From Spartobacteria bacterium (GTDB lineage Bacteria; Verrucomicrobiota; Verrucomicrobiia; Chthoniobacterales; UBA10450): DNA of 64,000 nucleotides. A model generated the notes under the pieces. It saw only the letters and a program-made list of their open reading frames with translations. It was not told where the DNA came from and did no database searches. Below are positions 1 to 64,000 of this stretch, one piece after another. Numbering within the stretch: the stretch's first letter is position 1; every line of letters begins with the position of its first letter. The DNA lies in contig PNAA01000027.1 of NCBI GenBank assembly GCA_003169975.1, forward strand, positions 1-64,000, in the 5' to 3' direction. Both the position numbers and the translations under genes were made by a program.

Positions 1-1261
1 TACTTTTCGGATAGCTTCTAGCATCAATGAAGAGGATGCGGTCGTCGGTCTTGGCCTTGTCGAAGAACCAGAGTGTGGCCGGGAGCGTGACGGTGTAGAA
101 CATGTTCGAGGGCAGCGTCAGCATGGCGTAGATAAGGTTCTTCTCGATCAACGTGCGGCGGATATCGGCCTCGGAATGGCGTGCGTCGGAGGCAGAGTTG
201 GCCATGACGAGTGCTGCGCGGCCCTTCGGCTTAAGTGATGTCGCGAAGAGGTCGATCCAAAGATAATTGGCATTTGGGACGGTTTCCTTACCTTTGTCCT
301 TCTTCTTAGCTTTGCTCTTATTCCGCGGGATCCCGTAGGTGCTAAAGCGTCGGTCCTTTTCAACTCGGTTTAAGCTGACGTCGTCGACATTGAACGGCGG
401 ATTCGCGAGCACGTAGTCGAATGCTCCAAAGCTGTTAAAGTGGTCGTCGTAGTAGCTGATGCCCTTCTTGATATTGCCGCGGAGACCGTTCACGGCCAAA
501 TTCATCTTCGCGAGGTTGACTGTCTCAAGGACCTTCTCTTGTCCGTAGACATAGACGCTGCTGTCAACGCCTTTGGCTAATTCCTTGCGATGTTCCTCAA
601 TGAAGTGCGCAGACTGAACGAACATGCCGCCAGACCCGCAGGCAGGATCGAACACCTTCCCGCCGTGCGGCTCGATGATCTCCACCATCAAACGCACTAC
701 AGAGCGCGGCGTAAAGAATTCGCCACCTCAGTGTCCTTCGCTACGAGCAAACTCACCGAGGAAGTACTCGTAAATTTGTCCCAGCAAATCACCGCCAGCA
801 TCCGATGGGATGTTTGCGAAGTTCTTCAACAGGTCGTTAGGTATTGTCCGCGTCTTCGGATCGCGCGTAAGGTCGAAATAGTCATCCTTCGGCAAGACAC
901 CTTCGAGCTCGGGCTTGTATTTCTCAATATCCCTCATCGCCTCCTTTAGCGCCTTCGCGATGTCTTTGCTCTCGGGCAGCTTTAGCAAGTAATCGTATCG
1001 AGCGTGGGCGGGCAGATAGAACCCACACTTTTCGATGGCGATATCTGAAACCGTTCTCTCGCGTCGCGTGCCTTTGAGCTTCGCGTATTCGGCTAGGATT
1101 TCTTTTTCGTGCAGCCGGTACTTATTGTCCGCGAACCTAAGAAAGATCAGACCTAGAACGGGCGTCGAATATTCGCTCGGCTTAAGATCCGAATTGGCGC
1201 GCAGATTGTCGGCAGCTGCCCAGAGATCCTTTTCGAGTTGTTTGAGCTGTTCTCTTGTCAT
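1..1261 (-). pseudogene. hsdM: Type I restriction-modification DNA methyltransferase subunit M, broken by an in-frame TGA, 3' end outside window
   Basis: HsdM is the adenine methyltransferase subunit of type I restriction systems. Translation from the ATG at 1259-1261 gives a typical helical N-terminal domain for 177 residues, ending ARSEGH, then a TGA at 728-730. The same frame stays open beyond it to the window edge and continues with GGEFFTPRSV, the S-adenosylmethionine motif DPACGSGGMF, and the catalytic NPPF motif near 391-405. A CGA-to-TGA change would explain the break, since family members have a charged residue at this point. No frameshift is needed. Other genes here use TGA as an ordinary stop, so recoding is unlikely. 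It could be a real nonsense mutation or a sequence error. No specificity subunit is visible before the window edge. Confidence 0.87.
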
Positions 1262-1476
1262 TCAGTGCGGCTTCCCGTTACGCCAGCGTTCAGAAACAGC
1301 GCGATCCACACGCTTCGTTGAACACGTGCAGCGCGTTGCCTGTCTCCTCGCATGATCTGACCCTGTGGTAAGTTTCTTCAAAAACAAAAGGAACAAAGAA
1401 CGGAGGATGGCGTAAGGGCGTTGGATGGAGCAGACACGCGAAGGCAGAAGGATGAAGGAAGAATTAAGAAGTGTCA

Positions 1477-1938
1477 TTACACGAATGGCATCTGGGCGAG
1501 GCGGTGGCGAAGGGTGTCGGGTTCTTCGAGCCATTTGGCGAGGGTTTCAGGGCGATGGAGTGCGAAGACGCGGCGGGAGCGCGGATGCGGGTCGCGTTCG
1601 TCGCGGAGGAAGGTCTTGATGCCGGTGGACTCGTAGAGGAAGGGAAGCTTGCCGACTAAGTTGCCGCGCAGGAAGTCGGGGAGATTTTCGGCGTAGCGGC
1701 CGGATTGATCGGCGACGGTGGAGAGGGTGACGCCGGCTTTCTTGGCTTCGATGATGCCGACGGGTTTGCGATCGACGAGGAGGAGGTAATCGCAACGGCC
1801 TTCTTTCAATCGGACTTCGCGGATCGCGATGTCGCGTCCTGCGGAGAGGTCGAGCTGCTTGTAATCTTGAATCGTCCAGCCGCATTGCTGAAGAAGCGCA
1901 TCGATTTGTTGGCGCGCTAGTTCTTCCGGGGTCGGCAT
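1477..1938 (-). pseudogene. Truncated HsdR-like restriction subunit, N-terminal nuclease domain only
   Basis: About 153 residues from the ATG at 1936-1938; an in-frame start 39 bases upstream is also possible. The sequence matches the N-terminal domain of type I restriction subunit R: LARQQIDALLQQCGW, then a PD-(D/E)XK-like core with CDYLLLVDRKPVGIIEAKK, where the D and the E-x-K are candidate catalytic residues. Full HsdR proteins are roughly 800-1100 residues and carry helicase motifs; none follow here, and the protein stops 20-30 residues after YESTGIKTFL. The 215-base gap between it and hsdM has no gene and contains an A/G-rich stretch (1440-1470). Most likely a remnant of a decaying restriction locus. 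A stand-alone nuclease-domain protein is the alternative. Confidence 0.7.
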
Positions 1939-2148
1939 CTCTGGGCGCAGTTCTAGCGGGGGCGCTCGTCCTCGCAAAGGAAAAAGAGGCGTGGCGCGAG
2001 GAAATCATGAAGGATGAAGGGAGAAGGATGAAAGCTGATCCGCCTGAGGCGGACTGAAGGCAGGACGTAAAGGCTTCGCCACGTCCCAAGGCGGGCGACG
2101 TCTCTCCGCAGAACCCGTGACATTCGCGTAATCTGCGGTCACAATAAG

Positions 2149-2718
2149 TTGTTGAAACTCTCTCCGAAATTCGAAGAAGCGCTTGTTTACGCGACGCGCG
2201 TCCACGGCGGGCAACTGCGCAAGAAGACGAAGATTCCTTACATTGGCCATCTCCTGGGCGTCACCGCGATCGCGCTGGAGTACGGCGCGAATGAAACCGA
2301 GGCGATCGCTGCGCTCCTGCACGACGCAGTGGAGGATTGTGGCGGAGCGGAGCGGCAACGCGAGATCGAGGAGAAATTTGGGAAAGAAGTCGGCGCGATC
2401 GTGGCCGGCTGCACCGATACGGATCAAACGCCAAAGCCGCCGTGGCGGGAACGGAAGGAAAAGTACATCGCGCACTTAAAGTCAGCCTCCGCTTCGACGC
2501 GGCTCGTCTCGGCGTCGGACAAATTACACAACGCGCGCGCGATCCTGCACAACCTGCGCGAAGACGGCGACGAAATCTGGAGCCGCTTCAAAGGCGGCAA
2601 GGAGGGCACGCTTTGGTATTATCGCTCGTTAGTCACCGCTTTCCGTGCGCATGGCGACAGTGCGTTGCTCGACGAGCTGGCGCGAGTGGTCTCCGAGATC
2701 GAACGAATCGCGGGCTAA
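2149..2718 (+). CDS. HD-domain (p)ppGpp hydrolase-like protein
   Basis: A 189-residue stand-alone HD phosphohydrolase resembling the hydrolase half of RelA/SpoT and small alarmone hydrolases. Metal-binding motifs are visible: an early H in ATRVHGGQ, the HD pair in ALLHDAVED, and the later D in SASDKLHNARAIL. No synthetase, TGS or ACT domain is present. The start is uncertain: two successive TTG codons at 2149 and 2152 begin the conserved region, with no good ATG upstream. Its TAA stop overlaps the TAG stop of convergent rfbB by three bases. Substrate specificity (ppGpp or another nucleotide) cannot be read from the sequence. Confidence 0.85.
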   Translation: MLKLSPKFEEALVYATRVHGGQLRKKTKIPYIGHLLGVTAIALEYGANETEAIAALLHDAVEDCGGAERQREIEEKFGKEVGAIVAGCTDTDQTPKPPWRERKEKYIAHLKSASASTRLVSASDKLHNARAILHNLREDGDEIWSRFKGGKEGTLWYYRSLVTAFRAHGDSALLDELARVVSEIERIAG

Positions 2719-3707
2719 TCGAAGCGCTCCGTGCGCTGGAGCAGCGTCTCCCACCAATCGCGATGGTTGAGGTACCAGTCGACGGTCGCGGCGATGCCTT
2801 CGCGCGCGGTGTGGAGCGGGTGCCACTCGAGCTCCTGCCGGGCGAAGGAGGAGTCGATCGCGTAACGGCGGTCGTGGCCGAGGCGATCGGTCACAAACGA
2901 GATGAGGCTGTGCGGTTTGCCCAGCCGGTCGAGGATTAGCCTAACGACTTCGAGGTTCACCATCTCGCCGTCGCCGCCGAGGTTGTAGACCGCGCCCGGC
3001 TTGCCCTTGAAGAGCGCGGCGACGAGCGCGGCGCAGTGGTCTTCGACGTGGATCCAGTCGCGCACGTTCAGGCCGTCGCCGTAAACCGGCAGCGGCTGGT
3101 CGCCGAGCGCCTTGATGATCATGAGCGGGATCAGTTTTTCCGGGAACTGGCAGGGGCCGTAGTTGTTCGAGCAGCGGGTGACGATGACTTCCTGCCCGAA
3201 GGTGCGGTGGGAGGCGAGGGCGAGGAGGTCGGCGCCGGCCTTGCTCGCGGAGTAGGGGGAACTGGGCTCGAGCGGCGATTGTTCCGTGAACTTGCCGGTC
3301 GCGCCTAACGAACCGTAAACTTCGTCGGTGGAGACCTGGAGGAAGCGCTGGACACCGTGCTGCCGGGCGGCGGCGAGGAGCACGCTCGTGCCGACGACGT
3401 TGGTGTGGATGAAATTTTGCGGGGAATTGATGCTCCGGTCGACGTGCGATTCGGCCGCGAAATTGATGATCGCGTAAACCTGCTCCTCGTGCAGGAGGGT
3501 GTCCATCTGGTCGGCGTTGGCGATGTCGGCCTGGAAAAATTCATAGCGCGCGCCGTGCTCCTCGACGACGCCGTCGAGATTGGCCAGATTGCCGGCGTAG
3601 GTGAGGGCATCGACATTTGTGACGTACGCCGGCTTGTAATGTTGCAGAATGTAACGAATAAAGTTACTCCCGATGAACCCACAGCCGCCTGTCACCAAGA
3701 TGCGCAT
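2715..3707 (-). CDS. rfbB: dTDP-glucose 4,6-dehydratase
   Basis: Converts dTDP-glucose to dTDP-4-keto-6-deoxyglucose, the second step of dTDP-rhamnose synthesis. The 330-residue protein is an extended short-chain dehydrogenase: NAD-binding GGCGFIG at residues 7-13, STDE at 126-129 and the catalytic YSASK at 152-156. The frame is open further upstream, but the ATG at 3705-3707 starts the family's typical MRILVTGG. The start codon lies in an 8-base palindrome ATGCGCAT that also holds the likely ATG of the divergent gene. rfbD is about 23 kb away and a nucleotidyltransferase about 51 kb away, so the pathway is scattered. Two copies of the dispersed 9-mer lie inside (2939, 3303). Confidence 0.95.
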   Translation of the reverse strand: MRILVTGGCGFIGSNFIRYILQHYKPAYVTNVDALTYAGNLANLDGVVEEHGARYEFFQADIANADQMDTLLHEEQVYAIINFAAESHVDRSINSPQNFIHTNVVGTSVLLAAARQHGVQRFLQVSTDEVYGSLGATGKFTEQSPLEPSSPYSASKAGADLLALASHRTFGQEVIVTRCSNNYGPCQFPEKLIPLMIIKALGDQPLPVYGDGLNVRDWIHVEDHCAALVAALFKGKPGAVYNLGGDGEMVNLEVVRLILDRLGKPHSLISFVTDRLGHDRRYAIDSSFARQELEWHPLHTAREGIAATVDWYLNHRDWWETLLQRTERFD

Positions 3708-5571
3708 CGGAGCGCTACCTAACAGCGGAGAGCAGTCCGCGCGAGGAGAAATTGACGCTGCCCCGCCGCTGCCGCTCGCCGAGCGACTCGCCCGGATCGA
3801 TTGGACGTTCTGGGCGATCATCGCTTTGGGCGCGCTCCTCCGCTTCCTCCTCCTGAGCATGAAACCGCCGCACTTCGACGAGGGGATCAACGGCTGGTTC
3901 GTCGATCAGATGCGGAGGAACGGCTTTTACCGTTACGATCCGACAAATTATCACGGGCCGCTTCATTTCTACATTCTCCTCCTCGCGCAAACGCTCTTCG
4001 GTCGCCACATCTGGGCGCTCCGGCTGCCGGTGGTGCTGGCGAGCATCGGGTCGATTTTCCTGACGCTCAAATTCGAGCCGCTGGTCGGGCGCACGGTCAG
4101 CCGAATCGCCGCGTTGGCGATGGCGATCTCGCCGGCTTTCATCTTTTACGGGCGCTACTCGATCCACGAAGTGTGGTTGCTGCTTTTCTCGATGCTCTTC
4201 GTGCTCGGGCTACTCGGGCTCTGGCGGTTCGGCACGCGTGGTTTCCTCTGGTGCGTGGGGATCGGAGTGGCCGGGATGATCCTGACGAAAGAGACTTACA
4301 TCATCCACATCGGCTGCGCGCTGATCGCGGGGGTGGTGCTTTGGATTTCGCACCAGATAACGCCGTTGCCCGATCTGAAGCGCGCGCGGCAACAGTGGGA
4401 CCTCGTCGATCTCGCGATGATCGCCGGGACCGGCATTTTTTTCATCGTCTTCTTTTACTCGGGCACGTTTCTCAACTGGCCGGGCCTCAAAGGGCTCTAC
4501 CAGACCTTCGGCACCTGGTATCGCACCGGCTCGAACGGCAACGGCCACGAAAAGCCCTGGCCCTACTGGCTCGAGCTGACGATGCGCTACGAGTGGCCGG
4601 TCTTCATCGGGCTCACCCTTTGTCTGGCCTGCCAGTTCTTTAAGAACTTTGTCATCCGCTATCTCGCGATCTATGGCGTCGGGCTTTTCGTGGCCTACAG
4701 CATCATCCATTACAAGACGCCGTGGATCATCATCAGCGTCGTCTGGCCATTCCTGTTCGTTTTCGCGGCGGCGGCGGCGGCCCGGAAGATCCCGCGCCCG
4801 GCCTTTTACGCGGCCGGTTTTGCGCTCATCGGCTTTGGCTTGGGAGCGGTCGCCAGTTACCTGGTCCAGCCCGCGACGATGCCCGCGAACTGTACCTGGT
4901 CGGTCTATCTGAGCGAAGCCATCAAGATCACGATCGCCGCGTCGAGCACGAGTCCGGTCTGCGGGGAAATCGGCCAGCGGTTATTCGGCTCCGCCATTTT
5001 CGTGGCTCTGCTCGGCGGCGGCTTTGGTCTGATGATCGGGCAGTCTTCGAAAATAAGCGAAGGAGTGATGAGAGCGATGCAACGCGGCGCGGTTGGTCTG
5101 GCGCTCGCGATGTCGCTGGCGATGGCCATTTTTTTGAATTACTTCCGCTGCAGCACTGACAGCGAGCCTTATGTCTATGTCCAGACCTACAACGATATTT
5201 ATAGACTGATGAACCCGTTGATGCGGCTGGTGCGGAGCAATCCCCTTAATTATCGCATGGTCGGTCATTTCATCCGGACCAGCACTTATCCGTTCCCCTG
5301 GCTGCTGGGCGATTTTGGGAACGTCGGCTACTACGAAAATAATAACTCGCCGGGCAAGTTCGATGCGGATTTCCTTGTCGTGCAGAGTGACCGCATTGCG
5401 GAAGTGGAGAAAAAGCTGCATGAGAGCTACTTCACTGAGCCGATGACTATTCGGCCCTACCAGGACACCTCGAAGCTTTACCTCAACGCGAAGACCTTCG
5501 GGAAACTTTTCCGGGGCAAGACACCGGACTTCATCGGCCAGCCCGCACCGCCGCCGGCGACACCTCGATGA
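3700..5571 (+). CDS. TIGR03663-like (Agl23-type) membrane glycosyltransferase
   Basis: A polytopic membrane protein of about 623 residues. An N-terminal hydrophobic segment is followed by PPHFDEGINGWF and DPTNYHGPLHFY, the pattern of TIGR03663 (Agl23-associated) proteins, related to GT39/ArnT lipid-linked sugar transferases; the aspartate-glutamate pair is the likely catalytic/metal site. Roughly ten further membrane segments follow, then a soluble tail. The start is inferred: the ATG at 3700 precedes the first membrane segment, and an ATG at 3673 is further upstream; either overlaps the divergent rfbB start. Its TGA stop overlaps the ATG of the next gene (ATGA), so the two are translationally coupled. 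Likely role: transfer of a sugar to an envelope carrier or protein. Confidence 0.8.
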   Translation: MRIGALPNSGEQSARGEIDAAPPLPLAERLARIDWTFWAIIALGALLRFLLLSMKPPHFDEGINGWFVDQMRRNGFYRYDPTNYHGPLHFYILLLAQTLFGRHIWALRLPVVLASIGSIFLTLKFEPLVGRTVSRIAALAMAISPAFIFYGRYSIHEVWLLLFSMLFVLGLLGLWRFGTRGFLWCVGIGVAGMILTKETYIIHIGCALIAGVVLWISHQITPLPDLKRARQQWDLVDLAMIAGTGIFFIVFFYSGTFLNWPGLKGLYQTFGTWYRTGSNGNGHEKPWPYWLELTMRYEWPVFIGLTLCLACQFFKNFVIRYLAIYGVGLFVAYSIIHYKTPWIIISVVWPFLFVFAAAAAARKIPRPAFYAAGFALIGFGLGAVASYLVQPATMPANCTWSVYLSEAIKITIAASSTSPVCGEIGQRLFGSAIFVALLGGGFGLMIGQSSKISEGVMRAMQRGAVGLALAMSLAMAIFLNYFRCSTDSEPYVYVQTYNDIYRLMNPLMRLVRSNPLNYRMVGHFIRTSTYPFPWLLGDFGNVGYYENNNSPGKFDADFLVVQSDRIAEVEKKLHESYFTEPMTIRPYQDTSKLYLNAKTFGKLFRGKTPDFIGQPAPPPATPR

Positions 5572-7571
5572 AGTTCTTTGCGGCGGGACTGACTCTCGTC
5601 AACATCGCAACCATCGCCGGGCTGCTCCTCGGCATTCTCGGTGGCGGGCTCGATGGAGGTTTCGCCGGGCTCGCGCTCTTTCTCGGAGTCGTGGCCGCGA
5701 TCGTTGCCTGGATGGGAACGGCGCCGTTCGCCGCGCGGAAAATTGTCTCTCGTCAGCCTCAGCCGCCCCTGCCGAAATCGAAGCGTGCGCGGCGGCGGAT
5801 GAAACTGCCGCCGGAAGTGGTCGCCACCCCCCGGCCGCCATGGCATTTCTGGGCCTGGGCGGTGGGAATCGTCTTTATGATGTTCGCGGTGCGCTCGTTT
5901 TGCTGGCTCCTCTGGGCGGACGGCAATCACTGGAAGATCCAGTCGCCTAACAATCTCGGCGATCTCTCGCTCCACATTACTTACATCAAGTATTTCGCGA
6001 ACGGCGTCCCGCTTTGGCCCGACAATCCGATCCACCTCTTAAGCAGCCTGCGTTATCCCGCCGGGGTCGATCTGTTCAATTCGCTTCTCCTTCTCCAGCA
6101 CATCGATTTGATCAGCGGGCTCGTTTGGACGGGGCTGCTCGGCTCGGCGGCGACCTTCTATGGGTTTTATCGCTGGGGCGGTCCGTTTGGGGTGGCGGGC
6201 TTTCTCTTTAATGGCGGGCTCGCCGGCTACGAGTTTTTCAAGAAATTTCAGTTCGCCGATTACCAGGCGGACAAGATTGCGTGGAAAAGCATTCCGCTGG
6301 CGATGTTCGTGACCCAGCGCGGCTTGCTCTACGCGATCCCGGCCGGCCTGCTCCTCTTGTTGCACTGGCGGCGAAAATATTATCCGCTGGCGGCCGCGGA
6401 AAATCCCGGCGCGCAGCGCGGCCTCATCCCGTGGTGGGTCGAGTGGTCGATCTACGCGACGATGCCGCTCTTCCACGTCCACACTTTTCTCGCGCTCTCG
6501 GCCGTGCTCGCCTGCTGGCTGCTCATCGGCACCTGGGAGATGCGCAAACAAATCGCTCTCCTTCTTGCGGCCGCGTTCGTGCCGGCGAGCGCGATCGTCT
6601 GGATGATCACCGACCATTTTCAGGCGAAATCGATTCTCGCCTGGGCGCCCGGCTGGGTGCAGAGCGATCCGTCGTTCGCTGGTCCTCTGCTCGAATTCTG
6701 GTTCGTCAAGATCCCATGGGCACTCGGGTTCTGGATTTACAACTTTGGCCTCATGCTGCCCGCGATGATCGCGCTCGTCGGCGTCGTCGGCTGGCGGACG
6801 TGGCGGGATTTCTTCCCCGCTCCCACTTTCACTCCTGCTCCTGATTGTGATCGTGCTCCTGATCGAGAAACGCCGATTACGATTACGATTACGAGCACGA
6901 GCCCGAGCACGATCGCGGAACGGCTTTTCCCTTCACCCGCCTTCGCCTTTGTTATGCCGGCGGCGGCGATTTTTGTCTTCGCGCTTTTCGTCAAGACCGC
7001 GCCGTGGGGTTGGGACAACACGAAGCTGATCGTCTGGGCTTACTTCATCGCGTTGCCCTTTTTGTGGCGCGAATTGATCGCGCGCTGGCCGCTGCCGGTG
7101 CGGGCGGGAGTTTGCTTTGTTCTCTTCGCTTCCGGATTCGTTAGTCTCCTGGGCGGTCTCGCGGTCGGCTCGCCCGGGTTTGACATTGCGAACCGGACGG
7201 AAGTCGATGCCGTTGCGACCGTCGTGCGCAAGTTGCCGATCCAGGCGCGCTTCGCCGCCTTCCCGACCTACAATCATCTTCTCCTGCTGAATGGACGCAA
7301 AGTCGTGCTCGGCTATCCCGGGCATCTCTGGACGCAGGGCCTCGAGTACGGGACGGTCGAGCAGCAACTCAGGGCACTCATGCTCGGGGCGCCCGATTGG
7401 CGGGAACGAGCGCGGGCCCTGCATACGCGCTACCTCTTCTGGGGCGAGGAGGAAACGCGCGCTTACGGCTCAAGTTCGCAGCCGTGGCGCGGCAAGGCGG
7501 CAGTCGTGGCGACCGGTTTCTGGGGGACGATTTACGACCTCGAAAGCCGCGCCCGGGCGGCGGGTCAATAA
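5568..7571 (+). CDS. Polytopic membrane protein, probable glycosyltransferase-like, unrecognised family
   Basis: A 667-residue protein with many hydrophobic segments, two at the N-terminus before a basic, proline-rich loop (about residues 60-85). I do not recognise the family. The soluble loop NLGDLSLHITYIKYFANG followed by PDNPIHLL resembles the first external loop of large membrane glycosyltransferases. It overlaps the TIGR03663-like gene by four bases, implying a shared envelope glycan job. Residues about 424-449 are a low-complexity insert rich in T, I, S and P, encoded by repeated GATTAC/GAGCAC units (6838-6914) that also occur outside genes near the tRNA-Leu. Its 3' end overlaps the convergent ChaN-like gene by about 100 bases. 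Confidence 0.75.
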   Translation: MKFFAAGLTLVNIATIAGLLLGILGGGLDGGFAGLALFLGVVAAIVAWMGTAPFAARKIVSRQPQPPLPKSKRARRRMKLPPEVVATPRPPWHFWAWAVGIVFMMFAVRSFCWLLWADGNHWKIQSPNNLGDLSLHITYIKYFANGVPLWPDNPIHLLSSLRYPAGVDLFNSLLLLQHIDLISGLVWTGLLGSAATFYGFYRWGGPFGVAGFLFNGGLAGYEFFKKFQFADYQADKIAWKSIPLAMFVTQRGLLYAIPAGLLLLLHWRRKYYPLAAAENPGAQRGLIPWWVEWSIYATMPLFHVHTFLALSAVLACWLLIGTWEMRKQIALLLAAAFVPASAIVWMITDHFQAKSILAWAPGWVQSDPSFAGPLLEFWFVKIPWALGFWIYNFGLMLPAMIALVGVVGWRTWRDFFPAPTFTPAPDCDRAPDRETPITITITSTSPSTIAERLFPSPAFAFVMPAAAIFVFALFVKTAPWGWDNTKLIVWAYFIALPFLWRELIARWPLPVRAGVCFVLFASGFVSLLGGLAVGSPGFDIANRTEVDAVATVVRKLPIQARFAAFPTYNHLLLLNGRKVVLGYPGHLWTQGLEYGTVEQQLRALMLGAPDWRERARALHTRYLFWGEEETRAYGSSSQPWRGKAAVVATGFWGTIYDLESRARAAGQ

Positions 7572-8348
7572 TTGCGGTCGCGTTTCAGACGGCGTCTTTG
7601 CGCGATCGAGGATAAGCTGACGCAAGGGCGCTTTCTGGGCGGCGAAATCGGCCACCTCGCGCGGGTTGATCATCACGTCGTCCGGCAAAAAAACGAGCAG
7701 CTTCGCGTTCGGATTTGCGCGCATAAACCGGACGATGTTCTCCGCGATCATCTGTTCCGCCGCGAGATGCGCGCGGTAAAGGCTCGCCACATCGTAGCGC
7801 CGAAGCCGCGAGGAGGTCGAGACGCGATCCACAAAATTATCGAACGCTTCCGGGCGCGGCCGGTAATCCTGCGGCAAGAGCGCGCGCTCCTCGACGGAGA
7901 GCGTTTCGCCGGCGCGAATCTTGCGCAAAAGATTTCTCGGCGATCCGAGGGCGAGCTGCCCGAGGTCTGGGCGCAAGCCGCGGCGGAGCCACTCGCCGCG
8001 TTCCGGCGCGCTGAGCTGGTCGAGCAACTGTTGCGTCGGAATTTCCTGCCGTTGCCAGCGATCGAGCAGCGGCTGCCGCGTCGCGGGAAGCTCCGTCCAG
8101 CCGAGCGCCACGCGCTGCCCGCTGCGCTGCCAGGTTTCGATGATGTGCCAGGCCGGCTGCCGGTCGGTCGCGGATTCCTTCGTTAGGCCAAAATAAATGA
8201 CATCCGTAGCGCGCAGCTTCGCCGCCCCGGCTTCCTCCGCGGGGACGGAGCGCGGAGCTTCGCCGGCCGCGAGCTTGGGCAAAGGCGCCTTGCCGAGAGA
8301 TCCGCAGCCGCTCGTTAGGGCAGCAGCCAGCAGCAGCCACCACTTCAC
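7470..8348 (-). CDS. ChaN-like lipoprotein (Tiki/haem-binding uptake superfamily)
   Basis: A 292-residue protein with a lipoprotein signal: a short hydrophobic stretch ending LTSGC, the cysteine at residue 15 being the lipidation site. The body begins ATDVIYFGLTKES and has the order of motifs of the ChaN/DUF399 family, such as LGWTELPATRQPLLDRW and a later helix with HLAAEQMIAENIVRFM and LLVFLPDDVMI. Family members bind haem or belong to the Tiki-like metal-dependent protease fold; which applies here is unknown. It starts inside the end of the GT2 gene (ATGA overlap). Its C-terminal 34 codons overlap the convergent membrane-protein gene, so either tail could be mis-set. Confidence 0.78.
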   Translation of the reverse strand: MKWWLLLAAALTSGCGSLGKAPLPKLAAGEAPRSVPAEEAGAAKLRATDVIYFGLTKESATDRQPAWHIIETWQRSGQRVALGWTELPATRQPLLDRWQRQEIPTQQLLDQLSAPERGEWLRRGLRPDLGQLALGSPRNLLRKIRAGETLSVEERALLPQDYRPRPEAFDNFVDRVSTSSRLRRYDVASLYRAHLAAEQMIAENIVRFMRANPNAKLLVFLPDDVMINPREVADFAAQKAPLRQLILDRAKTPSETRPQLLTRRPGAAFEVVNRPPETGRHDCRLAAPRLRT

Positions 8349-9124
8349 GCTTCGCGTTGCCGGCTGCTGTTGGAACGCGCGAAGACCGGTTTCCCCCGCG
8401 CCGGCTGCGGCGGAAAAACTCGCCAGGTGCGATAGCCGGCAGCGACGATTTTGCAGCCGATCGAAAGCGTGCGCCGCCAGGTGACGCCGGAGACTTTCTG
8501 CCGGCCGCCAATCCGCCGGCGCTCGGTGACCGGGATTTCACAGATTGCGGCGTCAAGTTTCGCCGCGGCGATCTGCGCCTCGATCGTCCAGCCGAAGGTC
8601 ATTTCTTGCGGAGCGATTTTCTCGAACAGGCGGCGGCTGATCATCCGGAGCGGACCGAGATCGCTGAAGCGCCGGCCGCTGAGCAGGCCGCACCAGAGAC
8701 CGAGCGCGGCGTTGGCAAGGACATGTCGCACGGTCATCGACCGCCAGTTGCGCAGACGCATGGTGCGACTGCCGAGCACCAGGTCGTAGCCCTGTTCGTA
8801 AGCCGCAGTGATCGAGCGCAGATCGCGCGGATCGGTCGCGCCGTCGCCCGCGCAGAAAACGTAGGCGCGAATTGAGGGGAAAAGATTTTTCGTGAGGTCG
8901 ATCGCCGCCTGGCAGCCATGGCCGTAGCCTCGTTGCTCGCTTTCCGCCACGAGCACGGGACGTTTTCGTGCGATCTCCGCCGTGTCGTCGGAGGATCCGT
9001 TCACTCCGACGGCAATGACGAGTTTCTCCGGATCGACCACGCCGAGAAATTCATCGAGCACCGGGCCGATGCAGGCGGCCTCGTCGCAGGCGGGAATGAT
9101 GATCGCGAATTCGGGCAGGTGCAT
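8345..9124 (-). CDS. Family 2 glycosyltransferase
   Basis: A 259-residue GT-A fold transferase of the dolichyl-phosphate/undecaprenyl-phosphate sugar synthase type. Visible motifs are FAIIIPACDEAACIGPVL at the N-terminus, VNGSSDDTAEIA for nucleotide binding, and CAGDGATDPRD, which holds the acidic metal-binding residues. There are no clear membrane segments, so it should act at the inner face of the membrane. It sits in a same-strand run with the PHP protein, lipoprotein, hotdog protein and ChaN-like protein, and overlaps the last by four bases. The acceptor cannot be inferred. Confidence 0.88.
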   Translation of the reverse strand: MHLPEFAIIIPACDEAACIGPVLDEFLGVVDPEKLVIAVGVNGSSDDTAEIARKRPVLVAESEQRGYGHGCQAAIDLTKNLFPSIRAYVFCAGDGATDPRDLRSITAAYEQGYDLVLGSRTMRLRNWRSMTVRHVLANAALGLWCGLLSGRRFSDLGPLRMISRRLFEKIAPQEMTFGWTIEAQIAAAKLDAAICEIPVTERRRIGGRQKVSGVTWRRTLSIGCKIVAAGYRTWRVFPPQPARGKPVFARSNSSRQREA

Positions 9125-9164
9125 CTCGTGGCGTTCCAGAGTCTAAGAGTAGCGCAAGCCGGCG

Positions 9165-9611
9165 CTATTCCAACGCGGCGGAAGAACTTTCCGGGGTCAA
9201 ACTGAGAACCAGCTGTCCTTCCGCGACCGGCTTCCCGTTCACGCTGGCTTGCACCTTGAATTGCCAGAGCTCGCCCACCTGCGCCAGCTTCTCCGCATTC
9301 AGCAAAATCTCCTCCCCGGGCCGGACCGCGGCAAGAAATTTCATCGTGCGGATGGCGGAGAGCAGGAAAAGCGGACGCTCGTTTTCGGGAAACCCGGAGG
9401 CAGCAGCGATCCCGGCGGTTTGGGCCAGCGCTTCGGTCAGGATGACGCCGGGAACGAGGGGATTTCCTGGGAAATGACCGGCAAACATCGGGTCGTCGCG
9501 CGGGAAAAGAGCGGAGCACTCCGCCTTCTGGCCCGGCTCCCAATGAAGCAATTGCCTAACGAAAACAAACGGCGGCCGGTGGGGGAGGCCGGGGAAGTGA
9601 TCACTGGTCAC
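9165..9611 (-). CDS. FabZ-like 3-hydroxyacyl-ACP dehydratase family protein
   Basis: A single hotdog-fold domain of about 148 residues. The signature PHRPPFVFVRQ, then FAGHFPGNPLVPGVILTEALAQ, matches FabZ, with the H of GHFPG and the E of TEALAQ as the catalytic pair. The start is uncertain: the frame is open 60 codons upstream through the lipoprotein gene. I chose GTG at 9609-9611 because it lies 8 bases after the upstream stop and just before the conserved domain; an ATG at 9656 would overlap the upstream gene by 38 bases. A dehydratase in lipid or specialised acyl metabolism is likely. One 9-mer copy (9554) encodes part of FVRQ. Confidence 0.82.
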   Translation of the reverse strand: MTSDHFPGLPHRPPFVFVRQLLHWEPGQKAECSALFPRDDPMFAGHFPGNPLVPGVILTEALAQTAGIAAASGFPENERPLFLLSAIRTMKFLAAVRPGEEILLNAEKLAQVGELWQFKVQASVNGKPVAEGQLVLSLTPESSSAALE

Positions 9612-9618
9612 TTCCCGA

Positions 9619-10086
9619 TCACCCGTTAACGAAGTAGACAAATTTCCAGCTTCCATTGACCCGCTGAATTCCCGCCCGATAACCGGTGTATTCGGAGGCT
9701 GGATCCGCGAACTGCGGCGGCGCGACCATATAATTTTCCTTGGGCACGAACCGCTCCGAAAGAACGCCATCGAGTTCGATCCAAAGATTGTTCTCATCCC
9801 AGTATTGGAAAACGCCGGGCCCCTGCCGATCCTCCGCCGGCGTCGCTCCGAGCACGTAGGCGAAATCGGTCGACATCATCGAGGCGACCGTGTTCACGTC
9901 GTGCGCCTTGACCGCCTTGCGCAGCCGGCCGACGAACGCCTGGAAATCGACATCCGCACTTTCTCCGTTTGTCTGGGCCGGCTTCGTCGCAGGCTTCTTG
10001 GCGTTTTTCTTTGGGTTGGTCGTCGGGCAGGCCGTGAAAGCCAGGGCCGTGAGCAGGATCAGGCAGCTAAAAATTCGCGTTTTCAT
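9619..10086 (-). CDS. Lipoprotein with SnoaL/NTF2-like domain
   Basis: About 155 residues. The signal peptide MKTRIFSCLILLTALAF ends at a lipobox TAC. A lysine/alanine-rich linker follows, then a domain with FQAFVGRLRKAVKAHDVNTV and FQYWDENNLW, suggestive of an NTF2-like (DUF4440-type) fold; this assignment is tentative. The ATG at 10084-10086 is preferred to one ten codons upstream because it begins the signal peptide. It lies between the PHP-domain gene and the hotdog gene on the same strand. No catalytic function can be stated. Confidence 0.75.
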   Translation of the reverse strand: MKTRIFSCLILLTALAFTACPTTNPKKNAKKPATKPAQTNGESADVDFQAFVGRLRKAVKAHDVNTVASMMSTDFAYVLGATPAEDRQGPGVFQYWDENNLWIELDGVLSERFVPKENYMVAPPQFADPASEYTGYRAGIQRVNGSWKFVYFVNG

Positions 10087-10143
10087 AGCGGAAAAGTCGA
10101 AGCGTAGGTCTGCCACAATCGGACCCGCGACACAAGGCCGGCG

Positions 10144-10914
10144 TCAGGCGGGACAGCGATGGCTTCTTCCCCGGCCGAGACGTTTACGCAGCGGATGCTT
10201 GACGAAGACGAAATAGAAAACGCTGAGCAGATCGCGCCAGCTCGACGACGGACTCGTTAGGCGATGCGGGCCTTCGCGCAACGCCCGCAGCACCTCCTCG
10301 ACCGTCAGCACGCGCGGCCGCGGGACGCTGGTGTAATGCGCACCGAAGGCGTGCAGGCGATGCGCATCCGAGGTCGCGAGCAGCGGCTTTCCGTAGTCCG
10401 CCGCGACCCGGCGCGCGCGGCGATTGAGGTCGAACCAGCCCTTGTGAAAGTGGCAAATCTCGATCGCATCGAAGCAATCCATTTCCTGCAAAAGGCGATT
10501 GCCAATCGAAGCGCCGAGGAGAAAAAACGGGTGCGGCGCAAAACAGAAAAGCGAGTCTCCGCGGCGCGCGCGGAGCTGGCGCAGGTCGGCAAAGGTGCGA
10601 AGATTTTCCACTTCGTCAGACTGAACATTCAGCACCACTACATCCGCGCCTTCGAGCCGCATCTCCGCCGCCGGGATCAACAAAATTCCCATGGCCGCGG
10701 CGTCGGCGAACACTTCCGGCCGATCGAAGACCGTGTCGTGGAGCGTAATGGCGAGCGCGCCAAGCCCCAGATCGCGCGCCCGCGCGAGTAGCTGATGCGC
10801 GGTGTAGTCGAGATGGTCCCGGGGATCGTCCAGGGTGTGGATGTGGAGGTCGATCTTGACCCATTCCGTCTCGTGCTCCTGCTCGATACCCGGGTGCTGC
10901 TTCATCTGCGCCAA
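10144..10914 (-). CDS. PHP-domain metal-dependent phosphoesterase family protein
   Basis: A 256-residue protein with the PHP signature: KIDLHIHTLDDP (metal-binding H-x-H), later ALAITLHDT, a conserved E in IPAAEMRLEGADVVV, FAPHPFF, and ATSDAHRLHAFG near the C-terminus. These histidines and acids bind a di- or trinuclear metal centre. PHP proteins act as phosphoesterases in nucleic-acid or small-molecule metabolism; the substrate is unknown. Two ATG codons, three codons apart, are possible starts. It is the first gene of a minus-strand run (PHP, lipoprotein, FabZ-like, GT2, ChaN-like). Confidence 0.85.
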   Translation of the reverse strand: MAQMKQHPGIEQEHETEWVKIDLHIHTLDDPRDHLDYTAHQLLARARDLGLGALAITLHDTVFDRPEVFADAAAMGILLIPAAEMRLEGADVVVLNVQSDEVENLRTFADLRQLRARRGDSLFCFAPHPFFLLGASIGNRLLQEMDCFDAIEICHFHKGWFDLNRRARRVAADYGKPLLATSDAHRLHAFGAHYTSVPRPRVLTVEEVLRALREGPHRLTSPSSSWRDLLSVFYFVFVKHPLRKRLGRGRSHRCPA

Positions 10915-10970
10915 TCATAGATGCAGCTTCTGGGCCCTGCTCGGAACTTCTTCGGGGAAGGAGAGGAGTT

Positions 10971-11187
10971 CGATTACGAGCACGAGTAGGAGCACGAAGC
11001 AGAAGCGCGAAAGAGGACTTGCGGCGATGCGCGGGCTGCTGGAAAATCATGTTTCTCTCCCGCTCGGGTGGTGAAATGGCAGACACGTACGTTTGAGGGG
11101 CGTATGCCGCAAGGCATGGGGGTTCAAGTCCCCCCCCGAGCACTTCCGCCCACTCTTGCTCGTGCTCCTAATCGTGCTCCTGCTCGC
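10971..11187. repeat. Inverted GATTACGAGCACGAG-type repeats around tRNA-Leu
   Basis: A stretch of GATTACGAGCACGAG-like units at 10971-10997 faces its complement, TCGTGCTCC/TAATCGTGCTCC-like units, at about 11156-11187. The tRNA-Leu gene lies between. The same unit type occurs inside the membrane-protein gene at 6838-6914. No gene is associated with it. Confidence 0.75.
11062..11142 (+). tRNA. tRNA-Leu (anticodon GAG)
   Basis: The acceptor stem GCTCGGG pairs with CCCGAGC, discriminator A at 11142. The D arm is followed by an anticodon stem TACGT/GCGTA around the loop TTGAGGG, giving anticodon GAG. The long variable arm (TGCC, GCAA, GGCA hairpin) is the class II feature expected of leucine tRNA. 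The T arm is GGGGG-TTCAAGT-CCCCC. The 3' CCA is not encoded. It stands between the PHP gene and the CHASE2-like gene and is flanked by inverted low-complexity repeats. Confidence 0.95.
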
Positions 11188-11253
11188 CTCAAACCGACGA
11201 CGACTCCGAGCGCGACCCAGCGGGCTGGGGACGACGTCTCCGGCGAAAGGGAT

Positions 11254-12486
11254 TTATCCGGTGACCGCGATCTCGTGCTTCACAGTCGGCGGGCGACCCG
11301 CGAGCCTAACGACGACGAGAAACGAGAGCAGCGCACACGGGAGAAAGGTCGGCAGCCAGACGTGGTCCCGGGCAATCGCGGCCAGATTCAGCAGGCCGTA
11401 GCCGGCGCAAAAAACGATCGCGCCGAGGACGAGATTGGTCTTCGAAATCATCCAGAGAAAACAGCTGAGCAACGCCGCGGCCAGGATGATGATCCAGGCC
11501 ACGGCCCAGCGGGTCGGTTGCACATAGGTGTTGCTTTGGATCGTCGCGATCGTGGCCGAGAAAATGCTGCGCGGCTGCAGCGGATCCTCCGCGATCCGCA
11601 GGACGACGATCTGGTCCTTCAGATTGTCGACATTGATCGACGGCGGCCAATGCTTCTCGTGTTCCTGGGCGGCGAGCAGCAGCTCGTTCAACGTCAGGCG
11701 CCGCACGCTTTGCCCGGCCACGGGATTGATTGTGACCGTCCCGTCGCGATGGATCGGGATTTTCCATCCGTTAGGCAAAATGATCTGCGAGCCGAGCTCC
11801 ACCTTGACATCGGCGGGGGTCGCGCGCAGCCAGAGCATGATCGCCTGGAGCGGAAACGAGGGCACGATCTCGCCGCGATATTCGAAGAGCATCGGGACCC
11901 GGATCCGGTTCGTCAATTCGTTAGGCAGGTTGGTGAACCCCGGCGTGGAAATGAGCCGGATGTCGTCATCGGGCTGCCGGCTGAATCCGGAGAACTCCGC
12001 CAGGCCCCCGCGTTTCCCGGTCACGTTGGGAAACGAAGCCACGTCGTCGGCGGCGAGATCGCGTTTGCCTTTCCCGCCCAGCTCGAGGCCGACGAGCAGC
12101 TTCGGCACGCGCATCGCCTGGTCGATGAAGACCTGCTCCTGATCCTTGTCGCGATCGGGCCAGATCACGATCGGTTCGATCGCGACGACCGTCGGTTGAA
12201 ATTCCAACACGGCCTGGAGAAAGAGCGCGTATTCGAGCGGCGAGAGCGAGCGGCGAGCGGCCTCGCCTTTGGGCAGCGGTTTCGCCTGCTCGGCCGGGGT
12301 CATCCGTTGAAAATCGTCCCGCCCCATTTCGACCAGCGTTACCTGGGCCGGTGGCAGCACGACCTCGGCATTTTCCAAAAACCAACTGAGAAAAACGTCC
12401 TCCACCTGTTGCAAGCGCGGCTCGCGCAAAATGAGCGCGCCGAGGAGGATGACCACCAGGATGAGCCAGGGCGAAGGACGACGCAT
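11254..12486 (-). CDS. CHASE2-like extracytoplasmic sensor membrane protein without output domain
   Basis: A 410-residue protein with an N-terminal membrane anchor (about residues 7-20), a large extracytoplasmic region, and three hydrophobic segments at the C-terminus (about residues 315-395). The region after the anchor (QQVEDVFLSWFLENAE, then LEYALFLQAVLEFQPTVVAI) follows the CHASE2 pattern of a predicted extracytoplasmic sensory domain followed by three membrane helices. In sensors this arrangement normally leads into a kinase, cyclase or GGDEF domain; here the protein ends after the third helix with a short basic tail, so any signalling partner must be separate. Three copies of the dispersed 9-mer or a near match lie inside. 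Confidence 0.68.
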   Translation of the reverse strand: MRRPSPWLILVVILLGALILREPRLQQVEDVFLSWFLENAEVVLPPAQVTLVEMGRDDFQRMTPAEQAKPLPKGEAARRSLSPLEYALFLQAVLEFQPTVVAIEPIVIWPDRDKDQEQVFIDQAMRVPKLLVGLELGGKGKRDLAADDVASFPNVTGKRGGLAEFSGFSRQPDDDIRLISTPGFTNLPNELTNRIRVPMLFEYRGEIVPSFPLQAIMLWLRATPADVKVELGSQIILPNGWKIPIHRDGTVTINPVAGQSVRRLTLNELLLAAQEHEKHWPPSINVDNLKDQIVVLRIAEDPLQPRSIFSATIATIQSNTYVQPTRWAVAWIIILAAALLSCFLWMISKTNLVLGAIVFCAGYGLLNLAAIARDHVWLPTFLPCALLSFLVVVRLAGRPPTVKHEIAVTG

Positions 12487-12685
12487 TGGCGCAGAAGCTA
12501 GGGAGCGCGCGCCGCAAAAACAAACTGAAATTCGCGCGGCTCTGGCTGCGGCTCCAGGAATACCTGGCTTCCCGTCGCATTAGAGCGTCGGGGACGGTCG
12601 CGATGGTCGAATCGCCGTCAGATCGGGTGCCACGCCCGCAATTGGGCAGTTTGGCGCTGATCGTAGATTGGCGCTAGCGGGCGAA

Positions 12686-13627
12686 CTAGGAAGTTCCGGT
12701 CAACCCGAGTGCCTCGACGGTCGGTTCGTCGATGGCGGAGGTAACTTCCAGGTTGTGATCGGCCTGATAAACGCCGATGGCGTCGCGCGTCTTGGGTCCA
12801 ACCTGCCCATCGACTTCTCCCGTATAGTAGCCTTCGTCCTGTAACTGGGTCTGGACGTTCATCGTGACCTGGTCGGGTGGGAGATTCTCGTAGCTGTAAA
12901 TGGGGCCGTCGTAGACGTAAAAGGAAAACGCCGGGTCGTAACCCCAGGCAGGATACCAGTAACCCGCGTCCCAATAATAGTAACCCCCACCCACCACCAC
13001 GACCCGATCATAACGGCTCGTGTACCAGCCGCGATCGTGCCGGACGGCGTGGTAGTTATGAAAGACGTCCCGATAGGGCCGAACGCGATAGTTCGCGTGT
13101 GCACCACGCTGCCAGTTGCCGGCGCGATTGTTGAAGCCGCGCGTATTCTGCGCGCCGAGCGCACGTTTGCCATTCATGTTCGGGTTATGGCCGTTCATGG
13201 CGGCCTGCGATGCGCCTTTTTTCCCCAGGGGATTGGTGCTCTTCGCCCCCGCCTGCCGATTGTTGCCTCGGGTCAGCGGATTCGAGCCACGTCCGCTCGA
13301 TCCGGCCTGGCCGCCTTTTCTCAGGAGCGGATTGGAACTGTGGGCGTTGTTGCCGGCTTGCCCGGTTTTTCCCGAGGTCGGCCCGCCGGTCGTCGAGTGG
13401 GTTTTGGATCGGTTGGTTGCCGACGTGCCGGTGTGCGTGTTGGCGTGCGACATGCCTGAGCGGCTGCCCGTCTGTCCCGGGCTGTGCGGCATACCCGCTG
13501 GGTGCGCGCCGCCGCCGCCCGGCGCCTTGGCAGGTGCCTTGCTCGGCGCGGGTTTCTTCTTTTTATTATCTGCATGGACGCCAGTGGTCAATGCGAGCAG
13601 GACGAACAGACAAACGATCTTTTTCAT
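12686..13627 (-). CDS. Secreted peptidoglycan-binding domain protein
   Basis: About 313 residues. The signal peptide MKKIVCLFVLLALTTGVHA is followed by a long low-complexity region rich in G, N, S, T, K and P (to about residue 160), then an aromatic segment with many Y and W, and a C-terminal PG_binding_1 domain: LQDEGYYTGEVDGQVGPKTR and a closing helix. That domain binds cell-wall peptide or glycan. The start at 13625-13627 is preferred over one 15 codons upstream because it begins the signal peptide. Expected location is the periplasm or outer surface. The 199 bases downstream of its stop hold no gene I can support. Confidence 0.8.
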   Translation of the reverse strand: MKKIVCLFVLLALTTGVHADNKKKKPAPSKAPAKAPGGGGAHPAGMPHSPGQTGSRSGMSHANTHTGTSATNRSKTHSTTGGPTSGKTGQAGNNAHSSNPLLRKGGQAGSSGRGSNPLTRGNNRQAGAKSTNPLGKKGASQAAMNGHNPNMNGKRALGAQNTRGFNNRAGNWQRGAHANYRVRPYRDVFHNYHAVRHDRGWYTSRYDRVVVVGGGYYYWDAGYWYPAWGYDPAFSFYVYDGPIYSYENLPPDQVTMNVQTQLQDEGYYTGEVDGQVGPKTRDAIGVYQADHNLEVTSAIDEPTVEALGLTGTS

Positions 13628-13773
13628 AGGGCTTCTCCGATGGTCCCGAGTGCAACAAAGAGGAGGAGCCATGGCAAGGAAATTTTTCGCGGTCGACCTA
13701 ATCGGCGACCGTGTTCGTTAGAAGACGATTTTTTTGATTGACATCACGGGGGCAAAATTGGGCAAATGGCGAC

Positions 13774-15042
13774 ATGAATTGTCGTTGGATTGCGGTGCCA
13801 GTTGTCGTTCGCGCGCGTGTGCTGGCCGCGTGCATTCTTGGACTCCTCGTTCTTGCGCCTTGCTGGACAAAATCGGCGGCGGACACGGGACCCGCGCAAA
13901 AGGGCCCAGCCGAGGCGGCGCCGCCGGCTCCGGTCGCCGGTTCCCAGGCTCAGCCGGTGGCGCATCACCAGCCGGCGCCGCCGCCCGCGCCTGCGGGCAT
14001 GCGTCTCGAGCGGCAAGTCTTAACTCCGAGCGGGAATCTGCGGATCGAGTACATGCGCGACCGCCAGAAGGGCATCCGGCAAATCGCGCTGCAGGATGCG
14101 CACAATCCGTCCAACACGACGGTGCTCGCGCAGTATAAGCGCAACGCGTGGGTGGTCGTTTCGCCCAACGACGAGTGGGTTGTTTTGAACAGCCGCGATG
14201 GCGCCGAAAGCGGGGCGCAGCTCTACCATCGCGTCAGCGCCGCTCCTTTGAAATACGAGGTCCCAGAGGGATTGCGGGGGAACGGCGGCGGGCTGCAGGA
14301 TGCGGTCTGGCAGAGTTACCTCGGCGACACGCAGCAGGCCGCGAATACAGATCGCAGTCGCGTCACGATCGACGGTATCGCGTGGGAACCGGACTCGCAT
14401 AAAATCTCTCTCTCGGTCGCCCCGGTCGCGACCAAGGATGATGCCGCATTGCCCGAGCCCTGGACCTGCACCTATGACGTGACCACGAAACAAATCGAGC
14501 CACCGCCGGCCGTGGCCGAAGGCCCGGCGAACGGATCCGGGAGCGGAGCGCCTAACGAATCGGCGGACGCGCAGGATAGGACGGGGGCGACCACCCAGGG
14601 CGCGGAGGCTTCATCTCCCGCGGAAGAGTCCACGGAGATGGATGGTGAAAAATTTCCCGCCACGCGGGAAGAACCCGTCACGATAGCCGATGCCAATGAA
14701 CTGGAGTTATCCGACATCCGTTATGCGATTAACGAAATGCTCGCCCGGCATGGCGCGAATTTTCGCGACCCTAAAATCAAGAAGACCTTCTCGGAGTTTT
14801 CCTGGTACGAACCGCGGACTGACGTCTCGCCGGACGAGATCGAGAAAAGCGAATTTTCCGATGTGGAGAAACAGAATATCGCGGTGCTGCGACGGTGCCG
14901 CGATGCGAAAATCGCGGCGGCGCGGCGGCCGCAACGGAAGGCGATCCGCGGGGAGCCCGTGGACCAGGAATCGGAGGGTGAGCGTGCCGTGCGCGGGCTG
15001 CTGCAAGGCGTCTCGGATGCGGTTAACGGGACGCCTCCGTAG
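13774..15042 (+). CDS. Secreted YARHG-domain protein
   Basis: About 422 residues from the ATG at 13774; an ATG at 13738 would add 12. The N-terminus has a hydrophobic export segment and then a P/A/Q-rich linker. The middle (GNLRIEYMRDRQKGIRQIAL to about residue 240) is a beta-rich domain resembling a propeller fragment. The C-terminal part, LELSDIRYAINEMLARHG with WYEP and DVEKQNIAVLRRCRD, matches the YARHG domain, an extracellular domain found at C-termini of bacterial surface proteins. It is divergent from the peptidoglycan-binding gene, so the two envelope proteins may share a control region at 13628-13773. One 9-mer copy (14550) encodes A-P-N-E. Confidence 0.8.
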   Translation: MNCRWIAVPVVVRARVLAACILGLLVLAPCWTKSAADTGPAQKGPAEAAPPAPVAGSQAQPVAHHQPAPPPAPAGMRLERQVLTPSGNLRIEYMRDRQKGIRQIALQDAHNPSNTTVLAQYKRNAWVVVSPNDEWVVLNSRDGAESGAQLYHRVSAAPLKYEVPEGLRGNGGGLQDAVWQSYLGDTQQAANTDRSRVTIDGIAWEPDSHKISLSVAPVATKDDAALPEPWTCTYDVTTKQIEPPPAVAEGPANGSGSGAPNESADAQDRTGATTQGAEASSPAEESTEMDGEKFPATREEPVTIADANELELSDIRYAINEMLARHGANFRDPKIKKTFSEFSWYEPRTDVSPDEIEKSEFSDVEKQNIAVLRRCRDAKIAAARRPQRKAIRGEPVDQESEGERAVRGLLQGVSDAVNGTPP

Positions 15043-15158
15043 TTTTCCGGCGTCATCCGCGCGGGAGACTCGACGCGCGAAAGCGCGTTCCTCAGGGGGG
15101 CTCGCCGCGGCGAGTCCAGGCTCCGCCACGCCGGTCTCCCTTCTTCTGATCCAGGGCG

Positions 15159-16109
15159 CTAGCGGCTTAATTCGAGCATGCGCAGGATGGGCGCTTCGGC
15201 GCGCCGGCGCAGCGGTTCGGGCAAGATGATCTCGGGTTCGAGATGGAGGAGCGCGGCGTGCGCTTTCTCGAGCGTGTTCATTTTCATGAACCGGCACTCG
15301 GCGCAGGCGCAGCGGTCGGTCGGACCCGGGATAAAGAGTTTGCCGGGAATCTCTTTTTTCAACCGATGCAACATGCCGGCTTCGGTCACGACGATGATTT
15401 CTTTGGCGGGCGATTCTTTGCAGAAGGTGACCATCTTTTCGGTCGAACAAACTTCGTCCGCGAGCAGGCGCACGGCGTAGGGGCACTCGGGATGCGCGAC
15501 GACGGGCGCGCCCGGATACTCGGCATGAATGGCGCCGATGCTGCGGGCGGTAAACTCGATGTGCACGTAACAGTTGCCCTGCCACAGATCCATCGGGCGC
15601 CCGGTGCGCTCGATGACCCACGCGCCGAGGTTTTGGTCGGGCACGAAGAGGATGTTGCGATCGACCGGCGCGGCGCGCACGATTTTTTCGGCGTTGCCAC
15701 TGGTGCAGATGACGTCGGAGAGCGCTTTGACGCCGGCGCTGCAATTGATGTAGGCGATGACGTAGTAGTCCTTCTCGGCGCGCGCTTCCAGGAACTGCGC
15801 GAGCTTCTCCGGCGGGCACGATTCAGCGAGTGAGCAGCCGGCGTCGAGATCGGGCAGGACGACTCTCTTGGCCGGGTTTAGAATCTTCGCGGTCTCGGCC
15901 ATGAAGTGGACGCCGCAGAAGAGGATGACTTCGGCGTCGGTTTTCGCGGCTTGGAAGCTCAGGCCTAACGAATCGCCGACGAAATCCGCGATATCCTGGA
16001 TTTCCGGTACCTGGTAATTGTGCGCGAGGATGACGGCCCGGCGTTCGTTTTTCAGCGCCTTGATTTCCGCTACGAGGTCGAGACCGAAATTTACACCAAC
16101 GCTTACCAT
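15159..16109 (-). CDS. nadA: Quinolinate synthase
   Basis: NadA condenses iminoaspartate with dihydroxyacetone phosphate to quinolinate in NAD synthesis, using a [4Fe-4S] cluster. The 316-residue protein has the expected motifs: RRAVILAHNYQVPEIQD near the N-terminus, DAGCSLAESCP, INCSAGVKALSD with ICTSGNA, HPECPY, and the C-terminal CACAECRFMKMNTLEK, supplying the conserved cysteines. Its length is usual for bacterial NadA. It is divergent from proC with a 21-base gap. nadB and nadC are not in the window. The 9-mer at 15963 encodes S-L-G. Confidence 0.96.
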   Translation of the reverse strand: MVSVGVNFGLDLVAEIKALKNERRAVILAHNYQVPEIQDIADFVGDSLGLSFQAAKTDAEVILFCGVHFMAETAKILNPAKRVVLPDLDAGCSLAESCPPEKLAQFLEARAEKDYYVIAYINCSAGVKALSDVICTSGNAEKIVRAAPVDRNILFVPDQNLGAWVIERTGRPMDLWQGNCYVHIEFTARSIGAIHAEYPGAPVVAHPECPYAVRLLADEVCSTEKMVTFCKESPAKEIIVVTEAGMLHRLKKEIPGKLFIPGPTDRCACAECRFMKMNTLEKAHAALLHLEPEIILPEPLRRRAEAPILRMLELSR

Positions 16110-16130
16110 CGATTAATATCCGCTCTTCCT

Positions 16131-16955
16131 ATGAGTTTACAAACCAATGACCTGCGGTATCGGCTCGGTTTCATCGGCGGCGGCAAACTGGCCGGCTCGG
16201 TCATGCGTGGCCTGGTGCGGGCGAAATTCTGCCTGCCGGGGGAAATTCTGGTGAGCGAGCCTAACGAGGCGGCGCGCGCGGCGTTGCGCGCTGAGGTGGC
16301 GGTTGGTTTCACCGCCGAGAACGCCGAGCTCGCAGAGCAGGCGGAAGTGATCCTGATCGGGGTGAAGCCGGGAGTGGTGCTCGGCGTGATTGCCGAGATG
16401 GGGGCCGCGCTCGAGGGCAAGCTGGTCATTTCGCTCGCCGCCGGGGTCGGTGTCGCGGCGATGGAAGGGAAGGGGAAGGCGCGGTTCATGCGGGCGATGA
16501 CGAACACGCCGGCGGCGGTCTGCCAGGCGGCCACGGCGGTGGCGCGCGGGTCGCGCTCGACGGCGGAGGATCTCGCCCGGGCGCGCGAAATTTTCGCCGC
16601 TATCGGGACGGTGACGGAAGTCGACGAAGGGCAGATCGACGCCGTGACCGCGCTCGCTGGGAGCGGGCCGGCGTTCGTTTATACGGTGATTGAGGCGCTG
16701 GCCGAGGGCGGAACCAAGTGCGGATTGCCGGCGGAAGTGTCGTTAGGCCTGGCCACGCAAACGGTCCGCGGCGCGGCGCAGCTCGCGCTCGAGAGCAAAC
16801 TTTCGCCGGAGGAACTGCGGCGGATGGTGATCACGCCCGGTGGAACGACGGCTGCCGGCCTGGCCCGCATGGAGGAGCGGCAAACAGCCGACGGATTATC
16901 GGCCGCGGTCGAAGCCGCCGCGGCGCGGGCCAAAGAATTGCTGCCTCCCGCCTGA
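16131..16955 (+). CDS. proC: Pyrroline-5-carboxylate reductase
   Basis: Last step of proline synthesis: NAD(P)H-dependent reduction of pyrroline-5-carboxylate. The 274-residue protein has an N-terminal Rossmann motif LGFIGGGKLAGSVM, IGVKPGVV, and the C-terminal signature with VTALAGSGPAF and RMVITPGGTTAAGL. The frame is open upstream but would overlap nadA; the ATG at 16131 is the natural start. It is separated from proB and proA, which are about 32 kb away on the other strand. It is convergent with the matrixin-like protease gene with nine bases between stops. Two 9-mers lie inside (16259, 16740). Confidence 0.96.
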   Translation: MSLQTNDLRYRLGFIGGGKLAGSVMRGLVRAKFCLPGEILVSEPNEAARAALRAEVAVGFTAENAELAEQAEVILIGVKPGVVLGVIAEMGAALEGKLVISLAAGVGVAAMEGKGKARFMRAMTNTPAAVCQAATAVARGSRSTAEDLARAREIFAAIGTVTEVDEGQIDAVTALAGSGPAFVYTVIEALAEGGTKCGLPAEVSLGLATQTVRGAAQLALESKLSPEELRRMVITPGGTTAAGLARMEERQTADGLSAAVEAAAARAKELLPPA

Positions 16956-16964
16956 CGAAAACGG

Positions 16965-18392
16965 TTACGGGACCGGGCTCAGGTCGTAGACTTCGACCAG
17001 CCCGATACCAGTGGCACCATTGACGCCGCTGACGATCGCGGTGTAGGCGCCGGGGTTGAGAGTCGCGAGGAGGGCCGATTCTTTCGGGTTCGTCGGCGCC
17101 AGGCCGTCCGCGGTGATCGTCTGGGCATCGGGTCCGGTTTGCCAGTCGTCATTCGATTGCAGGAGATTGCCGTTGCTGTCGTGCAACTCGAGCATCGGAT
17201 CGGCGAGCGGGTTGGCCACGCCCGCCGCGCCTAACGAGGGCCCGATCGCGCGCGCGATGATCGTCTTCGTTTCGGTTCCACCGATGATCAATCCGCCGAT
17301 GAGAACGTTGTCGTCGCCCAGCACCTGGCCGCGGGTCGAGATGTTGCCGGCACGGCCGCCGGTGGTGTGGAGATCGTAGAGTTCAAATAACCCAACGCCC
17401 GGCATCGAGGGATTCTGCGCATCGAAGAAGCTCTGCACGACCGCCGTGTAGGTGCCCGGTTGCAAGGTGAGATAAAGGGCGGATTCACGGCTGTTCGGCG
17501 GATCGAGATGGTAGCTCCCGATGGTCTCCGCGTCTGCGCCAGTGAAAGCCCAATCGTCGTTCATTGCGATCTCTTGCTGGTTCGAATCGTAGACCGTGAT
17601 CGTCGGATCATAGATCGCGTCCGTGAAGCCGGCGGCGCTGAGCGAGAAACCGATCGCGCGCAGGACGACGGTCGCCGGTTGCGTTCCTTGCACGATGAAC
17701 CCACCGATCAACACGTTGTCGCCGGCGCCGATGAAGGCGCGGGTGGAGATATTGGCCAGCACCGGCGCGGGGACGGAAGATTGGTAGGCGGGTCCTGTGC
17801 CGTAGAGAAACTGCACCCCGGCGATGTCGTCCGGCTGAAGGGTATCGATGTTGCTGATCATCGAGTTCATGATGGCGACGACGTTTTGACCGGCCTGGTC
17901 GGGGTGATTCAACCCGAGGTTGTGCCCGAACTCATGGAGCGCCACCCGGTGAAAATCCGGCACGCTGGCGTTGAGCGGGCCGTTGTAGGAATCCCAAATG
18001 TAGGCCGTGTTAAAAACGGTGTCGCTTTCTTCCATCGTGGTCCCGCGAAAGTCATAGAGGGTCACTGCGAGCACATTGGTGCCAAATTTGTCGCCAAACA
18101 CTGTGCTGGAGAAGAAAGCCGAGTTCTCGTCGTCCCCGCTCGCCGGAGCGACCGGTGAGGCAAGGACGGCCGTGAACTGCAAATGAGTGAGATGCTGGTT
18201 CCAGAGGTTCAGCGCGTCCTGTGCCGACGCGTTGAAGGAAGTGAATCCGTCGCTCAGAGTCTTCGGCCCACCGAGCGATAACTGCATCGCGACCGTGCGA
18301 TCCAGGGTCCAGGATTCGCCTTCCAGGGCGTAGCCAAAAAGCGAGTGGGTAGCAAAGAGCAGGAGGGAAAAGAAAAGAGCTTTCGATTTCAT
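16965..18392 (-). CDS. Secreted matrixin-type metalloprotease with two C-terminal beta modules
   Basis: About 475 residues. The signal peptide begins MKSKALFFSLLLFATHSLFG. The catalytic domain carries the extended zinc motif HEFGHNLGLNH (H-E-x-x-H-x-x-G-x-x-H) and a following methionine (AIMNSM) suited to a Met-turn, as in M10/M12-like metzincins. Two C-terminal modules of about 125 residues follow, each running from NISTR through LIGG-hydrophobic-x-x-G, RAIG, a DP-x-hydrophobic stretch, ESAL and PGxYTA to LYDL/VYDL. The same pair of modules ends the SGNH-like protein at 21062-23128. The 9-mer at 17229 is the last before a 10 kb gap in the motif. Confidence 0.85.
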   Translation of the reverse strand: MKSKALFFSLLLFATHSLFGYALEGESWTLDRTVAMQLSLGGPKTLSDGFTSFNASAQDALNLWNQHLTHLQFTAVLASPVAPASGDDENSAFFSSTVFGDKFGTNVLAVTLYDFRGTTMEESDTVFNTAYIWDSYNGPLNASVPDFHRVALHEFGHNLGLNHPDQAGQNVVAIMNSMISNIDTLQPDDIAGVQFLYGTGPAYQSSVPAPVLANISTRAFIGAGDNVLIGGFIVQGTQPATVVLRAIGFSLSAAGFTDAIYDPTITVYDSNQQEIAMNDDWAFTGADAETIGSYHLDPPNSRESALYLTLQPGTYTAVVQSFFDAQNPSMPGVGLFELYDLHTTGGRAGNISTRGQVLGDDNVLIGGLIIGGTETKTIIARAIGPSLGAAGVANPLADPMLELHDSNGNLLQSNDDWQTGPDAQTITADGLAPTNPKESALLATLNPGAYTAIVSGVNGATGIGLVEVYDLSPVP

Positions 18393-18585
18393 CGCTGGGC
18401 GGGGAGTAGAATTACTATGCACGAGAAAATCGGAACCGCCAATTCCTGCCGGCCGGAACCATGCACGCCTCATTCTTACCTTCGCGTCTGCAGGCTACCG
18501 AGTAACTTCCGCGCCAACAAACGCCTTTGACTATCATTGGGCGGACAGTGCAGGGCTTCGATTCCGGCGAACAGCGACGATTTTT

Positions 18586-20025
18586 TTAGCTAGTGGTAGG
18601 TTCAAGGTCTGGAAACGTCAGCGTCACGATCGTCCCCTTGCCGAGGTCGCTCTGCACCGAAACGGCGCCGTTGTGAATTTGCATGATCGATTTCACAATC
18701 GACAGGCCAAGCCCCGTCCCTTGGGCACTGCGCGGGGCATCACCCCGAAAGAAGCGGTCAAACAAATTCGGGACATGCTGGGAAGGAATACCACAACCGG
18801 TGTCGGCGACTGACACGTTACTCTCACCCTCCTGATGTTCGAGTGAGACAGTGACACTGCCTCCCGACGGAGTGAAGCGCAGCGCGTTCGTGATCAGGTT
18901 GATCAACGCCCGCCGGAACAGGACAGGCTCGGCATAAATTTCCCCTTTGCCGCGGCAAACGATCTCGACCCCCTGATCCTGCGATACAGCCTCATAGAAT
19001 TCCCGGATCTTCTCGATCGCCGCGCGTCCGTCGATATAACTGCGATTAAGTGAGCCGATCGTCTCCGCGCGCGCCAGGAACAGCAGGTTATCGATCATTC
19101 CGGAGAGGCGTTGCAGTTCCTCCAGGCCGGACTCGATCACCTCACGGTATTGTTCGGGGGTGCGCGGCTTGGTTAACACTCCTTCCGCTTCGCCGCGGAG
19201 GATGGCGATTGGCGTGCGCAATTCATGGGCGAGATCGGCGGAAAAATGCGACAAACGGGTGAAGGAGTCTTCCAGCCGGCCGAGCATCTTGTTAAATCCG
19301 AGCGCGAGCGGTTGCAGTTCATCCGGCCATCGCTCGATGGAGATCCGCTCATCCAGATGAGTCGCGCCGATCCGCTCGACCGACTCGGCCAGCTGCTTAA
19401 GCGGGCGCAGGCCCCGCCGGGTGACGAGCAATGCGACTCCCGCGCAGGTCAGGACTGCGCAACCGAGCATGCCGGCGAGGAGCGCCCCATAGCGGCTCGC
19501 GAATTGTACGTCGTGCGTTTGATCTTGCGCGAGTTGCACCGTCAGGCGCTGGTTGCCGACATCAGCGAACGAGGTCACGAGCGCAAAAGTCTTGCGATTG
19601 TGAGCGTAATAAATCTCAGGCTCGGGGCGCTGTCCCGGCAACCAGAGCATCTTGGGAAAGACCGCGATCGGCAAGAGCTGCTGCATCTTCGGGCTTTCCG
19701 CCACGACTTTCCCAGCCGAGTTCATCACTCGCACCGCATAGGCCTTATCAGCCGCGCGGATGATCTTTAGTTCGTTGGCGAGAGATTCCGGGCCAGCGTC
19801 CGAGGCGATGTCGGCGCGCAGCGCGGCCAGCTTGTCGGTCAGGTAGCGGTCGTTGTCGTGCCCGACGTGTTTCATGACGGTAAAAAAGGACGCCGCCATC
19901 GCCGCGAGAAGCAGCACGGCGGCCGCAACCGTAAAGAGGAGAACCAGCCGAAACGCGATCGACCAGGAGCGGCGACCGAGCAAGGTCTTCGGGACGGGGA
20001 TGGAATCAGTCGGCTTTGAGGACAT
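18586..20025 (-). CDS. Sensor histidine kinase, CusS-like
   Basis: About 479 residues; starts at 20025 or three codons earlier are both possible. A membrane segment at about residues 25-50, a periplasmic region, and a second membrane segment near 175-200 are followed by HAMP, the phosphoacceptor box LAHELRTPIAILRGEAEG, the ATP-binding N box (LINLITNALRFTP), DTGCGIP and GTGLGLSIVKS. This order and spacing match heavy-metal-type (CusS/CopS) sensors, though the metal specificity is inference. It overlaps the upstream response regulator gene by about 20 bases, so the pair is co-transcribed and probably coupled. Confidence 0.9.
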   Translation of the reverse strand: MSSKPTDSIPVPKTLLGRRSWSIAFRLVLLFTVAAAVLLLAAMAASFFTVMKHVGHDNDRYLTDKLAALRADIASDAGPESLANELKIIRAADKAYAVRVMNSAGKVVAESPKMQQLLPIAVFPKMLWLPGQRPEPEIYYAHNRKTFALVTSFADVGNQRLTVQLAQDQTHDVQFASRYGALLAGMLGCAVLTCAGVALLVTRRGLRPLKQLAESVERIGATHLDERISIERWPDELQPLALGFNKMLGRLEDSFTRLSHFSADLAHELRTPIAILRGEAEGVLTKPRTPEQYREVIESGLEELQRLSGMIDNLLFLARAETIGSLNRSYIDGRAAIEKIREFYEAVSQDQGVEIVCRGKGEIYAEPVLFRRALINLITNALRFTPSGGSVTVSLEHQEGESNVSVADTGCGIPSQHVPNLFDRFFRGDAPRSAQGTGLGLSIVKSIMQIHNGAVSVQSDLGKGTIVTLTFPDLEPTTS

Positions 20026-20677
20026 AACCAACACCCCGAATGGTCTGGATCATCTTTTTCTCGAAAGGGTCATCCACCTTGGCCCGCAAACGACGCATCA
20101 TAACATCGACGACGTTAGTTCCGGTATCAAAGTTAATGTCCCAGACTTGTTCGACGATCTCGGTGCGTGAGACGATGTCGCCGGCGGAAGAAGCGAGAAA
20201 TAAGAGCAACGAAAACTCCTTGGGCGTAAGGTTAAGGGCCGTTCCCGACCGCGTTACTCTGTGCCGCCGAGGATCTATCTCCAGATCCCCCACTGTGATC
20301 GTTTCCTCCCGACGCTCCGGCGACCGCCGCAAGAGCGAGCGCACCCGCGCGAGAAGTTCCGAGAAATGGAAGGGCTTGATAAGATAGTCATCGGCTCCGA
20401 GGTCAAATCCTTTCACCCGGTCAGACACGCTGTCGCGCGCCGTTAAAAAGAGAACCGGGGTGTGAATCTCCGCGCGCCGGAGCTCAGTCATCACCGACCA
20501 GCCATCGCGCTTCGGCAGCGCGACATCGAGAATGATAAGGTCCACTTTTCGGGCCAGCGCGTATTCCAAACCTTGTTCGCCATCTTCTGCCACATCTACG
20601 ACGAAGCCGTTCTCCGTCAGACCTCGCCGGATAAAGGCCGCGATTTTTTGTTCATCTTCAACAATCAGAATGTGCAT
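20006..20677 (-). CDS. OmpR/CusR-family response regulator
   Basis: 223 residues from the ATG at 20675-20677, which begins MHILIVEDEQKIAAFI; an ATG six codons earlier is less likely. The receiver domain has the phosphoacceptor D in DLIILDVALPKRDG and the lysine in YLIKPFHF. A winged-helix DNA-binding domain follows, with LNLTPKEFSLLLFLAS and VDVMMRRLRAKVDDPFEKK ending TIRGVGYVLK. It is the first gene of the pair with the CusS-like kinase. The kinase-regulator pair faces away from the SGNH/PKD gene across a 384-base spacer, which could be its target. Confidence 0.92.
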   Translation of the reverse strand: MHILIVEDEQKIAAFIRRGLTENGFVVDVAEDGEQGLEYALARKVDLIILDVALPKRDGWSVMTELRRAEIHTPVLFLTARDSVSDRVKGFDLGADDYLIKPFHFSELLARVRSLLRRSPERREETITVGDLEIDPRRHRVTRSGTALNLTPKEFSLLLFLASSAGDIVSRTEIVEQVWDINFDTGTNVVDVMMRRLRAKVDDPFEKKMIQTIRGVGYVLKAD

Positions 20678-21061
20678 AGGCGTCAGTGACTCCAAAGGAT
20701 GGCTTCGTCTTTGATAAGTGGTTGACCAGGCTACGAACTATTCGCGGACTGATCGGTGTTGTTCCGACAGACCATGGTCTGCTTTGCCGGCTTTGACCAG
20801 CATCTTTCATTGTCGGGCTGGAAACAACTGTCATCTCGTCCCGCAGGCAGAGCGGTGACGGGAAACCACGACCGAGCGATGGATCATGACCGTAGAATTA
20901 CGATCTTGAAAGAATTCGAATTCGGTCTTGCTGCCTGGCAAAGTCGGTCGATAGCAGATGGAATGAAGCGTTTCATGTTCTCCCGCGACTGTGGCGGCCT
21001 CCGCAGGGTCTTTGCGGCGGCGAAGTTTCGCGGCCGACGCTCCACCACTCCATTGGTTACG
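20678..21061. other. 384-base spacer between response regulator and SGNH/PKD gene
   Basis: Holds no gene I can support. The frame of the downstream protein is open through most of it (from 20756), but those codons do not resemble a signal peptide, whereas the ATG at 21062 does. A TTGACC at about 20729 lacks a convincing -10 element. As the divergent control region of a two-component operon and a secreted protein, it is the likeliest place for regulator binding sites, though none is recognisable. Confidence 0.5.
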
Positions 21062-23128
21062 ATGCGATCTCATATTACTTTATTAGTGGTTGGCTCGCTC
21101 CTGGTCGCAGCGGCCGGATTCGTTCCGCTGGCGGCGCGCGGCGATTGCTCGCTCACGTCGACCGGAAATATTCCACTGCCTGACTTGGGGGCGGGAACCT
21201 ACCAGGGTTTTGAAGGCGGCCTCTATCCAAGTGGAAGCGACACTCGACCGATCCAGCATGAAACTGCCGGGCTCGCAGAGGCGAACCAGGTGAAGCCGCT
21301 TGATGCGTCCGGCAACGTGGACAATAGCCATGGGATAATAGGACTTATCTCGATCGGAATGTCCAATGCCACCGAAGAGTTTGCGAGCGGTGGTGCCAAT
21401 TCTTTTATGCCGCAAGCGGACGCAGATCCCAGCAAGGATCCTCAGCTGACCATCGTGGACGGCGCGCAGGGCGGGAAGGACGCCGCGGCGTGGGCCGATC
21501 CGAATAACGATGCCTGGACAACTCTCGCGCAGCGCCTCAGTGTGGCGGGGGTCAGCGCGGCCCAAGTGGAAGTCGTGTGGATGAAGCAGGCCCTTGACTA
21601 TCCGATGGGCTACGGCGCCTTTCCCGCGCATGCCCAAAAATTGCAGGCCGATATCGAGACGATCCTGCGCACTTTGAAATCGCGCTATCCAAACGTCCAG
21701 ATTACCTACCTCGCGTCGCGCACGCGAGCTTACACGAATGACCCGACACAGCTTAGTCCGGAGCCGTTTGCCTACGAAACCGGATTTGCGGTGCAGTGGA
21801 CGATCGCGGATCAAATCAACGGAACTGGTAACTTGAACTTTGATGCCTCCAAGGGACCCGTCGTGGCGCCCTATCTCAGCTGGGGCCCTTATCTTTGGGT
21901 TGATGGCACAAATCCCCGCTCGGATGGACTTACCTGGCTTTGTAGCGATCTCCAGACAGATTTTATCCAACCTTCATCGACCGGTGTCGGGAAAGTGGCA
22001 AGCCAGCTCCTTACTTTCTTCAAGACCGATCCGACCGCGACCCCTTGGTTCTTGAAAAAGAAAATCGACACGCCGCCGACTCTTACGGCCGCGGCAATCC
22101 CCGCGGGCGGTCCCGCCGGAATCGAAGTTCGATTCAACGCCACGGCGATTGATCCCTCGTCTTCGATCGCGAGCTACAGTTGGACGTTCGACGATGGGAC
22201 CTTTTCGGATGCCCAGAACCCGGTCAAGACCTTTCCAGCCGTCGGGGTCTATAACGTTCACGTTACGGCCACGAACGCCGCTGGTGATTACGCGATGGCC
22301 ACCTTGCCGGTTAATGTAGGCACGGCGGCGGCAAAGTTGCTCAATGTGTCCGCCCGTTTGCAGGTGGGCGTGGCCGACCAGGTGGCGATCAGCGGGTTTA
22401 TCATTGGCGGAACTGGAACGAAGGAAGTGCTGCTTCGCGCAATCGGCCCATCGCTTGCGCAACAAGGTGTCGCGGGGACTCTCGCGGATCCGTTTCTCGA
22501 GTTGCATGACTCCAGCGGAGCCATCATCGGGAGCAATGACAACTGGGAAACGACTTTGCTTGGCGGAGTGATTACCACCGATCAGGCGGCGACGATTCGG
22601 GCCACCACCATTGCACCGACTGATCCGGCGGAATCGGCCATCCTGGCGGATCTCACTCCCGGCACATATACCGCCATCGTTCGCGGGGTGAATGGTGGAA
22701 CCGGTGTCGGGCTGGCAGAGGTTTATGATCTCAATCAGGAATCGCCCGCGCTGATCGAGAATCTTAGCACGCGGGGTTTCGTCCAAACCGGGACAAATAT
22801 CCTGATAGGAGGTTTTATTATCGGTGGATCCGAGATGTCAACCGTCGTCGTGCGGGCGCTCGGCCCATCGCTCATCCAGGCGGGGATCCCCAATGCCCTG
22901 GCCGACCCGACGATGGAGTTGCACGATGCTAATGGCGCGCTGCTGGCTTCCAACGATAATTGGGCCGACACTCAGGAATCCGAAATTCAGGCCAGCGGGC
23001 TTGCTCCGACTAACCCACTTGAGTCCGCCATCGAAAGCACCCTCGCACCTGGGAACTATACGGCGACAGTGGCGGGGAAAAACGGCGGTGTCGGGGTCGG
23101 CCTGGTGGAAGCTTATAAGGTTCAGTAG
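21062..23128 (+). CDS. Secreted SGNH-like protein with PKD domain and two C-terminal beta modules
   Basis: About 688 residues. The signal peptide begins MRSHITLLVVGSLLVAAAG. Residues about 80-330 resemble an SGNH-type hydrolase: LISIGMSNATEEF (G-x-S-N, serine candidate) and a C-terminal DFIQPSSTG where D-x-x-H-P is expected, so the usual catalytic histidine is glutamine (CAA at 21977-21979). The hydrolase assignment is tentative. Then comes a PKD domain (SYSWTFDDGTFSDAQNP) and two modules of about 125-135 residues like those in the protease at 16965-18392. Likely an exported surface protein. No dispersed 9-mer lies in the gene, unlike most of the window. Confidence 0.72.
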   Translation: MRSHITLLVVGSLLVAAAGFVPLAARGDCSLTSTGNIPLPDLGAGTYQGFEGGLYPSGSDTRPIQHETAGLAEANQVKPLDASGNVDNSHGIIGLISIGMSNATEEFASGGANSFMPQADADPSKDPQLTIVDGAQGGKDAAAWADPNNDAWTTLAQRLSVAGVSAAQVEVVWMKQALDYPMGYGAFPAHAQKLQADIETILRTLKSRYPNVQITYLASRTRAYTNDPTQLSPEPFAYETGFAVQWTIADQINGTGNLNFDASKGPVVAPYLSWGPYLWVDGTNPRSDGLTWLCSDLQTDFIQPSSTGVGKVASQLLTFFKTDPTATPWFLKKKIDTPPTLTAAAIPAGGPAGIEVRFNATAIDPSSSIASYSWTFDDGTFSDAQNPVKTFPAVGVYNVHVTATNAAGDYAMATLPVNVGTAAAKLLNVSARLQVGVADQVAISGFIIGGTGTKEVLLRAIGPSLAQQGVAGTLADPFLELHDSSGAIIGSNDNWETTLLGGVITTDQAATIRATTIAPTDPAESAILADLTPGTYTAIVRGVNGGTGVGLAEVYDLNQESPALIENLSTRGFVQTGTNILIGGFIIGGSEMSTVVVRALGPSLIQAGIPNALADPTMELHDANGALLASNDNWADTQESEIQASGLAPTNPLESAIESTLAPGNYTATVAGKNGGVGVGLVEAYKVQ

Positions 23129-23223
23129 CGGGGGATACTGCTTGAACGACAAACCTCGTCGCAATCTGCATTGGAGTCCGGTCGGATAAAGGGTAAGAGT
23201 ATAAAAGTCCCGCAAGGGCTGCC

Positions 23224-23937
23224 ATGCGACTTTCACAAAAGATTGAAAAATTAGGAAACGCGCAGGCTCTCGAAAGCGCCCGGCGTCATTTCCGTCGCTC
23301 CGTCCTCGCTCGCCCCTTCGGGGTGCGATGCGATCCCGAGCAACTCATCAAGACGATTGATGGCGATCGATTCGAAGCGATTCGGCAACGTCATGCGGTC
23401 GCCGACCCGGGCGAAGGGTGGCCCAAGTATCTCGATTTATCCAAGTGGATGAATGAGAATCTGCGACGCGTGCGCGACCTGGAGTTGGATTTCGGGCGGC
23501 GCAAACGGATTTTGGATATCGGCTGCGGCACCGGCTATTTCCTGTACATCTGCAACTGGCTGGGGCACGACGCAGTCGGTCTCGATATTGATGAAGTGCC
23601 GATGTATGGCGAAATGGCCCAGTTGCTTGGACTGGACCGCATTGTCTGGCGGGTGGAGCCCTTCCAGCGCCTGCCGCAGTTGGAAAAAAAGTTCGACCTC
23701 ATCACGGCCTTTATGATTTGCTTCAACGGGCATAAGAGTCCGGGCCTTTGGGGTGTAAAGGAGTGGGGATTTTTTCTCGATGACCTCGAGACTCATCTTA
23801 GTCCCGGTGGCTGTATATGTCTCGGTTTCAATCGCGAAGACGACGGTCACTACTACAACGCGGAGCTGCGTCGATTCTTTGTGGGACGGCGGGCGGAGAT
23901 AAGCCGCCATCGCGTGACCTTGTTCGCGCGTCGGTAG
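23224..23937 (+). CDS. Class I SAM-dependent methyltransferase
   Basis: 237 residues. The S-adenosylmethionine motif is RILDIGCGTGYFLYICNW, followed by VGLDID at the second strand and FDLITAFMICFN at the fourth, the usual Methyltransf_11/25 layout. There is no export signal. It follows the SGNH/PKD gene on the same strand after 95 bases. The N-terminal 80 residues are basic and helical, and resemble nothing I recognise. The substrate is unknown; small-molecule or glycan methylation are both possible. Confidence 0.85.
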   Translation: MRLSQKIEKLGNAQALESARRHFRRSVLARPFGVRCDPEQLIKTIDGDRFEAIRQRHAVADPGEGWPKYLDLSKWMNENLRRVRDLELDFGRRKRILDIGCGTGYFLYICNWLGHDAVGLDIDEVPMYGEMAQLLGLDRIVWRVEPFQRLPQLEKKFDLITAFMICFNGHKSPGLWGVKEWGFFLDDLETHLSPGGCICLGFNREDDGHYYNAELRRFFVGRRAEISRHRVTLFARR

Positions 23938-23972
23938 GCGGGATTGCCTTTACTTTAAGCTGCGGTGAACAA

Positions 23973-25923
23973 TCACGGCAGACTGTGTCCAAAGGCGGAT
24001 CTTACGGTCCTAACGTCGGCATTCCCGATTGTTCCGTCGACGGTTATGTCTTCGCGGAAGTTGGCGCTGGTAACCGGCATGCCACTTTGCCCTCTTGTTA
24101 GTTTGACGTCGGAGTTATTTACAGTCTTGTCGGCATTCGGATCGCCGATCAGCATATTTAGACTGACCGCGGTACCCGGCAGCACCTGAGAAGTACTGCT
24201 CGTCACGCCGCTCAAAGTCAGCGTAATTTTTTGCACATCGGTGACCCCCGCAAGGTTTACGGTCATCGTGTTTCCGGCAAAGATCGGGTGTCCGGAGACG
24301 CTGCCGGTGCCGGCCGTCACCGCAGCGCTGCCGCTGACAACGTTGCTACTGAAGGTAAAGACGAGGGTATGGGCCAGGTTGCTGCTCCGGCACTCTACGC
24401 CCGGTTCGCCGACCAGCGGCAAAGCGATGTCAAAGAGGCCGGCGCTGCCATGCGCCTTGCGTGACACGGCGGAGGTAAGTGCCAGAGTGCTGGAACCGTC
24501 GAGGTAACGCGCGAGGGCAAACTCAGCAAACCTATTCGTCGCGGTGGCTTGAAACCCCACCGCGACAATCTTGCCGTCGGGCTGGAGTGCGGCGGCGTTG
24601 GCTCCGCCATTCAGGTCGCCAAATGAGGTCCGGACTTCGCCGCCAATGCCAAAGGTCGTGTCGAGCGCCCCGTTCGTGTTCAAACGCGCCAGCAGGAAGT
24701 CAGAATCTGATGACTCGGTTAGGATATCCGACGGCGATAATTTTGCCATCGCCTTGCAGGAGAACACTGTAAGCACTCTGGCAGCAACTCCCGAAATCGA
24801 TTTGCGTCATTCCGTCGCCACTAAAGGCGGTGTCGAGGACTCCATTCGAGCCATAGCGTGCAATGGCGAAGTTCTGGACTCCTCCATTGTGGGAGATGGC
24901 AAATCCAGCCGCAACAATCTTACCATCCGGCTGAAGCACGGCGGAGCGCGCCTGATCGAAGTTGTGATCGCCGAAGTCCGTCCGCACCTTCCCGGCGCTG
25001 CCAAAGGTCGGGTCGATGCTACTGTTGGCCAGATAACGAGCCGCCGCAAAGTCGTAGAAGTTCGTCGGATTCTTAGCGGAACCGACGGCCACGATTTTTC
25101 CATCAGGTTGAAGCAGGACGGAAAAAGCATCGTCATTGAAGCCATCAAAATCGGTCGTGATCTGACCGCCGCCGCCAAAAGTCACGTCGGGCGTGCCATC
25201 CGGATTGTAACGCGCGAGGGCGAAGTCAGTGTTGGAGGAGTCGTCGCTGGAGAAGTTAACAAAGTCCGTTCCGGCGGCGAGGATTTTTCCGTCGGTTTGG
25301 AGTGCCAGGGCGAAGGCGTAGCTTCCTTGACCGGGAAAACTGGTTGTGACAATGCCGCCATTACCGAAGCTCGTGTCGAGCGATCCATTAGGGTTGTAAT
25401 GAGCCAGCTCGAAGTCCCCGAGGAAAACGAAGAGAGGAAAGGCGCCGCCCGCGACCACAATTTTGCCGTCGGGTTGGACAAGGATCGCAGAGATCTCAGC
25501 GGCCAGGCCGGGAAAATCTGTTGTCACTTTTCCTTTGACGCCAAAGGTGGTATCGAGGGTACCGTCCGCATTGTAACATGCGATGGCGAAGTCCTCGCCG
25601 GAGAAATCATTGTTGGTGTAGGTGGTTCCGGCGACCAGCAATTTGCCGTCCGCTTGAATGGCCACCGCGTTGGCGATGTCGGTGCTGTGGTTAAAATCGG
25701 TCGTCACCTGGCCGCCGGCGCCGAATGCCGGATTAAGGTCGCCATCTGCCGCCTTTGCGCTTTGGGCGAAAGCGGGGAAAACGAGCGCAATGACCGCCGC
25801 GCTGGTTACCAGGCGCCCCAGGAACGACCGGCGCGCAAGGCGACGACCTGAGGGCGGGGGCGTTGCCCGGCCGGGATTCCGTTTCTGTAGGTTCGCAGTT
25901 GGGTTTGAGTCGGCAAGTTGCAT
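23973..25923 (-). pseudogene. Delta-60-repeat secreted protein with dockerin-like tail, single-base frameshift
   Basis: Two overlapping frames make one protein. The first encodes a Tat-like signal (RRSFLGRLVTSAAVIALVF), then six delta-60 repeats, each with a core like LQPDGKIVAVG and a TDFG/FGxGG strand. It goes out of frame at about 24715-24723, where the minus strand reads CCTAACCGAG; removing one C gives G-Y-P-N-E-S-S-D-S-D-F-L-L-A-R and joins the second frame. That frame carries a seventh repeat, a beta domain and a dockerin-like C-terminus (DPNADKTVNNSDV, then ITVDGTIGNADV). Removing that C also restores the dispersed 8-mer CCTAACGA. It is a true mutation or a sequence error. Delta-60 proteins are exported repeat proteins of unclear role. 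Confidence 0.85.
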
Positions 25924-26094
25924 AACAGTTCCTTTCCTTGTTACGCTACTAACCGCCCGCGTGCTGCCACGTCGCAAGCAGTGCTCCGTAACGATTCTGT
26001 TGCCCTGCCGCCGAGTTCCCCAGGCCCGGGAGCGACAAGCATTCGTCGCGTGATTTCGCTCCGCGCGGGCGGCAAAGCAAAACGATGGCCAACG

Positions 26095-26952
26095 TTAGGC
26101 CGCGACGGATCTGCGCTTCCGTTTGACGAGGGCCGCGGTCGACTTCGTCGCGGCCGACCGACTGGCCGACGACTTTTTCTGGTGGCTCGCGCGCTGCAAG
26201 CTTTGCTGCAGAACGGCGACCATGTCGATCACGTTTGGCTGGACGCGGGGCGCGGGCGGTTTGGCTGCGGGAGCGCGTTTCTGCGCCTTCTCTTCAATCA
26301 GCTGCATGAGCGCGGTCTGATACTGGTCTTTGTATTTGGTCGGCTCCCATTCCGTGGTCATCGCGTCGATCAACGCGGTCGCCATTTTCAACTCTTGCGG
26401 GGAGACGGTTTTGTCTTCGGCGCTGTTGAGCGATGCGGGTTCGAGAACTTCCTGGGCGAAGTGCATCAGTTCCAGGATCAAAAAGAGACCGTCGGGTTTC
26501 ACCGCCGCCAGGTATTCGCGCTTCTGGATGGCGACCTTGGCGACCCCGACTCGGCCGGACGTGCTGAGCGCCTTGTGCAACAGTGCGTAGGCTTTTTCGC
26601 CCCCTTTTTGCGGCTCGAGGAAATACGGTTTGTAAAAAAACTTCGGGTTGATCTGCGCCTGCTCGACGAAGTCGGTGATCTCGACGGAGTGAGTGGATTC
26701 GATCTGGACCTTTTCGAAATCCTCATCGCTCAGCGTGACCCATTTCCCCTTCTCGTATTCAAAGCCCTTGACGATTTGGTCGGCGGGGACCTCTTTCTGA
26801 TCGGCCTCGGCCACCTTCTTATAACGGATCGGACTCAAGTCCGTCGCCCGGAGCTGCCGGAAACTGATCTTTTCCTCCTTCGTGGCTGGATAGACCGAGA
26901 CCGGAATGTAAACGAGACCGAAATTGATGCTGCCCTTCCAGATCGCGCGCAT
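26095..26952 (-). CDS. ku: Ku-family DNA end-binding protein
   Basis: Bacterial Ku binds DNA ends and recruits LigD in non-homologous end joining. The 285-residue protein starts MRAIWKGSINFGLVYIPVSV, the usual opening, and keeps the family's core (IRYKKVAEADQKEVP, KGFEYEKGKWV, KFFYKPYFLEP). The C-terminal 60 residues are basic and alanine/lysine-rich, like extended Ku tails thought to help DNA binding. Its start lies upstream of a palindromic repeat (27015-27106) that separates it from rfbD. No ligD is in the window. The 171 bases between its stop and the delta-60 gene hold no feature I can support. Confidence 0.95.
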   Translation of the reverse strand: MRAIWKGSINFGLVYIPVSVYPATKEEKISFRQLRATDLSPIRYKKVAEADQKEVPADQIVKGFEYEKGKWVTLSDEDFEKVQIESTHSVEITDFVEQAQINPKFFYKPYFLEPQKGGEKAYALLHKALSTSGRVGVAKVAIQKREYLAAVKPDGLFLILELMHFAQEVLEPASLNSAEDKTVSPQELKMATALIDAMTTEWEPTKYKDQYQTALMQLIEEKAQKRAPAAKPPAPRVQPNVIDMVAVLQQSLQRASHQKKSSASRSAATKSTAALVKRKRRSVAA

Positions 26953-27014
26953 AATTTCGAAACATCAGCTAATACCGGGCCAGCTGTCAAGACTAACGAC
27001 CGATTGGTCGTGTC

Positions 27015-27106
27015 CTTGTAGCCCGCTTGAGGCGGGTGACCCCGGTCGCGTCCAGACGAGACGCCGCCGCTCCCGCGGGGATCACCCGCCTGAGGCGGGC
27101 TACAAG
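27015..27106. repeat. Intergenic palindrome, TTGTAGCCCGCYTSAGGCGGG type
   Basis: A near-perfect inverted repeat between divergent ku and rfbD. The left arm CTTGTAGCCCGCTTGAGGC is mirrored by a right arm ending GCCTGAGGCGGGCTACAAG, with about 35 bases between. Each arm also holds a small internal hairpin (CCCGC...GCGGG). It resembles other palindromes in this window that begin TTGTAG and end CTACAA, but differs in sequence. It can fold as one long hairpin. Confidence 0.85.
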
Positions 27107-27190
27107 CCGCCGCCGGTCGCGCTTGAACCAACCACAACGAGCAATTAAGGGTCGCGCCTTGCTTGCGGGTGACACCTGTGGTTCATCAGC

Positions 27191-28108
27191 ATGATTGATC
27201 AGCATTTCGTTTTTGATCCTGTGAACACTAAGCCGAAAATCGTCGTGGTGGGAGCCGGTGGACGGCTGGGGGCGGCCCTGGTTCGGGAGTATGCGTCGCG
27301 CGACGAGACGATCGGGTTTACTCACGCCCAGCTCGATCTGGGGCAACCGGAGGCGTTGCGCAGGACGCTTGCGCCGCTGCCCTTTGACGTCCTGATCAAC
27401 GCCGCTGCCCTAACGAACGTGGATTATTGCGAGAACCATCGTGACGAGGCGATGAAGTTGAATGCCGAGGCGCCCCGGGTGCTCGCAGAGGTCTGCGGAG
27501 AGAAGGAGGCGCGATTCGTCCATGTCAGCACCGACTATGTCTTCGATGGGGAAAAGCGGACGCCCTACACGGAGGAGGATCCGGTCGACCCGATCAGCGT
27601 TTACGGCGAGTCGAAGCGGGCCGGCGAGGAGCGGGTGTTGGCGGCGAACGATCGCGCGCTGGTCATCCGCGTCTCGTGGGTCTTCGGCCCGGATCGCCCG
27701 AGTTTCGTCGACGCGATTCTGAGGAAAGCGCGGGCCGAGGAACAGGTCGCGGCCGTCGCCGACAAATTTTCCACGCCGACCTATACGCCCGACATTGCCG
27801 CTCTGCTGCGACCGCTGCTCGATTCGGCGGCGGTCCGCGGGATCGTTCATCTGGCGAATCGGGGAGCGTGCAGCTGGCAGGAGTACGCGCAGTGGGCGCT
27901 CGACTGCTGCCACGAGTTCGGCGTCCCGATGAAGGCGAGAACGGTTGCTGCGGTGTCGTTAGGCGAGATGACAAACTTTGTCGCGCGCCGGCCGGGTTAT
28001 AGCGTTCTGGCGACCGACAAATACGAGCAGCTGACCGGGGAAACGCCGCGCCCATGGCGCGCGGCGGTGGCCGATTACGTCCGGGAGCATTACGGCAAAG
28101 GAAGGTGA
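27191..28108 (+). CDS. rfbD: dTDP-4-dehydrorhamnose reductase
   Basis: Last step of dTDP-L-rhamnose synthesis. The 305-residue protein has the nucleotide-binding pattern VVGAGGRLGAALVREY, INAAALTNVDYCE, VHVSTDYVFDGEKRTPY, and the catalytic YGESKRAGEE (Y-x-x-x-K). The conserved domain starts at about residue 15 (KPKIVVVGAG), so the ATG at 27191 may be a few codons early. It stands alone, away from rfbB. Two copies of the dispersed 9-mer core lie inside (27409, 27956). A downstream 98-base gap leads to the PagL-like gene with a possible promoter. Confidence 0.92.
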   Translation: MIDQHFVFDPVNTKPKIVVVGAGGRLGAALVREYASRDETIGFTHAQLDLGQPEALRRTLAPLPFDVLINAAALTNVDYCENHRDEAMKLNAEAPRVLAEVCGEKEARFVHVSTDYVFDGEKRTPYTEEDPVDPISVYGESKRAGEERVLAANDRALVIRVSWVFGPDRPSFVDAILRKARAEEQVAAVADKFSTPTYTPDIAALLRPLLDSAAVRGIVHLANRGACSWQEYAQWALDCCHEFGVPMKARTVAAVSLGEMTNFVARRPGYSVLATDKYEQLTGETPRPWRAAVADYVREHYGKGR

Positions 28109-28167
28109 CCGGGCTGCCCGATTCGGCGAGTGCCTTCTTGCGTCCGCTTCAGCTTCTCCAAGGCCGG

Positions 28168-28196
28168 TTGACAATACTTCCGGGCTGGCGTTCTAT
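28168..28196 (+). promoter_or_regulatory. Possible promoter for the PagL-like gene
   Basis: TTGACA at 28168-28173 is followed after 17 bases by TTCTAT at 28191-28196, 10 bases before the ATG at 28207. The -35 element is perfect and the spacing ideal; the -10 element is weak (3 of 6 bases match). If used, the leader would be very short. Confidence 0.4.
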
Positions 28197-28206
28197 CGCG
28201 CGCAAG

Positions 28207-28839
28207 ATGAAACAAATTCTCGTCTCCTGTGCCTTCGCGCTTCTCGTCAGTAGCAACGCTCGCGCCGGCACGGAAGAACCGGTCCAAACCATTGAGAGGC
28301 GGGAGGTCGACAGCAACTTCGCCAAGGGATCGAAGGAATTTCAGAACGTCGCCGGCGCGTTCTTCTTTTTTGATCGCGGTGGCAACAACCGGCCTTCGAT
28401 AGATCTCGCGGTCGACAGTCTGCGCCTCGGAATGATGTTGAGCAATCCGCATGGCTCGAGTTTCTTGGCGGGCAATTTTGAGGTCCTCGGGGAAGCGTTT
28501 GCGGGCCCCATCTTTGAAGGCCCGGGCAACGTCACCGCCGGTGCGACGCTTTTCATTCGCTACAATTTCGTCCAGCCGCGGGCTCGTCTCATTCCCTACC
28601 TGCAGATCGGAGCCGGTGGTGTCTACACCGACATCTCCGAGAAAGCGTCGGGCGGACTCGTCAGTCTACCCGTCGAGTTTAATCTCCAAGGCGTGGGCGG
28701 CACGCGTCTGATGCTGAACGATCGCTGGTCGATCGTCGTCGAGGCGGGGTATCGCCACATTTCGAACGCGACCATCAAGCTGCCGAATTACGGCGTCGAT
28801 TCCGTTGGCGGAAATCTTGGTTTCGGCTTCTTTTTCTAG
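28207..28839 (+). CDS. PagL-like lipid A 3-O-deacylase family protein
   Basis: A 210-residue predicted outer-membrane beta-barrel. The signal peptide MKQILVSCAFALLVSSNARA ends with A-x-A. Alternating hydrophobic strands follow and a terminal aromatic residue (GFGFFF) typical of outer-membrane proteins. The motif YRHISNATIKLPN carries the H-x-S pair that is catalytic in PagL. Family members remove the 3-O acyl chain of lipid A. Family homology is reasonable, but a different role for the barrel is possible. The long upstream open frame (from 28054) is not part of the gene; the ATG at 28207 starts the signal. Confidence 0.78.
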   Translation: MKQILVSCAFALLVSSNARAGTEEPVQTIERREVDSNFAKGSKEFQNVAGAFFFFDRGGNNRPSIDLAVDSLRLGMMLSNPHGSSFLAGNFEVLGEAFAGPIFEGPGNVTAGATLFIRYNFVQPRARLIPYLQIGAGGVYTDISEKASGGLVSLPVEFNLQGVGGTRLMLNDRWSIVVEAGYRHISNATIKLPNYGVDSVGGNLGFGFFF

Positions 28840-28847
28840 ACAACACT

Positions 28848-29528
28848 ATGAAAATTACCACCGCGCTCGTCGCTTTTGGTCTGCTCCTCGCGCTCGAAGG
28901 CTCAGCGCGCGCCGCCCTCGTCTGGGAAACCACGGAGGCGGACCTGCATCCGAGCCTGGCGGACAAGACGGCCGTCGCGCATTTCAAATACAAGAACACC
29001 GGCGATAAACCGATCAAGATCACCTCGGTCCATCCGTCGTGTGGTTGCACGACGGCCGCCCTGGCCAAAGACCTCGTCGCGCCTAACGAGGGCGGGGAGA
29101 TCGTCGCCACCTTTAATATTGGCGACCGTACCGGCGTGCAGAAGAAGACCATCACCGTCGTGACCGACGAGGAAGCGAGCCAGCCGACCGTCCTGAAACT
29201 AACGGCGACGATTCCGCAACTCCTGCAGGTGGCGCCCACCTTCATCTACTGGTCGGCGAACGACGTGCTCAGCCCGAAAACGATTACCGCCGAGGTGGGC
29301 GACTTTCCGGTCACCAAACTAACGGTCACGTCGACCGACAAGTCGATCGCCACGGAAGTCGCATCCGGGCCCAAGGAAAAGACGTTTCGCATCATCGTGA
29401 CGCCGACGGAAAGCGGCCGGCCAATCAACGCCGCGCTGAAGATCGAACCGGATTTCCCGAAGGACGCGCCGAAATCGTTTTACGTTAATGTCCGCGTGGA
29501 CAGCCGGGCGAAGCCGGTGCCGAAGTAA
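28848..29528 (+). CDS. DUF1573-domain exported protein
   Basis: A 226-residue protein with a signal peptide (KITTALVAFGLLLALEG) and a DUF1573 domain: FKYKNTGDKPIKITSVHPSCGCTTAAL with its conserved CGC. The domain is an immunoglobulin-like exported fold of unknown function. A second beta domain fills the C-terminal half. Gene order DUF1573, rhodanese, MauE with short or overlapping spacings indicates an operon possibly concerned with a periplasmic thiol/redox step; that is inference. The 9-mer at 29081 encodes A-P-N-E. Confidence 0.87.
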   Translation: MKITTALVAFGLLLALEGSARAALVWETTEADLHPSLADKTAVAHFKYKNTGDKPIKITSVHPSCGCTTAALAKDLVAPNEGGEIVATFNIGDRTGVQKKTITVVTDEEASQPTVLKLTATIPQLLQVAPTFIYWSANDVLSPKTITAEVGDFPVTKLTVTSTDKSIATEVASGPKEKTFRIIVTPTESGRPINAALKIEPDFPKDAPKSFYVNVRVDSRAKPVPK

Positions 29529-29531
29529 TTT

Positions 29532-29960
29532 GTGCCCCTTTCGTTAGTCCGACAGGTCCTTTTGCTGCTGGGGCTGGCTTTTCTCCCGGCGATCGGGCAG
29601 GCGGTTTACTACCGGGGCGCGACCTCTTGGCAGCACCCACCGGTCGATTCCGCACCAGTGAGCGTGGCGCAGGCCAAAGACTGGGGCGACGCCGCCCTGT
29701 GGATCGATGCGCGGGCGGAAGAACAGTTCGCCGGCGGACATGTGCCGGGGGCGATGCTCTTGAACGAAGACGATTGGAACACGCTCCTGCCGAAGGTGCT
29801 GGCGGTCTGGTCGCCCGGGCGAAAACTGGTCGTGTACTGCAGCCGGCAAACTTGCAACGCCAGCCATGAGGTGGCGGAACGCCTGCGAAACGAGGCCGGA
29901 CTGAAGAATGTTTTTGTCCTGCAGGGCGGGTGGGAAGAATGGCAGAAAAACAACCCGTGA
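29532..29960 (+). CDS. Rhodanese-domain sulfurtransferase-like protein
   Basis: 142 residues from a GTG at 29532, three bases after the DUF1573 stop. An N-terminal hydrophobic segment (VLLLLGLAFLPAIGQAV) suggests export or membrane anchoring. The rhodanese core has LWIDARAEEQFAGGHVPGA and the active-site loop VVYCSRQTCNAS, where the C is the persulfide-carrying residue. It overlaps the MauE-like gene by 22 bases, the strongest sign of co-expression in this operon. A sulfur carrier or thiol-transfer role at the membrane is plausible. Confidence 0.88.
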   Translation: MPLSLVRQVLLLLGLAFLPAIGQAVYYRGATSWQHPPVDSAPVSVAQAKDWGDAALWIDARAEEQFAGGHVPGAMLLNEDDWNTLLPKVLAVWSPGRKLVVYCSRQTCNASHEVAERLRNEAGLKNVFVLQGGWEEWQKNNP

Positions 29961-30412
29961 CCAACGATCGCGACCAGGTCCATCGCTTCAACTGGCGTCT
30001 CGTTAGGCGAGCGCTCGCCATTTTGGCGGGCGCGGTGTTTGTTTACGCGGGGATATTGAAGGTGCGCGATCCGGTGCAATTCGCGAGCGCGATCAACAAT
30101 TACCAGATGATCCCCTGGTCGGTCGGGGTGCGGTTCGCCTTTTATCTGCCCTGGCTGGAAATCCTTTGCGGGCTCGCGCTCATATTTCATCGGCTCATGG
30201 CCGGGGCGCTCGCTATCACCATTGGGTTGATGCTCGTTTTTGTCGGCGCGACGCTCTGGGCCAAGGCGCACGGCATTGATGTCGCCTGCGGCTGTTTTGG
30301 CAGCGCGAGCAGCAACCTGACGCTGACCTGGCACCTCGTGCTCGATGGTTGCATTCTCGCCGCGCTCGTTTTCCTCTGGTTCACGCACGAACGTCCCGCC
30401 CCTGCGGGCTGA
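29939..30412 (+). CDS. MauE/DoxX-like membrane protein
   Basis: 157 residues from the ATG at 29939, inside the end of the rhodanese gene; an ATG three codons earlier is also possible. Four hydrophobic segments follow, with FVYAGILKVRDPVQFA and a later CGCFG motif whose paired cysteines are typical of MauE-type proteins that help maturation of exported disulfide-bearing partners. Together with the DUF1573 and rhodanese genes this suggests a periplasmic redox operon. The 9-mer at 30000 encodes V-R. Confidence 0.85.
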   Translation: MAEKQPVTNDRDQVHRFNWRLVRRALAILAGAVFVYAGILKVRDPVQFASAINNYQMIPWSVGVRFAFYLPWLEILCGLALIFHRLMAGALAITIGLMLVFVGATLWAKAHGIDVACGCFGSASSNLTLTWHLVLDGCILAALVFLWFTHERPAPAG

Positions 30413-30485
30413 CCTTCGTTGGCGCCGGCGAGGGCTGCGACGCTGGCACTCCGCCGGGCTCACCGCCTCCGACTACAGACAGCAA

Positions 30486-30506
30486 CGTTAGGGTAAAGCC
30501 CTAACG
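30486..30506. terminator. Hairpin built from two facing 8-mer cores, between convergent genes
   Basis: CGTTAGGG (30486-30493), loop TAAAG, CCCTAACG (30499-30506): a perfect 8-base stem. Each arm holds the core of the dispersed 9-mer. It lies between the MauE gene (stop 30412) and the convergent regulator gene, whose stop (30488-30490) falls in the stem. There is no T-run after it, so it is a candidate two-way terminator or structure rather than a classic intrinsic terminator. Confidence 0.65.
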
Positions 30507-32515
30507 ATCAGGGCGCGGAGCTCGGCTGCCCCGTTAAGTTCCACTTCCTGGATTTCGAACGGCGCACTCTCACTCTCGCTGCCATTGCGGACGAGGACCG
30601 TGCTGCCGTGGGGTTTCAGCAGGACTGCGGCCACTTCAAAGGCCGCGGTCAACTCGACCGTCAGCAATTCGAATGGCGCCGTCATCCGGACGCGCATCGA
30701 CTCATCCGCCTGCGACGTAAGCCGTATGTATTGATGCGCATTGGCCGGTTGGAGGCTCATGGCTCCGATTGCGAATGAACTTCCAGCCGCGGGCAACTGC
30801 GGGGGTTGCCGCGTCGGGACCAACCGGACGGTATCGACGTGGCCGTCAACGCCCAGTCCGATCGCGCCCAGGCGAAAGCCGGTCTCGAGAGACACACCAT
30901 TGAGCTCTTCCCGCTCGGCCATTTTCACCGCGACGGTCGAGTTGACCGGCTGCAATTTCATCCCTTCCATCCGGAAAAACGGCGTGATTTGCATCGAAAC
31001 GACCTGGAGCGAAAGCGTGACACTCACCTCCGCGCGCCTCACGCCCGACGCCGGGACCTGCGGAGTTGGCCACGCCGGCTGTTCGAGGATCGAGGGTTTC
31101 GGCAATTCGCTGGCGGGCGGCGTGGGCGGCGGGACTTCCGCGGGTGGCTGCTGCTTCGGCGCGACTTCACCGCCGCCAATGCCGTGCCCGTTGGGCAAGG
31201 GCGTCGCCGGACTCTCGGCTGGCAGCACGGGAGACGGCATCGGCGCCGGCGGGGGAACGACGGGCGCGAGTTTGGGCGCCGCCTTCGGACGCAGGGCCGT
31301 TGGCAGCCGGCCGGTCGCGAGCAATTTCTCCACCGTGTTAATCAACTCGCCGGAGAGAAACGGTTTCGGCAACGATGCGACCACATTCTCATAATCTTCC
31401 GCCGTCCTGATCAGCTCGGTCACGTGGCCGGACATCATCAGGATCGGGATGCGCGCCGTCCTCTCGTTTTCGAGCAGGGCGCGGCACACTTTGTCGCCGG
31501 TCATGTCGTTCAGGCTATAATCGAGCAGCACCAGATCGGGACGTGCCGTTTCCGCGAGTCTCAAACCTTCGGCACCGGTCGACGCCGTGACGATTTGGAA
31601 AGTTTGATCCGCGGTCGCGAGGACGTCGGCGACGAAAACGAGCAACATCTCCGTGTCGTCGATCACGAGAATCTTCTTCCCGGTTTTCGCGACCGGCGCG
31701 CTTTGTGCCGCGGCCCTGCCTGACGATTTCTTCTCCTGCTCGGCCAGTTTGCGAACGAACGGCAGGAGTAGTACCGGCCAGGCGACGTTGATCGTCTTCG
31801 GCCAGGCGCCGGTGGGTTCTGTCTGGCTCAGGGTCCCGCCCGTCCAACTGAGGATTTCCTCGAGTGCGTCCACTCCGCTCATCGTCCCGGCGACGGCGTG
31901 GCGGATTTGCCCCTTATGGAAAAAAATGTCACCGGAGGCACCGTGCGCCATCTCGAGACGGACGACGGCGGTACTGAGGGCGAGACACTTCAGCTGTACG
32001 ATGTCGACGAGATGCAGGTCGCGCAGCGTTCCGCGGTAATTGATCGAGGGCGGCAGCCCCCAAGGCCCGAGAAGCGCCTGCACGGCGGCCCCGAACTCTT
32101 CGAGATCGAACGGCTTTTCGATGAATTGAATCCCGCCGGCGGTCCCGCGCGCGGCCCGCAGGTCGCGCGAAATGCCCGCCGCGATCGCCAGCACGCGGGC
32201 ATCGGGATATAGCGCTTTCAATTTGTTGAAGAACTCGACATCCCCGAGCGGGGGAGGATCCAGGTCGATCACGAAGAGCTCCGGTCGCATGGCCGCGGCG
32301 GCCGTTTCGGCTTCCCCAAAAGTGCGCGCCACCTGTACGCCATGAAGCGGGGCAAATTTGTGCAGAGCCGACGAGATCGCGACCCTCAGAGCGCTGTAAT
32401 CCTCGATGAGCAGAATGCCGCGCGGGAGGTTTTCGGAAGCCGGAGTTGGCGGATTCGAGGGCACGTTAGGAGCGTAGAAAGGGCCCGAGGATAGGAGAAG
32501 GCGCGTACATGTCAA
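30488..32515 (-). CDS. Two-receiver PATAN (DUF4388) response regulator
   Basis: A 675-residue cytoplasmic regulator. Receiver 1 spans about residues 33-150 (GILLIEDYSALRVAI, LFVIDLD, FIEKPF). A PATAN/DUF4388 domain spans about 155-270 (TLRDLHLVDIVQLKCLALST, with IFFHKGQIRHAVAGTMSG). Receiver 2 spans about 285-400 (KILVIDDTEMLLVF, DLVLLDYSLNDMTGD, SLPKPF). A proline-rich linker and then about 190 residues I do not recognise finish the protein. There is no DNA-binding domain, so it probably works by protein contact. Its stop lies in the hairpin shared with MauE. No kinase gene is adjacent. Confidence 0.82.
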   Translation of the reverse strand: MTCTRLLLSSGPFYAPNVPSNPPTPASENLPRGILLIEDYSALRVAISSALHKFAPLHGVQVARTFGEAETAAAAMRPELFVIDLDPPPLGDVEFFNKLKALYPDARVLAIAAGISRDLRAARGTAGGIQFIEKPFDLEEFGAAVQALLGPWGLPPSINYRGTLRDLHLVDIVQLKCLALSTAVVRLEMAHGASGDIFFHKGQIRHAVAGTMSGVDALEEILSWTGGTLSQTEPTGAWPKTINVAWPVLLLPFVRKLAEQEKKSSGRAAAQSAPVAKTGKKILVIDDTEMLLVFVADVLATADQTFQIVTASTGAEGLRLAETARPDLVLLDYSLNDMTGDKVCRALLENERTARIPILMMSGHVTELIRTAEDYENVVASLPKPFLSGELINTVEKLLATGRLPTALRPKAAPKLAPVVPPPAPMPSPVLPAESPATPLPNGHGIGGGEVAPKQQPPAEVPPPTPPASELPKPSILEQPAWPTPQVPASGVRRAEVSVTLSLQVVSMQITPFFRMEGMKLQPVNSTVAVKMAEREELNGVSLETGFRLGAIGLGVDGHVDTVRLVPTRQPPQLPAAGSSFAIGAMSLQPANAHQYIRLTSQADESMRVRMTAPFELLTVELTAAFEVAAVLLKPHGSTVLVRNGSESESAPFEIQEVELNGAAELRALIVRALP

Positions 32516-32574
32516 AACAACGCAATCGCAAGTTGCATGCCCCCGGGAGGGATTGTTAGGGCGGCGGCCGCCGC

Positions 32575-33810
32575 TTATTCGTAGCGCAGCGCCTCGATCG
32601 GATCGAGGGAAGCCGCCCGGTAAGCGGGATAAAGACCGAAACCGATCCCGATCGCGGAGCAGACGAGGAGTCCCGCGATCGCCCAGCCAAACGGGAAAAT
32701 GAGATCCACTTTCAGCCAGAGCGCGAGCAAATCACCGCCCAGCACCCCCAGCAGGATGCCGAGAATCCCCCCCGCTTCGGAAATGAACACTGCTTCCGCC
32801 AAAAACTGGCGCAGGATGTCGCGCTCGCGCGCGCCGATCGATTTGCGCACGCCGATCTCTTTCGTCCGCTCCGTCACGCTCACCAGCATGATGTTCATGA
32901 TCCCGATCCCGGCCGCGAGGAGGGCGATCGTGCTGATCACGAAAGCGCCGATCCGGATGACCCCGGCGACGGAAACGAAGGCGCTCTTGAGCGAGTCGTT
33001 CGTGTAAATCTCGAAATCGTTAGGCTCTTCCGCCCGCAACCCGCGCGCGATGCGCATCGCGCCGACGCCGCGGTCGAAGGTGCGGTTGTAATCCAACTGG
33101 GACGAGGACTGCGTCGCGATGTTGATCGTCCGGTTGGCGGAGCCGAAATCCTCGAACAAGCGGGTGATCGGCATGACCGCGATGTCGTCCTGGCTCATCC
33201 CGAAAGCAGTGCCACGTGTGGCCATCACGCCGACGATGGTGAAGGTGTGGCCACTGAGTTTGATCACGCGGCCGATCGGCGATTCGTGCGGGAAAAGCCG
33301 CTGCTCGATCGCGCGGCCGACCACCAGCACGGGGCGACTCAGCGCGACATCTTCATCATTCAAGTTGCGGCCGTAAGCGAGAGTGTAGGCGTTGGCGGCG
33401 AGGAAACTCTTATTCGTCCCGACGATCGTCAGGCTGGGGGTCGTCTTCACGCCATTGTAAACCGCCTGCTTGCCGTCGTCGAAAACCTTCAGGCAGACTT
33501 CCTGCGCGTTGCCCTCCATCAGCTCGGCATAGCGTTGCGCTTCGCGGTAAATAATGTTGCGCCGGTTTTCGTATTTCTTCTGCCCGCTCCCACCGGCGCG
33601 GACGTTGATCGGGTATTTCGCGAACTGGAAGATGTTCGAGCCGAAAAGCGTCAGGCCGGTTTCAATCGACGCCTGCATCGCGCCGATCGCAGTCATCACC
33701 GAGATGACGGAAAAGACGCCGATCGTGATGCCGAGCATGGTGAGAGCGGAACGCAGCTTGTTCGCCCCGACGGAGGAGAGGGCCATCGTTAGGATCTCAC
33801 GAAAGTTCAT
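32575..33810 (-). CDS. MacB-like ABC transporter permease 2
   Basis: A 411-residue FtsX/MacB-type permease: one membrane segment near the N-terminus (ANKLRSALTMLGITIGVFSVISVM), a large periplasmic MacB_PCD domain, then three membrane helices from about residue 285 with the conserved ERTKEIGVRKSIGARERDI. It ends with SLDPIEALRYE, the family's usual tail. With the second permease, an ATPase and a MacA-type adaptor on the same strand it forms a tripartite export system. The substrate is unknown; peptides, lipoproteins or drugs are typical. A 92-base palindrome separates it from permease 1. Confidence 0.92.
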   Translation of the reverse strand: MNFREILTMALSSVGANKLRSALTMLGITIGVFSVISVMTAIGAMQASIETGLTLFGSNIFQFAKYPINVRAGGSGQKKYENRRNIIYREAQRYAELMEGNAQEVCLKVFDDGKQAVYNGVKTTPSLTIVGTNKSFLAANAYTLAYGRNLNDEDVALSRPVLVVGRAIEQRLFPHESPIGRVIKLSGHTFTIVGVMATRGTAFGMSQDDIAVMPITRLFEDFGSANRTINIATQSSSQLDYNRTFDRGVGAMRIARGLRAEEPNDFEIYTNDSLKSAFVSVAGVIRIGAFVISTIALLAAGIGIMNIMLVSVTERTKEIGVRKSIGARERDILRQFLAEAVFISEAGGILGILLGVLGGDLLALWLKVDLIFPFGWAIAGLLVCSAIGIGFGLYPAYRAASLDPIEALRYE

Positions 33811-33819
33811 GGCTGGAAT

Positions 33820-33911
33820 TTGTAGACGCTTCGCTCTGCGAAGCGCGGCCCAAAGCGTCGAGCCTGAGCTGCAGCGTATTCCCTTTCGCCGCCCATAGGG
33901 CGGCGTCTACA
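33820..33911. repeat. Intergenic palindrome, TTGTAGACGCTTCGC family, copy 1
   Basis: Starts TTGTAGACGCTTCGCTCTGC and ends GGCGGCGTCTACA, arms complementary. An internal hairpin CGCTTCGCTCTGCGAAGCG is also present. It lies between the two permease genes. Close relatives are at 35191-35280 and 43038-43130, which share the outer TTGTAG...CTACA and the CCCAYAGGGCGGCG centre. Confidence 0.88.
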
Positions 33912-33917
33912 CACGCC

Positions 33918-35168
33918 TTATTCATACCTTAAGGCCGTGACCGGATCGAGTCGCGAGGCCGACCACGCCGGCGCGATCCCCGAGACCAATCCGGTTAGGA
34001 CCGAGACGATCATGCTCGCGATGACCAGGCCGAACGAAAAACGAATCGGAAAGGAAGGAAAGGCTGCCGCCATCCCAAAGCACATCAGGTAGGCGAAGGT
34101 CAGTCCGATCAGCCCGCCGACCAGGCAAAGCGCTGTCGACTCGATCAGGAACTGCAGCAGAATGGTCCGGCGCCGCGCGCCTAACGCTTTGCGTGTCCCG
34201 ATCTCTTTCGTTCGCTCCTTCACGCTCACGAAAGTGATGTTCATGATCCCGATCGCACCAACGAAGAGCGACAAACCGGTGATGAAGAGGCCGGCGATCG
34301 CGATCGTCGTTTTCACCGCGTCGAGGGTGCTCTTGAAGGCTTGTTGTTCGTTGATGCTGAAATCGTCCTTCTTCTCGGGCGGCAGGGAACGCAGCCGGCG
34401 CATGATGCCCGTCAACTCGTCGACCGCGTCCGCCATATGTGTCTTGTCGCGCACCTTGACCCGCACATCCGCTTCACTCTTGGCGCTGAAATATTTTTTG
34501 AACGCGGGCAACGGGATGACCACGATCGAATCGAGACTGAACAGCCCGAGAAAAGTGCCCTGGCGGGAGAGCGTCCCGATCACTTTGAAGGAGTGGCCGT
34601 TGATCAAGACCTTCTTGTCCAGCGCGCTCCGGCCCGCGAAAGCCGCATCGGCCACGTCATAACCGACGACGCAGACTTCCGCTCCGCCGCGAGATTCCAG
34701 TTCGTTAAAGAAGCGGCCTTCGCTGCAATCGAGCGTCGAGATCAGAGTGTAGTCGGTGGTCGTGCCGAGGATGAAGACGCCGTCCACGCTGTTGTCGCCC
34801 GCTTTCACACTGCGCAGCAGACTCATCGTCGGCACCGCGATCATCAGGTTGGAGTTGGGCGTCGCGGCGATCGCGTGGTTGATTTTGTCTGCGTACTCGG
34901 TCCGGATTTTTTTTCGGTCGCGGTAGTTCCACCAGTCGTTCATCCGCGTCCAGGGTCGCTGCGAGATGTAGAGCACGTCGTCGCCGATCACGGCCATGCT
35001 TTTGTCGAAGCCGGTCGAGATGCCGTTGATCGCGGTGCCCATCAGCGTGACTGCCACGATGCCGATGATCACGCCGAGCGCGGTCAGCATGGAGCGGGTC
35101 TTGTTCGCCACCATCTGAGCGGCGGCGATTTTCCAGCTTTCGGTCAGCTCGTAAAGGAAACGTTTCAT
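33918..35168 (-). CDS. MacB-like ABC transporter permease 1
   Basis: 416 residues from the ATG at 35166-35168 (MKRFLYELTESWKIAAAQMV), preferred over an upstream ATG that would start in the intergenic repeat region. The architecture matches the other permease: an N-terminal membrane helix with ANKTRSMLTALGVIIGIVAV, a MacB_PCD periplasmic domain, three later helices with KERTKEIGTRKALGARRRTI, and a SRLDPVTALRYE tail. Two full-length permeases likely form a heterodimer with the single ATPase. The 9-mer at 35174 is in its leader, directly before the start. Confidence 0.92.
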   Translation of the reverse strand: MKRFLYELTESWKIAAAQMVANKTRSMLTALGVIIGIVAVTLMGTAINGISTGFDKSMAVIGDDVLYISQRPWTRMNDWWNYRDRKKIRTEYADKINHAIAATPNSNLMIAVPTMSLLRSVKAGDNSVDGVFILGTTTDYTLISTLDCSEGRFFNELESRGGAEVCVVGYDVADAAFAGRSALDKKVLINGHSFKVIGTLSRQGTFLGLFSLDSIVVIPLPAFKKYFSAKSEADVRVKVRDKTHMADAVDELTGIMRRLRSLPPEKKDDFSINEQQAFKSTLDAVKTTIAIAGLFITGLSLFVGAIGIMNITFVSVKERTKEIGTRKALGARRRTILLQFLIESTALCLVGGLIGLTFAYLMCFGMAAAFPSFPIRFSFGLVIASMIVSVLTGLVSGIAPAWSASRLDPVTALRYE

Positions 35169-35190
35169 GAATAGCCTAACGACTCGAGCC

Positions 35191-35280
35191 TTGTAGACGC
35201 TTCGCTCTGCGAAGCGCGGGAGCAAGCGTCGTTTGTGAAATAACGTTCACCCCCGCGTCGCCCACAGGGCGGCGGCTACA
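35191..35280. repeat. Intergenic palindrome, TTGTAGACGCTTCGC family, copy 2
   Basis: Begins TTGTAGACGCTTCGCTCTGC like copy 1 and ends GGGCGGCGGCTACA. It lies between the ATPase gene and permease 1, so each junction of the downstream half of the operon has one. It can form a long hairpin and may set transcript stability or attenuation; that is inference. Confidence 0.87.
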
Positions 35281-35303
35281 GGCGCTGCCAAGGAAACGCT
35301 CCA

Positions 35304-36065
35304 TCACTTGCCTAACGACTCAACCGCCACCGCCATCGCAGCGGGCGGCGGGAGCGGAGCCAGTTCGTCGCTCTCGACCACGCCGTCGCGCAGGTGGACG
35401 CTGCGCCGGGCATGGCGGGCGATGTCGGCCTCGTGCGTCACGACAATCACTGTGTTGCCCTGTTGATAGAGGCTTTCGAAGAGCGCCATGATCTCTTCAC
35501 CGGTCTTGGAATCGAGGTTCCCGGTGGGCTCGTCGGCCAGAATGATCGAGGGATGATTGACCAGTGCGCGGGCGATGGCAACGCGCTGGCGCTGGCCACC
35601 GGACAGTTCGTTAGGCTTGTGCGTCAGGCGATCGCCCAGCCCGACGTCGGTCAGCGCTTGCGTCGCGCGCTCCTCGCGCTCTTCGGGATCGATCCCGGCG
35701 TAAATCAGCGGCAGCTCGACGTTGCGCAAACTGGTGGAGCGGGGGAGCAGGTTGAAGGTTTGGAAAACGAAACCGATCTCGCGATTGCGGATCGTGGCCA
35801 GTTCGTCGCCATCCATCTCGGAGACATTTTTGCCGTTAAACTCGTAGCGCCCGGAACTCGGCGTGTCGAGACAACCCAGCATGTTCATGAGGGTCGATTT
35901 GCCGCTTCCGCTCGGACCCATAACGGCGAGGTATTCGTTGCGCCGGATCTGCAAAGTCACGCCGCGCAGGGCATGAATGATTTCCTCGCCCATCACGTAT
36001 TCCTTCGTGATGTTCTCGATGTCGATGACAAGGGGGAGTGACGAGTGATGAGTGACGAGTGACAA
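35304..36065 (-). CDS. MacB-like ABC transporter ATPase
   Basis: A 253-residue nucleotide-binding domain of the MacB/LolD type: [17 protein letters not shown] (Walker A), [15 protein letters not shown] (Q-loop), [16 protein letters not shown] (signature), [12 protein letters not shown] (Walker B) and [12 protein letters not shown] (H-loop). Its TTG start at 36063-36065 and first ten codons are encoded by a short repeat (TCACTCGTCACTCATCACTC); ordinary family members begin right at [11 protein letters not shown]. So the upstream insertion has replaced the native start region. It still has an intact frame and should work, with altered translation initiation. Confidence 0.92.
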
Positions 36066-36482
36066 GTTATGGGCGCGCCGTTAGTTTGCGGCGCAGGGCA
36101 TTGAGCATTCGGCGCTGCTCTTCGATTAGTTGAAAAGGGGGAGCGGCATCGGCGTCGCGACAGAATTGTAATTCGAGGCTGAGAATCAGTTGGGTGTCCA
36201 GTTCTGCGAGCGACCGTTCCGCGTGCGAGATAAACTGAACAAACTCGCCGGTCGTGTGGCGCGCCTGACCTTCGGCAATGTTGGAGGGGATTGAAACCGC
36301 CGCTCTTCGCATCTGAGCAACCAACCCAAACTTTTCCTCGGTCGGAAAGCCCCGCGTTATCCGGTAGACGACTTTCGCGAGAGCGATTCCTTTCTGCCAA
36401 ACAACGAGATCCTTATAGCTGCGGGTACTAGTTTTCATGACCGCATTCCTACCCAGAAACTCGTCACTCGTCACCCATCACT
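36041..36482. repeat. Inverted TGACGAGTGATGAG repeats flanking the four-helix-bundle gene
   Basis: At 36041-36066 the plus strand reads AGTGACGAGTGATGAGTGAC and on; at about 36459-36482 it reads CTCGTCACTCGTCACCCATCACT, the complement. The two face each other around the four-helix-bundle gene. The left copy runs into the ATPase gene's first codons. This makes the gene and its flanks look like a cassette. Confidence 0.78.
36067..36438 (-). CDS. Four-helix-bundle protein (S23/TIGR02436 family)
   Basis: 123 residues from the ATG at 36436-36438; an ATG 12 codons earlier would start in the flanking repeat. The protein begins with [20 protein letters not shown] and carries [16 protein letters not shown], the signature of the four-helix-bundle family first seen in 23S rRNA intervening sequences and related to the Avd accessory protein of diversity-generating retroelements. 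No reverse transcriptase is nearby. It interrupts the MacA-ATPase junction and lies within inverted short repeats. Its function is unknown; the operon-internal placement suggests a moved cassette. Confidence 0.9.
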
Positions 36483-36487
36483 ATCGT

Positions 36488-37840
36488 TCACTTCTTCTCC
36501 GCCTTCTCCATCACCACTTTGGCGCCGTCCTTGAGCTTGCGGCTGATCGCGCTGTAGCTGCCCGAAATGACTTCGTCGCCCGGTTTCACACCGCTCTTGA
36601 TCTCGACGCTCGCGTCGTCCGCGATCCCGGTGGTGACCTCCACCATTCTCGCTTTGCTGCCGTCTTTCAGAAAAACGACTTTGCGCAGCTTCTCGCGCTC
36701 TTCTTTTTTCTCCTGCTTGGCGAGGCGTTCGTTCTCGACCTGGGCGTTGTTGTCGGCGTTTTCCTTGGCCGCCGCCAGTGTCTTTTTCTGTTCGATCTCT
36801 TCCGGGCTGAGGTTGCTGTCGCCGGTCCGAATGGTAACGCTTTGCATCGGGACGGCGACGACGTCTTTCACCATGTCGGTCTGGATCTCGGCCGTGCAAC
36901 TGAGGCCCGGACGGAGCCTGACGCCGGGCTTCTCGAGCTGGATTTTGACCTGGAAATTGGTCACTTCCTCCTGCGTGCCGGTGCCCGTCGTCGTGCCGGT
37001 GTTGGCGATCTGCTCGACTTTGCCACTGAATTTTCGGTCGCCGTAGGCGTCGATCTGGACCTTCGCCGAATCGCCCAGCCTGACGTGCACAACGTCGTTC
37101 TCATTCACGTCCACGACAGCTTGCATGTGGTTGAGATCGGCCACCCGCATGACTTCAGTGCCGGCAAATTGATTCGTCGCAACGACGCGTTCGCCGAGCT
37201 TGCTGTTGAGCACCGTGACGATGCCGTCGAGCGGCGAGTAGATGGTCGTTTTCGAAAGCTGATCGCGCGCCTGGCTCGAGCTGGCTTGCGCGCCCTCGAT
37301 GCTGTGCAGACCCGATTGATACATCGATTTCGCCGCGTCGTAGGTGGTCTGCGCAGCGAGCATTTCGGTTTGAGAGATCAGCTTCTTGTGGAAAAGATCC
37401 TGCGCTTGCGCGAGGTCCTGCTCGGCTTTTGTCATCGCCGCCTTCTGCTGTCCGCTAACCGACTGCGCGGTGCTGATCGCGGCCTGCTGCTGCTCGAGGA
37501 TGGCTTTGTAAGAGTCGGGCCGAATCTTCATCAGCAGGTCATCTTTTTTCACTTCCTTGCCGTCCTCGACCGGAAGATCAATGATCTCGCCCGCGACCTC
37601 GGGCGAAATCTTCACTTCCGTTTCCGGTTGCACTTTCCCGGTCGCCGAGACGGTCTCAACGATTGTCCGGCGGGTTGCTTTTTCGGTCGTCACTTCGATT
37701 GGCTTCTCGCGCTTGCCCGAGATGACGGAACCGATGATCAGGATCAGGATGAGCCCGCCTATTCCGAGCCAGATGTAGAGTTTGCGCCGGGACTTGCGTT
37801 TGCGGCGAACGGTCGGTGAGGGCGCGGCGGCTTGATGCAT
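36488..37840 (-). CDS. MacA-like periplasmic adaptor (HlyD family)
   Basis: A 450-residue membrane-fusion protein. A basic N-terminus and one membrane segment (LYIWLGIGGLILILIIGSVI) are followed by a barrel-sandwich half (VSATGKVQPETEVKISPEVAG), a helical coiled-coil hairpin (about residues 115-215, rich in Q, A and S), the second half (IYSPLDGIVTVLN) and a beta-barrel domain. It links the inner-membrane permeases to an outer-membrane channel, which is not in the window. A charged K/E/R-rich stretch (about 345-385) is unusual for the family and may be an insertion. It heads the MacAB-like operon, followed by the four-helix-bundle cassette. Confidence 0.92.
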   Translation of the reverse strand: MHQAAAPSPTVRRKRKSRRKLYIWLGIGGLILILIIGSVISGKREKPIEVTTEKATRRTIVETVSATGKVQPETEVKISPEVAGEIIDLPVEDGKEVKKDDLLMKIRPDSYKAILEQQQAAISTAQSVSGQQKAAMTKAEQDLAQAQDLFHKKLISQTEMLAAQTTYDAAKSMYQSGLHSIEGAQASSSQARDQLSKTTIYSPLDGIVTVLNSKLGERVVATNQFAGTEVMRVADLNHMQAVVDVNENDVVHVRLGDSAKVQIDAYGDRKFSGKVEQIANTGTTTGTGTQEEVTNFQVKIQLEKPGVRLRPGLSCTAEIQTDMVKDVVAVPMQSVTIRTGDSNLSPEEIEQKKTLAAAKENADNNAQVENERLAKQEKKEEREKLRKVVFLKDGSKARMVEVTTGIADDASVEIKSGVKPGDEVISGSYSAISRKLKDGAKVVMEKAEKK

Positions 37841-37935
37841 CAGAGACGAGGGTTGTCCTCAGGATTTAGCGGCTCTTTCGACCTTTGCAAACACTTCCCG
37901 TTCAATCCGAAGCCAGACGCATGCCAACGTCTGTG

Positions 37936-38005
37936 CAGGGCCAGCGCCCCGCTTGCCATGCGTGTATCGTCGTTGTGGGACGGCAGGCGGAGCGCCCGCC
38001 CTACC
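37936..38005. repeat. Intergenic palindrome, GGCAGGCGGAGCGCCCGCC family, copy 1
   Basis: Left arm AGGGCCAGCGCCCCGCTTGCC, right arm GGCAGGCGGAGCGCCCGCCCT, separated by about 25 bases. A second member of the family is at 63672-63736. It lies between macA and queG, touching the queG stop. Confidence 0.75.
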
Positions 38006-39086
38006 ATTGCAGCTCGCGCAACGCAGGACTCAAGCGCGTTTCGATCCGTTCGATCGCCCACGTGGCGTGCTCGGCAATCAGCGGCTCGCGGTCGCGCGCG
38101 GCCGCCGCGAGCGACGGCAAATCTTCCTCAGTCCCGACGTTACCAAGCGCGACGCAGACGTTGCGCAAAAAACCGCGGCGCTTGATCCGCTTGATCGGCG
38201 ACCCGCGAAACACTTCCCGGAACTGCTCGTCATCGAGCGCGAGAAAATCGCGCAACCGCATTTGCGCGACTGCGGGCCGCGCCGCGAACGCGCTCTCGCG
38301 CGCCACCTGCGCGAAGCGATTCCAGGGACAGGCGTCGAGGCAATCGTCGCAGCCATAAATCCGATCGCCGATGAGCGGCCGGAATTCGAGGGGAATGCTG
38401 CCTTTGAGCTCGATCGTCAGGTAGGAAATGCAGCGGCGGGCGTCGAGTTGATGCGGCGCCGTGATTGCGGCGGTCGGGCAGGCATCGATGCAGCGGGTGC
38501 AGGATCCGCAACGCGCCACCTGCGGCGGATCGGGCGCCAGCTCGAGCGTGGTAAAAATTTCCGCGAGGAAGAACCAGGTCCCGAGCCGGCGGTTGAGAAA
38601 CATCGTGCTCTTGCCGTGCCAGCCGATCCCGGCCTCGGCGGCAAAGTCGCGTTCCAATACCGGGCCGGTGTCGACGTAAAACTTCTGCCGCCCGCCGGCC
38701 TCAGCGAGAAACGCATGCAGCTCCCGCAACTTCTTTTCCAGGACGTCATGATAGTCATCCCCCCACGCGTAGCGCGCGATTCGGCCGCCCTCCGCACTTC
38801 TTCCTTCTGCCTTCTTCCTTCTGCCTTTCCCATCTCCCTGCCAATAATTCATCGCCAGCGCGACGACCGAACGCACGCCGGGCAACACTTTTTGCGGATC
38901 GCAGCGCTTCTCGGCGCTGCGCGCCATCCAATCCATCTCGCCGTCCGCACCCGCCTCGAGCCACGCGCGGAATTCATCCGCGTGCCGCGGTGCATCAGCC
39001 CGCGCGATGCGACAATCATCGAAACCGATCTCGGCCGCGCGCCGAAGCAGCTCGATTTTTATTTCAGTTGGAGAGCGCAAGGACAT
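38001..39086 (-). CDS. queG: Epoxyqueuosine reductase
   Basis: QueG carries out the last step of queuosine synthesis in tRNA, using cobalamin and two [4Fe-4S] clusters. The 361-residue protein has the expected cysteines: CGSCTRCIDACPTAAI and CDDCLDACPWNRFA, with a HEAT-like C-terminus. About residues 84-95 are an in-frame low-complexity segment (GRRKKAEGRSAEGG) encoded by a short repeat of CTTCTTCCTTCTGC type; standard QueG proteins lack it. It overlaps aroK by 23 bases on the same strand, and the two are probably co-transcribed. Confidence 0.94.
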   Translation of the reverse strand: MSLRSPTEIKIELLRRAAEIGFDDCRIARADAPRHADEFRAWLEAGADGEMDWMARSAEKRCDPQKVLPGVRSVVALAMNYWQGDGKGRRKKAEGRSAEGGRIARYAWGDDYHDVLEKKLRELHAFLAEAGGRQKFYVDTGPVLERDFAAEAGIGWHGKSTMFLNRRLGTWFFLAEIFTTLELAPDPPQVARCGSCTRCIDACPTAAITAPHQLDARRCISYLTIELKGSIPLEFRPLIGDRIYGCDDCLDACPWNRFAQVARESAFAARPAVAQMRLRDFLALDDEQFREVFRGSPIKRIKRRGFLRNVCVALGNVGTEEDLPSLAAAARDREPLIAEHATWAIERIETRLSPALRELQW

Positions 39087-39588
39087 CGCGGATCGATTGA
39101 GCGACCTGGTCGTGGCTGAGAGAGGAGGTATCGACCGTAAAATCCGCCGCCTCTTGATAAAATGGCTCTCGTTCCCGGAGCAGCGTCTGCAACGTCTCGG
39201 CAGGATTGTCGGTCTGGAGCAGCGGCCGGTTCGATCGCCGGCCCAGACGTTCCAGCAACGTTGCCGAATCGGCCGTCAGGCAAACGATGCTCCCAAGTTC
39301 ACGCAGACGCGCGACATTTTCCGGCCGCATGACAACGCCGCCGCCCGTCACGACGATTGACGGCGCAACGACCTCCAGTTTCTTCAAGACCGCGGTCTCT
39401 TCTTCGCGGAACCGATCTTCTCCGAGCCGGACGAAGATTTCGCTGATCGGCATCTTGAGCGCGGTCGCGATCATTTCGTCGGTGTCGAATCTCGGCCAGC
39501 CCTCCTGCAATGCGAGGAGCCGGCCGACCGCCGATTTGCCCGTTCCCATGAAGCCGATCAGAACGATCGAGCGATTGGTCTTCCGCAT
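39064..39588 (-). CDS. aroK: Shikimate kinase
   Basis: Phosphorylates shikimate in aromatic amino-acid synthesis. 174 residues from the ATG at 39586-39588 (MRKTNRSIVLIGFMGTGKSAVG). It has the P-loop GFMGTGKS, the DTDEMI substrate motif, VTGGGVV and the arginine-bearing lid segment RRSNRPLLQTDNP. The frame is open upstream but that part is not conserved-like. It overlaps the queG start. The upstream 576-base gap holds a 9-mer copy at 39727. Confidence 0.94.
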   Translation of the reverse strand: MRKTNRSIVLIGFMGTGKSAVGRLLALQEGWPRFDTDEMIATALKMPISEIFVRLGEDRFREEETAVLKKLEVVAPSIVVTGGGVVMRPENVARLRELGSIVCLTADSATLLERLGRRSNRPLLQTDNPAETLQTLLREREPFYQEAADFTVDTSSLSHDQVAQSIRDVLALSN

Positions 39589-40164
39589 TCCACGAATATG
39601 CGGGTGGAGAGTCGCGTTGCCAAGGTGTCGTGCCGGAAACGATCGCGTCAGGTGAACCGCGAAAAAGAACATGCGGAACTTCGAAAAACTTCTCCCGCCT
39701 CAGTTCTGAGCGATCGTCCCGTCAGTTCGTTAGGCGAATATCCCTCTTACTTTTCTCGATTAATTTAAGGCGAAGCTACGGATTCGGCGAACTCGACGGT
39801 CAGACACATCGCCGCCGAGAGGATGGTTGCCTTGTTGTAGCTGGGGTCGGTGACCCCGGCAAGTGCGCAGGAGGCTGGACTGATGGCCGCGATCAGTGTT
39901 GCCCTAACAAGGCTCGCCGCGCAGCTTTCTAGAAACTTCTTCTTTAAGCTGATATAAGCGAAGCGGACCGCGTTCACCAAAAGGCAGTTCGAGAATAAGC
40001 AAGAGGTTTGCAAAGAATAATCTTGACGACCGGCGCGGTTTTCTGTTCTCCTCGGGTTCGCGACCCGATCACCCCATGAAACGATGAAACGCGCATCTTT
40101 TTCTTCGCCCAGCAGTCTTCCCGCTTTTCTCCGACCCCCAAACCATCCCTAACGAGCTACGATC
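39589..40164. other. 576-base spacer upstream of aroK and the esterase gene
   Basis: Divergent spacer with no gene I can support. A minus-strand open frame at 39765-40013 (82 codons) lacks family resemblance and a convincing start. It contains one full 9-mer (39727) and one core copy (40148). An AT-rich part (39745-40040) differs from neighbouring GC content and includes TTGACG at about 40024 without a good -10. Confidence 0.5.
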
Positions 40165-41392
40165 ATGAAACCCAGCGAAGACCCAACCTCCCAACCTCTC
40201 AACCTCTCAACCTTTCAACCTTTCAACCTTTCTCAAGAGCCTCCCCCTCTTTTGTCTGGTAACGGTTGGCTGTTTTCTCTTTGTGCTTTTCGGCCTCAGA
40301 TTCAGTTCCCATGCTCAGACACCCACGCCGACACCGACACCTACTCCTACTCCGACCTGCACAACGACTCCGACGGCCACACCCATTCAGACATGTCCAT
40401 TATCGGTCCACGGGCCTTGCGCAACTCCGCCTTGCCCAGCCAGCCCTTATCCAACTGCCGACCCGCCGCCCGCCACACCAATTCCCGACGCATTTCAGCC
40501 CCAGGACGCCAATGGCCAACGCACCGGTGTCGTTCTGCAATGGCGGGTCTATCAACCGACTTCGGGCGGGCCCACTTGGCCCGTTGCCATCATCTTCCAT
40601 GAAGGCGGATTTTATACCGGCTTCCCGTTCTCGGGATCGCTGATGCAGCCTGCTGCCGACCTTCAGAAGGCCGGCTATTATACCCTTGTTGCCGACTATC
40701 CGCTGGCACCGTGTGGATTGATTCAGGGCCAAGCCTGTCACGACGATCCTACTTCCGGGCGGCCGCCGTAACAGACAGATGCTGTCAAGGCTATCATACG
40801 GGCGGCGAGAGCTGACCTTCACTGCAAAAATTTCCAAGTTGTTGTCATCGGCGGTTCATCCGGCGCAAGCCATGCGGCTTTTGCGGCCTTTGATACCGGT
40901 GTCGTAAACGTCTGGCCATATTGGAATTCCGGTGGGCATGATGATCGGCCGGATGTCATTGTCTGTCTCTCAGGCGCCTATGATTTTGCGGATCGCACCC
41001 CGGAAAACTATCAACCGAATCCGTTGATAGGATTTCAAGACCTTATCGAGAACTATACGAATACCTGTGTCCAGATTGATCCGAATGGCGGTCCGAGCCA
41101 AAGGACGGTTTCACCCATCTACGTGTTGCACGCACCCACGCCCGACAGACCCTTCAAACCAGCCCTCTTTATTAATAGTGAACATGATACGATGCCGTTC
41201 CACCAAATTATTGATATTCAATGTGCTTTACAGAGTCTGTCGATCGATCCCGCATTGTACAGGATCATCACCATTCCTGGAATTGGCGAGCACGCTTTCG
41301 CATATTGGGACACGCCGGACGGTCAGGTAGGGAACGCAACCGTTCAAATCGTCGGCGATGTCTTATCGTTTCTGGACGGTCATTTGCAATGA
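40165..41392 (+). pseudogene. Secreted alpha/beta-hydrolase esterase, broken by an in-frame TAA and an N-terminal frame offset
   Basis: The frame holding the esterase has the oxyanion motif IIFHEGGFYTGFP, the nucleophile elbow IGGSSGASHA (G-x-S-x-G), NSEHDTMPFHQ (acid) and IPGIGEHAFAYW (histidine), after a long T/P-rich linker. A TAA at 40769-40771 interrupts it in frame between GRPP and QTDAVKAI. The only good ATG (40165) is out of frame with the export signal (KSLPLFCLVTVGCFLFVLFG); six 8-base repeats lie between. A GTG at 40283 is the alternative start but leaves most of the signal out. The gene is probably inactive as read, or partly a sequence artefact. Confidence 0.75.
40183..40230 (+). 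repeat. Octanucleotide tandem repeat, six units (CCAACCTC/TCAACCTT)
   Basis: Units are CCAACCTC, CCAACCTC, TCAACCTC, TCAACCTT, TCAACCTT, TCAACCTT in tandem, between the ATG at 40165 and the esterase signal peptide. Adding one unit, or removing two, would bring the ATG into frame with the signal, because 8 is not a multiple of three. Confidence 0.9.
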
Positions 41393-41424
41393 CTTAGGGG
41401 AGCTACCAGCCGAACTATTTACAA

Positions 41425-43037
41425 ATGCATTCTAACAGACAAAAAGACATGAACGCGGCGACTCTAAATCTAACAAAGCAAGGAAATGCCGGTGCTGTCT
41501 CCTTTAATCCTTCCTTATGGCGGCGCATCAAAGAGGCCATTTTCTCGGGCATGGCAATAATTCTCACGGCTGGAACCATTCATGCCGGTAGCGGCACGTG
41601 CTGGCTAGCCCTAGCGATAACAACTGGAATAACCCGGTGAACTGGTCCTCTGGCACGGTCCCGAATGGGTTTGATGTTGCGACCTTTGCTACCTCTAACA
41701 TTACCGCTGTCAGCATTTCCAGCACCATTCTTCTGGATGACATTATTTTCAACGCGGACGCCGACGCTTTTACAATCACGGCGTTGCCCGGGGTCAGCGT
41801 GCAGTTTGACAACGGGGGCGTCGTGAATTCCTCAGTGGTGGAAGAGAACCTAGTCGCCGTCTCCGATAACGGCAGCGCCGGCAGCTTCGGGTTCGGCTAC
41901 CAAGGAACGATCGTTGGCCCAGTGATCTTTACCCAACAGGCGCGGAATGCGACGACGGGCAGCCCAGGCACTGCCGGATTCAGCGGTGGCTCTGCGGGCG
42001 ACGGGACCTTCCACAATTTGGGGGCGAGCGTCGCGGGCGGGGTTGGCGGGCAGACCAATTTCGTTTATACGGGTACCTCTGCCGACCAGTGCACGATCAT
42101 CAACGACGGTGCCACAGTGGGCGGCGCGACAGGCGCGGCGACTTCTTTTTCGCAAGCTAAACCGAGTGCGGGCAATGCCACGCTTATCGCCAACGGAGGG
42201 ACCAATGGCGGCGGAGGCGGTAGCTTTAGCTTCGAAGGCGGCTCGCTCGGCGGAACCGCACGCCTGGAGCTTTTCGGCAATGGCTACATGGATATGAGCA
42301 GTCATACTGGCCCCAGCGTTTCCATCGGATCGATCGAAGGCGACGGCCAGATCTACATTGGCAAAAGCACTCTGATGGTCGGCACGAACAACCTGAGCAC
42401 CACCTTTTCCGGCGTGCTCCATCCCGGCAGCCCAATCGGTGGCAGCGGCACCGGCGGACTGACTAAGACCGGCAGTGGCACATTAACCTTGAGCGGCGTG
42501 AATCTCTATACCGCCGGCACGACGGTCAGTACAGGTACGTTGGTCATCAGTAATACCACGGGCTCAGGCACGGGCACTGGTGCGGTGAGTGTCAATGCGG
42601 GTACAATAGGTGGCAAAGGCATCATGTCCGGCGCTGTAATTGTCGGCACGGGCAGCGGGACAGGAGCTTTTCTTGCCCCGGCCCATGGGACCACGACGCA
42701 AAGCACCCTCACCATCCAAAGCGGGCTCACCTTGAACTCGGACTCGACCTATACCTACACCTTCAAAGCGAAAAAGAAGATGGCTCGAACGGACAAAGTG
42801 ATCGCCAACGGAGTCACCATCAACAGCGGCGCTACTTTCGCCTTTCAAGGCACTGCGCAGGGCACCCTGACGAAAGGCCTCGTCTTGACCGCGATCAGCA
42901 ACACCGCCACGACCCCAATCAGCGGCACCTTCAGCAATCTAGCCGGCGGTGCGATCCTGACCGTGAACGGAAACAATTTCCAAGCCAGCTACGAAGGCGG
43001 CGACGGCAACGATCTCACGCTGACGGTCGTGCCATAG
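41425..43037 (+). pseudogene. Autotransporter-associated beta-strand repeat protein, frameshifted near residue 58
   Basis: The 5' frame from the ATG at 41425 gives a leader with the export segment AIFSGMAIILTAGTIHAGSGT; the rest is one frame over, beginning ASPSDNNWNNPVNWSSG. A single missing base at about 41600 (ACGTG-CTGG, where ACGTGGCTGG would read T-W-L-A-S) joins the two as the typical start of this family. The 3' frame (to 43037) has glycine/serine/threonine-rich beta strands and the PATR motif GGLTKTGSGTLTLSGVN. Such proteins are exported to the surface. Whether the break is biological or a base-call error cannot be told here. Confidence 0.82.
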
Positions 43038-43130
43038 TTGTAGCCGCTTAGCTAGGCGAAGCGTGAGAGCGAAGCCGGAACGCAGCTTTCCACGCCGATG
43101 TCCGCGCCGCCCATAGGGCGGCGGCTACAA
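43038..43130. repeat. Intergenic palindrome, TTGTAGCCGC family, copy 3
   Basis: Begins TTGTAGCCGCTTAGC and ends GGGCGGCGGCTACAA, complementary arms. It shares the CCCATAGGGCGGCG centre with the copies at 33820 and 35191. It starts right after the beta-repeat protein's stop. Confidence 0.85.
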
Positions 43131-43215
43131 CCGGACTGTCGCCGCGAACGACCGGCCAAATCGACAAGGTCACTCCGGCGGTTGTCAACCTGGGCTTGCC
43201 GCTGTTGACTGATGG

Positions 43216-44583
43216 ATGGCGATTGCTTCGATCAATCCGGCGACCGGCGAGACGCTGCGCGCATTTCAGGAACTAGGTGCCGCGGCCATCGAGGAGAAGA
43301 TCGCGGCGGCGGCGCGCGCGTTCCGAACTCATCGCCAGAGTAGTTTTTCGGAGCGGGCCGCCATCCTGCGAAAGGCTGCTGATTTGCTCGAACAGGAGGT
43401 CGATGCATTCGCGCGCATCATCACGCTCGAGATGGGCAAGCCCATCGGGTCGGCGCGCGATGAAGTGCGCAAATGCGCCGTCGGCTGTCGGTATTACGCG
43501 GAGAACGGGGACCGCTTTCTCGAGGAGGAAATGATTCAGACCGCGGCCGCGTGCAGTTCCGTCCGCTGGCAGCCGTTAGGCGCGGTGCTCGCCATTATGC
43601 CGTGGAATTTTCCCTTCTGGCAGGTCTTTCGTTTCGCCGCGCCGGCCCTGTTGGCGGGGAATGTCGGCTTGCTCAAGCACGCCGCGAACGTTCCGCAGTG
43701 CGCGCTCGCGATCGAAGATATTTTCCGGCGGGCCGGGGCTGCGCCGGGTGTTTTTCAGACGCTCTTGATTGAATCGGACAAGGTCGCGGGGTTGATCAGG
43801 GACGATCGCATCCGAGCGGTGACTTTGACCGGAAGCGACAAGGCCGGAAGCGAAGTGGCGGCCGCCGCCGGTCGGGTGATTAAGAAGTGCGTGTTGGAGC
43901 TGGGCGGGAGCGATCCGTTTATTGTCATGCCGAGCGCCGATCTCGAAGTCGCCCTCACGACGGCGGTGAAAGCGCGGACGCAGAACAGCGGACAGTCGTG
44001 CATCGCGGGCAAACGTTTCCTGATCGCGGAGTCGGTCTACGACGAGTTCGTTAGGCAATTCGTCGACAGAATGCGCGCGCTGAAGGTCGGCGACCCGCTC
44101 GACGAGGCGACCGAAATCGGGCCGCTCGCCACGCCCTCGATCCGCGATGGAGTACATGAGCAGGTACGGAAGTCGATCGCCGCGGGCGCGAAGGTGCTCG
44201 CGGGTGGCGAACCGGGCAAAGGGAAGGGGAACTTCTATCCGCCGACCGTACTGGCCGAGATTCCGGAGGATGCTCCGGCGTTTCGGGAGGAAGTCTTTGG
44301 CCCGGTCGCGCTGATCTTTCGCGTGCCGGATGCGGCGGCGGCGATCGCGCTGGCGAATGCAAGCGACTTCGGTCTCGGCGCGAGTGTCTGGACCAACGAT
44401 TCGAAAGAAAAGGAACTCTTCGTGGACGAATTGGATTGCGGGATGGTTTTCGTGAACGCGATGGTGGCCTCCGATCCGCGGCTCCCCTTCGGTGGAGTCA
44501 AGCGTTCCGGCTACGGTCGCGAACTTAGTTCGTTAGGCATACGCGAATTCATGAACGCGAAGACCGTTTTCGTCGGAAGTTAG
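43216..44583 (+). CDS. NAD(P)-dependent aldehyde dehydrogenase, succinate-semialdehyde dehydrogenase-like
   Basis: 455 residues. Catalytic motifs: MPWNFPFWQVFRFAAPALLAGN, VTLTGSDKAGSEVAA, the glutamate in VLELGGSDPFIV and the nucleophile in NSGQSCIAGKRF. The sequence opening AIASINPATGETL and the C-terminal LPFGGVKRSGYGRELS place it in the GabD/SAD branch. It probably oxidises succinate semialdehyde or a related short aldehyde. The start is the ATG at 43216. Two 9-mers lie inside (44048, 44530). A palindrome covers its stop. Confidence 0.88.
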   Translation: MAIASINPATGETLRAFQELGAAAIEEKIAAAARAFRTHRQSSFSERAAILRKAADLLEQEVDAFARIITLEMGKPIGSARDEVRKCAVGCRYYAENGDRFLEEEMIQTAAACSSVRWQPLGAVLAIMPWNFPFWQVFRFAAPALLAGNVGLLKHAANVPQCALAIEDIFRRAGAAPGVFQTLLIESDKVAGLIRDDRIRAVTLTGSDKAGSEVAAAAGRVIKKCVLELGGSDPFIVMPSADLEVALTTAVKARTQNSGQSCIAGKRFLIAESVYDEFVRQFVDRMRALKVGDPLDEATEIGPLATPSIRDGVHEQVRKSIAAGAKVLAGGEPGKGKGNFYPPTVLAEIPEDAPAFREEVFGPVALIFRVPDAAAAIALANASDFGLGASVWTNDSKEKELFVDELDCGMVFVNAMVASDPRLPFGGVKRSGYGRELSSLGIREFMNAKTVFVGS

Positions 44584-44682
44584 GCGTCCCGCCTGACTCG
44601 GCCGCCAGCCTTCCAGCCTGGCGTCTCATTGGTTCGACGGGCAGATGCCCGTCGGCCGAGTCAGGCTGGAAGCCTAACTTCC
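44575..44682. repeat. Long palindrome spanning two convergent stops
   Basis: Left arm GGAAGTTAGGCGTCCCGCC and on to CTCGGCCG; right arm CGGCCGAGTCAGGCTGGAAG ending GCCTAACTTCC. About 30 of 33 bases pair. It covers the stop of the dehydrogenase (44581-44583) and that of the convergent hypothetical gene (44674-44676), so it is likely a two-way terminator or processing hairpin. Both arms carry GCCTAACTT, a near match to the dispersed 9-mer. Confidence 0.88.
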
Positions 44683-45222
44683 GAACTGTTCAGCTTTTTC
44701 CTTAAACAGCACGTTGAAGGTAGTGAGCGATCCGTAACAGCGAGTGATGTATTGCTGCAGATCGAACTTATCGGCGTCGCTCAGTTTCTCATTCGCGTTC
44801 ACCTTCTGTTCGAGCACGCGTAGGTTGTTGCGAATCATCACGATCTTGTGAAAGAACGTTTCCAGCGGCACCTCCTTCGCCTGCAACGACGTATCGGCGG
44901 GCCGCAACGCGAGCGTGCCTTGCTGCCAGCGCGTCGCCAGTCCTTCGACCAGTTGATCCGGTTTTTCCAAACCGAGTGCGTCAACCATCCCCTGCGCGGT
45001 CTGGCGGATGAGCGCAGAAAGCGGCATCTGCATTTCCGTTAGGCTGGCGGTCGGCTCGGCGACCGTCAGTTCGCTCGTCGAGGGATCGACCGTCCGCGGC
45101 GCGTCATCAAAAGTGATATCAGCGGTATGCTCGGTGAGCGATTTGATCGTCCCGACGCCGTAGCGCGGATGACGGACTTGCATTCCGATGTGGAGACTTT
45201 GGATCGGTATTCCCATGGCGTG
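44674..45222 (-). CDS. Hypothetical protein with N-terminal Tudor/SH3-like segment
   Basis: About 182 residues from the ATG at 45220-45222; an ATG at 45189 is possible. The first 50 residues (MQVRHPRYGVGTIKSL, then ADITFDD) look like the SH3/Tudor-like beta fold seen at the ends of UvrD/PcrA and CarD-type proteins. The rest is helical, ending in a charged tail. I do not recognise the family. It is divergent from the ADOP permease gene with 82 bases between them. The frame is open far upstream, but that part overlaps the permease. Confidence 0.65.
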   Translation of the reverse strand, partial: HAMGIPIQSLHIGMQVRHPRYGVGTIKSLTEHTADITFDDAPRTVDPSTSELTVAEPTASLTEMQMPLSALIRQTAQGMVDALGLEKPDQLVEGLATRWQQGTLALRPADTSLQAKEVPLETFFHKIVMIRNNLRVLEQKVNANEKLSDADKFDLQQYITRCYGSLTTFNVLFKEKAEQFGS

Positions 45223-45304
45223 TCCAAACTCCGGCGCGCCGCCGCCGGCGCAACCGCAAATCAATTCTGAATCCAAAACTGACTCAGGCCGCATCTCACC
45301 CACG

Positions 45305-47851
45305 ATGATCCAGGATTTCAAATTCGCTTTCCGGCAGCTGAGCAAGACGCCGGGTTTCACCGCCATCGCGGTCCTCACTCTCGCCCTCGCGCTGGGCGTG
45401 AACTCCGCCATGTTTTCGATCGTAAACGGGCTCATTCTTCGTCCCGTCGTTCCCTTGCGCCCGGCCGAAGTGGTGAATGTCTTTACCGCGCGCAAGGGAG
45501 CGAGTCGTGATTACCGGCAATTTTCCTACAACGAAATGCGCGCGCTGCGCGAGAACACGGATGTCTTTTCGGACGTCGCCGGCCTTCAGTTTGCGCTGAT
45601 CGGTGTCGGGCGGAACGAAGCCATGCGGCGCAGTTTCGCCTTCCTGACCTCAGAGAACTTTTTTTCACTTGTCGGCGTGAAGCCGGCGCTGGGGCGCTAT
45701 TTCACCGCATCGGAATGCCGGCCGAACGCTAACGTTGCCGTCGTGGTCGCGAGCTACTCCTATTGGAAGAAGATGGGTGGCCGTGCCGATTTTGTCGGCA
45801 GTACCCTGGCGGTGAATGGTCAGCCGGCTACGGTTATCGGGATCACGCCGGAAGGATTTAGCGGGCTTAACGCGCTCATCGCGCCCGACCTCTGGCTGCC
45901 GCTCGGGCTTTACTCGCAGATCGGGTCGGCCTTCAGCGACGCCGGCTTGCTCAGCGATCTTGCGCAGCCGAAAAACTATACCCTCAATCTCGTCGCCCGC
46001 CTGCGTCCCGGCCTGACGATTTCCACGGCGCAGTCGCGGCTCGGCGTGCTCGCGCAAAGGTTGACGGCGATCCAACCGGCGGATTCCAACGGTGAACGGG
46101 AGTTGCAAATCCAAGCGCCCTCCCGTTTGAGCATGAGCACGCAGCCGGAAGACGACGGTCCTGTGACGCTCATCGGTGTTTTGCTCATCGGGATGGCGGC
46201 AGCCGTTCTCCTGATTGCGTCGCTCAATCTCGCCAACATGCTGCTCGCTCGCGGCACGGCGCGCGCGAAGGAAATCGCGATCCGACTGGCGCTGGGCGCA
46301 TCGCGCTGGCGGATCGTGCGGCAGTTGCTTTGTGAAGGTTTTCTTCTCGCGCTGGTCGGGGGATTTTTTGGACTGCTCGTTAGTCTCTGGAGCAATGATC
46401 TGCTCTTGAAATCACTCGGCGCGCTCTTCAGCTCGATGAGCTTTTCGATGGTGGTGCATCTCCGTCCCGACGCCCTCGTGCTCTCCGCGACGTTTTTCTT
46501 TTGCCTGCTCGCGACGCTTCTCTTCAGTTTGGGGCCGGCCCTCAAAGCCACGCGTGCCGATCTCGTAAAGGACCTGAAACAGCAGGTCGGTGATCCGGCG
46601 CAGGCGGGGCGATTCAATCGTTTCTTTGCCGGGCGCCATTTGCTCGTGATGGCGCAGATTGCTCTCTCGCTCATGCTTCTCTTCAGCGCGGGATTATTCT
46701 TGCGCGGCGCGCTCAAGGCGGGCGGGCTGGATCCCGGCTTCGAGGCGCGCGACGGGATCGTGGCAGAAATGGATTTTACCCTGGGCAAGACTGACGAAGC
46801 CGCCGCCACGCGAACGATGTTCAAGGTGCTGGAGCGGGTGCGGCAGCTTCCGGGGGTTCGTGCAGCTGCGCTCGCGACCATGGTGCCGTACGGCAATTTC
46901 ACCAACGCGCGCCGCATCATGCCGGCCAAGGCCGCGCCCATGGCAAAGTCCGATCCGAACGCGAAGGATGCCGGAATGAACGGATTGTTCAACGCCGTTA
47001 CGCCCGGCTACTTCGAGTCGATTGGGGTGCGTTTGCTGCGCGGACGCGATTTCAGCCAGGTTGAAGCCGAGAACAGGAACACGCCACGGGTTGCGATCAT
47101 CGACGAAATCATGGCGCAGAAGCTTTTCCCTAACGAGGAGGCTCTCGGCCAGCGCATTCGCTACACCCAGCCGCCGGCGGATGGCTCGCCCTCGGAAATG
47201 GAGATCGTGGGTATCGTTAGTCCTCATCGCCACGACGTCCTCGGCAATTCCCTGCCGAAACGACTCTTCGTTCCGCTCGCGCAGGGCTACAGTGGCGGGA
47301 TCAATCTGCACGTTCGCCTAACGACGAAGGATCGGGCGGCGGTCGCGGCGCAACTGAGCACGGTGCGGCAGGCTCTGCGCGGGGTCGATCCGGATTTGCC
47401 GGTCTTGAAAATCTCGGCCTTCTCGGATTTCATCGAGAAAGATATCGGGCTCTGGATCGTCCGCGTCGGCGCGGTCCTTTTCGGCATTTTCGGCGGGATC
47501 GCGTTGCTCCTTGCGGTGGTCGGAGTCTACGGAGTGAAAGCGTATGCAGTGGCGCGGCGCACGCGCGAGATCGGCATTCGAATGGCCTTGGGCGCGAATC
47601 GCGGCGATGTCTTTGCCCTGATCATGAAACAGGGCGCGTTGCAGACAGCGTTTGCCGTGGCAGTTGGGATTCTGCTCGCGTTGGGAATCGGTCGGGCGCT
47701 TGCACAGATGCTTTTCCAGGTCAGCCCGGCGGATCCGGTCGCGCTCGTCTTGTCGAGCGGGTTGCTCGCGGCGGCCGCGCTGCTGGCGTGCTTTTTCCCG
47801 GCACGCCGGGCGACGCAGGTGACGCCGATGACCGCGTTGCGGACGGAATAG
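45305..47851 (+). CDS. ADOP-family ABC transporter permease
   Basis: 848 residues from the ATG at 45305. The opening MIQDFKFAFRQLSKTPGFTA followed by a membrane helix is the signature of ADOP (acidobacterial duplicated orphan permease) proteins. Two FtsX/MacB halves each have a periplasmic MacB_PCD region and a set of helices, marked by RAKEIAIRLALGASRWRIVR and RRTREIGIRMALGANRGDV. No ATPase gene is adjacent, as is usual for this family. Substrates are unknown. Two near-complete 9-mers lie inside (47129, 47316). Confidence 0.92.
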   Translation: MIQDFKFAFRQLSKTPGFTAIAVLTLALALGVNSAMFSIVNGLILRPVVPLRPAEVVNVFTARKGASRDYRQFSYNEMRALRENTDVFSDVAGLQFALIGVGRNEAMRRSFAFLTSENFFSLVGVKPALGRYFTASECRPNANVAVVVASYSYWKKMGGRADFVGSTLAVNGQPATVIGITPEGFSGLNALIAPDLWLPLGLYSQIGSAFSDAGLLSDLAQPKNYTLNLVARLRPGLTISTAQSRLGVLAQRLTAIQPADSNGERELQIQAPSRLSMSTQPEDDGPVTLIGVLLIGMAAAVLLIASLNLANMLLARGTARAKEIAIRLALGASRWRIVRQLLCEGFLLALVGGFFGLLVSLWSNDLLLKSLGALFSSMSFSMVVHLRPDALVLSATFFFCLLATLLFSLGPALKATRADLVKDLKQQVGDPAQAGRFNRFFAGRHLLVMAQIALSLMLLFSAGLFLRGALKAGGLDPGFEARDGIVAEMDFTLGKTDEAAATRTMFKVLERVRQLPGVRAAALATMVPYGNFTNARRIMPAKAAPMAKSDPNAKDAGMNGLFNAVTPGYFESIGVRLLRGRDFSQVEAENRNTPRVAIIDEIMAQKLFPNEEALGQRIRYTQPPADGSPSEMEIVGIVSPHRHDVLGNSLPKRLFVPLAQGYSGGINLHVRLTTKDRAAVAAQLSTVRQALRGVDPDLPVLKISAFSDFIEKDIGLWIVRVGAVLFGIFGGIALLLAVVGVYGVKAYAVARRTREIGIRMALGANRGDVFALIMKQGALQTAFAVAVGILLALGIGRALAQMLFQVSPADPVALVLSSGLLAAAALLACFFPARRATQVTPMTALRTE

Positions 47852-47873
47852 ACGCGCCTCTCTGTCATCCCGA

Positions 47874-47955
47874 GCGAAGTCGAGGGATCCCGTGGCGCGA
47901 CCTTCTCGTGGCGCGACGGGATCCTTCGACTGCGCTGCGCTGCGCTCAGGATGAC
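47874..47955. repeat. Intergenic palindrome, GTCATCCCGAGCGAAGTCGA family
   Basis: GTCATCCCGAGCGAAGTCGA begins the left arm and ends in GGATCCCGTGGCGCGAC; the right arm runs from GGCGCGACGGGATCCTTCGA to CTCAGGATGAC. This is the widely dispersed bacterial intergenic element recognisable by GTCATCC...GGATGAC ends. A weaker relative is at 50305-50407. It separates the ADOP gene from proA. Confidence 0.85.
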
Positions 47956-47979
47956 GGCGACGCGATCCGCGATACTCTT

Positions 47980-49251
47980 CTAGGTTCGCACCTGTCCCTG
48001 GCCGCGGATGACGTATTTGTAGGTCGTCAATTCCTCCAGCCCCATCGGGCCGCGGGCGTGGAGCTTGTCGGTGCTGATCCCGATCTCGGCGCCGAAACCG
48101 AATTCGCCCCCGTCGGTAAAGCGAGTGGACGCGTTCCAATAAACGGTCGCGGAATCGACTTCGCGGAGGAATTGCTCGGCCGTTGCTTCATTGCGCGTGA
48201 CGATGCAATCGCTGTGATGGGAACCGAACTGCCCGACGTGCGCGATGGCGTCGTTAGGCGAATCGATCACTCGCAGGGCGAGGATGTAATCGAGAAATTC
48301 CGTCCTCCAATCTTCTTCGGTGGCGCGCCGGAGCGGTTGGTAGTCGAGCGCGGCCAGGACGCTGAAGGCTTTTTCATCCGCGCGCACCTCCACTTTCTTC
48401 TGCGCAAAGCGCGGCGCGAGTTTTCTCAAGAAATCCGGCGCCACCGCGCGATGCACGAGCACGGTTTCGATCGCGTTGCAGACTCCCGGCCGCTGTGTCT
48501 TCGCATTGACCACGATCTCCACTGCCATGTCGAGGTCGGCTTCCGCGTCGACATAGGCGATGCAGATGCCGTCGGAATGTTTGATCACTGGCATGCGCGC
48601 GGCGCGGACGACCGCTTCGATCAAAGCCTTTCCGCCGCGCGGAACGATCAGATCGATATAGCGGTCCATCTCCGCCATTAAACGCACTGCCCTCCGATCT
48701 GTGCTCGGGATGAGCAGGACACTGTCGTTAGGCAAGCCCGCCTTGGCGCCGGCTTGCTCCAGTGCCTCGGCAATCGCAAGATTGGAATGGATCGACTCCG
48801 AACCGCCGCGCAGGATGGTGGCGTTGCCCGTCTTGGTGCAGAGGACGGCGGCGTCGCTCGTTACATTCGGGCGCGATTCGTAGATGATCCCAACGACGCC
48901 GATCGGGACGCGCACCTTGGAAATGCGGAGACCGCTCAGCGAGGTCCATTCGCGAATGACTTCGCCGACCGGGTCGGGCAGGGTGGCGACCTCGCGGATG
49001 CCCTGCGCCATGGCCTCCACCCGCGGCGGATTCAAGGTCAGGCGATCGATCATCGCGCTCGAGAGATTGCGACTGCGCGCGGTCGCGAGATCCTTTTCGT
49101 TCGCCGCCAGGATGGTCGCGGTGCGCGCGAGGATCTCGTCCGCCATCGCGAGCAGGGCGGCGTTTTTTTGCGCGCTGGAAATTTGGCTGAGGAGACGAGC
49201 GGCCCCACGTGCACGGCGCCCAAAATCCTGGATCTGTTCGTTCAGGTCCAT
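47980..49251 (-). CDS. proA: Gamma-glutamyl phosphate reductase
   Basis: Second step of proline synthesis, reducing glutamyl phosphate to the semialdehyde. 423 residues from the ATG at 49249-49251 (MDLNEQIQDFGRRARG). Landmarks: VPIGVVGIIYESRPNVT, the active-site cysteine in AKTQRPGVCNAIE, and the C-terminal ARGPMGLEELTTYKYVI. It follows proB after four bases; a 9-mer (49254) covers the proB stop and lies just before this start. Two more are inside (48251, 48725). Confidence 0.95.
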   Translation of the reverse strand: MDLNEQIQDFGRRARGAARLLSQISSAQKNAALLAMADEILARTATILAANEKDLATARSRNLSSAMIDRLTLNPPRVEAMAQGIREVATLPDPVGEVIREWTSLSGLRISKVRVPIGVVGIIYESRPNVTSDAAVLCTKTGNATILRGGSESIHSNLAIAEALEQAGAKAGLPNDSVLLIPSTDRRAVRLMAEMDRYIDLIVPRGGKALIEAVVRAARMPVIKHSDGICIAYVDAEADLDMAVEIVVNAKTQRPGVCNAIETVLVHRAVAPDFLRKLAPRFAQKKVEVRADEKAFSVLAALDYQPLRRATEEDWRTEFLDYILALRVIDSPNDAIAHVGQFGSHHSDCIVTRNEATAEQFLREVDSATVYWNASTRFTDGGEFGFGAEIGISTDKLHARGPMGLEELTTYKYVIRGQGQVRT

Positions 49252-49255
49252 TCGC

Positions 49256-50068
49256 CTAACGACGTTTCGTTTTGCGCGCGGGTCGCGCTTTGGGAAGAAA
49301 CCTTGTACCCACATTCTCGCCCGCGATCACCGCCGGGATGCGGTCGGGCCGCCGGCCATTCATGATGACGGTCGTGATCCCGGCGTCGACCGCCATCCTG
49401 ACCGCTTCCAGTTTGGAAATCATTCCCCCGCGCGCGAACCTTCCTTTGGTGCCGTTGGCCAGTTTTTTTACCTGATCGATGTCGCGCACCAGCGGGATGA
49501 CCTTGCCGTTCTCATCGAGCAGGCCATCGACCTGAGTGAGAATGATGAGCAGATCGGCGCCCGCGAGGGTGGCGACTTCGGCCGAGAGCCGGTCGTTGTC
49601 GCCAAAGCTGAGTTCTTCCGTCGCGACCGAATCGTTTTCGTTGATGATGGGCAGGACATTACCCGCGGCGAGCAAGCGTTCGAGAGTGTTGCCGGCGTTG
49701 GCGCGGCGGGTGCGACTGTCGAGATCGCTGTGGGTAAGGAGGAGCTGGGCGACATTCAATTTGTAGCGCCCAAAAGCCATTTCATACGCGCGCATCAGTT
49801 TTGATTGACCGATGGCGGCGCTCGCCTGGGCGGTGGCGAGGTCGCTTGGGCGATCGGCGAGGGCAAGCACGCTCGTCCCGGCGGCGACGGCACCGCTCGT
49901 CACGGTGACGCATTGGTAGCCATGCTGAATGAGTCCCGCCACTGCCGCGCTGAGGCGCGCGAACTGTTTCAGGTCAAGCCCCGGCGCGTTTGTCCGGGTG
50001 AGGGTGCCGGAACCGAACTTGAGAACGATCCGGCGATGTTTGTGTCGCGATTTTTTAGCCGTGGACAT
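49256..50068 (-). CDS. proB: Glutamate 5-kinase, catalytic domain only
   Basis: First step of proline synthesis. 270 residues from the ATG at 50066-50068; the frame is open 87 codons upstream but the extension has no family resemblance. Visible motifs: VLKFGSGTLTRTNAPG, SGAVAAGTSVLAL, INENDSVATEELSFGDND and the GGMISKLEAVRMAVDAG lysine segment. Typical ProB is about 367 residues with a C-terminal PUA domain; this one lacks PUA, as in some lineages, and ends in a basic tail. The stop TAG (49256-49258) is part of a 9-mer copy. proA follows directly. Confidence 0.94.
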   Translation of the reverse strand: MSTAKKSRHKHRRIVLKFGSGTLTRTNAPGLDLKQFARLSAAVAGLIQHGYQCVTVTSGAVAAGTSVLALADRPSDLATAQASAAIGQSKLMRAYEMAFGRYKLNVAQLLLTHSDLDSRTRRANAGNTLERLLAAGNVLPIINENDSVATEELSFGDNDRLSAEVATLAGADLLIILTQVDGLLDENGKVIPLVRDIDQVKKLANGTKGRFARGGMISKLEAVRMAVDAGITTVIMNGRRPDRIPAVIAGENVGTRFLPKARPARKTKRR

Positions 50069-50528
50069 GGTTTGGGCAGGCCGTTCTATCCCGCGTGCCG
50101 GAGAAAATTCCAGCGGAAAAGCTTGCGCTGTTCCGGCTAGAGTCGCGGAATTTCCAACGGTGTTGGTGCATCGGACGGATGAAAATTCAGCAGTCAGCAT
50201 GCCGTTGGTGAGTTTTCCGACTTGTTGATTGATCGCTCTTCGTGCTTTCATAGCGTCAGCATTCAGGCCTAAGGCGACGCCTAAAAAGTCCGTTCTCCTT
50301 GCTTTGTCATGTTGAGCGAAGCGAAACATCTCTGGCGTTTTTCAGGACGAATTGCGCGCGGAAATAGTCAGAGATTCTACTCCCGCGACTGCGGGATCAG
50401 AATGACAGACTTTTTGGAGGCCCCCGAGGGCTTAGCGGTTTGCTCGCGAAAGCTTTCGGAGTTAGAGCAACCCCGAGTGATTTCGAGGTTGGTCGCGGAA
50501 TGCAGTTCGTGCTTTCATTTTTCAATCC
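50069..50528. other. 460-base spacer upstream of proB and tRNA-Ile2
   Basis: No gene seen. It contains the degenerate palindrome at 50305-50407. The proB frame remains open through part of it without family resemblance. No clear promoter is visible for the proB operon or the tRNA. Confidence 0.5.
50305..50407. repeat. Intergenic palindrome, degenerate GTCATGTTGAGCGAAGC family member
   Basis: Left end TGTCATGTTGAGCGAAGCGA, right end GGGATCAGAATGACA; both arms hold AGAGAT/ATCTCT. It is a looser copy of the element at 47874-47955, in the spacer between proB and tRNA-Ile2. Confidence 0.7.
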
Positions 50529-50601
<73 letters not shown>

Positions 50602-50679
50602 GTTTCATTTCCAATTTCCAATTGCCGACGCCGAAATCCTTCGCGTGCTCGCGACCTTCGGGTCGGAGTTGCCAACAAT

Positions 50680-52203
50680 TTGCTTCGCTTGAGCGGACGT
50701 TGGTTGCGCGTCGCGCTGGAGATTGTGCTCTTCAGTGCGCTCATTCTCGCGACCCGTTGCGCGAACTATCAGGACGTCTTCGTCGGCGGAAGAATCTACT
50801 TCGTGGATGCCGATTGCTATGCGCGGATGACCCGGGTGCGGATGGTCGCGGAGCATCCCGGGTTAGTCGTTAGGCAGCACGACTTTGAAAATTTTCCCGC
50901 GGGCATCACGCCGCACACGATGGCGCCTTTGGATTACCTGATCTTCGGGCTGGCTCTTGCGCTGAGGCCATTTGCGGGGCAGCCCCTCGATCTTGCCGGT
51001 GCGATCGTCTCGCCGCTCCTCGCGTTGCTCGGCGGCTGGTTCCTTTGGTGGTGGTCGCGCCGGTTCGAACAGCCGGGGCGTTGTGCGGCGCTGCTGCTTT
51101 ACGGCTTGAGCGCGATTCTTGCCCACGGGACGGCGCTCGGCCGGCCGGACCAGCAGTCGCTGCTCATCGTCGTGCTCCTCGTCGCGCTCGCGGCCGAATG
51201 GACGTCGCAGGAAAAGCCGTCGCGCGGCTGGAGCGTGGTGAGCGGAGCGAGTTGGGGATTGGCCCTCTGGGTCTCGCTCTACGAGCCGCTCGTCCTGCTT
51301 GGCGGGCTGGCCATTTTCTCGCTCATTGGATCCCGGTCACAATTAACGGCGCGCTTCCGCCGGGTCGGCTGGTTCATTCTTCTCGGCCTCGTGTTGCTGG
51401 CCGCGCTGGTGGAACGGCGCTGGCCGGAATTGCCCGGCGGGCAGCCGTTTTTCGCGGGCTGGTCGGCGACCGTCGGCGAACTCCGACACGTCGGCCTAAC
51501 GAATCCCATCTGGCTTTCCTGGTGCGGCGGCTTGATTCTCCTCGGTCCGCTTCTCCTCACGCTGGCGCTGCGGCGTCGCAGCATTCCGCGGGTCTTCGCC
51601 GGCCTGCTCGTGCTTTCTTTCTTGCTGACTCTCTGGGAGGCGCGCTGGGGATATTTTCTGGCGGTTGTCTTCAGCCTCACGATTCCCGCGCAAATCGCCG
51701 TCGTTAGGCGAAAGTCGCTGGCCTGGTTGATGGTCGCCTTTTCCGTCCTGCCCTTGCTCCAATTTTGGCACGGGCAGTTTTGGCCTAACGAAGAGGTAAT
51801 GGACCGACGGATTGAGAATCGAATCGAAGCAGCGCAATGGCGGGCCGCGGCGAGTGCGTTGGCGGGTGCAAGGCGCGAGCCGGTGCTGGCGCCCTGGTGG
51901 CTTTCGCCCGCGACCGCGTATTGGTCGGGTCAACCAGTAGTCGCCGGCAGCTCGCATGAGAGTCTCCCCGGCATCGTCGCGAGTGCGCGTTTTTTCCTCG
52001 CCACTTCGCCGGATGACGCGCGGGAAATTCTCCGCCGGCACGATGTGCACTGGGTCCTGGCCTACGATGGCGAACGCGTTGCGGAAAATTCGGCGGCGCT
52101 GCTCGGCGTTCCGGCGCCGACCAACGCGCTTTGCTTCACGCTCGACCGAACGCCGTCGCAAGCGCCTCGCTTTCTGTCACTTGCCTGGCAAAACGGGGCC
52201 TGA
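50680..52203 (+). CDS. STT3/GT39-like polytopic membrane glycosyltransferase
   Basis: About 507 residues. The TTG at 50680 is chosen as the start since the frame otherwise runs into the tRNA-Ile2; a GGAG lies about ten bases upstream. One helix leads into a loop with DADCYARMTRVRMVAE and NFPAGITPHTMAPLDYL, resembling the acidic catalytic loop and P-x-G motif of STT3/PglB and GT39 enzymes. About ten helices follow and then a soluble C-terminal domain. It likely transfers a lipid-linked sugar or oligosaccharide at the outer face of the membrane. Four 9-mers lie inside. Confidence 0.78.
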   Translation: MLRLSGRWLRVALEIVLFSALILATRCANYQDVFVGGRIYFVDADCYARMTRVRMVAEHPGLVVRQHDFENFPAGITPHTMAPLDYLIFGLALALRPFAGQPLDLAGAIVSPLLALLGGWFLWWWSRRFEQPGRCAALLLYGLSAILAHGTALGRPDQQSLLIVVLLVALAAEWTSQEKPSRGWSVVSGASWGLALWVSLYEPLVLLGGLAIFSLIGSRSQLTARFRRVGWFILLGLVLLAALVERRWPELPGGQPFFAGWSATVGELRHVGLTNPIWLSWCGGLILLGPLLLTLALRRRSIPRVFAGLLVLSFLLTLWEARWGYFLAVVFSLTIPAQIAVVRRKSLAWLMVAFSVLPLLQFWHGQFWPNEEVMDRRIENRIEAAQWRAAASALAGARREPVLAPWWLSPATAYWSGQPVVAGSSHESLPGIVASARFFLATSPDDAREILRRHDVHWVLAYDGERVAENSAALLGVPAPTNALCFTLDRTPSQAPRFLSLAWQNGA

Positions 52204-52261
52204 AAGGGGTACCAAGTGCGAAATTTACGTTAAAAATCGTTGCCTTTGGCGGTCGTAAACG

Positions 52262-52290
52262 TTGACATTAACAATTCCGCCTCCTAATAA
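52262..52290 (+). promoter_or_regulatory. Strong sigma-70-type promoter for the bactofilin gene
   Basis: TTGACA (52262-52267), a 17-base spacer, TAATAA (52285-52290). The predicted transcription start, about 7 bases on, is at or within a base or two of the GTG at 52297, so the bactofilin mRNA may be leaderless. Confidence 0.7.
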
Positions 52291-52296
52291 TGCTGC

Positions 52297-52869
52297 GTGT
52301 TAAAGAAATTCATCCCACAGAAGCCCGCGCCGCCGGCCGAGACTTTTTCGCCCGGCTCGACTTATGCTGAGGACAATCACTTTTCTTCTCATCGAGAGGA
52401 AACACCGAAATCACCAACCATGACCGAGCACCAAAAATATATGGCCGAACATTCTGGCAAAGACGTCCTCTCGAGTGATGTCGAGATCAAAGGAAGCATC
52501 AAATTTCAAAAGGAATTGCTGATCGACGGCAAAGTCGAAGGGGAGATCAATTCCGATGGCGTGTTGACGATCGGCGAGAACGCCGACATTCACGGCGAGA
52601 TCAAGACCAAGTCGATCACCGTCTATGGAAAAGTGCACGGTAACATCACGGTCGGCGAACGCTGCGAATTGAAATCGCGCTGCACGCTCCAGGGTGACCT
52701 GAAAGCGGCCCGCCTCGTGATCGAGGAAGGTGCCACTTTTATCGGCAAATCCGAGGTGACCAGCGGGAAGTCAGTCGCCGGCTCCAACAGCGGTGGAAGC
52801 CGTCCGGAGATCGTGCGTAATGACGAATCGCCGGCGCCTTCGAAAGCGGCCTTTGCGAGTCGTTCCTAA
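52297..52869 (+). CDS. Bactofilin (DUF583) cytoskeletal protein
   Basis: 190 residues from GTG at 52297. After a flexible N-terminus (to about residue 55), the bactofilin core runs VEIKGSIKFQKELLIDGKVE, GVLTIGENADIHGEI, YGKVHGNITVGERCEL, a right-handed beta-helix with repeating G and hydrophobic positions. A polar tail follows. Bactofilins polymerise into filaments without nucleotide, for shape or for localising cell-wall enzymes. An ATG at 52420 is a possible shorter start. The gene is followed by a second bactofilin-like gene with zinc ribbons, 22 bases on. Confidence 0.93.
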   Translation: MLKKFIPQKPAPPAETFSPGSTYAEDNHFSSHREETPKSPTMTEHQKYMAEHSGKDVLSSDVEIKGSIKFQKELLIDGKVEGEINSDGVLTIGENADIHGEIKTKSITVYGKVHGNITVGERCELKSRCTLQGDLKAARLVIEEGATFIGKSEVTSGKSVAGSNSGGSRPEIVRNDESPAPSKAAFASRS

Positions 52870-52891
52870 CGAGTAGCCACACGGTAAGTTT

Positions 52892-53737
52892 GTGGCCAAG
52901 TCGCCTGCCAAGCTCAGCGTGGAGTGTCCACACTGCGGCTTCAAGCAGATGGAATATGCCGCAGCCAAGAGCACGCTTTGCCGGCAATGCGGCAAACATT
53001 TCGTCGTCGTCGCCGAGCGGGTTGAGGCAAAACCGAGCCTCGAGCTCGGCGGGGTCGTCGCTGCGCAATCGTTGCTCCGGCGTTTCGAGGGCCTCTGGAA
53101 CCGGCCGCGGATCACCTCCGTCGCGTGTTTCGATTGCGGCGCGACGCAGAAACTGAATTCCGCCGCGACCTCCACGATTTGTCCCTCGTGCAGCGTCCAC
53201 ATGGACCTGCGCGATTACAAAATTAACACGGCGTTCAGCCGGGCCATTCGCACCCACGGCGAGGTGCACGTTACCTCGTCGGGAGACCTTAGCAGCAGCA
53301 GTGTCATCTGCCGCTCCGCCGTCATCGAGGGCAAACTGCGCGGCAGTCTGCACTGTCTCGAGAAGGTTGAATTTCGGGCGCCGGCCAAGGTTCAGGGAAA
53401 ATTGACGGCGCCGCTGGTGGTGATCGGGAAAAAAGCGGACGTGCAATTTTTTCGGCAGTTGCAGGTCGGATCGATCGAGATTCGCGGGCGGATGTCCGGC
53501 GAGATCGTCGCTCAAACGCTGGTGACGATCCGAAGCACGGGGTCGCTCGACGGCAACGTCGTGGCCCGCTCGATCAACGTGGAAAAAGGCGGAACGTTCT
53601 CCGGCCAATTGGTCATCGGCCAAAAAACGTGGGAGCAGGCGGAATTGTTGCCGGTCGTCGAAGGGACGAAACCGCGCGCTCCGGGCAAGTCGCGTGGCTC
53701 GCCTCCGCACCCCTTCGGTTTGCCGGCGACCTCCTAG
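52892..53737 (+). CDS. Bactofilin-like protein with two N-terminal zinc ribbons
   Basis: 281 residues from GTG at 52892. Two ribbons precede the beta-helix: CPHCGFKQ...CRQCGKHF (residues about 12-33) and CFDCGATQ...CPSCSVHM (about 78-100). The bactofilin-type beta-helix follows (VHVTSSGDLSSSSVIC, GKLRGSLHCLEKVEF, VQGKLTAPLVVIG, GRMSGEIVAQTLV). The pairing with a canonical bactofilin implies co-assembly, with the ribbons as a binding or sensing module. I know of no assigned function for this combination. Confidence 0.85.
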   Translation: MAKSPAKLSVECPHCGFKQMEYAAAKSTLCRQCGKHFVVVAERVEAKPSLELGGVVAAQSLLRRFEGLWNRPRITSVACFDCGATQKLNSAATSTICPSCSVHMDLRDYKINTAFSRAIRTHGEVHVTSSGDLSSSSVICRSAVIEGKLRGSLHCLEKVEFRAPAKVQGKLTAPLVVIGKKADVQFFRQLQVGSIEIRGRMSGEIVAQTLVTIRSTGSLDGNVVARSINVEKGGTFSGQLVIGQKTWEQAELLPVVEGTKPRAPGKSRGSPPHPFGLPATS

Positions 53738-53747
53738 TTTGCGGCGA

Positions 53748-54167
53748 ATGCAAAAACTGCTTCCGCGCAGTCCCTACGAGCGGCTCGGTGATTACGTCCA
53801 TTTGCCGCGCCTGATCGACAAGGCGCGCCTCCACCGCCAGGGGCTGCTTAACGGCTATAACTACAAAACCGTCGGCTTCGACAAACATCTCCTCGCCTTC
53901 CTGAAGATCGATCCGGACGCCTTCGAGAAGATGGCGAACGAGCTGGACGATGACGCGGCGATTTTGGACTGGATTCGCCGAACGGGCGTCCAGCATTCGC
54001 CGGCGGAGATCGCGCAATGGAACCAGGCGATGATTGCGCGCCATCCCGACACCGCGGTGAAGAAAGCGCGCTTTCTCCATTTTTTGAAAGAGGCCGGTGG
54101 CGAAGGTCGCAAGGACATTCGGACCTACTTCGACCTGATCGAGTTCGATGAGGGCCGGCTGAAGTAG
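53748..54167 (+). CDS. DUF5069-family protein
   Basis: 139 residues from the ATG at 53748 (MQKLLPRSPYERLGDYVHLP). Conserved-looking segments are LPRLIDKARLHRQGLL, GYNYKTVGFDKHLLAFL and LDDDAAILDWIRRTG, matching DUF5069, a small cytoplasmic family of unknown role. It is ten bases downstream of the zinc-ribbon bactofilin gene, on the same strand. The stop precedes a palindrome. Confidence 0.82.
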   Translation: MQKLLPRSPYERLGDYVHLPRLIDKARLHRQGLLNGYNYKTVGFDKHLLAFLKIDPDAFEKMANELDDDAAILDWIRRTGVQHSPAEIAQWNQAMIARHPDTAVKKARFLHFLKEAGGEGRKDIRTYFDLIEFDEGRLK

Positions 54168-54170
54168 AAC

Positions 54171-54241
54171 GTGGGAGGGGCCTTTGCGCCCCGATCGGCG
54201 AAACGTGCCACAACGGATCGGGGCACAAAAGCCCCTCCCAC
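54171..54241. repeat. Intergenic palindrome, GTGGGAGGGGCCTTTGCGCC family, copy 1
   Basis: Left arm GTGGGAGGGGCCTTTGCGCC then CCGATC; right arm GATCGGGGCACAAAAGCCCC then TCCCAC. Between convergent genes (DUF5069 and nucleotidyltransferase). Copy 2 is at 61691-61760. Confidence 0.88.
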
Positions 54242-54249
54242 ATTGTGTT

Positions 54250-55002
54250 TTACTTTGCGAATTGGGCAAAAATTCTGCCCGCTTCCTCCAGCGTCTCTTT
54301 GCTGCCGATGTCGTACCAGGTCCCCTTGATTTGATACGTCTTCACCGGCCGCCGCGGGTAGAGCCATTGGATAAAACGACCAGGCTGATCGGGATTGTTG
54401 CCGGCGGCAATGTAGGTGGTGAAAAGCTCGAGCGTTTCCGGCGAGAAATAATATAGGGCGATCCCCGTCAAGGTGCTCTCGGGTTTTTCCGGCTTCTCTT
54501 CGAAATGCGTGATGACGCCAGCGGCGTCCGTCTGAATGCTGGCGTATTTCTTGATCGCCTCGAGGTCGCCCACGTCGTAGGTCGCGAGCGTCGCGGCTGA
54601 ACCGCGCGCCTGCGCGGCAAAATCGGCCAGCGGTTCGCTGAACAAATTATCGCCCGCCACCACGATGAGCGGCGCGCTCGTTAGTCCCTCTCGATCGATG
54701 ACGAGGCGAACGTCGCCGATGGCGCCGAGTTTATCGGCGTCGCTCCGCGAACCATCGTTCACGATCTTGAAGGTTAGCTTCGGATGAGCCTGCGCGTAGC
54801 GGTCGGCCCAGGCTTGAAAATCCCGGGCGAACTTGTCGTTCGTTACCACGTAGATCGTCCCGAGATCGGGGATCGGGGCGAGATTATCGAGCACCCACTC
54901 GATCATTGGTTTGCCCGCCACTTCCAGCAGCGGCTTGGCCTTCGTTTCAGTCAGTGGATAAAGGCGGGTCGCGTAGCCGGCGGCAAGAATGAGGACGTTC
55001 AT
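54250..55002 (-). CDS. Sugar-phosphate nucleotidyltransferase
   Basis: 250 residues, GT-A-like nucleotidyltransferase fold. It opens MNVLILAAGYATRLYPLTET with KAKPLLEVAGKPMIEW, the usual activation signature (the first loop is GYATR instead of the classic GGGTR/GSGTR). The catalytic aspartate is likely in VVAGDNLFSEP, and the closing beta strands include GTWYDIGSKETLEEA. It makes an NDP-sugar (dTDP-, UDP- or CDP-) of unknown identity, and could feed the rhamnose enzymes. It is shorter than RfbA. It lies between the two palindrome-bordered regions of DUF5069 and glnD. Confidence 0.88.
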   Translation of the reverse strand: MNVLILAAGYATRLYPLTETKAKPLLEVAGKPMIEWVLDNLAPIPDLGTIYVVTNDKFARDFQAWADRYAQAHPKLTFKIVNDGSRSDADKLGAIGDVRLVIDREGLTSAPLIVVAGDNLFSEPLADFAAQARGSAATLATYDVGDLEAIKKYASIQTDAAGVITHFEEKPEKPESTLTGIALYYFSPETLELFTTYIAAGNNPDQPGRFIQWLYPRRPVKTYQIKGTWYDIGSKETLEEAGRIFAQFAK

Positions 55003-55070
55003 AAGAAAGTGGAAGCGGAAGGTAAACGCATCGGTCGTTTCAGCAAAACCGCGTCCGCGCCGGCCGGTCG

Positions 55071-57821
55071 TTAGGCGGGCGCAAGCATGGCTTCGTGTAG
55101 TTGCCTTTGCAACTGCTCGATCCGTTTCGCCTCTGTGATCTTCCCGCGGGTCGTCGTGTCGGTCACGTAAAAGGTGTCGATCGCCGCGCCTTTGTCGGTG
55201 CTGATGCGCGAGAGGGTGATGTAAACATTGTTCCGTCCCAGGCAGGCAACGAGATCGTAGAGCAGGCCGAGCCGGTCCGGCGTCTCCACCTGGATCAAGG
55301 TGCAGGTGGGATGACTCTCGTTTCCGATCGTGATGCGCGTCGGGAAATCAAGCTCTGGCGCGCGCCCGGCCGTCTCGGGACGGACGTCGGCGAGCAGGGG
55401 CGCGAAATCGAAGCGCTCGGTCTGCAAGGCGGTGCGCAGGGTCGATTCCACGGTGACGATTTCGCGCGCGTCGGTCACCGGAGCGAGCTGCTTGTTTCGC
55501 ACCCGGAAAACATCCAGCACCAGATTGTCGCCGCGGATAAAAATATCCGCGCTCAAGATATTCACGGAAGCCACCGCGAACGCGCCGGCGATGCTGGCCA
55601 AAAGGTGCTGGCGGTCCCAGGTGCAGATCGAGACCACGCTGTGGCCTTGCTCCGGCAGTGCCTCCCAACGGAGGGCGGGGGCGAAGGAAGGCACGTCCTC
55701 CAGGTAAATCTTGTGCCAAAGCGTGCGAAAAAGATCGAGATGCGCCACGATTTCCTCGGCGCGGAAGGTGCGGAAATAATTATCCGGCATGTAATCGAAG
55801 TGCGCTTCGATTTCATCGGCAAAATCGGGCGCGAGCTTTTCGGCGACGGCATTGCGGAGGCGGTCGCGCTCGATTTTCCCCTGGGCAATGAATCCCTCCT
55901 GGTCCTGCAGATAACGCGCGGTGGCGTGATAGAGATTCCAGACGAGCGACTCTTTCCAATCCGACCAGGTATCGGTCGTGCCCTGGCCGTCGGCGAGCGT
56001 GAGCAACATCAGCGCGTCGAGATTTGCCTGCGACTTCACGATATTCGCAAACTCAATAACGGTCGCGGGGTCATCGACATTTCGTTGCTGTGCCATGGTC
56101 GAGAGGGTGACGTGATGATCGACCAGCAGGACGAGCGAGCGGCGCTGCTCGGAGGAGAGTTGGAGACGCGCGGCCACCCCCTGGGCGAAGAGCGCGCTCG
56201 CTTCGGAATGCGGCCGCGCCCCGACGCCCTTGCCGGTGTCATGCAAGAGCAGGGCGAGATAGAGCACGTACGGGTCGACGATTGCCTCGAACAATCTGCG
56301 GTAGGGCTGCAGCTTCGGCTTCTCGGTATCCCGCAGCGCATCGAGTTTTTCGAGGCAGACCAGGGTGTGTTCGTCCGCGGTGTAACGATGAAAATATTCG
56401 TGCTGCACGAGACAGGTGAGCGGCCCAAACTCGGGGAGATAACGGCCGAGAAAATCGACCTCGTGCATCCGGCGGAGAATGCGCGCCACTTCGCCTTTGC
56501 GGCGGAGAATGCGCGCGAAAATCTCCCGCGGGGCCTTGCCATAACGAAACTCGCGCGTGACCAAACGGCGGCGGCGGCTCAGGAGGTCGGTCAGCTCCGC
56601 GCTGAGTTCGAGCTTGCGCTCCTGCGCGTGCTCAAACGCTTTCAGCAACTGCTCCGGTTGGCGGGTGAAAAGCTGGGGATCGGAGACGTGCAGTTGTCCG
56701 CCGCGGCTGAAGAAGTTTTCGAAGTACTCTTCGCGCGCTTTGCGCCGGGGCAGCAGCGGGAAGAACAGCCGGCGCGTGGTCGTGGCCGTGCCGGTGGCGA
56801 AGCGTTCGGTCAGCCGTTCGGTGATCCGAAAAATATTCCGGGTGTGTTCGTAGTAATCCTTCATAAACGCCTCGCTCCGGGCGACCGGCGTTTTCTGGAG
56901 GTAGCCGAGTTGGCGCGCGATCTCCGATTGCAGGCTCAGATGCAGGACATCGGTGGTTCGTTCATTGGTGTAGTGCAACTGCGTCCTCACCCGCAGCAGA
57001 AAATCGTAGGCGAGATCAATCCGGCGACGGTCTCCGGCGCTGAGCCAATCCTTCCCGACCAGATGCGTGGTCGTGAGGGCGCCTTCCTTGAAATCAGTGA
57101 TCCAGAGAAGATTTTGATAATCACGCAAACCGCCGCAGCCCCGTTTCACGTTCGGCTCCTGCAGGTAAACATTGTTCGCAAATTTCTCGTGCCGTCGTGC
57201 CTGGTCTTCCATGCGCGCGGCGATGTATTCCTTCTCGTGCCCCTGCACGCATTGGGTCCGGAAGCGCGCGCGGAAGCGCTGAAATAGCGCGACGTCACCG
57301 ATCAGGTGCCGGGCCTCGAGCATCGCGGTTTTGGTCAGCATTTCGCGGTTGGCCTGCGCCACCGCCTCGCGCACCGACCGGGTGGAGTGTCCGACTTTGA
57401 GGCCGATGTCCCAGAGGAAATAAAGAACCTGCTCGACCGTGTGTGCGAGCGATTGCGGCACCTCGTCGCCGGTGTGCGGATGGAGAAACATGACATCGAT
57501 GTCGCTCCCCGGGTTGAGTTCGCCGCGGCCGTAACCGCCGAGCGCGATCAGACTCACCGGGGCAACTTTTGTCCCGTTCTTTTCCTGCGCCGAAGCGCTC
57601 GCCGCCGCAAAAATATGGCGGAGCAGGACGTCGATGAGCGAAGCGCGGCTGGCGCAAACTTCGCGGCCGCCGCCGCCCGCCTGATGCCGCAGTCGCAGCC
57701 GGTGGTTTTCGATCTTGAGAAACTTCTGGTAGAGCGGGAGGAGATGGGTCGGCGCAGCGTCGCGCGCCGGCGCGAGCTCGCGCTCCGCGTGTTGCAAAAC
57801 TTTATCCTGATGACGGGACAC
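55071..57821 (-). CDS. glnD: [Protein-PII] uridylyltransferase/uridylyl-removing enzyme
   Basis: GlnD is the nitrogen sensor that uridylylates PII proteins under low glutamine and reverses it when glutamine is high. 916 residues, typical length. Motifs: nucleotidyltransferase GGYGRGELNPGSDIDVMFL (about residues 93-111), an HD domain with LALLLHDTGKGVGARPHSE, and two C-terminal ACT domains (SICTWDRQHLLASIAGAFA and VETPDRLGLLYDLVACLG). It follows an NtrC-like regulator and a small kinase on the same strand; no glnB is in the window. The stop TAA is supplied by a 9-mer copy (55068). Confidence 0.96.
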   Translation of the reverse strand: MSRHQDKVLQHAERELAPARDAAPTHLLPLYQKFLKIENHRLRLRHQAGGGGREVCASRASLIDVLLRHIFAAASASAQEKNGTKVAPVSLIALGGYGRGELNPGSDIDVMFLHPHTGDEVPQSLAHTVEQVLYFLWDIGLKVGHSTRSVREAVAQANREMLTKTAMLEARHLIGDVALFQRFRARFRTQCVQGHEKEYIAARMEDQARRHEKFANNVYLQEPNVKRGCGGLRDYQNLLWITDFKEGALTTTHLVGKDWLSAGDRRRIDLAYDFLLRVRTQLHYTNERTTDVLHLSLQSEIARQLGYLQKTPVARSEAFMKDYYEHTRNIFRITERLTERFATGTATTTRRLFFPLLPRRKAREEYFENFFSRGGQLHVSDPQLFTRQPEQLLKAFEHAQERKLELSAELTDLLSRRRRLVTREFRYGKAPREIFARILRRKGEVARILRRMHEVDFLGRYLPEFGPLTCLVQHEYFHRYTADEHTLVCLEKLDALRDTEKPKLQPYRRLFEAIVDPYVLYLALLLHDTGKGVGARPHSEASALFAQGVAARLQLSSEQRRSLVLLVDHHVTLSTMAQQRNVDDPATVIEFANIVKSQANLDALMLLTLADGQGTTDTWSDWKESLVWNLYHATARYLQDQEGFIAQGKIERDRLRNAVAEKLAPDFADEIEAHFDYMPDNYFRTFRAEEIVAHLDLFRTLWHKIYLEDVPSFAPALRWEALPEQGHSVVSICTWDRQHLLASIAGAFAVASVNILSADIFIRGDNLVLDVFRVRNKQLAPVTDAREIVTVESTLRTALQTERFDFAPLLADVRPETAGRAPELDFPTRITIGNESHPTCTLIQVETPDRLGLLYDLVACLGRNNVYITLSRISTDKGAAIDTFYVTDTTTRGKITEAKRIEQLQRQLHEAMLAPA

Positions 57822-57889
57822 GGGGAAATGGAGTGATGGAGTGACGGAGTATTGGAAGGAACACTCGCAGATTCATTACTCCCGCTTCC

Positions 57890-59287
57890 TCACAGCTGGA
57901 TCGCGTAGCGCTTCATCTTGTTGTAGAGCGTCGGCCGCTGGATGCCGAGCAACTCGGCGGCTTTCTTTTTGTTGCCGTGACATTGGGCCAGCGCGTCGAG
58001 GATGGCGTTGCGCTCCATGTCGTTCAGGCTCCGCGCCGGGCTCTGGGCCTGTTGGGCTGCGCGCTCGGTTTTTTGCAACACCACCGGCAGTCGCACCTCC
58101 GCGGGTAATTCCTTGACCGTGATCTGGTCCTGCCGCGCGAGCACGACCGCATACTCGATGGCGTTTTGCAGCTCGCGCACATTTCCCGGCCATCCGTACT
58201 CGAGCAGTTTCTGGAACGCTTCCGGAGAGATCGCCGGCTCCGGTTTCCCGAGCTGCAACGCGAAGGTTTTCACGAACGAGGCGACCATTGGTGGGATGTC
58301 CTCCTTCCGTTCGCGCAGCGGCGGCAACTCGATCTGGAAAGTGTTCAATCGATAGTAAAGATCAGAGCGGAGCCGGTTCTCGGCGAGCGCCTGGTGCACC
58401 GGGCGATTGGTCGCGGCGACGACCCGGAAATCCGCTTTCAACGTCTTCGTGCTGCCTAACGGGCGAAATTCCCGCTCCTGCAGGACGCGCAGAAATCGGG
58501 TCTGCAATTCCGCCGGCATCTCGGAAATCTCGTCGAGAAAGAGCGTGCTTCCTTCGGCCTCCGCGATCATCCCGCGGAAATCATTCATCGCACCGGTGAA
58601 GGCGCCCTTCACGTAGCCAAACAATTCCGACTCGATCATCGCCTGCGGGAAAGCCGCGCAATTCAATTTCACCATCGCTTTCTCGGCGCGACGGCTCCGG
58701 CTGTGAATCACATTGGCGATCACCTCCTTGCCGACCCCGCTCTCGCCGGTGATAAGGACGTTGGCCTCGGACGGCGCCATCGCGGAAATCAGCTCATCGA
58801 TTTGCTGCATCACCTTGCTCTTGAAAACCGGCGCGAGCCGCGTCTCGGCCTGCGCGAGCCGCTTCTTTAATCGCTGGGTGGTTTCGCGCAGCTCGATGGT
58901 CTCGCGGAGAAGCGATTGCTTCTCGAGCGCTTTCTCGACCAGGCTGAGAAGCTCTTCCGGCGCATACGGCTTGCTGATGAAATGAAACGCGCCACGCTTA
59001 ATCGACTCGATCGCGTTGTTCAACGAATCGTGCGCGCTCAGGATGATGACCTGCGTGTCTGGACAGTCGGCTTTGATTTGCTCGAGCATCTGCAGGCCGT
59101 CGGCGTCCGGCAGTTGCAGGTCGAGCAGGACAAGCGCCGGCGATTTGCTCTGGAGCAAACGCATCCCGGTGGATGCATTCGCGGCCACCTCCGGCTGATA
59201 GCCATGCCGGCCGAGCAACGCCTCGAGCGTGAGCAAGATCGGACGCTCGTCGTCAATGATCAGAATGCGTCGGTTCTCCGCGGTCAT
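57890..59287 (-). CDS. Sigma-54-dependent response regulator, NtrC/ZraR type
   Basis: 465 residues. Receiver (residues about 6-120): ILIIDDERPILLTLE, phosphoacceptor ALVLLDLQLPDADG, FISKPYAPEE. AAA+ domain: VLITGESGVGKEVIANVIHS (Walker A), the sigma-54 contact loop GYVKGAFTGA, EGSTLFLDEISEMPAELQ (Walker B) and GWPGNVRELQNAIEY. A Fis-type helix-turn-helix follows: CHGNKKKAAELLGIQRPTLYNKM. The partner kinase is the upstream gene. Its placement before glnD suggests nitrogen control, though that is inference; target sites are not visible. Confidence 0.94.
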   Translation of the reverse strand: MTAENRRILIIDDERPILLTLEALLGRHGYQPEVAANASTGMRLLQSKSPALVLLDLQLPDADGLQMLEQIKADCPDTQVIILSAHDSLNNAIESIKRGAFHFISKPYAPEELLSLVEKALEKQSLLRETIELRETTQRLKKRLAQAETRLAPVFKSKVMQQIDELISAMAPSEANVLITGESGVGKEVIANVIHSRSRRAEKAMVKLNCAAFPQAMIESELFGYVKGAFTGAMNDFRGMIAEAEGSTLFLDEISEMPAELQTRFLRVLQEREFRPLGSTKTLKADFRVVAATNRPVHQALAENRLRSDLYYRLNTFQIELPPLRERKEDIPPMVASFVKTFALQLGKPEPAISPEAFQKLLEYGWPGNVRELQNAIEYAVVLARQDQITVKELPAEVRLPVVLQKTERAAQQAQSPARSLNDMERNAILDALAQCHGNKKKAAELLGIQRPTLYNKMKRYAIQL

Positions 59288-59326
59288 CGAAAATTTCCCG
59301 GCCGGCGTCGTCGTGCCCGCGGCAGT

Positions 59327-60010
59327 TTAGGAAACAAGCAGGGGGAGAGAGACGGTCGTGCGTAGGACCGAGAGGGCCGGATCAAATTGGGCGCAAAGAT
59401 TGCCATGGTGCGCCTCGAAAATACTGCGTGCACGGAAGAGGCCAAGACCATAATGCCCGTTCCGCATTTGCCGGAGCGGGCGCGCGCCCCAGTTTTCCGT
59501 CGTGCCGTGGAACTCCGTCTTCGGTTCGCACAGGGTAAACTCGACCGATTCACCGCTGCGGCCCGCCGCGAAAACGAGCGCGCCTTCCGCCCGGCCGTGG
59601 GTGCCGGCGTTGGTCAGGAGTTCGACGAACGCTTCCTGCAAAAGTTGCGGATCAATTTCCAGGGCTTCGTCGCCTAACGAAATTTGCCACTCGATCGCGG
59701 CCGATTGTTCCGCTTGATCGAGCGCGAGTTTGGCGCGCAGATCTTCGACAAATTCCACCGCCGGATAGCGCATTAGGTTCGGCTGGATCGCCGCCAGCGA
59801 GTGCGCAAGCCGCTGCAGGTGCGCGCCCAACTCGCCCGTCATTTCGCGCAGTCGTTTGATCTCGGTCGTTAGTTCCGGCCCCTCGGCAATTTCGCTCAGG
59901 AACGCAGCGTGCAGTTCGACCGCGTTGAGATGGTTGCGCAGGTCGTGATTCAGCTGGCTGATGAACTTCGTCACCTCCTTCCACGAAATGTTCGGTTCCG
60001 CTTGTGACAT
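59327..60010 (-). CDS. Small histidine kinase lacking a sensor domain
   Basis: 227 residues. A helical dimerisation segment with LNHDLRNHLNAVELHAAF (likely phosphoacceptor H in NHDLRN) is followed by a HATPase core: FVELLTNAGTHGRAEGALVF (N box) and GLGLFRARSIFEAH (G box). There are no membrane helices or PAS domain, so it is cytoplasmic and takes its input from partners. It is co-directional with the NtrC-type regulator (39-base gap), an NtrB-like position. A 9-mer at 59673 encodes S-L-G-D. Confidence 0.88.
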   Translation of the reverse strand: MSQAEPNISWKEVTKFISQLNHDLRNHLNAVELHAAFLSEIAEGPELTTEIKRLREMTGELGAHLQRLAHSLAAIQPNLMRYPAVEFVEDLRAKLALDQAEQSAAIEWQISLGDEALEIDPQLLQEAFVELLTNAGTHGRAEGALVFAAGRSGESVEFTLCEPKTEFHGTTENWGARPLRQMRNGHYGLGLFRARSIFEAHHGNLCAQFDPALSVLRTTVSLPLLVS

Positions 60011-60072
60011 GAAGAGCCCCGAGCGTTGTCGGTTCGCAGGCGGAACGAATCTAGGCGCTGAGCCACGGTCCG

Positions 60073-61644
60073 CTACTTGATCCGCGAAAATTTTTCACTG
60101 CCGGGCCCCTCGCTGCCGGCCTGAATCGACGAATCGTTGGCCGCGAGGTGGCGCAGCACGTGGTAAACATCCTCCGGATCCGCGCCAATCGCCTGCGCGA
60201 TCCCGTCGGCCGTGATGCCGGTCGCGGAAAGTTGGCCGAGGACCTTGGGCTGCAATTGCAGGATGCGCGTCGCGGCTTTCTTGCCCGCTTCCACCCCGGG
60301 CTGATGATAAGCGTTCACGTTCACGAGCGATCCGTAGAACCCGACCGCGCGTTCGTAGAGCGCGATCAGAGCACCGACCTGAAAGGCGTCGACCTGCGGG
60401 ATGCTAAGGGTGATCGAGTCGCGCTCATTCTCATAAAGCGCGGCGCGCGTGCCACGGAGGAAGCCCTGCAGGTAATCGCCGCTCGTGACGCCGTCCTCGA
60501 CTTCGAACCGGCCGGCCGCGCGATCCTGGCGCGCCTCGATGAAGGTGGAAAAGAAATTCGGGACGCCGTCCCGCAGCTGCTGCACGTAGGCGTGTTGATC
60601 GGTTGAGCCTTTGTTGCCGTAAACCGCGATCCCCTGATGGACGATTTTTCCCGCGAGATCCTTTTCTTTGCCTAACGACTCCATGACGAGCTGTTGCAGA
60701 TACTTGCTGAAGAGCGCGAGCCGGTCCTTGTAGGGGAGGATGACCATGTCTTTTTTTCCCCGGCCGTCGCCGGCGTAAAACCACATTAGCGCGAGCAGCA
60801 TGGCGGCGTTCGTCGCACGCTCCGGCGCGCGTGTGTGCGCATCCATCGCCGCCGCGCCGGCGAGAAAATCGTCGATCGCGAAACCCTCCAGCGCCGCCGG
60901 GACCAACCCGACCGCGCTCATCACCGAAGTGCGGCCGCCGACCCAATCGTGCATCGGGAAGCGTGCCAGCCAGCCGGCCTTTTCCGCAACTTTATCGAGC
61001 TCGCTGCCGACGCCGGTCACCGCCACGGCGTGCTTCGGAAATCGCAGTCCAGCCTTCTCGAAACCCGCGGCCGCTTCCAGCATCCCGTTGCGGGTTTCCT
61101 TCGTGCCGCCCGATTTCGAGATCACGACGGCGAGCGTTTGCGCTAACCCTCCGCCGATCTTTTCGAGCACCCGATCGAAACCATCGGGATCGGTGTTGTC
61201 GAAAAAGAAAATGTCCATCGGGTCGTGCGCCGAGCCGAGCGCTTCGGCGATGAACTGCGGACCGAGCGCGGAGCCGCCGATCCCGATGAGCAGGACGTGA
61301 CCGAACCGCTTGCCCTGCTCGTTCGCCACCTGGCCCGCGTGGACGGCAGCGGCGAACTGCTTGATCCGCGCGTTCGTCTCGACGATGTCGGCGCGCAACT
61401 GGTCGTTAGGCGCGAGCGCCGGGTTGCGCAGCCAGTAGTGCCCGACCATGCGGCCTTCGTCCGGATTGGCGATGCCCCCGGCCTCGAGCTCGCGCATCGC
61501 CGCGAAGGCTTGCTCGACCTTGGGCTGCATTTTCTCGAGGAAGCCATCGGGAAACCGCATTCGGCTGATATCGACGGAGAAGCCGAGGTCGTCGTAGCGC
61601 AGGTAGTATTTCTGAAATCGCTTCCAGAGAGAGTTCATAGCCAT
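60073..61644 (-). CDS. pgi: Glucose-6-phosphate isomerase
   Basis: Interconverts glucose-6-phosphate and fructose-6-phosphate. 523 residues; a second ATG two codons in is also possible. Motifs: [53 protein letters not shown] and [17 protein letters not shown] with a C-terminal [12 protein letters not shown]. The active-site E and H are expected in these segments. It is the first gene of a minus-strand run ending in glnD. Two 9-mers inside (60670, 61403). Confidence 0.95.
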
Positions 61645-61690
61645 GTCCCGACGTTAATGGAAAGAGTCTCCCTGTGTCGTCTCAATTTTA

Positions 61691-61760
61691 ATGTGGGGCC
61701 TTTGTGCCCCGATGAGCTAACGCATCGCCACAGATCGGGGCGCAAAGGCCCCACCCACAT
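61691..61760. repeat. Intergenic palindrome, GTGGGGCCTTTGTGCCCCGAT family, copy 2
   Basis: Left arm ATGTGGGGCCTTTGTGCCCC, right arm GGGGCGCAAAGGCCCCACCC with ACAT at the end. Same family as 54171-54241. It lies between pgi and the M2-type peptidase. Confidence 0.88.
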
Positions 61761-61765
61761 TGCTG

Positions 61766-63646
61766 CTAACCGCGCTTCTCTTTTTCTTTCTCTTCTTCGC
61801 GCTCCTTGTCCTCGTGGTCGCTTCCTTTGTCGTCGTCCCAGCCAATTTTGCGGCCTTTATTTTGCTCCTCGAGCCAGGCCATGAGCGGCTGGAAATAGTC
61901 GACCATCGCGCGCGTGGAGAGATCTTCGCCCGTCGCCTCCTTCAGCACTTTGCGCCAATCTTCGGTGCCGCCTTTTTTCAGGATGTTTTCGAGCCAGGCG
62001 CCCACTTCCTTGTTCCCGGCGTAATTACACGATTGCGGCGGCTGATGCAGAAGGTGGCGCGCGATGTAGTCGTGCAGTTGGAATTTCAGCACCGTCGCGA
62101 AGGCGTAATTGTAATAGTAGGCCGGCGTGTCGTTGATGTGCGTCTTGCTCGCGTAGTCGGCCTGCGCCTCGGTCCGTTTGCTCGGCGGCTCGACTCCCTG
62201 GAACTTGCTCACGTATTTCCACCAGCGCTCGTTCCATTCGTTGTTGTCGAGCTGGTGCGCGTAGACGTCAGCTTCCCAATGCGTCATCGTGCCGGAAGCG
62301 AAAAAGATAAACGGAATCGAGCGGGCGAGCGCGTCGTCGAGCAGGAACTGCGTCTTATCCGCCTTGAAATCGGCCGGCAAAATTCCTTTCGCCTGCAAAT
62401 AAGGAACCTGGCTGGAAGCGAGCGCGGCCAGCTCGCCGATGCCCTCGTGGAATCCGGGATTGGCGCCGATGCGCAGGAGCGGCGGCACTTCCGGCCGGGT
62501 GTAGGATTCAAAATAATGGCCGTGCCCGAGCTCATGATGCGCAGTGAAGAACCACTCTGAATTCGGCTCGATGCTTTGCAGGGAACGAATGTCGTTCTCC
62601 AGATCGATGTGCCAGCAGGAGGCGTGGGCGTTTTTCTTCCGCGGATTGCCCGGCGGCACCGGATACAGGTCGGACTTCACCCAGAAGGACGCCGGCAGCG
62701 GTTTGAATCCGAGCCCGAGATAAAAATCCTCCGCCGTCTTCGCGATCCACTCGGCGGTTTTTCCTTTGAAATAAGGATTGATATCCGCCGCTTCCACCAG
62801 CCCGATCCAATCCTGCGCCCAGCGATTGTTCAACCAGTGGGCCGGGATCTTGTTCGGCACCGGCTGATGATATTTCTCCGCCAGCTTGTATTTCGTCCAG
62901 GTGTGCAGTTGGAGGTAGAGCGGCCGCAGATCTTTCATGAACTGCTCGTTCATCTTCACCATCTCGTCCGTCGTCATGCCGTAGGAGGCGACCTCGAGCG
63001 AGAAATAATCGGGATAATTCAGCTCGCCCGCCACGCCGTTGCGCAGGTTTTGCAGGACCGCGAGATTATCGCGCAAGGTCGCGCCGATTTCCTTCGATGC
63101 TTCCCAGACGGCTTTGCGCTCGTTGAGATCGGTGCTCTTGCTCAGGAGATCGTCAATCTGGTTGGCGGTGATCGGCTTGCCTTTGTATTTGAACTGGAAG
63201 CTGTTCATCAGCGACGCCTGTCTGGTTTCGGACTGGATACGCCGGCCGACGAGGAACGGGTTGGTCATCGGGTATTCGGCGGCATTCAGGAGCACCTGTT
63301 TCAGCTCGCGCACGGTCAGCGGCTGTAATTCCGTGCGGTGCTTCAGCAGGTCGCGCGCTTCGTTGATCAAGGCGGGATTGCCGTTAAACGCCGCGTAGGC
63401 CTTGCCTGCGACTTCGGAAGCGGCGTCGTGTGCCGGCGTCACGTCGGTCACGGCTTTCCATTGCGCCTCGCTGTTCACGGTGTAGAGCGCCTTGTAGCTT
63501 GCGTTCACGAGAGCGAGAAATTGATCGGCCCGTTCCTGGAGCGCGGTCGCGCCCCCGGCGGCGGGCGCGGGCGACGGCGCCCCGAAAAGCGACAGCGGCA
63601 GAATCATTAGGGCGAGGGCGACGGCAGGAACGCGGAAGCAGTACAT
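61766..63646 (-). CDS. Exported M2-type (ACE-like) metallopeptidase
   Basis: 626 residues from the ATG at 63644-63646 (MYCFRVPAVALALMILPL, a signal peptide); an ATG 12 codons earlier lies in a less suitable position. The zinc site is HHELGHGHYFESY (H-E-L-G-H) with the third ligand in GFHEGIGELAAL, as in peptidyl-dipeptidase A. The rest is helical. A C-terminal stretch of 30 residues is highly charged (D, E, K and R). Likely a periplasmic dipeptidyl carboxypeptidase. It is separated from pgi by a palindrome. Confidence 0.9.
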   Translation of the reverse strand: MYCFRVPAVALALMILPLSLFGAPSPAPAAGGATALQERADQFLALVNASYKALYTVNSEAQWKAVTDVTPAHDAASEVAGKAYAAFNGNPALINEARDLLKHRTELQPLTVRELKQVLLNAAEYPMTNPFLVGRRIQSETRQASLMNSFQFKYKGKPITANQIDDLLSKSTDLNERKAVWEASKEIGATLRDNLAVLQNLRNGVAGELNYPDYFSLEVASYGMTTDEMVKMNEQFMKDLRPLYLQLHTWTKYKLAEKYHQPVPNKIPAHWLNNRWAQDWIGLVEAADINPYFKGKTAEWIAKTAEDFYLGLGFKPLPASFWVKSDLYPVPPGNPRKKNAHASCWHIDLENDIRSLQSIEPNSEWFFTAHHELGHGHYFESYTRPEVPPLLRIGANPGFHEGIGELAALASSQVPYLQAKGILPADFKADKTQFLLDDALARSIPFIFFASGTMTHWEADVYAHQLDNNEWNERWWKYVSKFQGVEPPSKRTEAQADYASKTHINDTPAYYYNYAFATVLKFQLHDYIARHLLHQPPQSCNYAGNKEVGAWLENILKKGGTEDWRKVLKEATGEDLSTRAMVDYFQPLMAWLEEQNKGRKIGWDDDKGSDHEDKEREEEKEKEKRG

Positions 63647-63671
63647 GGTCGGAGATTTAATCCGCCCTCGG

Positions 63672-63736
63672 TTGTAGGGCAAGCGCTCCGCTTGCCGACG
63701 ATTAAAACCCGGGCAGGCGGGGCGCCCGCCCTACAA
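63672..63736. repeat. Intergenic palindrome, GGCAGGCGGGGCGCCCGCC family, copy 2
   Basis: Left arm TTGTAGGGCAAGCGCTCCGC, right arm GGCGGGGCGCCCGCCCTACA ending CAA. Same family as 37936-38005. Between the M2 peptidase and icd. Confidence 0.86.
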
Positions 63737-63756
63737 TTCCCCGCGCGAGCCGCCCC

Positions 63757-64000
63757 CTACATGTGCGCGATCACGTTATCGCCGAAAGCCGAACACTTGA
63801 TCTCGCTCGCACCTTCCATCTGTCGCGCGAAATCATACGTCACCCGCTTGCTCGCGATCGCACCGTTCAATCCCTTCAGAATCAGATCGGCCGCTTCCGT
63901 CCAACCCATGTAACGGAACATCATTTCGCCCGACAAAATCACCGAGCCCGGATTCACCTTGTCCTGGTCCGCGTATTTTGGCGCGGTGCCGTGCGTCGCT
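63757..64000 (-). CDS. icd: Isocitrate dehydrogenase, C-terminal part (continues beyond window)
   Basis: The last 80 codons of a gene running off the window. The sequence [20 protein letters not shown] followed by [18 protein letters not shown] is the C-terminal region of NADP-type isocitrate dehydrogenase (nucleotide-binding HGTAPKYA). It ends with GDNVIAHM. It belongs to the TCA cycle. The start and most of the protein are outside. Confidence 0.93.

Follow-up and report, generated by a model that had tools for sequence, protein, structure and literature searches.

A facing pair of family-specific 9-mers forms a probably incidental hairpin at a regulator gene end in a Chthoniobacterales genome

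The hairpin at positions 30486-30506 of the window (the whole 64-kb stretch of DNA that was analysed) is probably an incidental product of two copies of TCGTTAGGC, a conserved 9-mer specific to one family, that lie inverted to each other at a gene end. The motif appears to be a DNA-level signal present at thousands of places in the Chthoniobacterales family of the source genome (G000), most likely a DNA uptake sequence, and the hairpin at 30486 most likely lacks a termination function of its own. Taken alone the hairpin matters little, and it is the motif that is of interest.

Results

Two facing motif copies overlap the 3' end of a regulator gene

The 21 bases at 30486-30506 read CGTTAGGG-TAAAG-CCCTAACG and form a perfect inverted repeat, with arms of 8 bp around a loop of 5 nt (Table 1). 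They consist of two copies of the 9-mer placed face to face across a 7-nt gap, both with the G variant at the last position. The first-pass annotation of this DNA had described two facing motif cores that form an 8-base perfect hairpin between convergent genes, with the stop codon of the regulator in the stem. Both the hairpin and the stop codon within its left arm are present as claimed, and the two flanking genes, which encode a MauE-family membrane protein and a regulator, are indeed convergent, with 75 nt between their stop codons. However, the hairpin lies between the genes only in part: it overlaps the regulator 3' end, and 19 of its 21 bases belong to the coding sequence or stop codon of that ORF, which reaches 32515 when the first TTG is taken as start.

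Table 1 Features at and around the hairpin (window coordinates)
Feature	Position	Strand	Remark
Left arm CGTTAGGG (+ strand reading)	30486..30493	-	contains the regulator stop codon TAA (30488-30490, minus strand)
Loop TAAAG	30494..30498	.	+ strand RNA folds with a 3-nt loop plus a ninth, G-U pair
Right arm CCCTAACG	30499..30506	-	minus-strand motif copy = Val-Arg codons (GTT AGG), regulator C-terminus
MauE-family membrane protein gene (PF07291)	29939..30412	+	convergent with the regulator gene
Regulator gene: Response_reg (PF00072, two stretches) and DUF4388	30488..32464	-	
Further motif copy (TCGTTAGGC at 30000-30008), core	30001..30007	+	inside the MauE gene

The 64-kb window contains 16 perfect 8-bp inverted repeats whose loops measure 3-8 nt, while 20 first-order Markov simulations of the window gave a mean of 13.45 (range 7-20). 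Given this similarity of observed and expected numbers, a hairpin of this kind is nothing out of the ordinary here.

The regulator end carries direct motif copies in relatives

In three relatives of the same genus (G010, G020 and G027), the regulator ends in VRAxR-stop and its gene carries two direct motif copies 6 nt apart, one on the Val-Arg codons and the other holding the stop codon TAG. G000 retains the Val-Arg copy, and its second copy lies in the opposite orientation compared to these three genomes. A single motif copy is found near the regulator stop in G001, and no match to the regulator was found in G034. Judging from these sequences, the hairpin at the regulator end is peculiar to G000. 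In their C-terminal region, the regulators of the relatives are ~33-45% identical to the G000 protein, and with proteins this divergent, the unchanged retention of GTTAGG at this position in four genomes speaks for the DNA word as the conserved feature. Where the regulator relatives derive from named records, these are Chthoniobacterales metagenome-assembled genomes, and two of the records agree with the same-genus genomes G027 and G020 in 35 of 35 100-mers each, which places the window in this order of Verrucomicrobiota.

The 9-mer is a dispersed, conserved motif enriched at gene ends

Throughout the G000 genome, TCGTTAGGC is present in 1980 copies (981 forward, 999 reverse) compared to 61 copies (31 and 30) of the reversed word used as control, which rules out chance as the origin of the motif. 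It is also the 9-mer with the strongest over-representation in the window relative to base composition (34 observed, 0.5 expected), and its core CGTTAGG occurs there 51 times when both strands are counted. Within the window, CGCGATCG and related GATC-centred words are likewise over-represented relative to base composition. A 451-kb sample, composed of the window and 387 kb of further sequence and representing a non-random choice of about one tenth of the genome, contained 261 CGTTAGG cores, divided 131 to 130 between the strands, with a T before the core in 82% and a C after it in 74%. In the same sample, about nine positions of the motif are constrained and almost no information lies beyond them; a mobile or REP-like repeat was ruled out, as conservation ends at ~9 bp.

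Core density in the 451-kb sample is similar in coding (0.54 per kb) and intergenic sequence (0.50 per kb). Broken down by context, core density is highest at convergent junctions with 1.34 per kb, followed by tandem junctions (0.92), genes (0.53) and divergent junctions (0.44). Within the 25 nt that begin at the stop codon, 23 motif copies were counted compared to 5.7 expected, and in 19 of 395 predicted genes the stop codon itself lies inside a motif copy, with genes outside the window being called by a hexamer gene caller that was made for this analysis and checked solely against ORFs near the 30486 site. The codon pair GTT-AGG was observed 31 times, compared to 4.0 expected. Gene ends gather motif copies, and they do so in either orientation.

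Motif copies are also more conserved than their surroundings. Of the motif 9-mers of G010 and G020 that could be aligned to G000, 43 of 64 are exactly conserved there, versus 17 of 218 flanking 9-mers, in 37.7 kb of alignment with 23% background mismatch; the pieces had been picked for holding motif pairs, and the control consists of flanking 9-mers rather than matched words. Alignments of less than 200 columns, repeated query places and three gapped sites were dropped from this count. A resemblance of the 9-mer to an uptake sequence, as implied by the first-pass annotation, is supported by its copy number, its balance between strands, its preference for gene ends and its conservation.

Another kind of dispersed signal (a recombination hotspot, a chromosome-segregation signal, a methylation or protein-binding site, or a codon-context artefact) might also underlie the motif, and the pair at 30486 would again be incidental. 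We consider this rather unlikely, although everything in the sequence that speaks for an uptake sequence is circumstantial and the in-gene copies avoid two of the six frames, namely those that create an in-frame stop, which would suit such a signal as well. Strand-polar signals are disfavoured by the balance of 981 to 999 copies, which refers to sequence strands and not to replication direction. Likewise, the occurrence of copies in both orientations, in four frames and between genes argues against a codon artefact, and the lack of a longer conserved flank against a mobile repeat.

Strong amplification was observed in one family only

Strong amplification of TCGTTAGGC was observed only in the Chthoniobacterales family of the source genome when 288 genomes of the phylum were compared (3 in the family, 285 outside it). 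Outside the family, counts did not exceed 29, with the exception of three genomes of one genus (f10/g49). Across 61 sampled genomes of the family, copy numbers ranged from 19 to 4605, and genomes of the same genus as G000 carried 1410 to 4605 copies. Several members of the family are not enriched for TCGTTAGGC, among them G013 (60 copies, 79 of the control), G050 (19, control 56) and G016; a different motif dialect or loss of the motif are possible explanations for these low counts. The three f10/g49 genomes showed mild counts of 61, 75 and 133 (G279, G267 and G270), with 49, 48 and 66 copies of the reversed control, respectively.

Inverted motif pairs are in no general excess

The first-pass annotation had noted that, in bacteria with uptake sequences, inverted pairs often double as terminators, had considered the copy at 30486 consistent with this, and had regarded a lack of other inverted pairs in the genome as speaking against it. 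Nine further facing pairs were found in G000 in addition to the one at 30486. Counting all motif pairs with gaps of 1-30 nt, G000 holds 10 facing, 4 back-to-back and 18 direct pairs, compared to ~11 to 18 per inverted class and 22 to 35 direct pairs expected from random placement. These expectations rest on two estimates of the 7-mer count, 2585 (from density) and 3250 (from the ratio to the 9-mer), the lower of which gives 11.2 per inverted class and 7.5 for pairs within 10 nt. Within 10 nt, 6 facing and 0 back-to-back pairs were observed, compared to ~7.5 to 12 expected. Over seven genomes, 124 facing, 93 back-to-back and 378 direct pairs were counted, so that inverted pairs (217) are fewer than direct ones (p = 4e-11) and facing pairs are more numerous than back-to-back pairs (p = 0.04).

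Facing pairs of G000 lie at convergent junctions in 6 of 10 cases, compared to 4 of 16 direct and 0 of 4 back-to-back pairs (facing versus direct, p = 0.11), and two of the six convergent facing pairs are one duplicated locus. We considered a specific association of inverted pairs with convergent junctions on the basis of these 6 of 10 pairs, and it disappeared when direct pairs were classified by the same rule. Over three genomes, the share at convergent junctions is 11 of 41 for facing, 6 of 36 for back-to-back and 12 of 44 for direct pairs (facing versus direct, p = 1.0), based on the contexts of 10/10 facing, 4/4 back-to-back and 16/18 direct pairs in G000, of 14/63, 20/48 and 11/204 in G020 and of 17/22, 9/17 and 9/52 in G010, together with additional pairs met in the G010 and G020 context pieces. 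Neither the number nor the location of inverted pairs, therefore, supports their common use as terminators in these genomes, and a general terminator role was rejected, given that they show no excess over expectation and no convergent preference beyond that of direct pairs.

Terminator-like features are seen at one duplicated locus and not at 30486

It seems improbable that the hairpin at 30486 is a working bidirectional terminator or a 3'-end stabiliser derived from two co-opted motif copies, as in Neisseria and Pasteurellaceae. The pair does sit at a convergent junction, as do six of the ten facing pairs of G000, there is precedent for such hairpins in PMC1852404, and the 21-mer, when taken out of its context, folds well (-12.1 kcal/mol, z -5.27). 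In contrast, the fold is unexceptional in longer context, with z scores between -1.19 and -2.68 (-1.19 for 30413-30520 on the plus strand and -1.80 for 30440-30560 on the minus strand). No T-tract follows the stem on either side, the plus strand continuing with ATCAGGGC and the minus strand with TTGCTGTC; the eight bases after the stem contain one T on the plus side and four scattered Ts on the minus side. The site is absent from the 32 terminator-like sites found by a pattern scan of 22000-41000, and no Rfam match at gathering score was obtained in 29800-31200. Moreover, the pair is direct and not inverted in the three relatives of the same genus, and facing pairs are no commoner than direct pairs, either in number or in place. 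A reading of this copy as a terminator was thus not supported.

Terminator-like sites are rare in G000 altogether, being found at 12 of 392 gene ends and at 4 of 392 mid-gene controls, and this rarity leaves room for a Rho-type or other mechanism of termination. Facing motif pairs account for 2 of the 12 terminator-like gene ends, both of them the duplicated C18 locus (131154 and 137723; L003/L004, 1501-1519). Here, at a convergent junction, the facing pair is embedded in a stem of 16 bp that runs into UUUUU, and G034 (L039) shares this hairpin with a weaker T-tract. By its sequence, the C18 locus looks like the best candidate for a terminator built from a motif pair. The pair at 30486 resembles it in having facing copies at a convergent junction and differs from it in its shorter stem of 8-9 bp and its missing T-tract. 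Co-option of a motif pair as terminator appears, from these features, to have happened at least once, at C18, and not visibly at 30486. The proposal that inverted uptake-type pairs double as terminators has support at one duplicated locus and was not supported as a general pattern in these genomes.

One arrangement of facing pairs is over-represented. Pairs with a gap of one base, CGTTAGG-S-CCTAACG, make up 21 of the 124 facing pairs of the seven genomes, compared to 4.1 expected; the centre is always G or C, and 5 of the 9 that were seen in context lie at convergent junctions. Examples are found in L005 and L007 at 1501-1515. Given this excess, some inverted arrangements may be favoured, and stop codons shared by convergent genes are one possible explanation. 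That these tight pairs form a distinct gene-end element of which the 30486 pair is a looser member is very unlikely, since the copies of the latter are 7 nt apart, a gap-1 pair could form no more than a 6-bp stem closed by a 3-nt loop, and the five convergent ones are followed by no more than three Ts in the next eight bases on either side.

Discussion

To our knowledge, experimentally known uptake sequences are those of Neisseriaceae and Pasteurellaceae. The same two groups are named in PMC1852404, in which the DNA uptake sequences (DUS) and uptake signal sequences (USS) are described as ~9-11 nt long and generally present in 1,000 or more copies. Like Neisseriaceae DUS and Pasteurellaceae USS, TCGTTAGGC is short (~9-10 nt), balanced between strands and present in thousands of copies; it lies both in and between genes, is restricted to a clade, conserved, and sparse in some genome stretches. 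In contrast to them, it has a different sequence, belongs to a different phylum (Verrucomicrobiota) and is known here from sequence alone. No uptake sequence in Verrucomicrobiota was described among the matches listed in a search of titles and abstract openings of open-licence PMC papers, and literal occurrences of TCGTTAGGC (39 papers) and its reverse complement (49 papers) in open-licence PMC texts concerned, by title, unrelated subjects among the 20 and 10 matches listed, respectively.

A further difference lies in the pairs. According to PMC1852404, nearby copies in opposite orientation are in excess in N. meningitidis, N. gonorrhoeae and H. influenzae, whereas inverted pairs of TCGTTAGGC show no such general excess. 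In N. meningitidis Z2491, Kingsford and colleagues reported there that hairpins are commonest in tail-to-tail regions and carry A- and T-tails. Table 4 of that paper sums to 231 hairpins within 10 nt for 1,874 copies, with possible double listing across region types, compared to 6 in G000, a number equal to chance (~7.5 to 12). The 30486 pair shares with the inverted-DUS terminators of Neisseria its facing copies, its convergent junction and its ability to form a hairpin, and differs from them in having no T-tract and in not being inverted in relatives.

How the pair might have arisen can be outlined as follows. Motif-bearing DNA would be preferred in natural transformation, so that copies accumulate and are restored by recombination. 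They would be kept most easily at gene ends, where their TAG or TAA can act as stop codon, and a dense population of gene-end copies would yield pairs in either orientation, the one at 30486 being inverted by happenstance. ComEC, the sole competence gene looked for, gave a match with an E value of 1.9e-51, in a family that also matches 10 of 14 control genomes, including E. coli.

A more far-reaching version of the uptake reading is about evenly balanced in our view. Here, TCGTTAGGC would be a true uptake sequence, self-DNA recognition would have evolved independently in Verrucomicrobiota, strongly in some genera and not at all in others, and facing pairs such as C18 and the gap-1 pairs would be starting to be co-opted as gene-end hairpins, with 30486 as an early, T-less case. 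If TCGTTAGGC is an uptake sequence, it would add a third, unrelated lineage in which the origin of such sequences by biased uptake and drive can be tested, and a series of copy numbers from 19 to 4605 within one family is available for such a test. In addition, copies of TCGTTAGGC prefer gene ends although their inverted pairs are in no general excess, which separates location at gene ends from use as terminators.

Three stretches of 17-25 kb in the 451-kb sample of the G000 genome are free of the motif, at ~28.8-54.0 and 57.8-76.9 kb of contig C2 and at ~49.6-66.7 kb of contig C5 (L012-L014, L018-L019). Their GC content is lower (0.565-0.573), and they are possibly recently acquired DNA or islands. 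Among the 20 of their proteins that were scanned, two stretches yielded polysaccharide-synthesis, halogenase and AMP-binding enzymes. The third encodes a Peptidase_S74 domain, a fragment of a DNA methylase and proteins that matched nothing in Pfam, and contains phage-like small genes.
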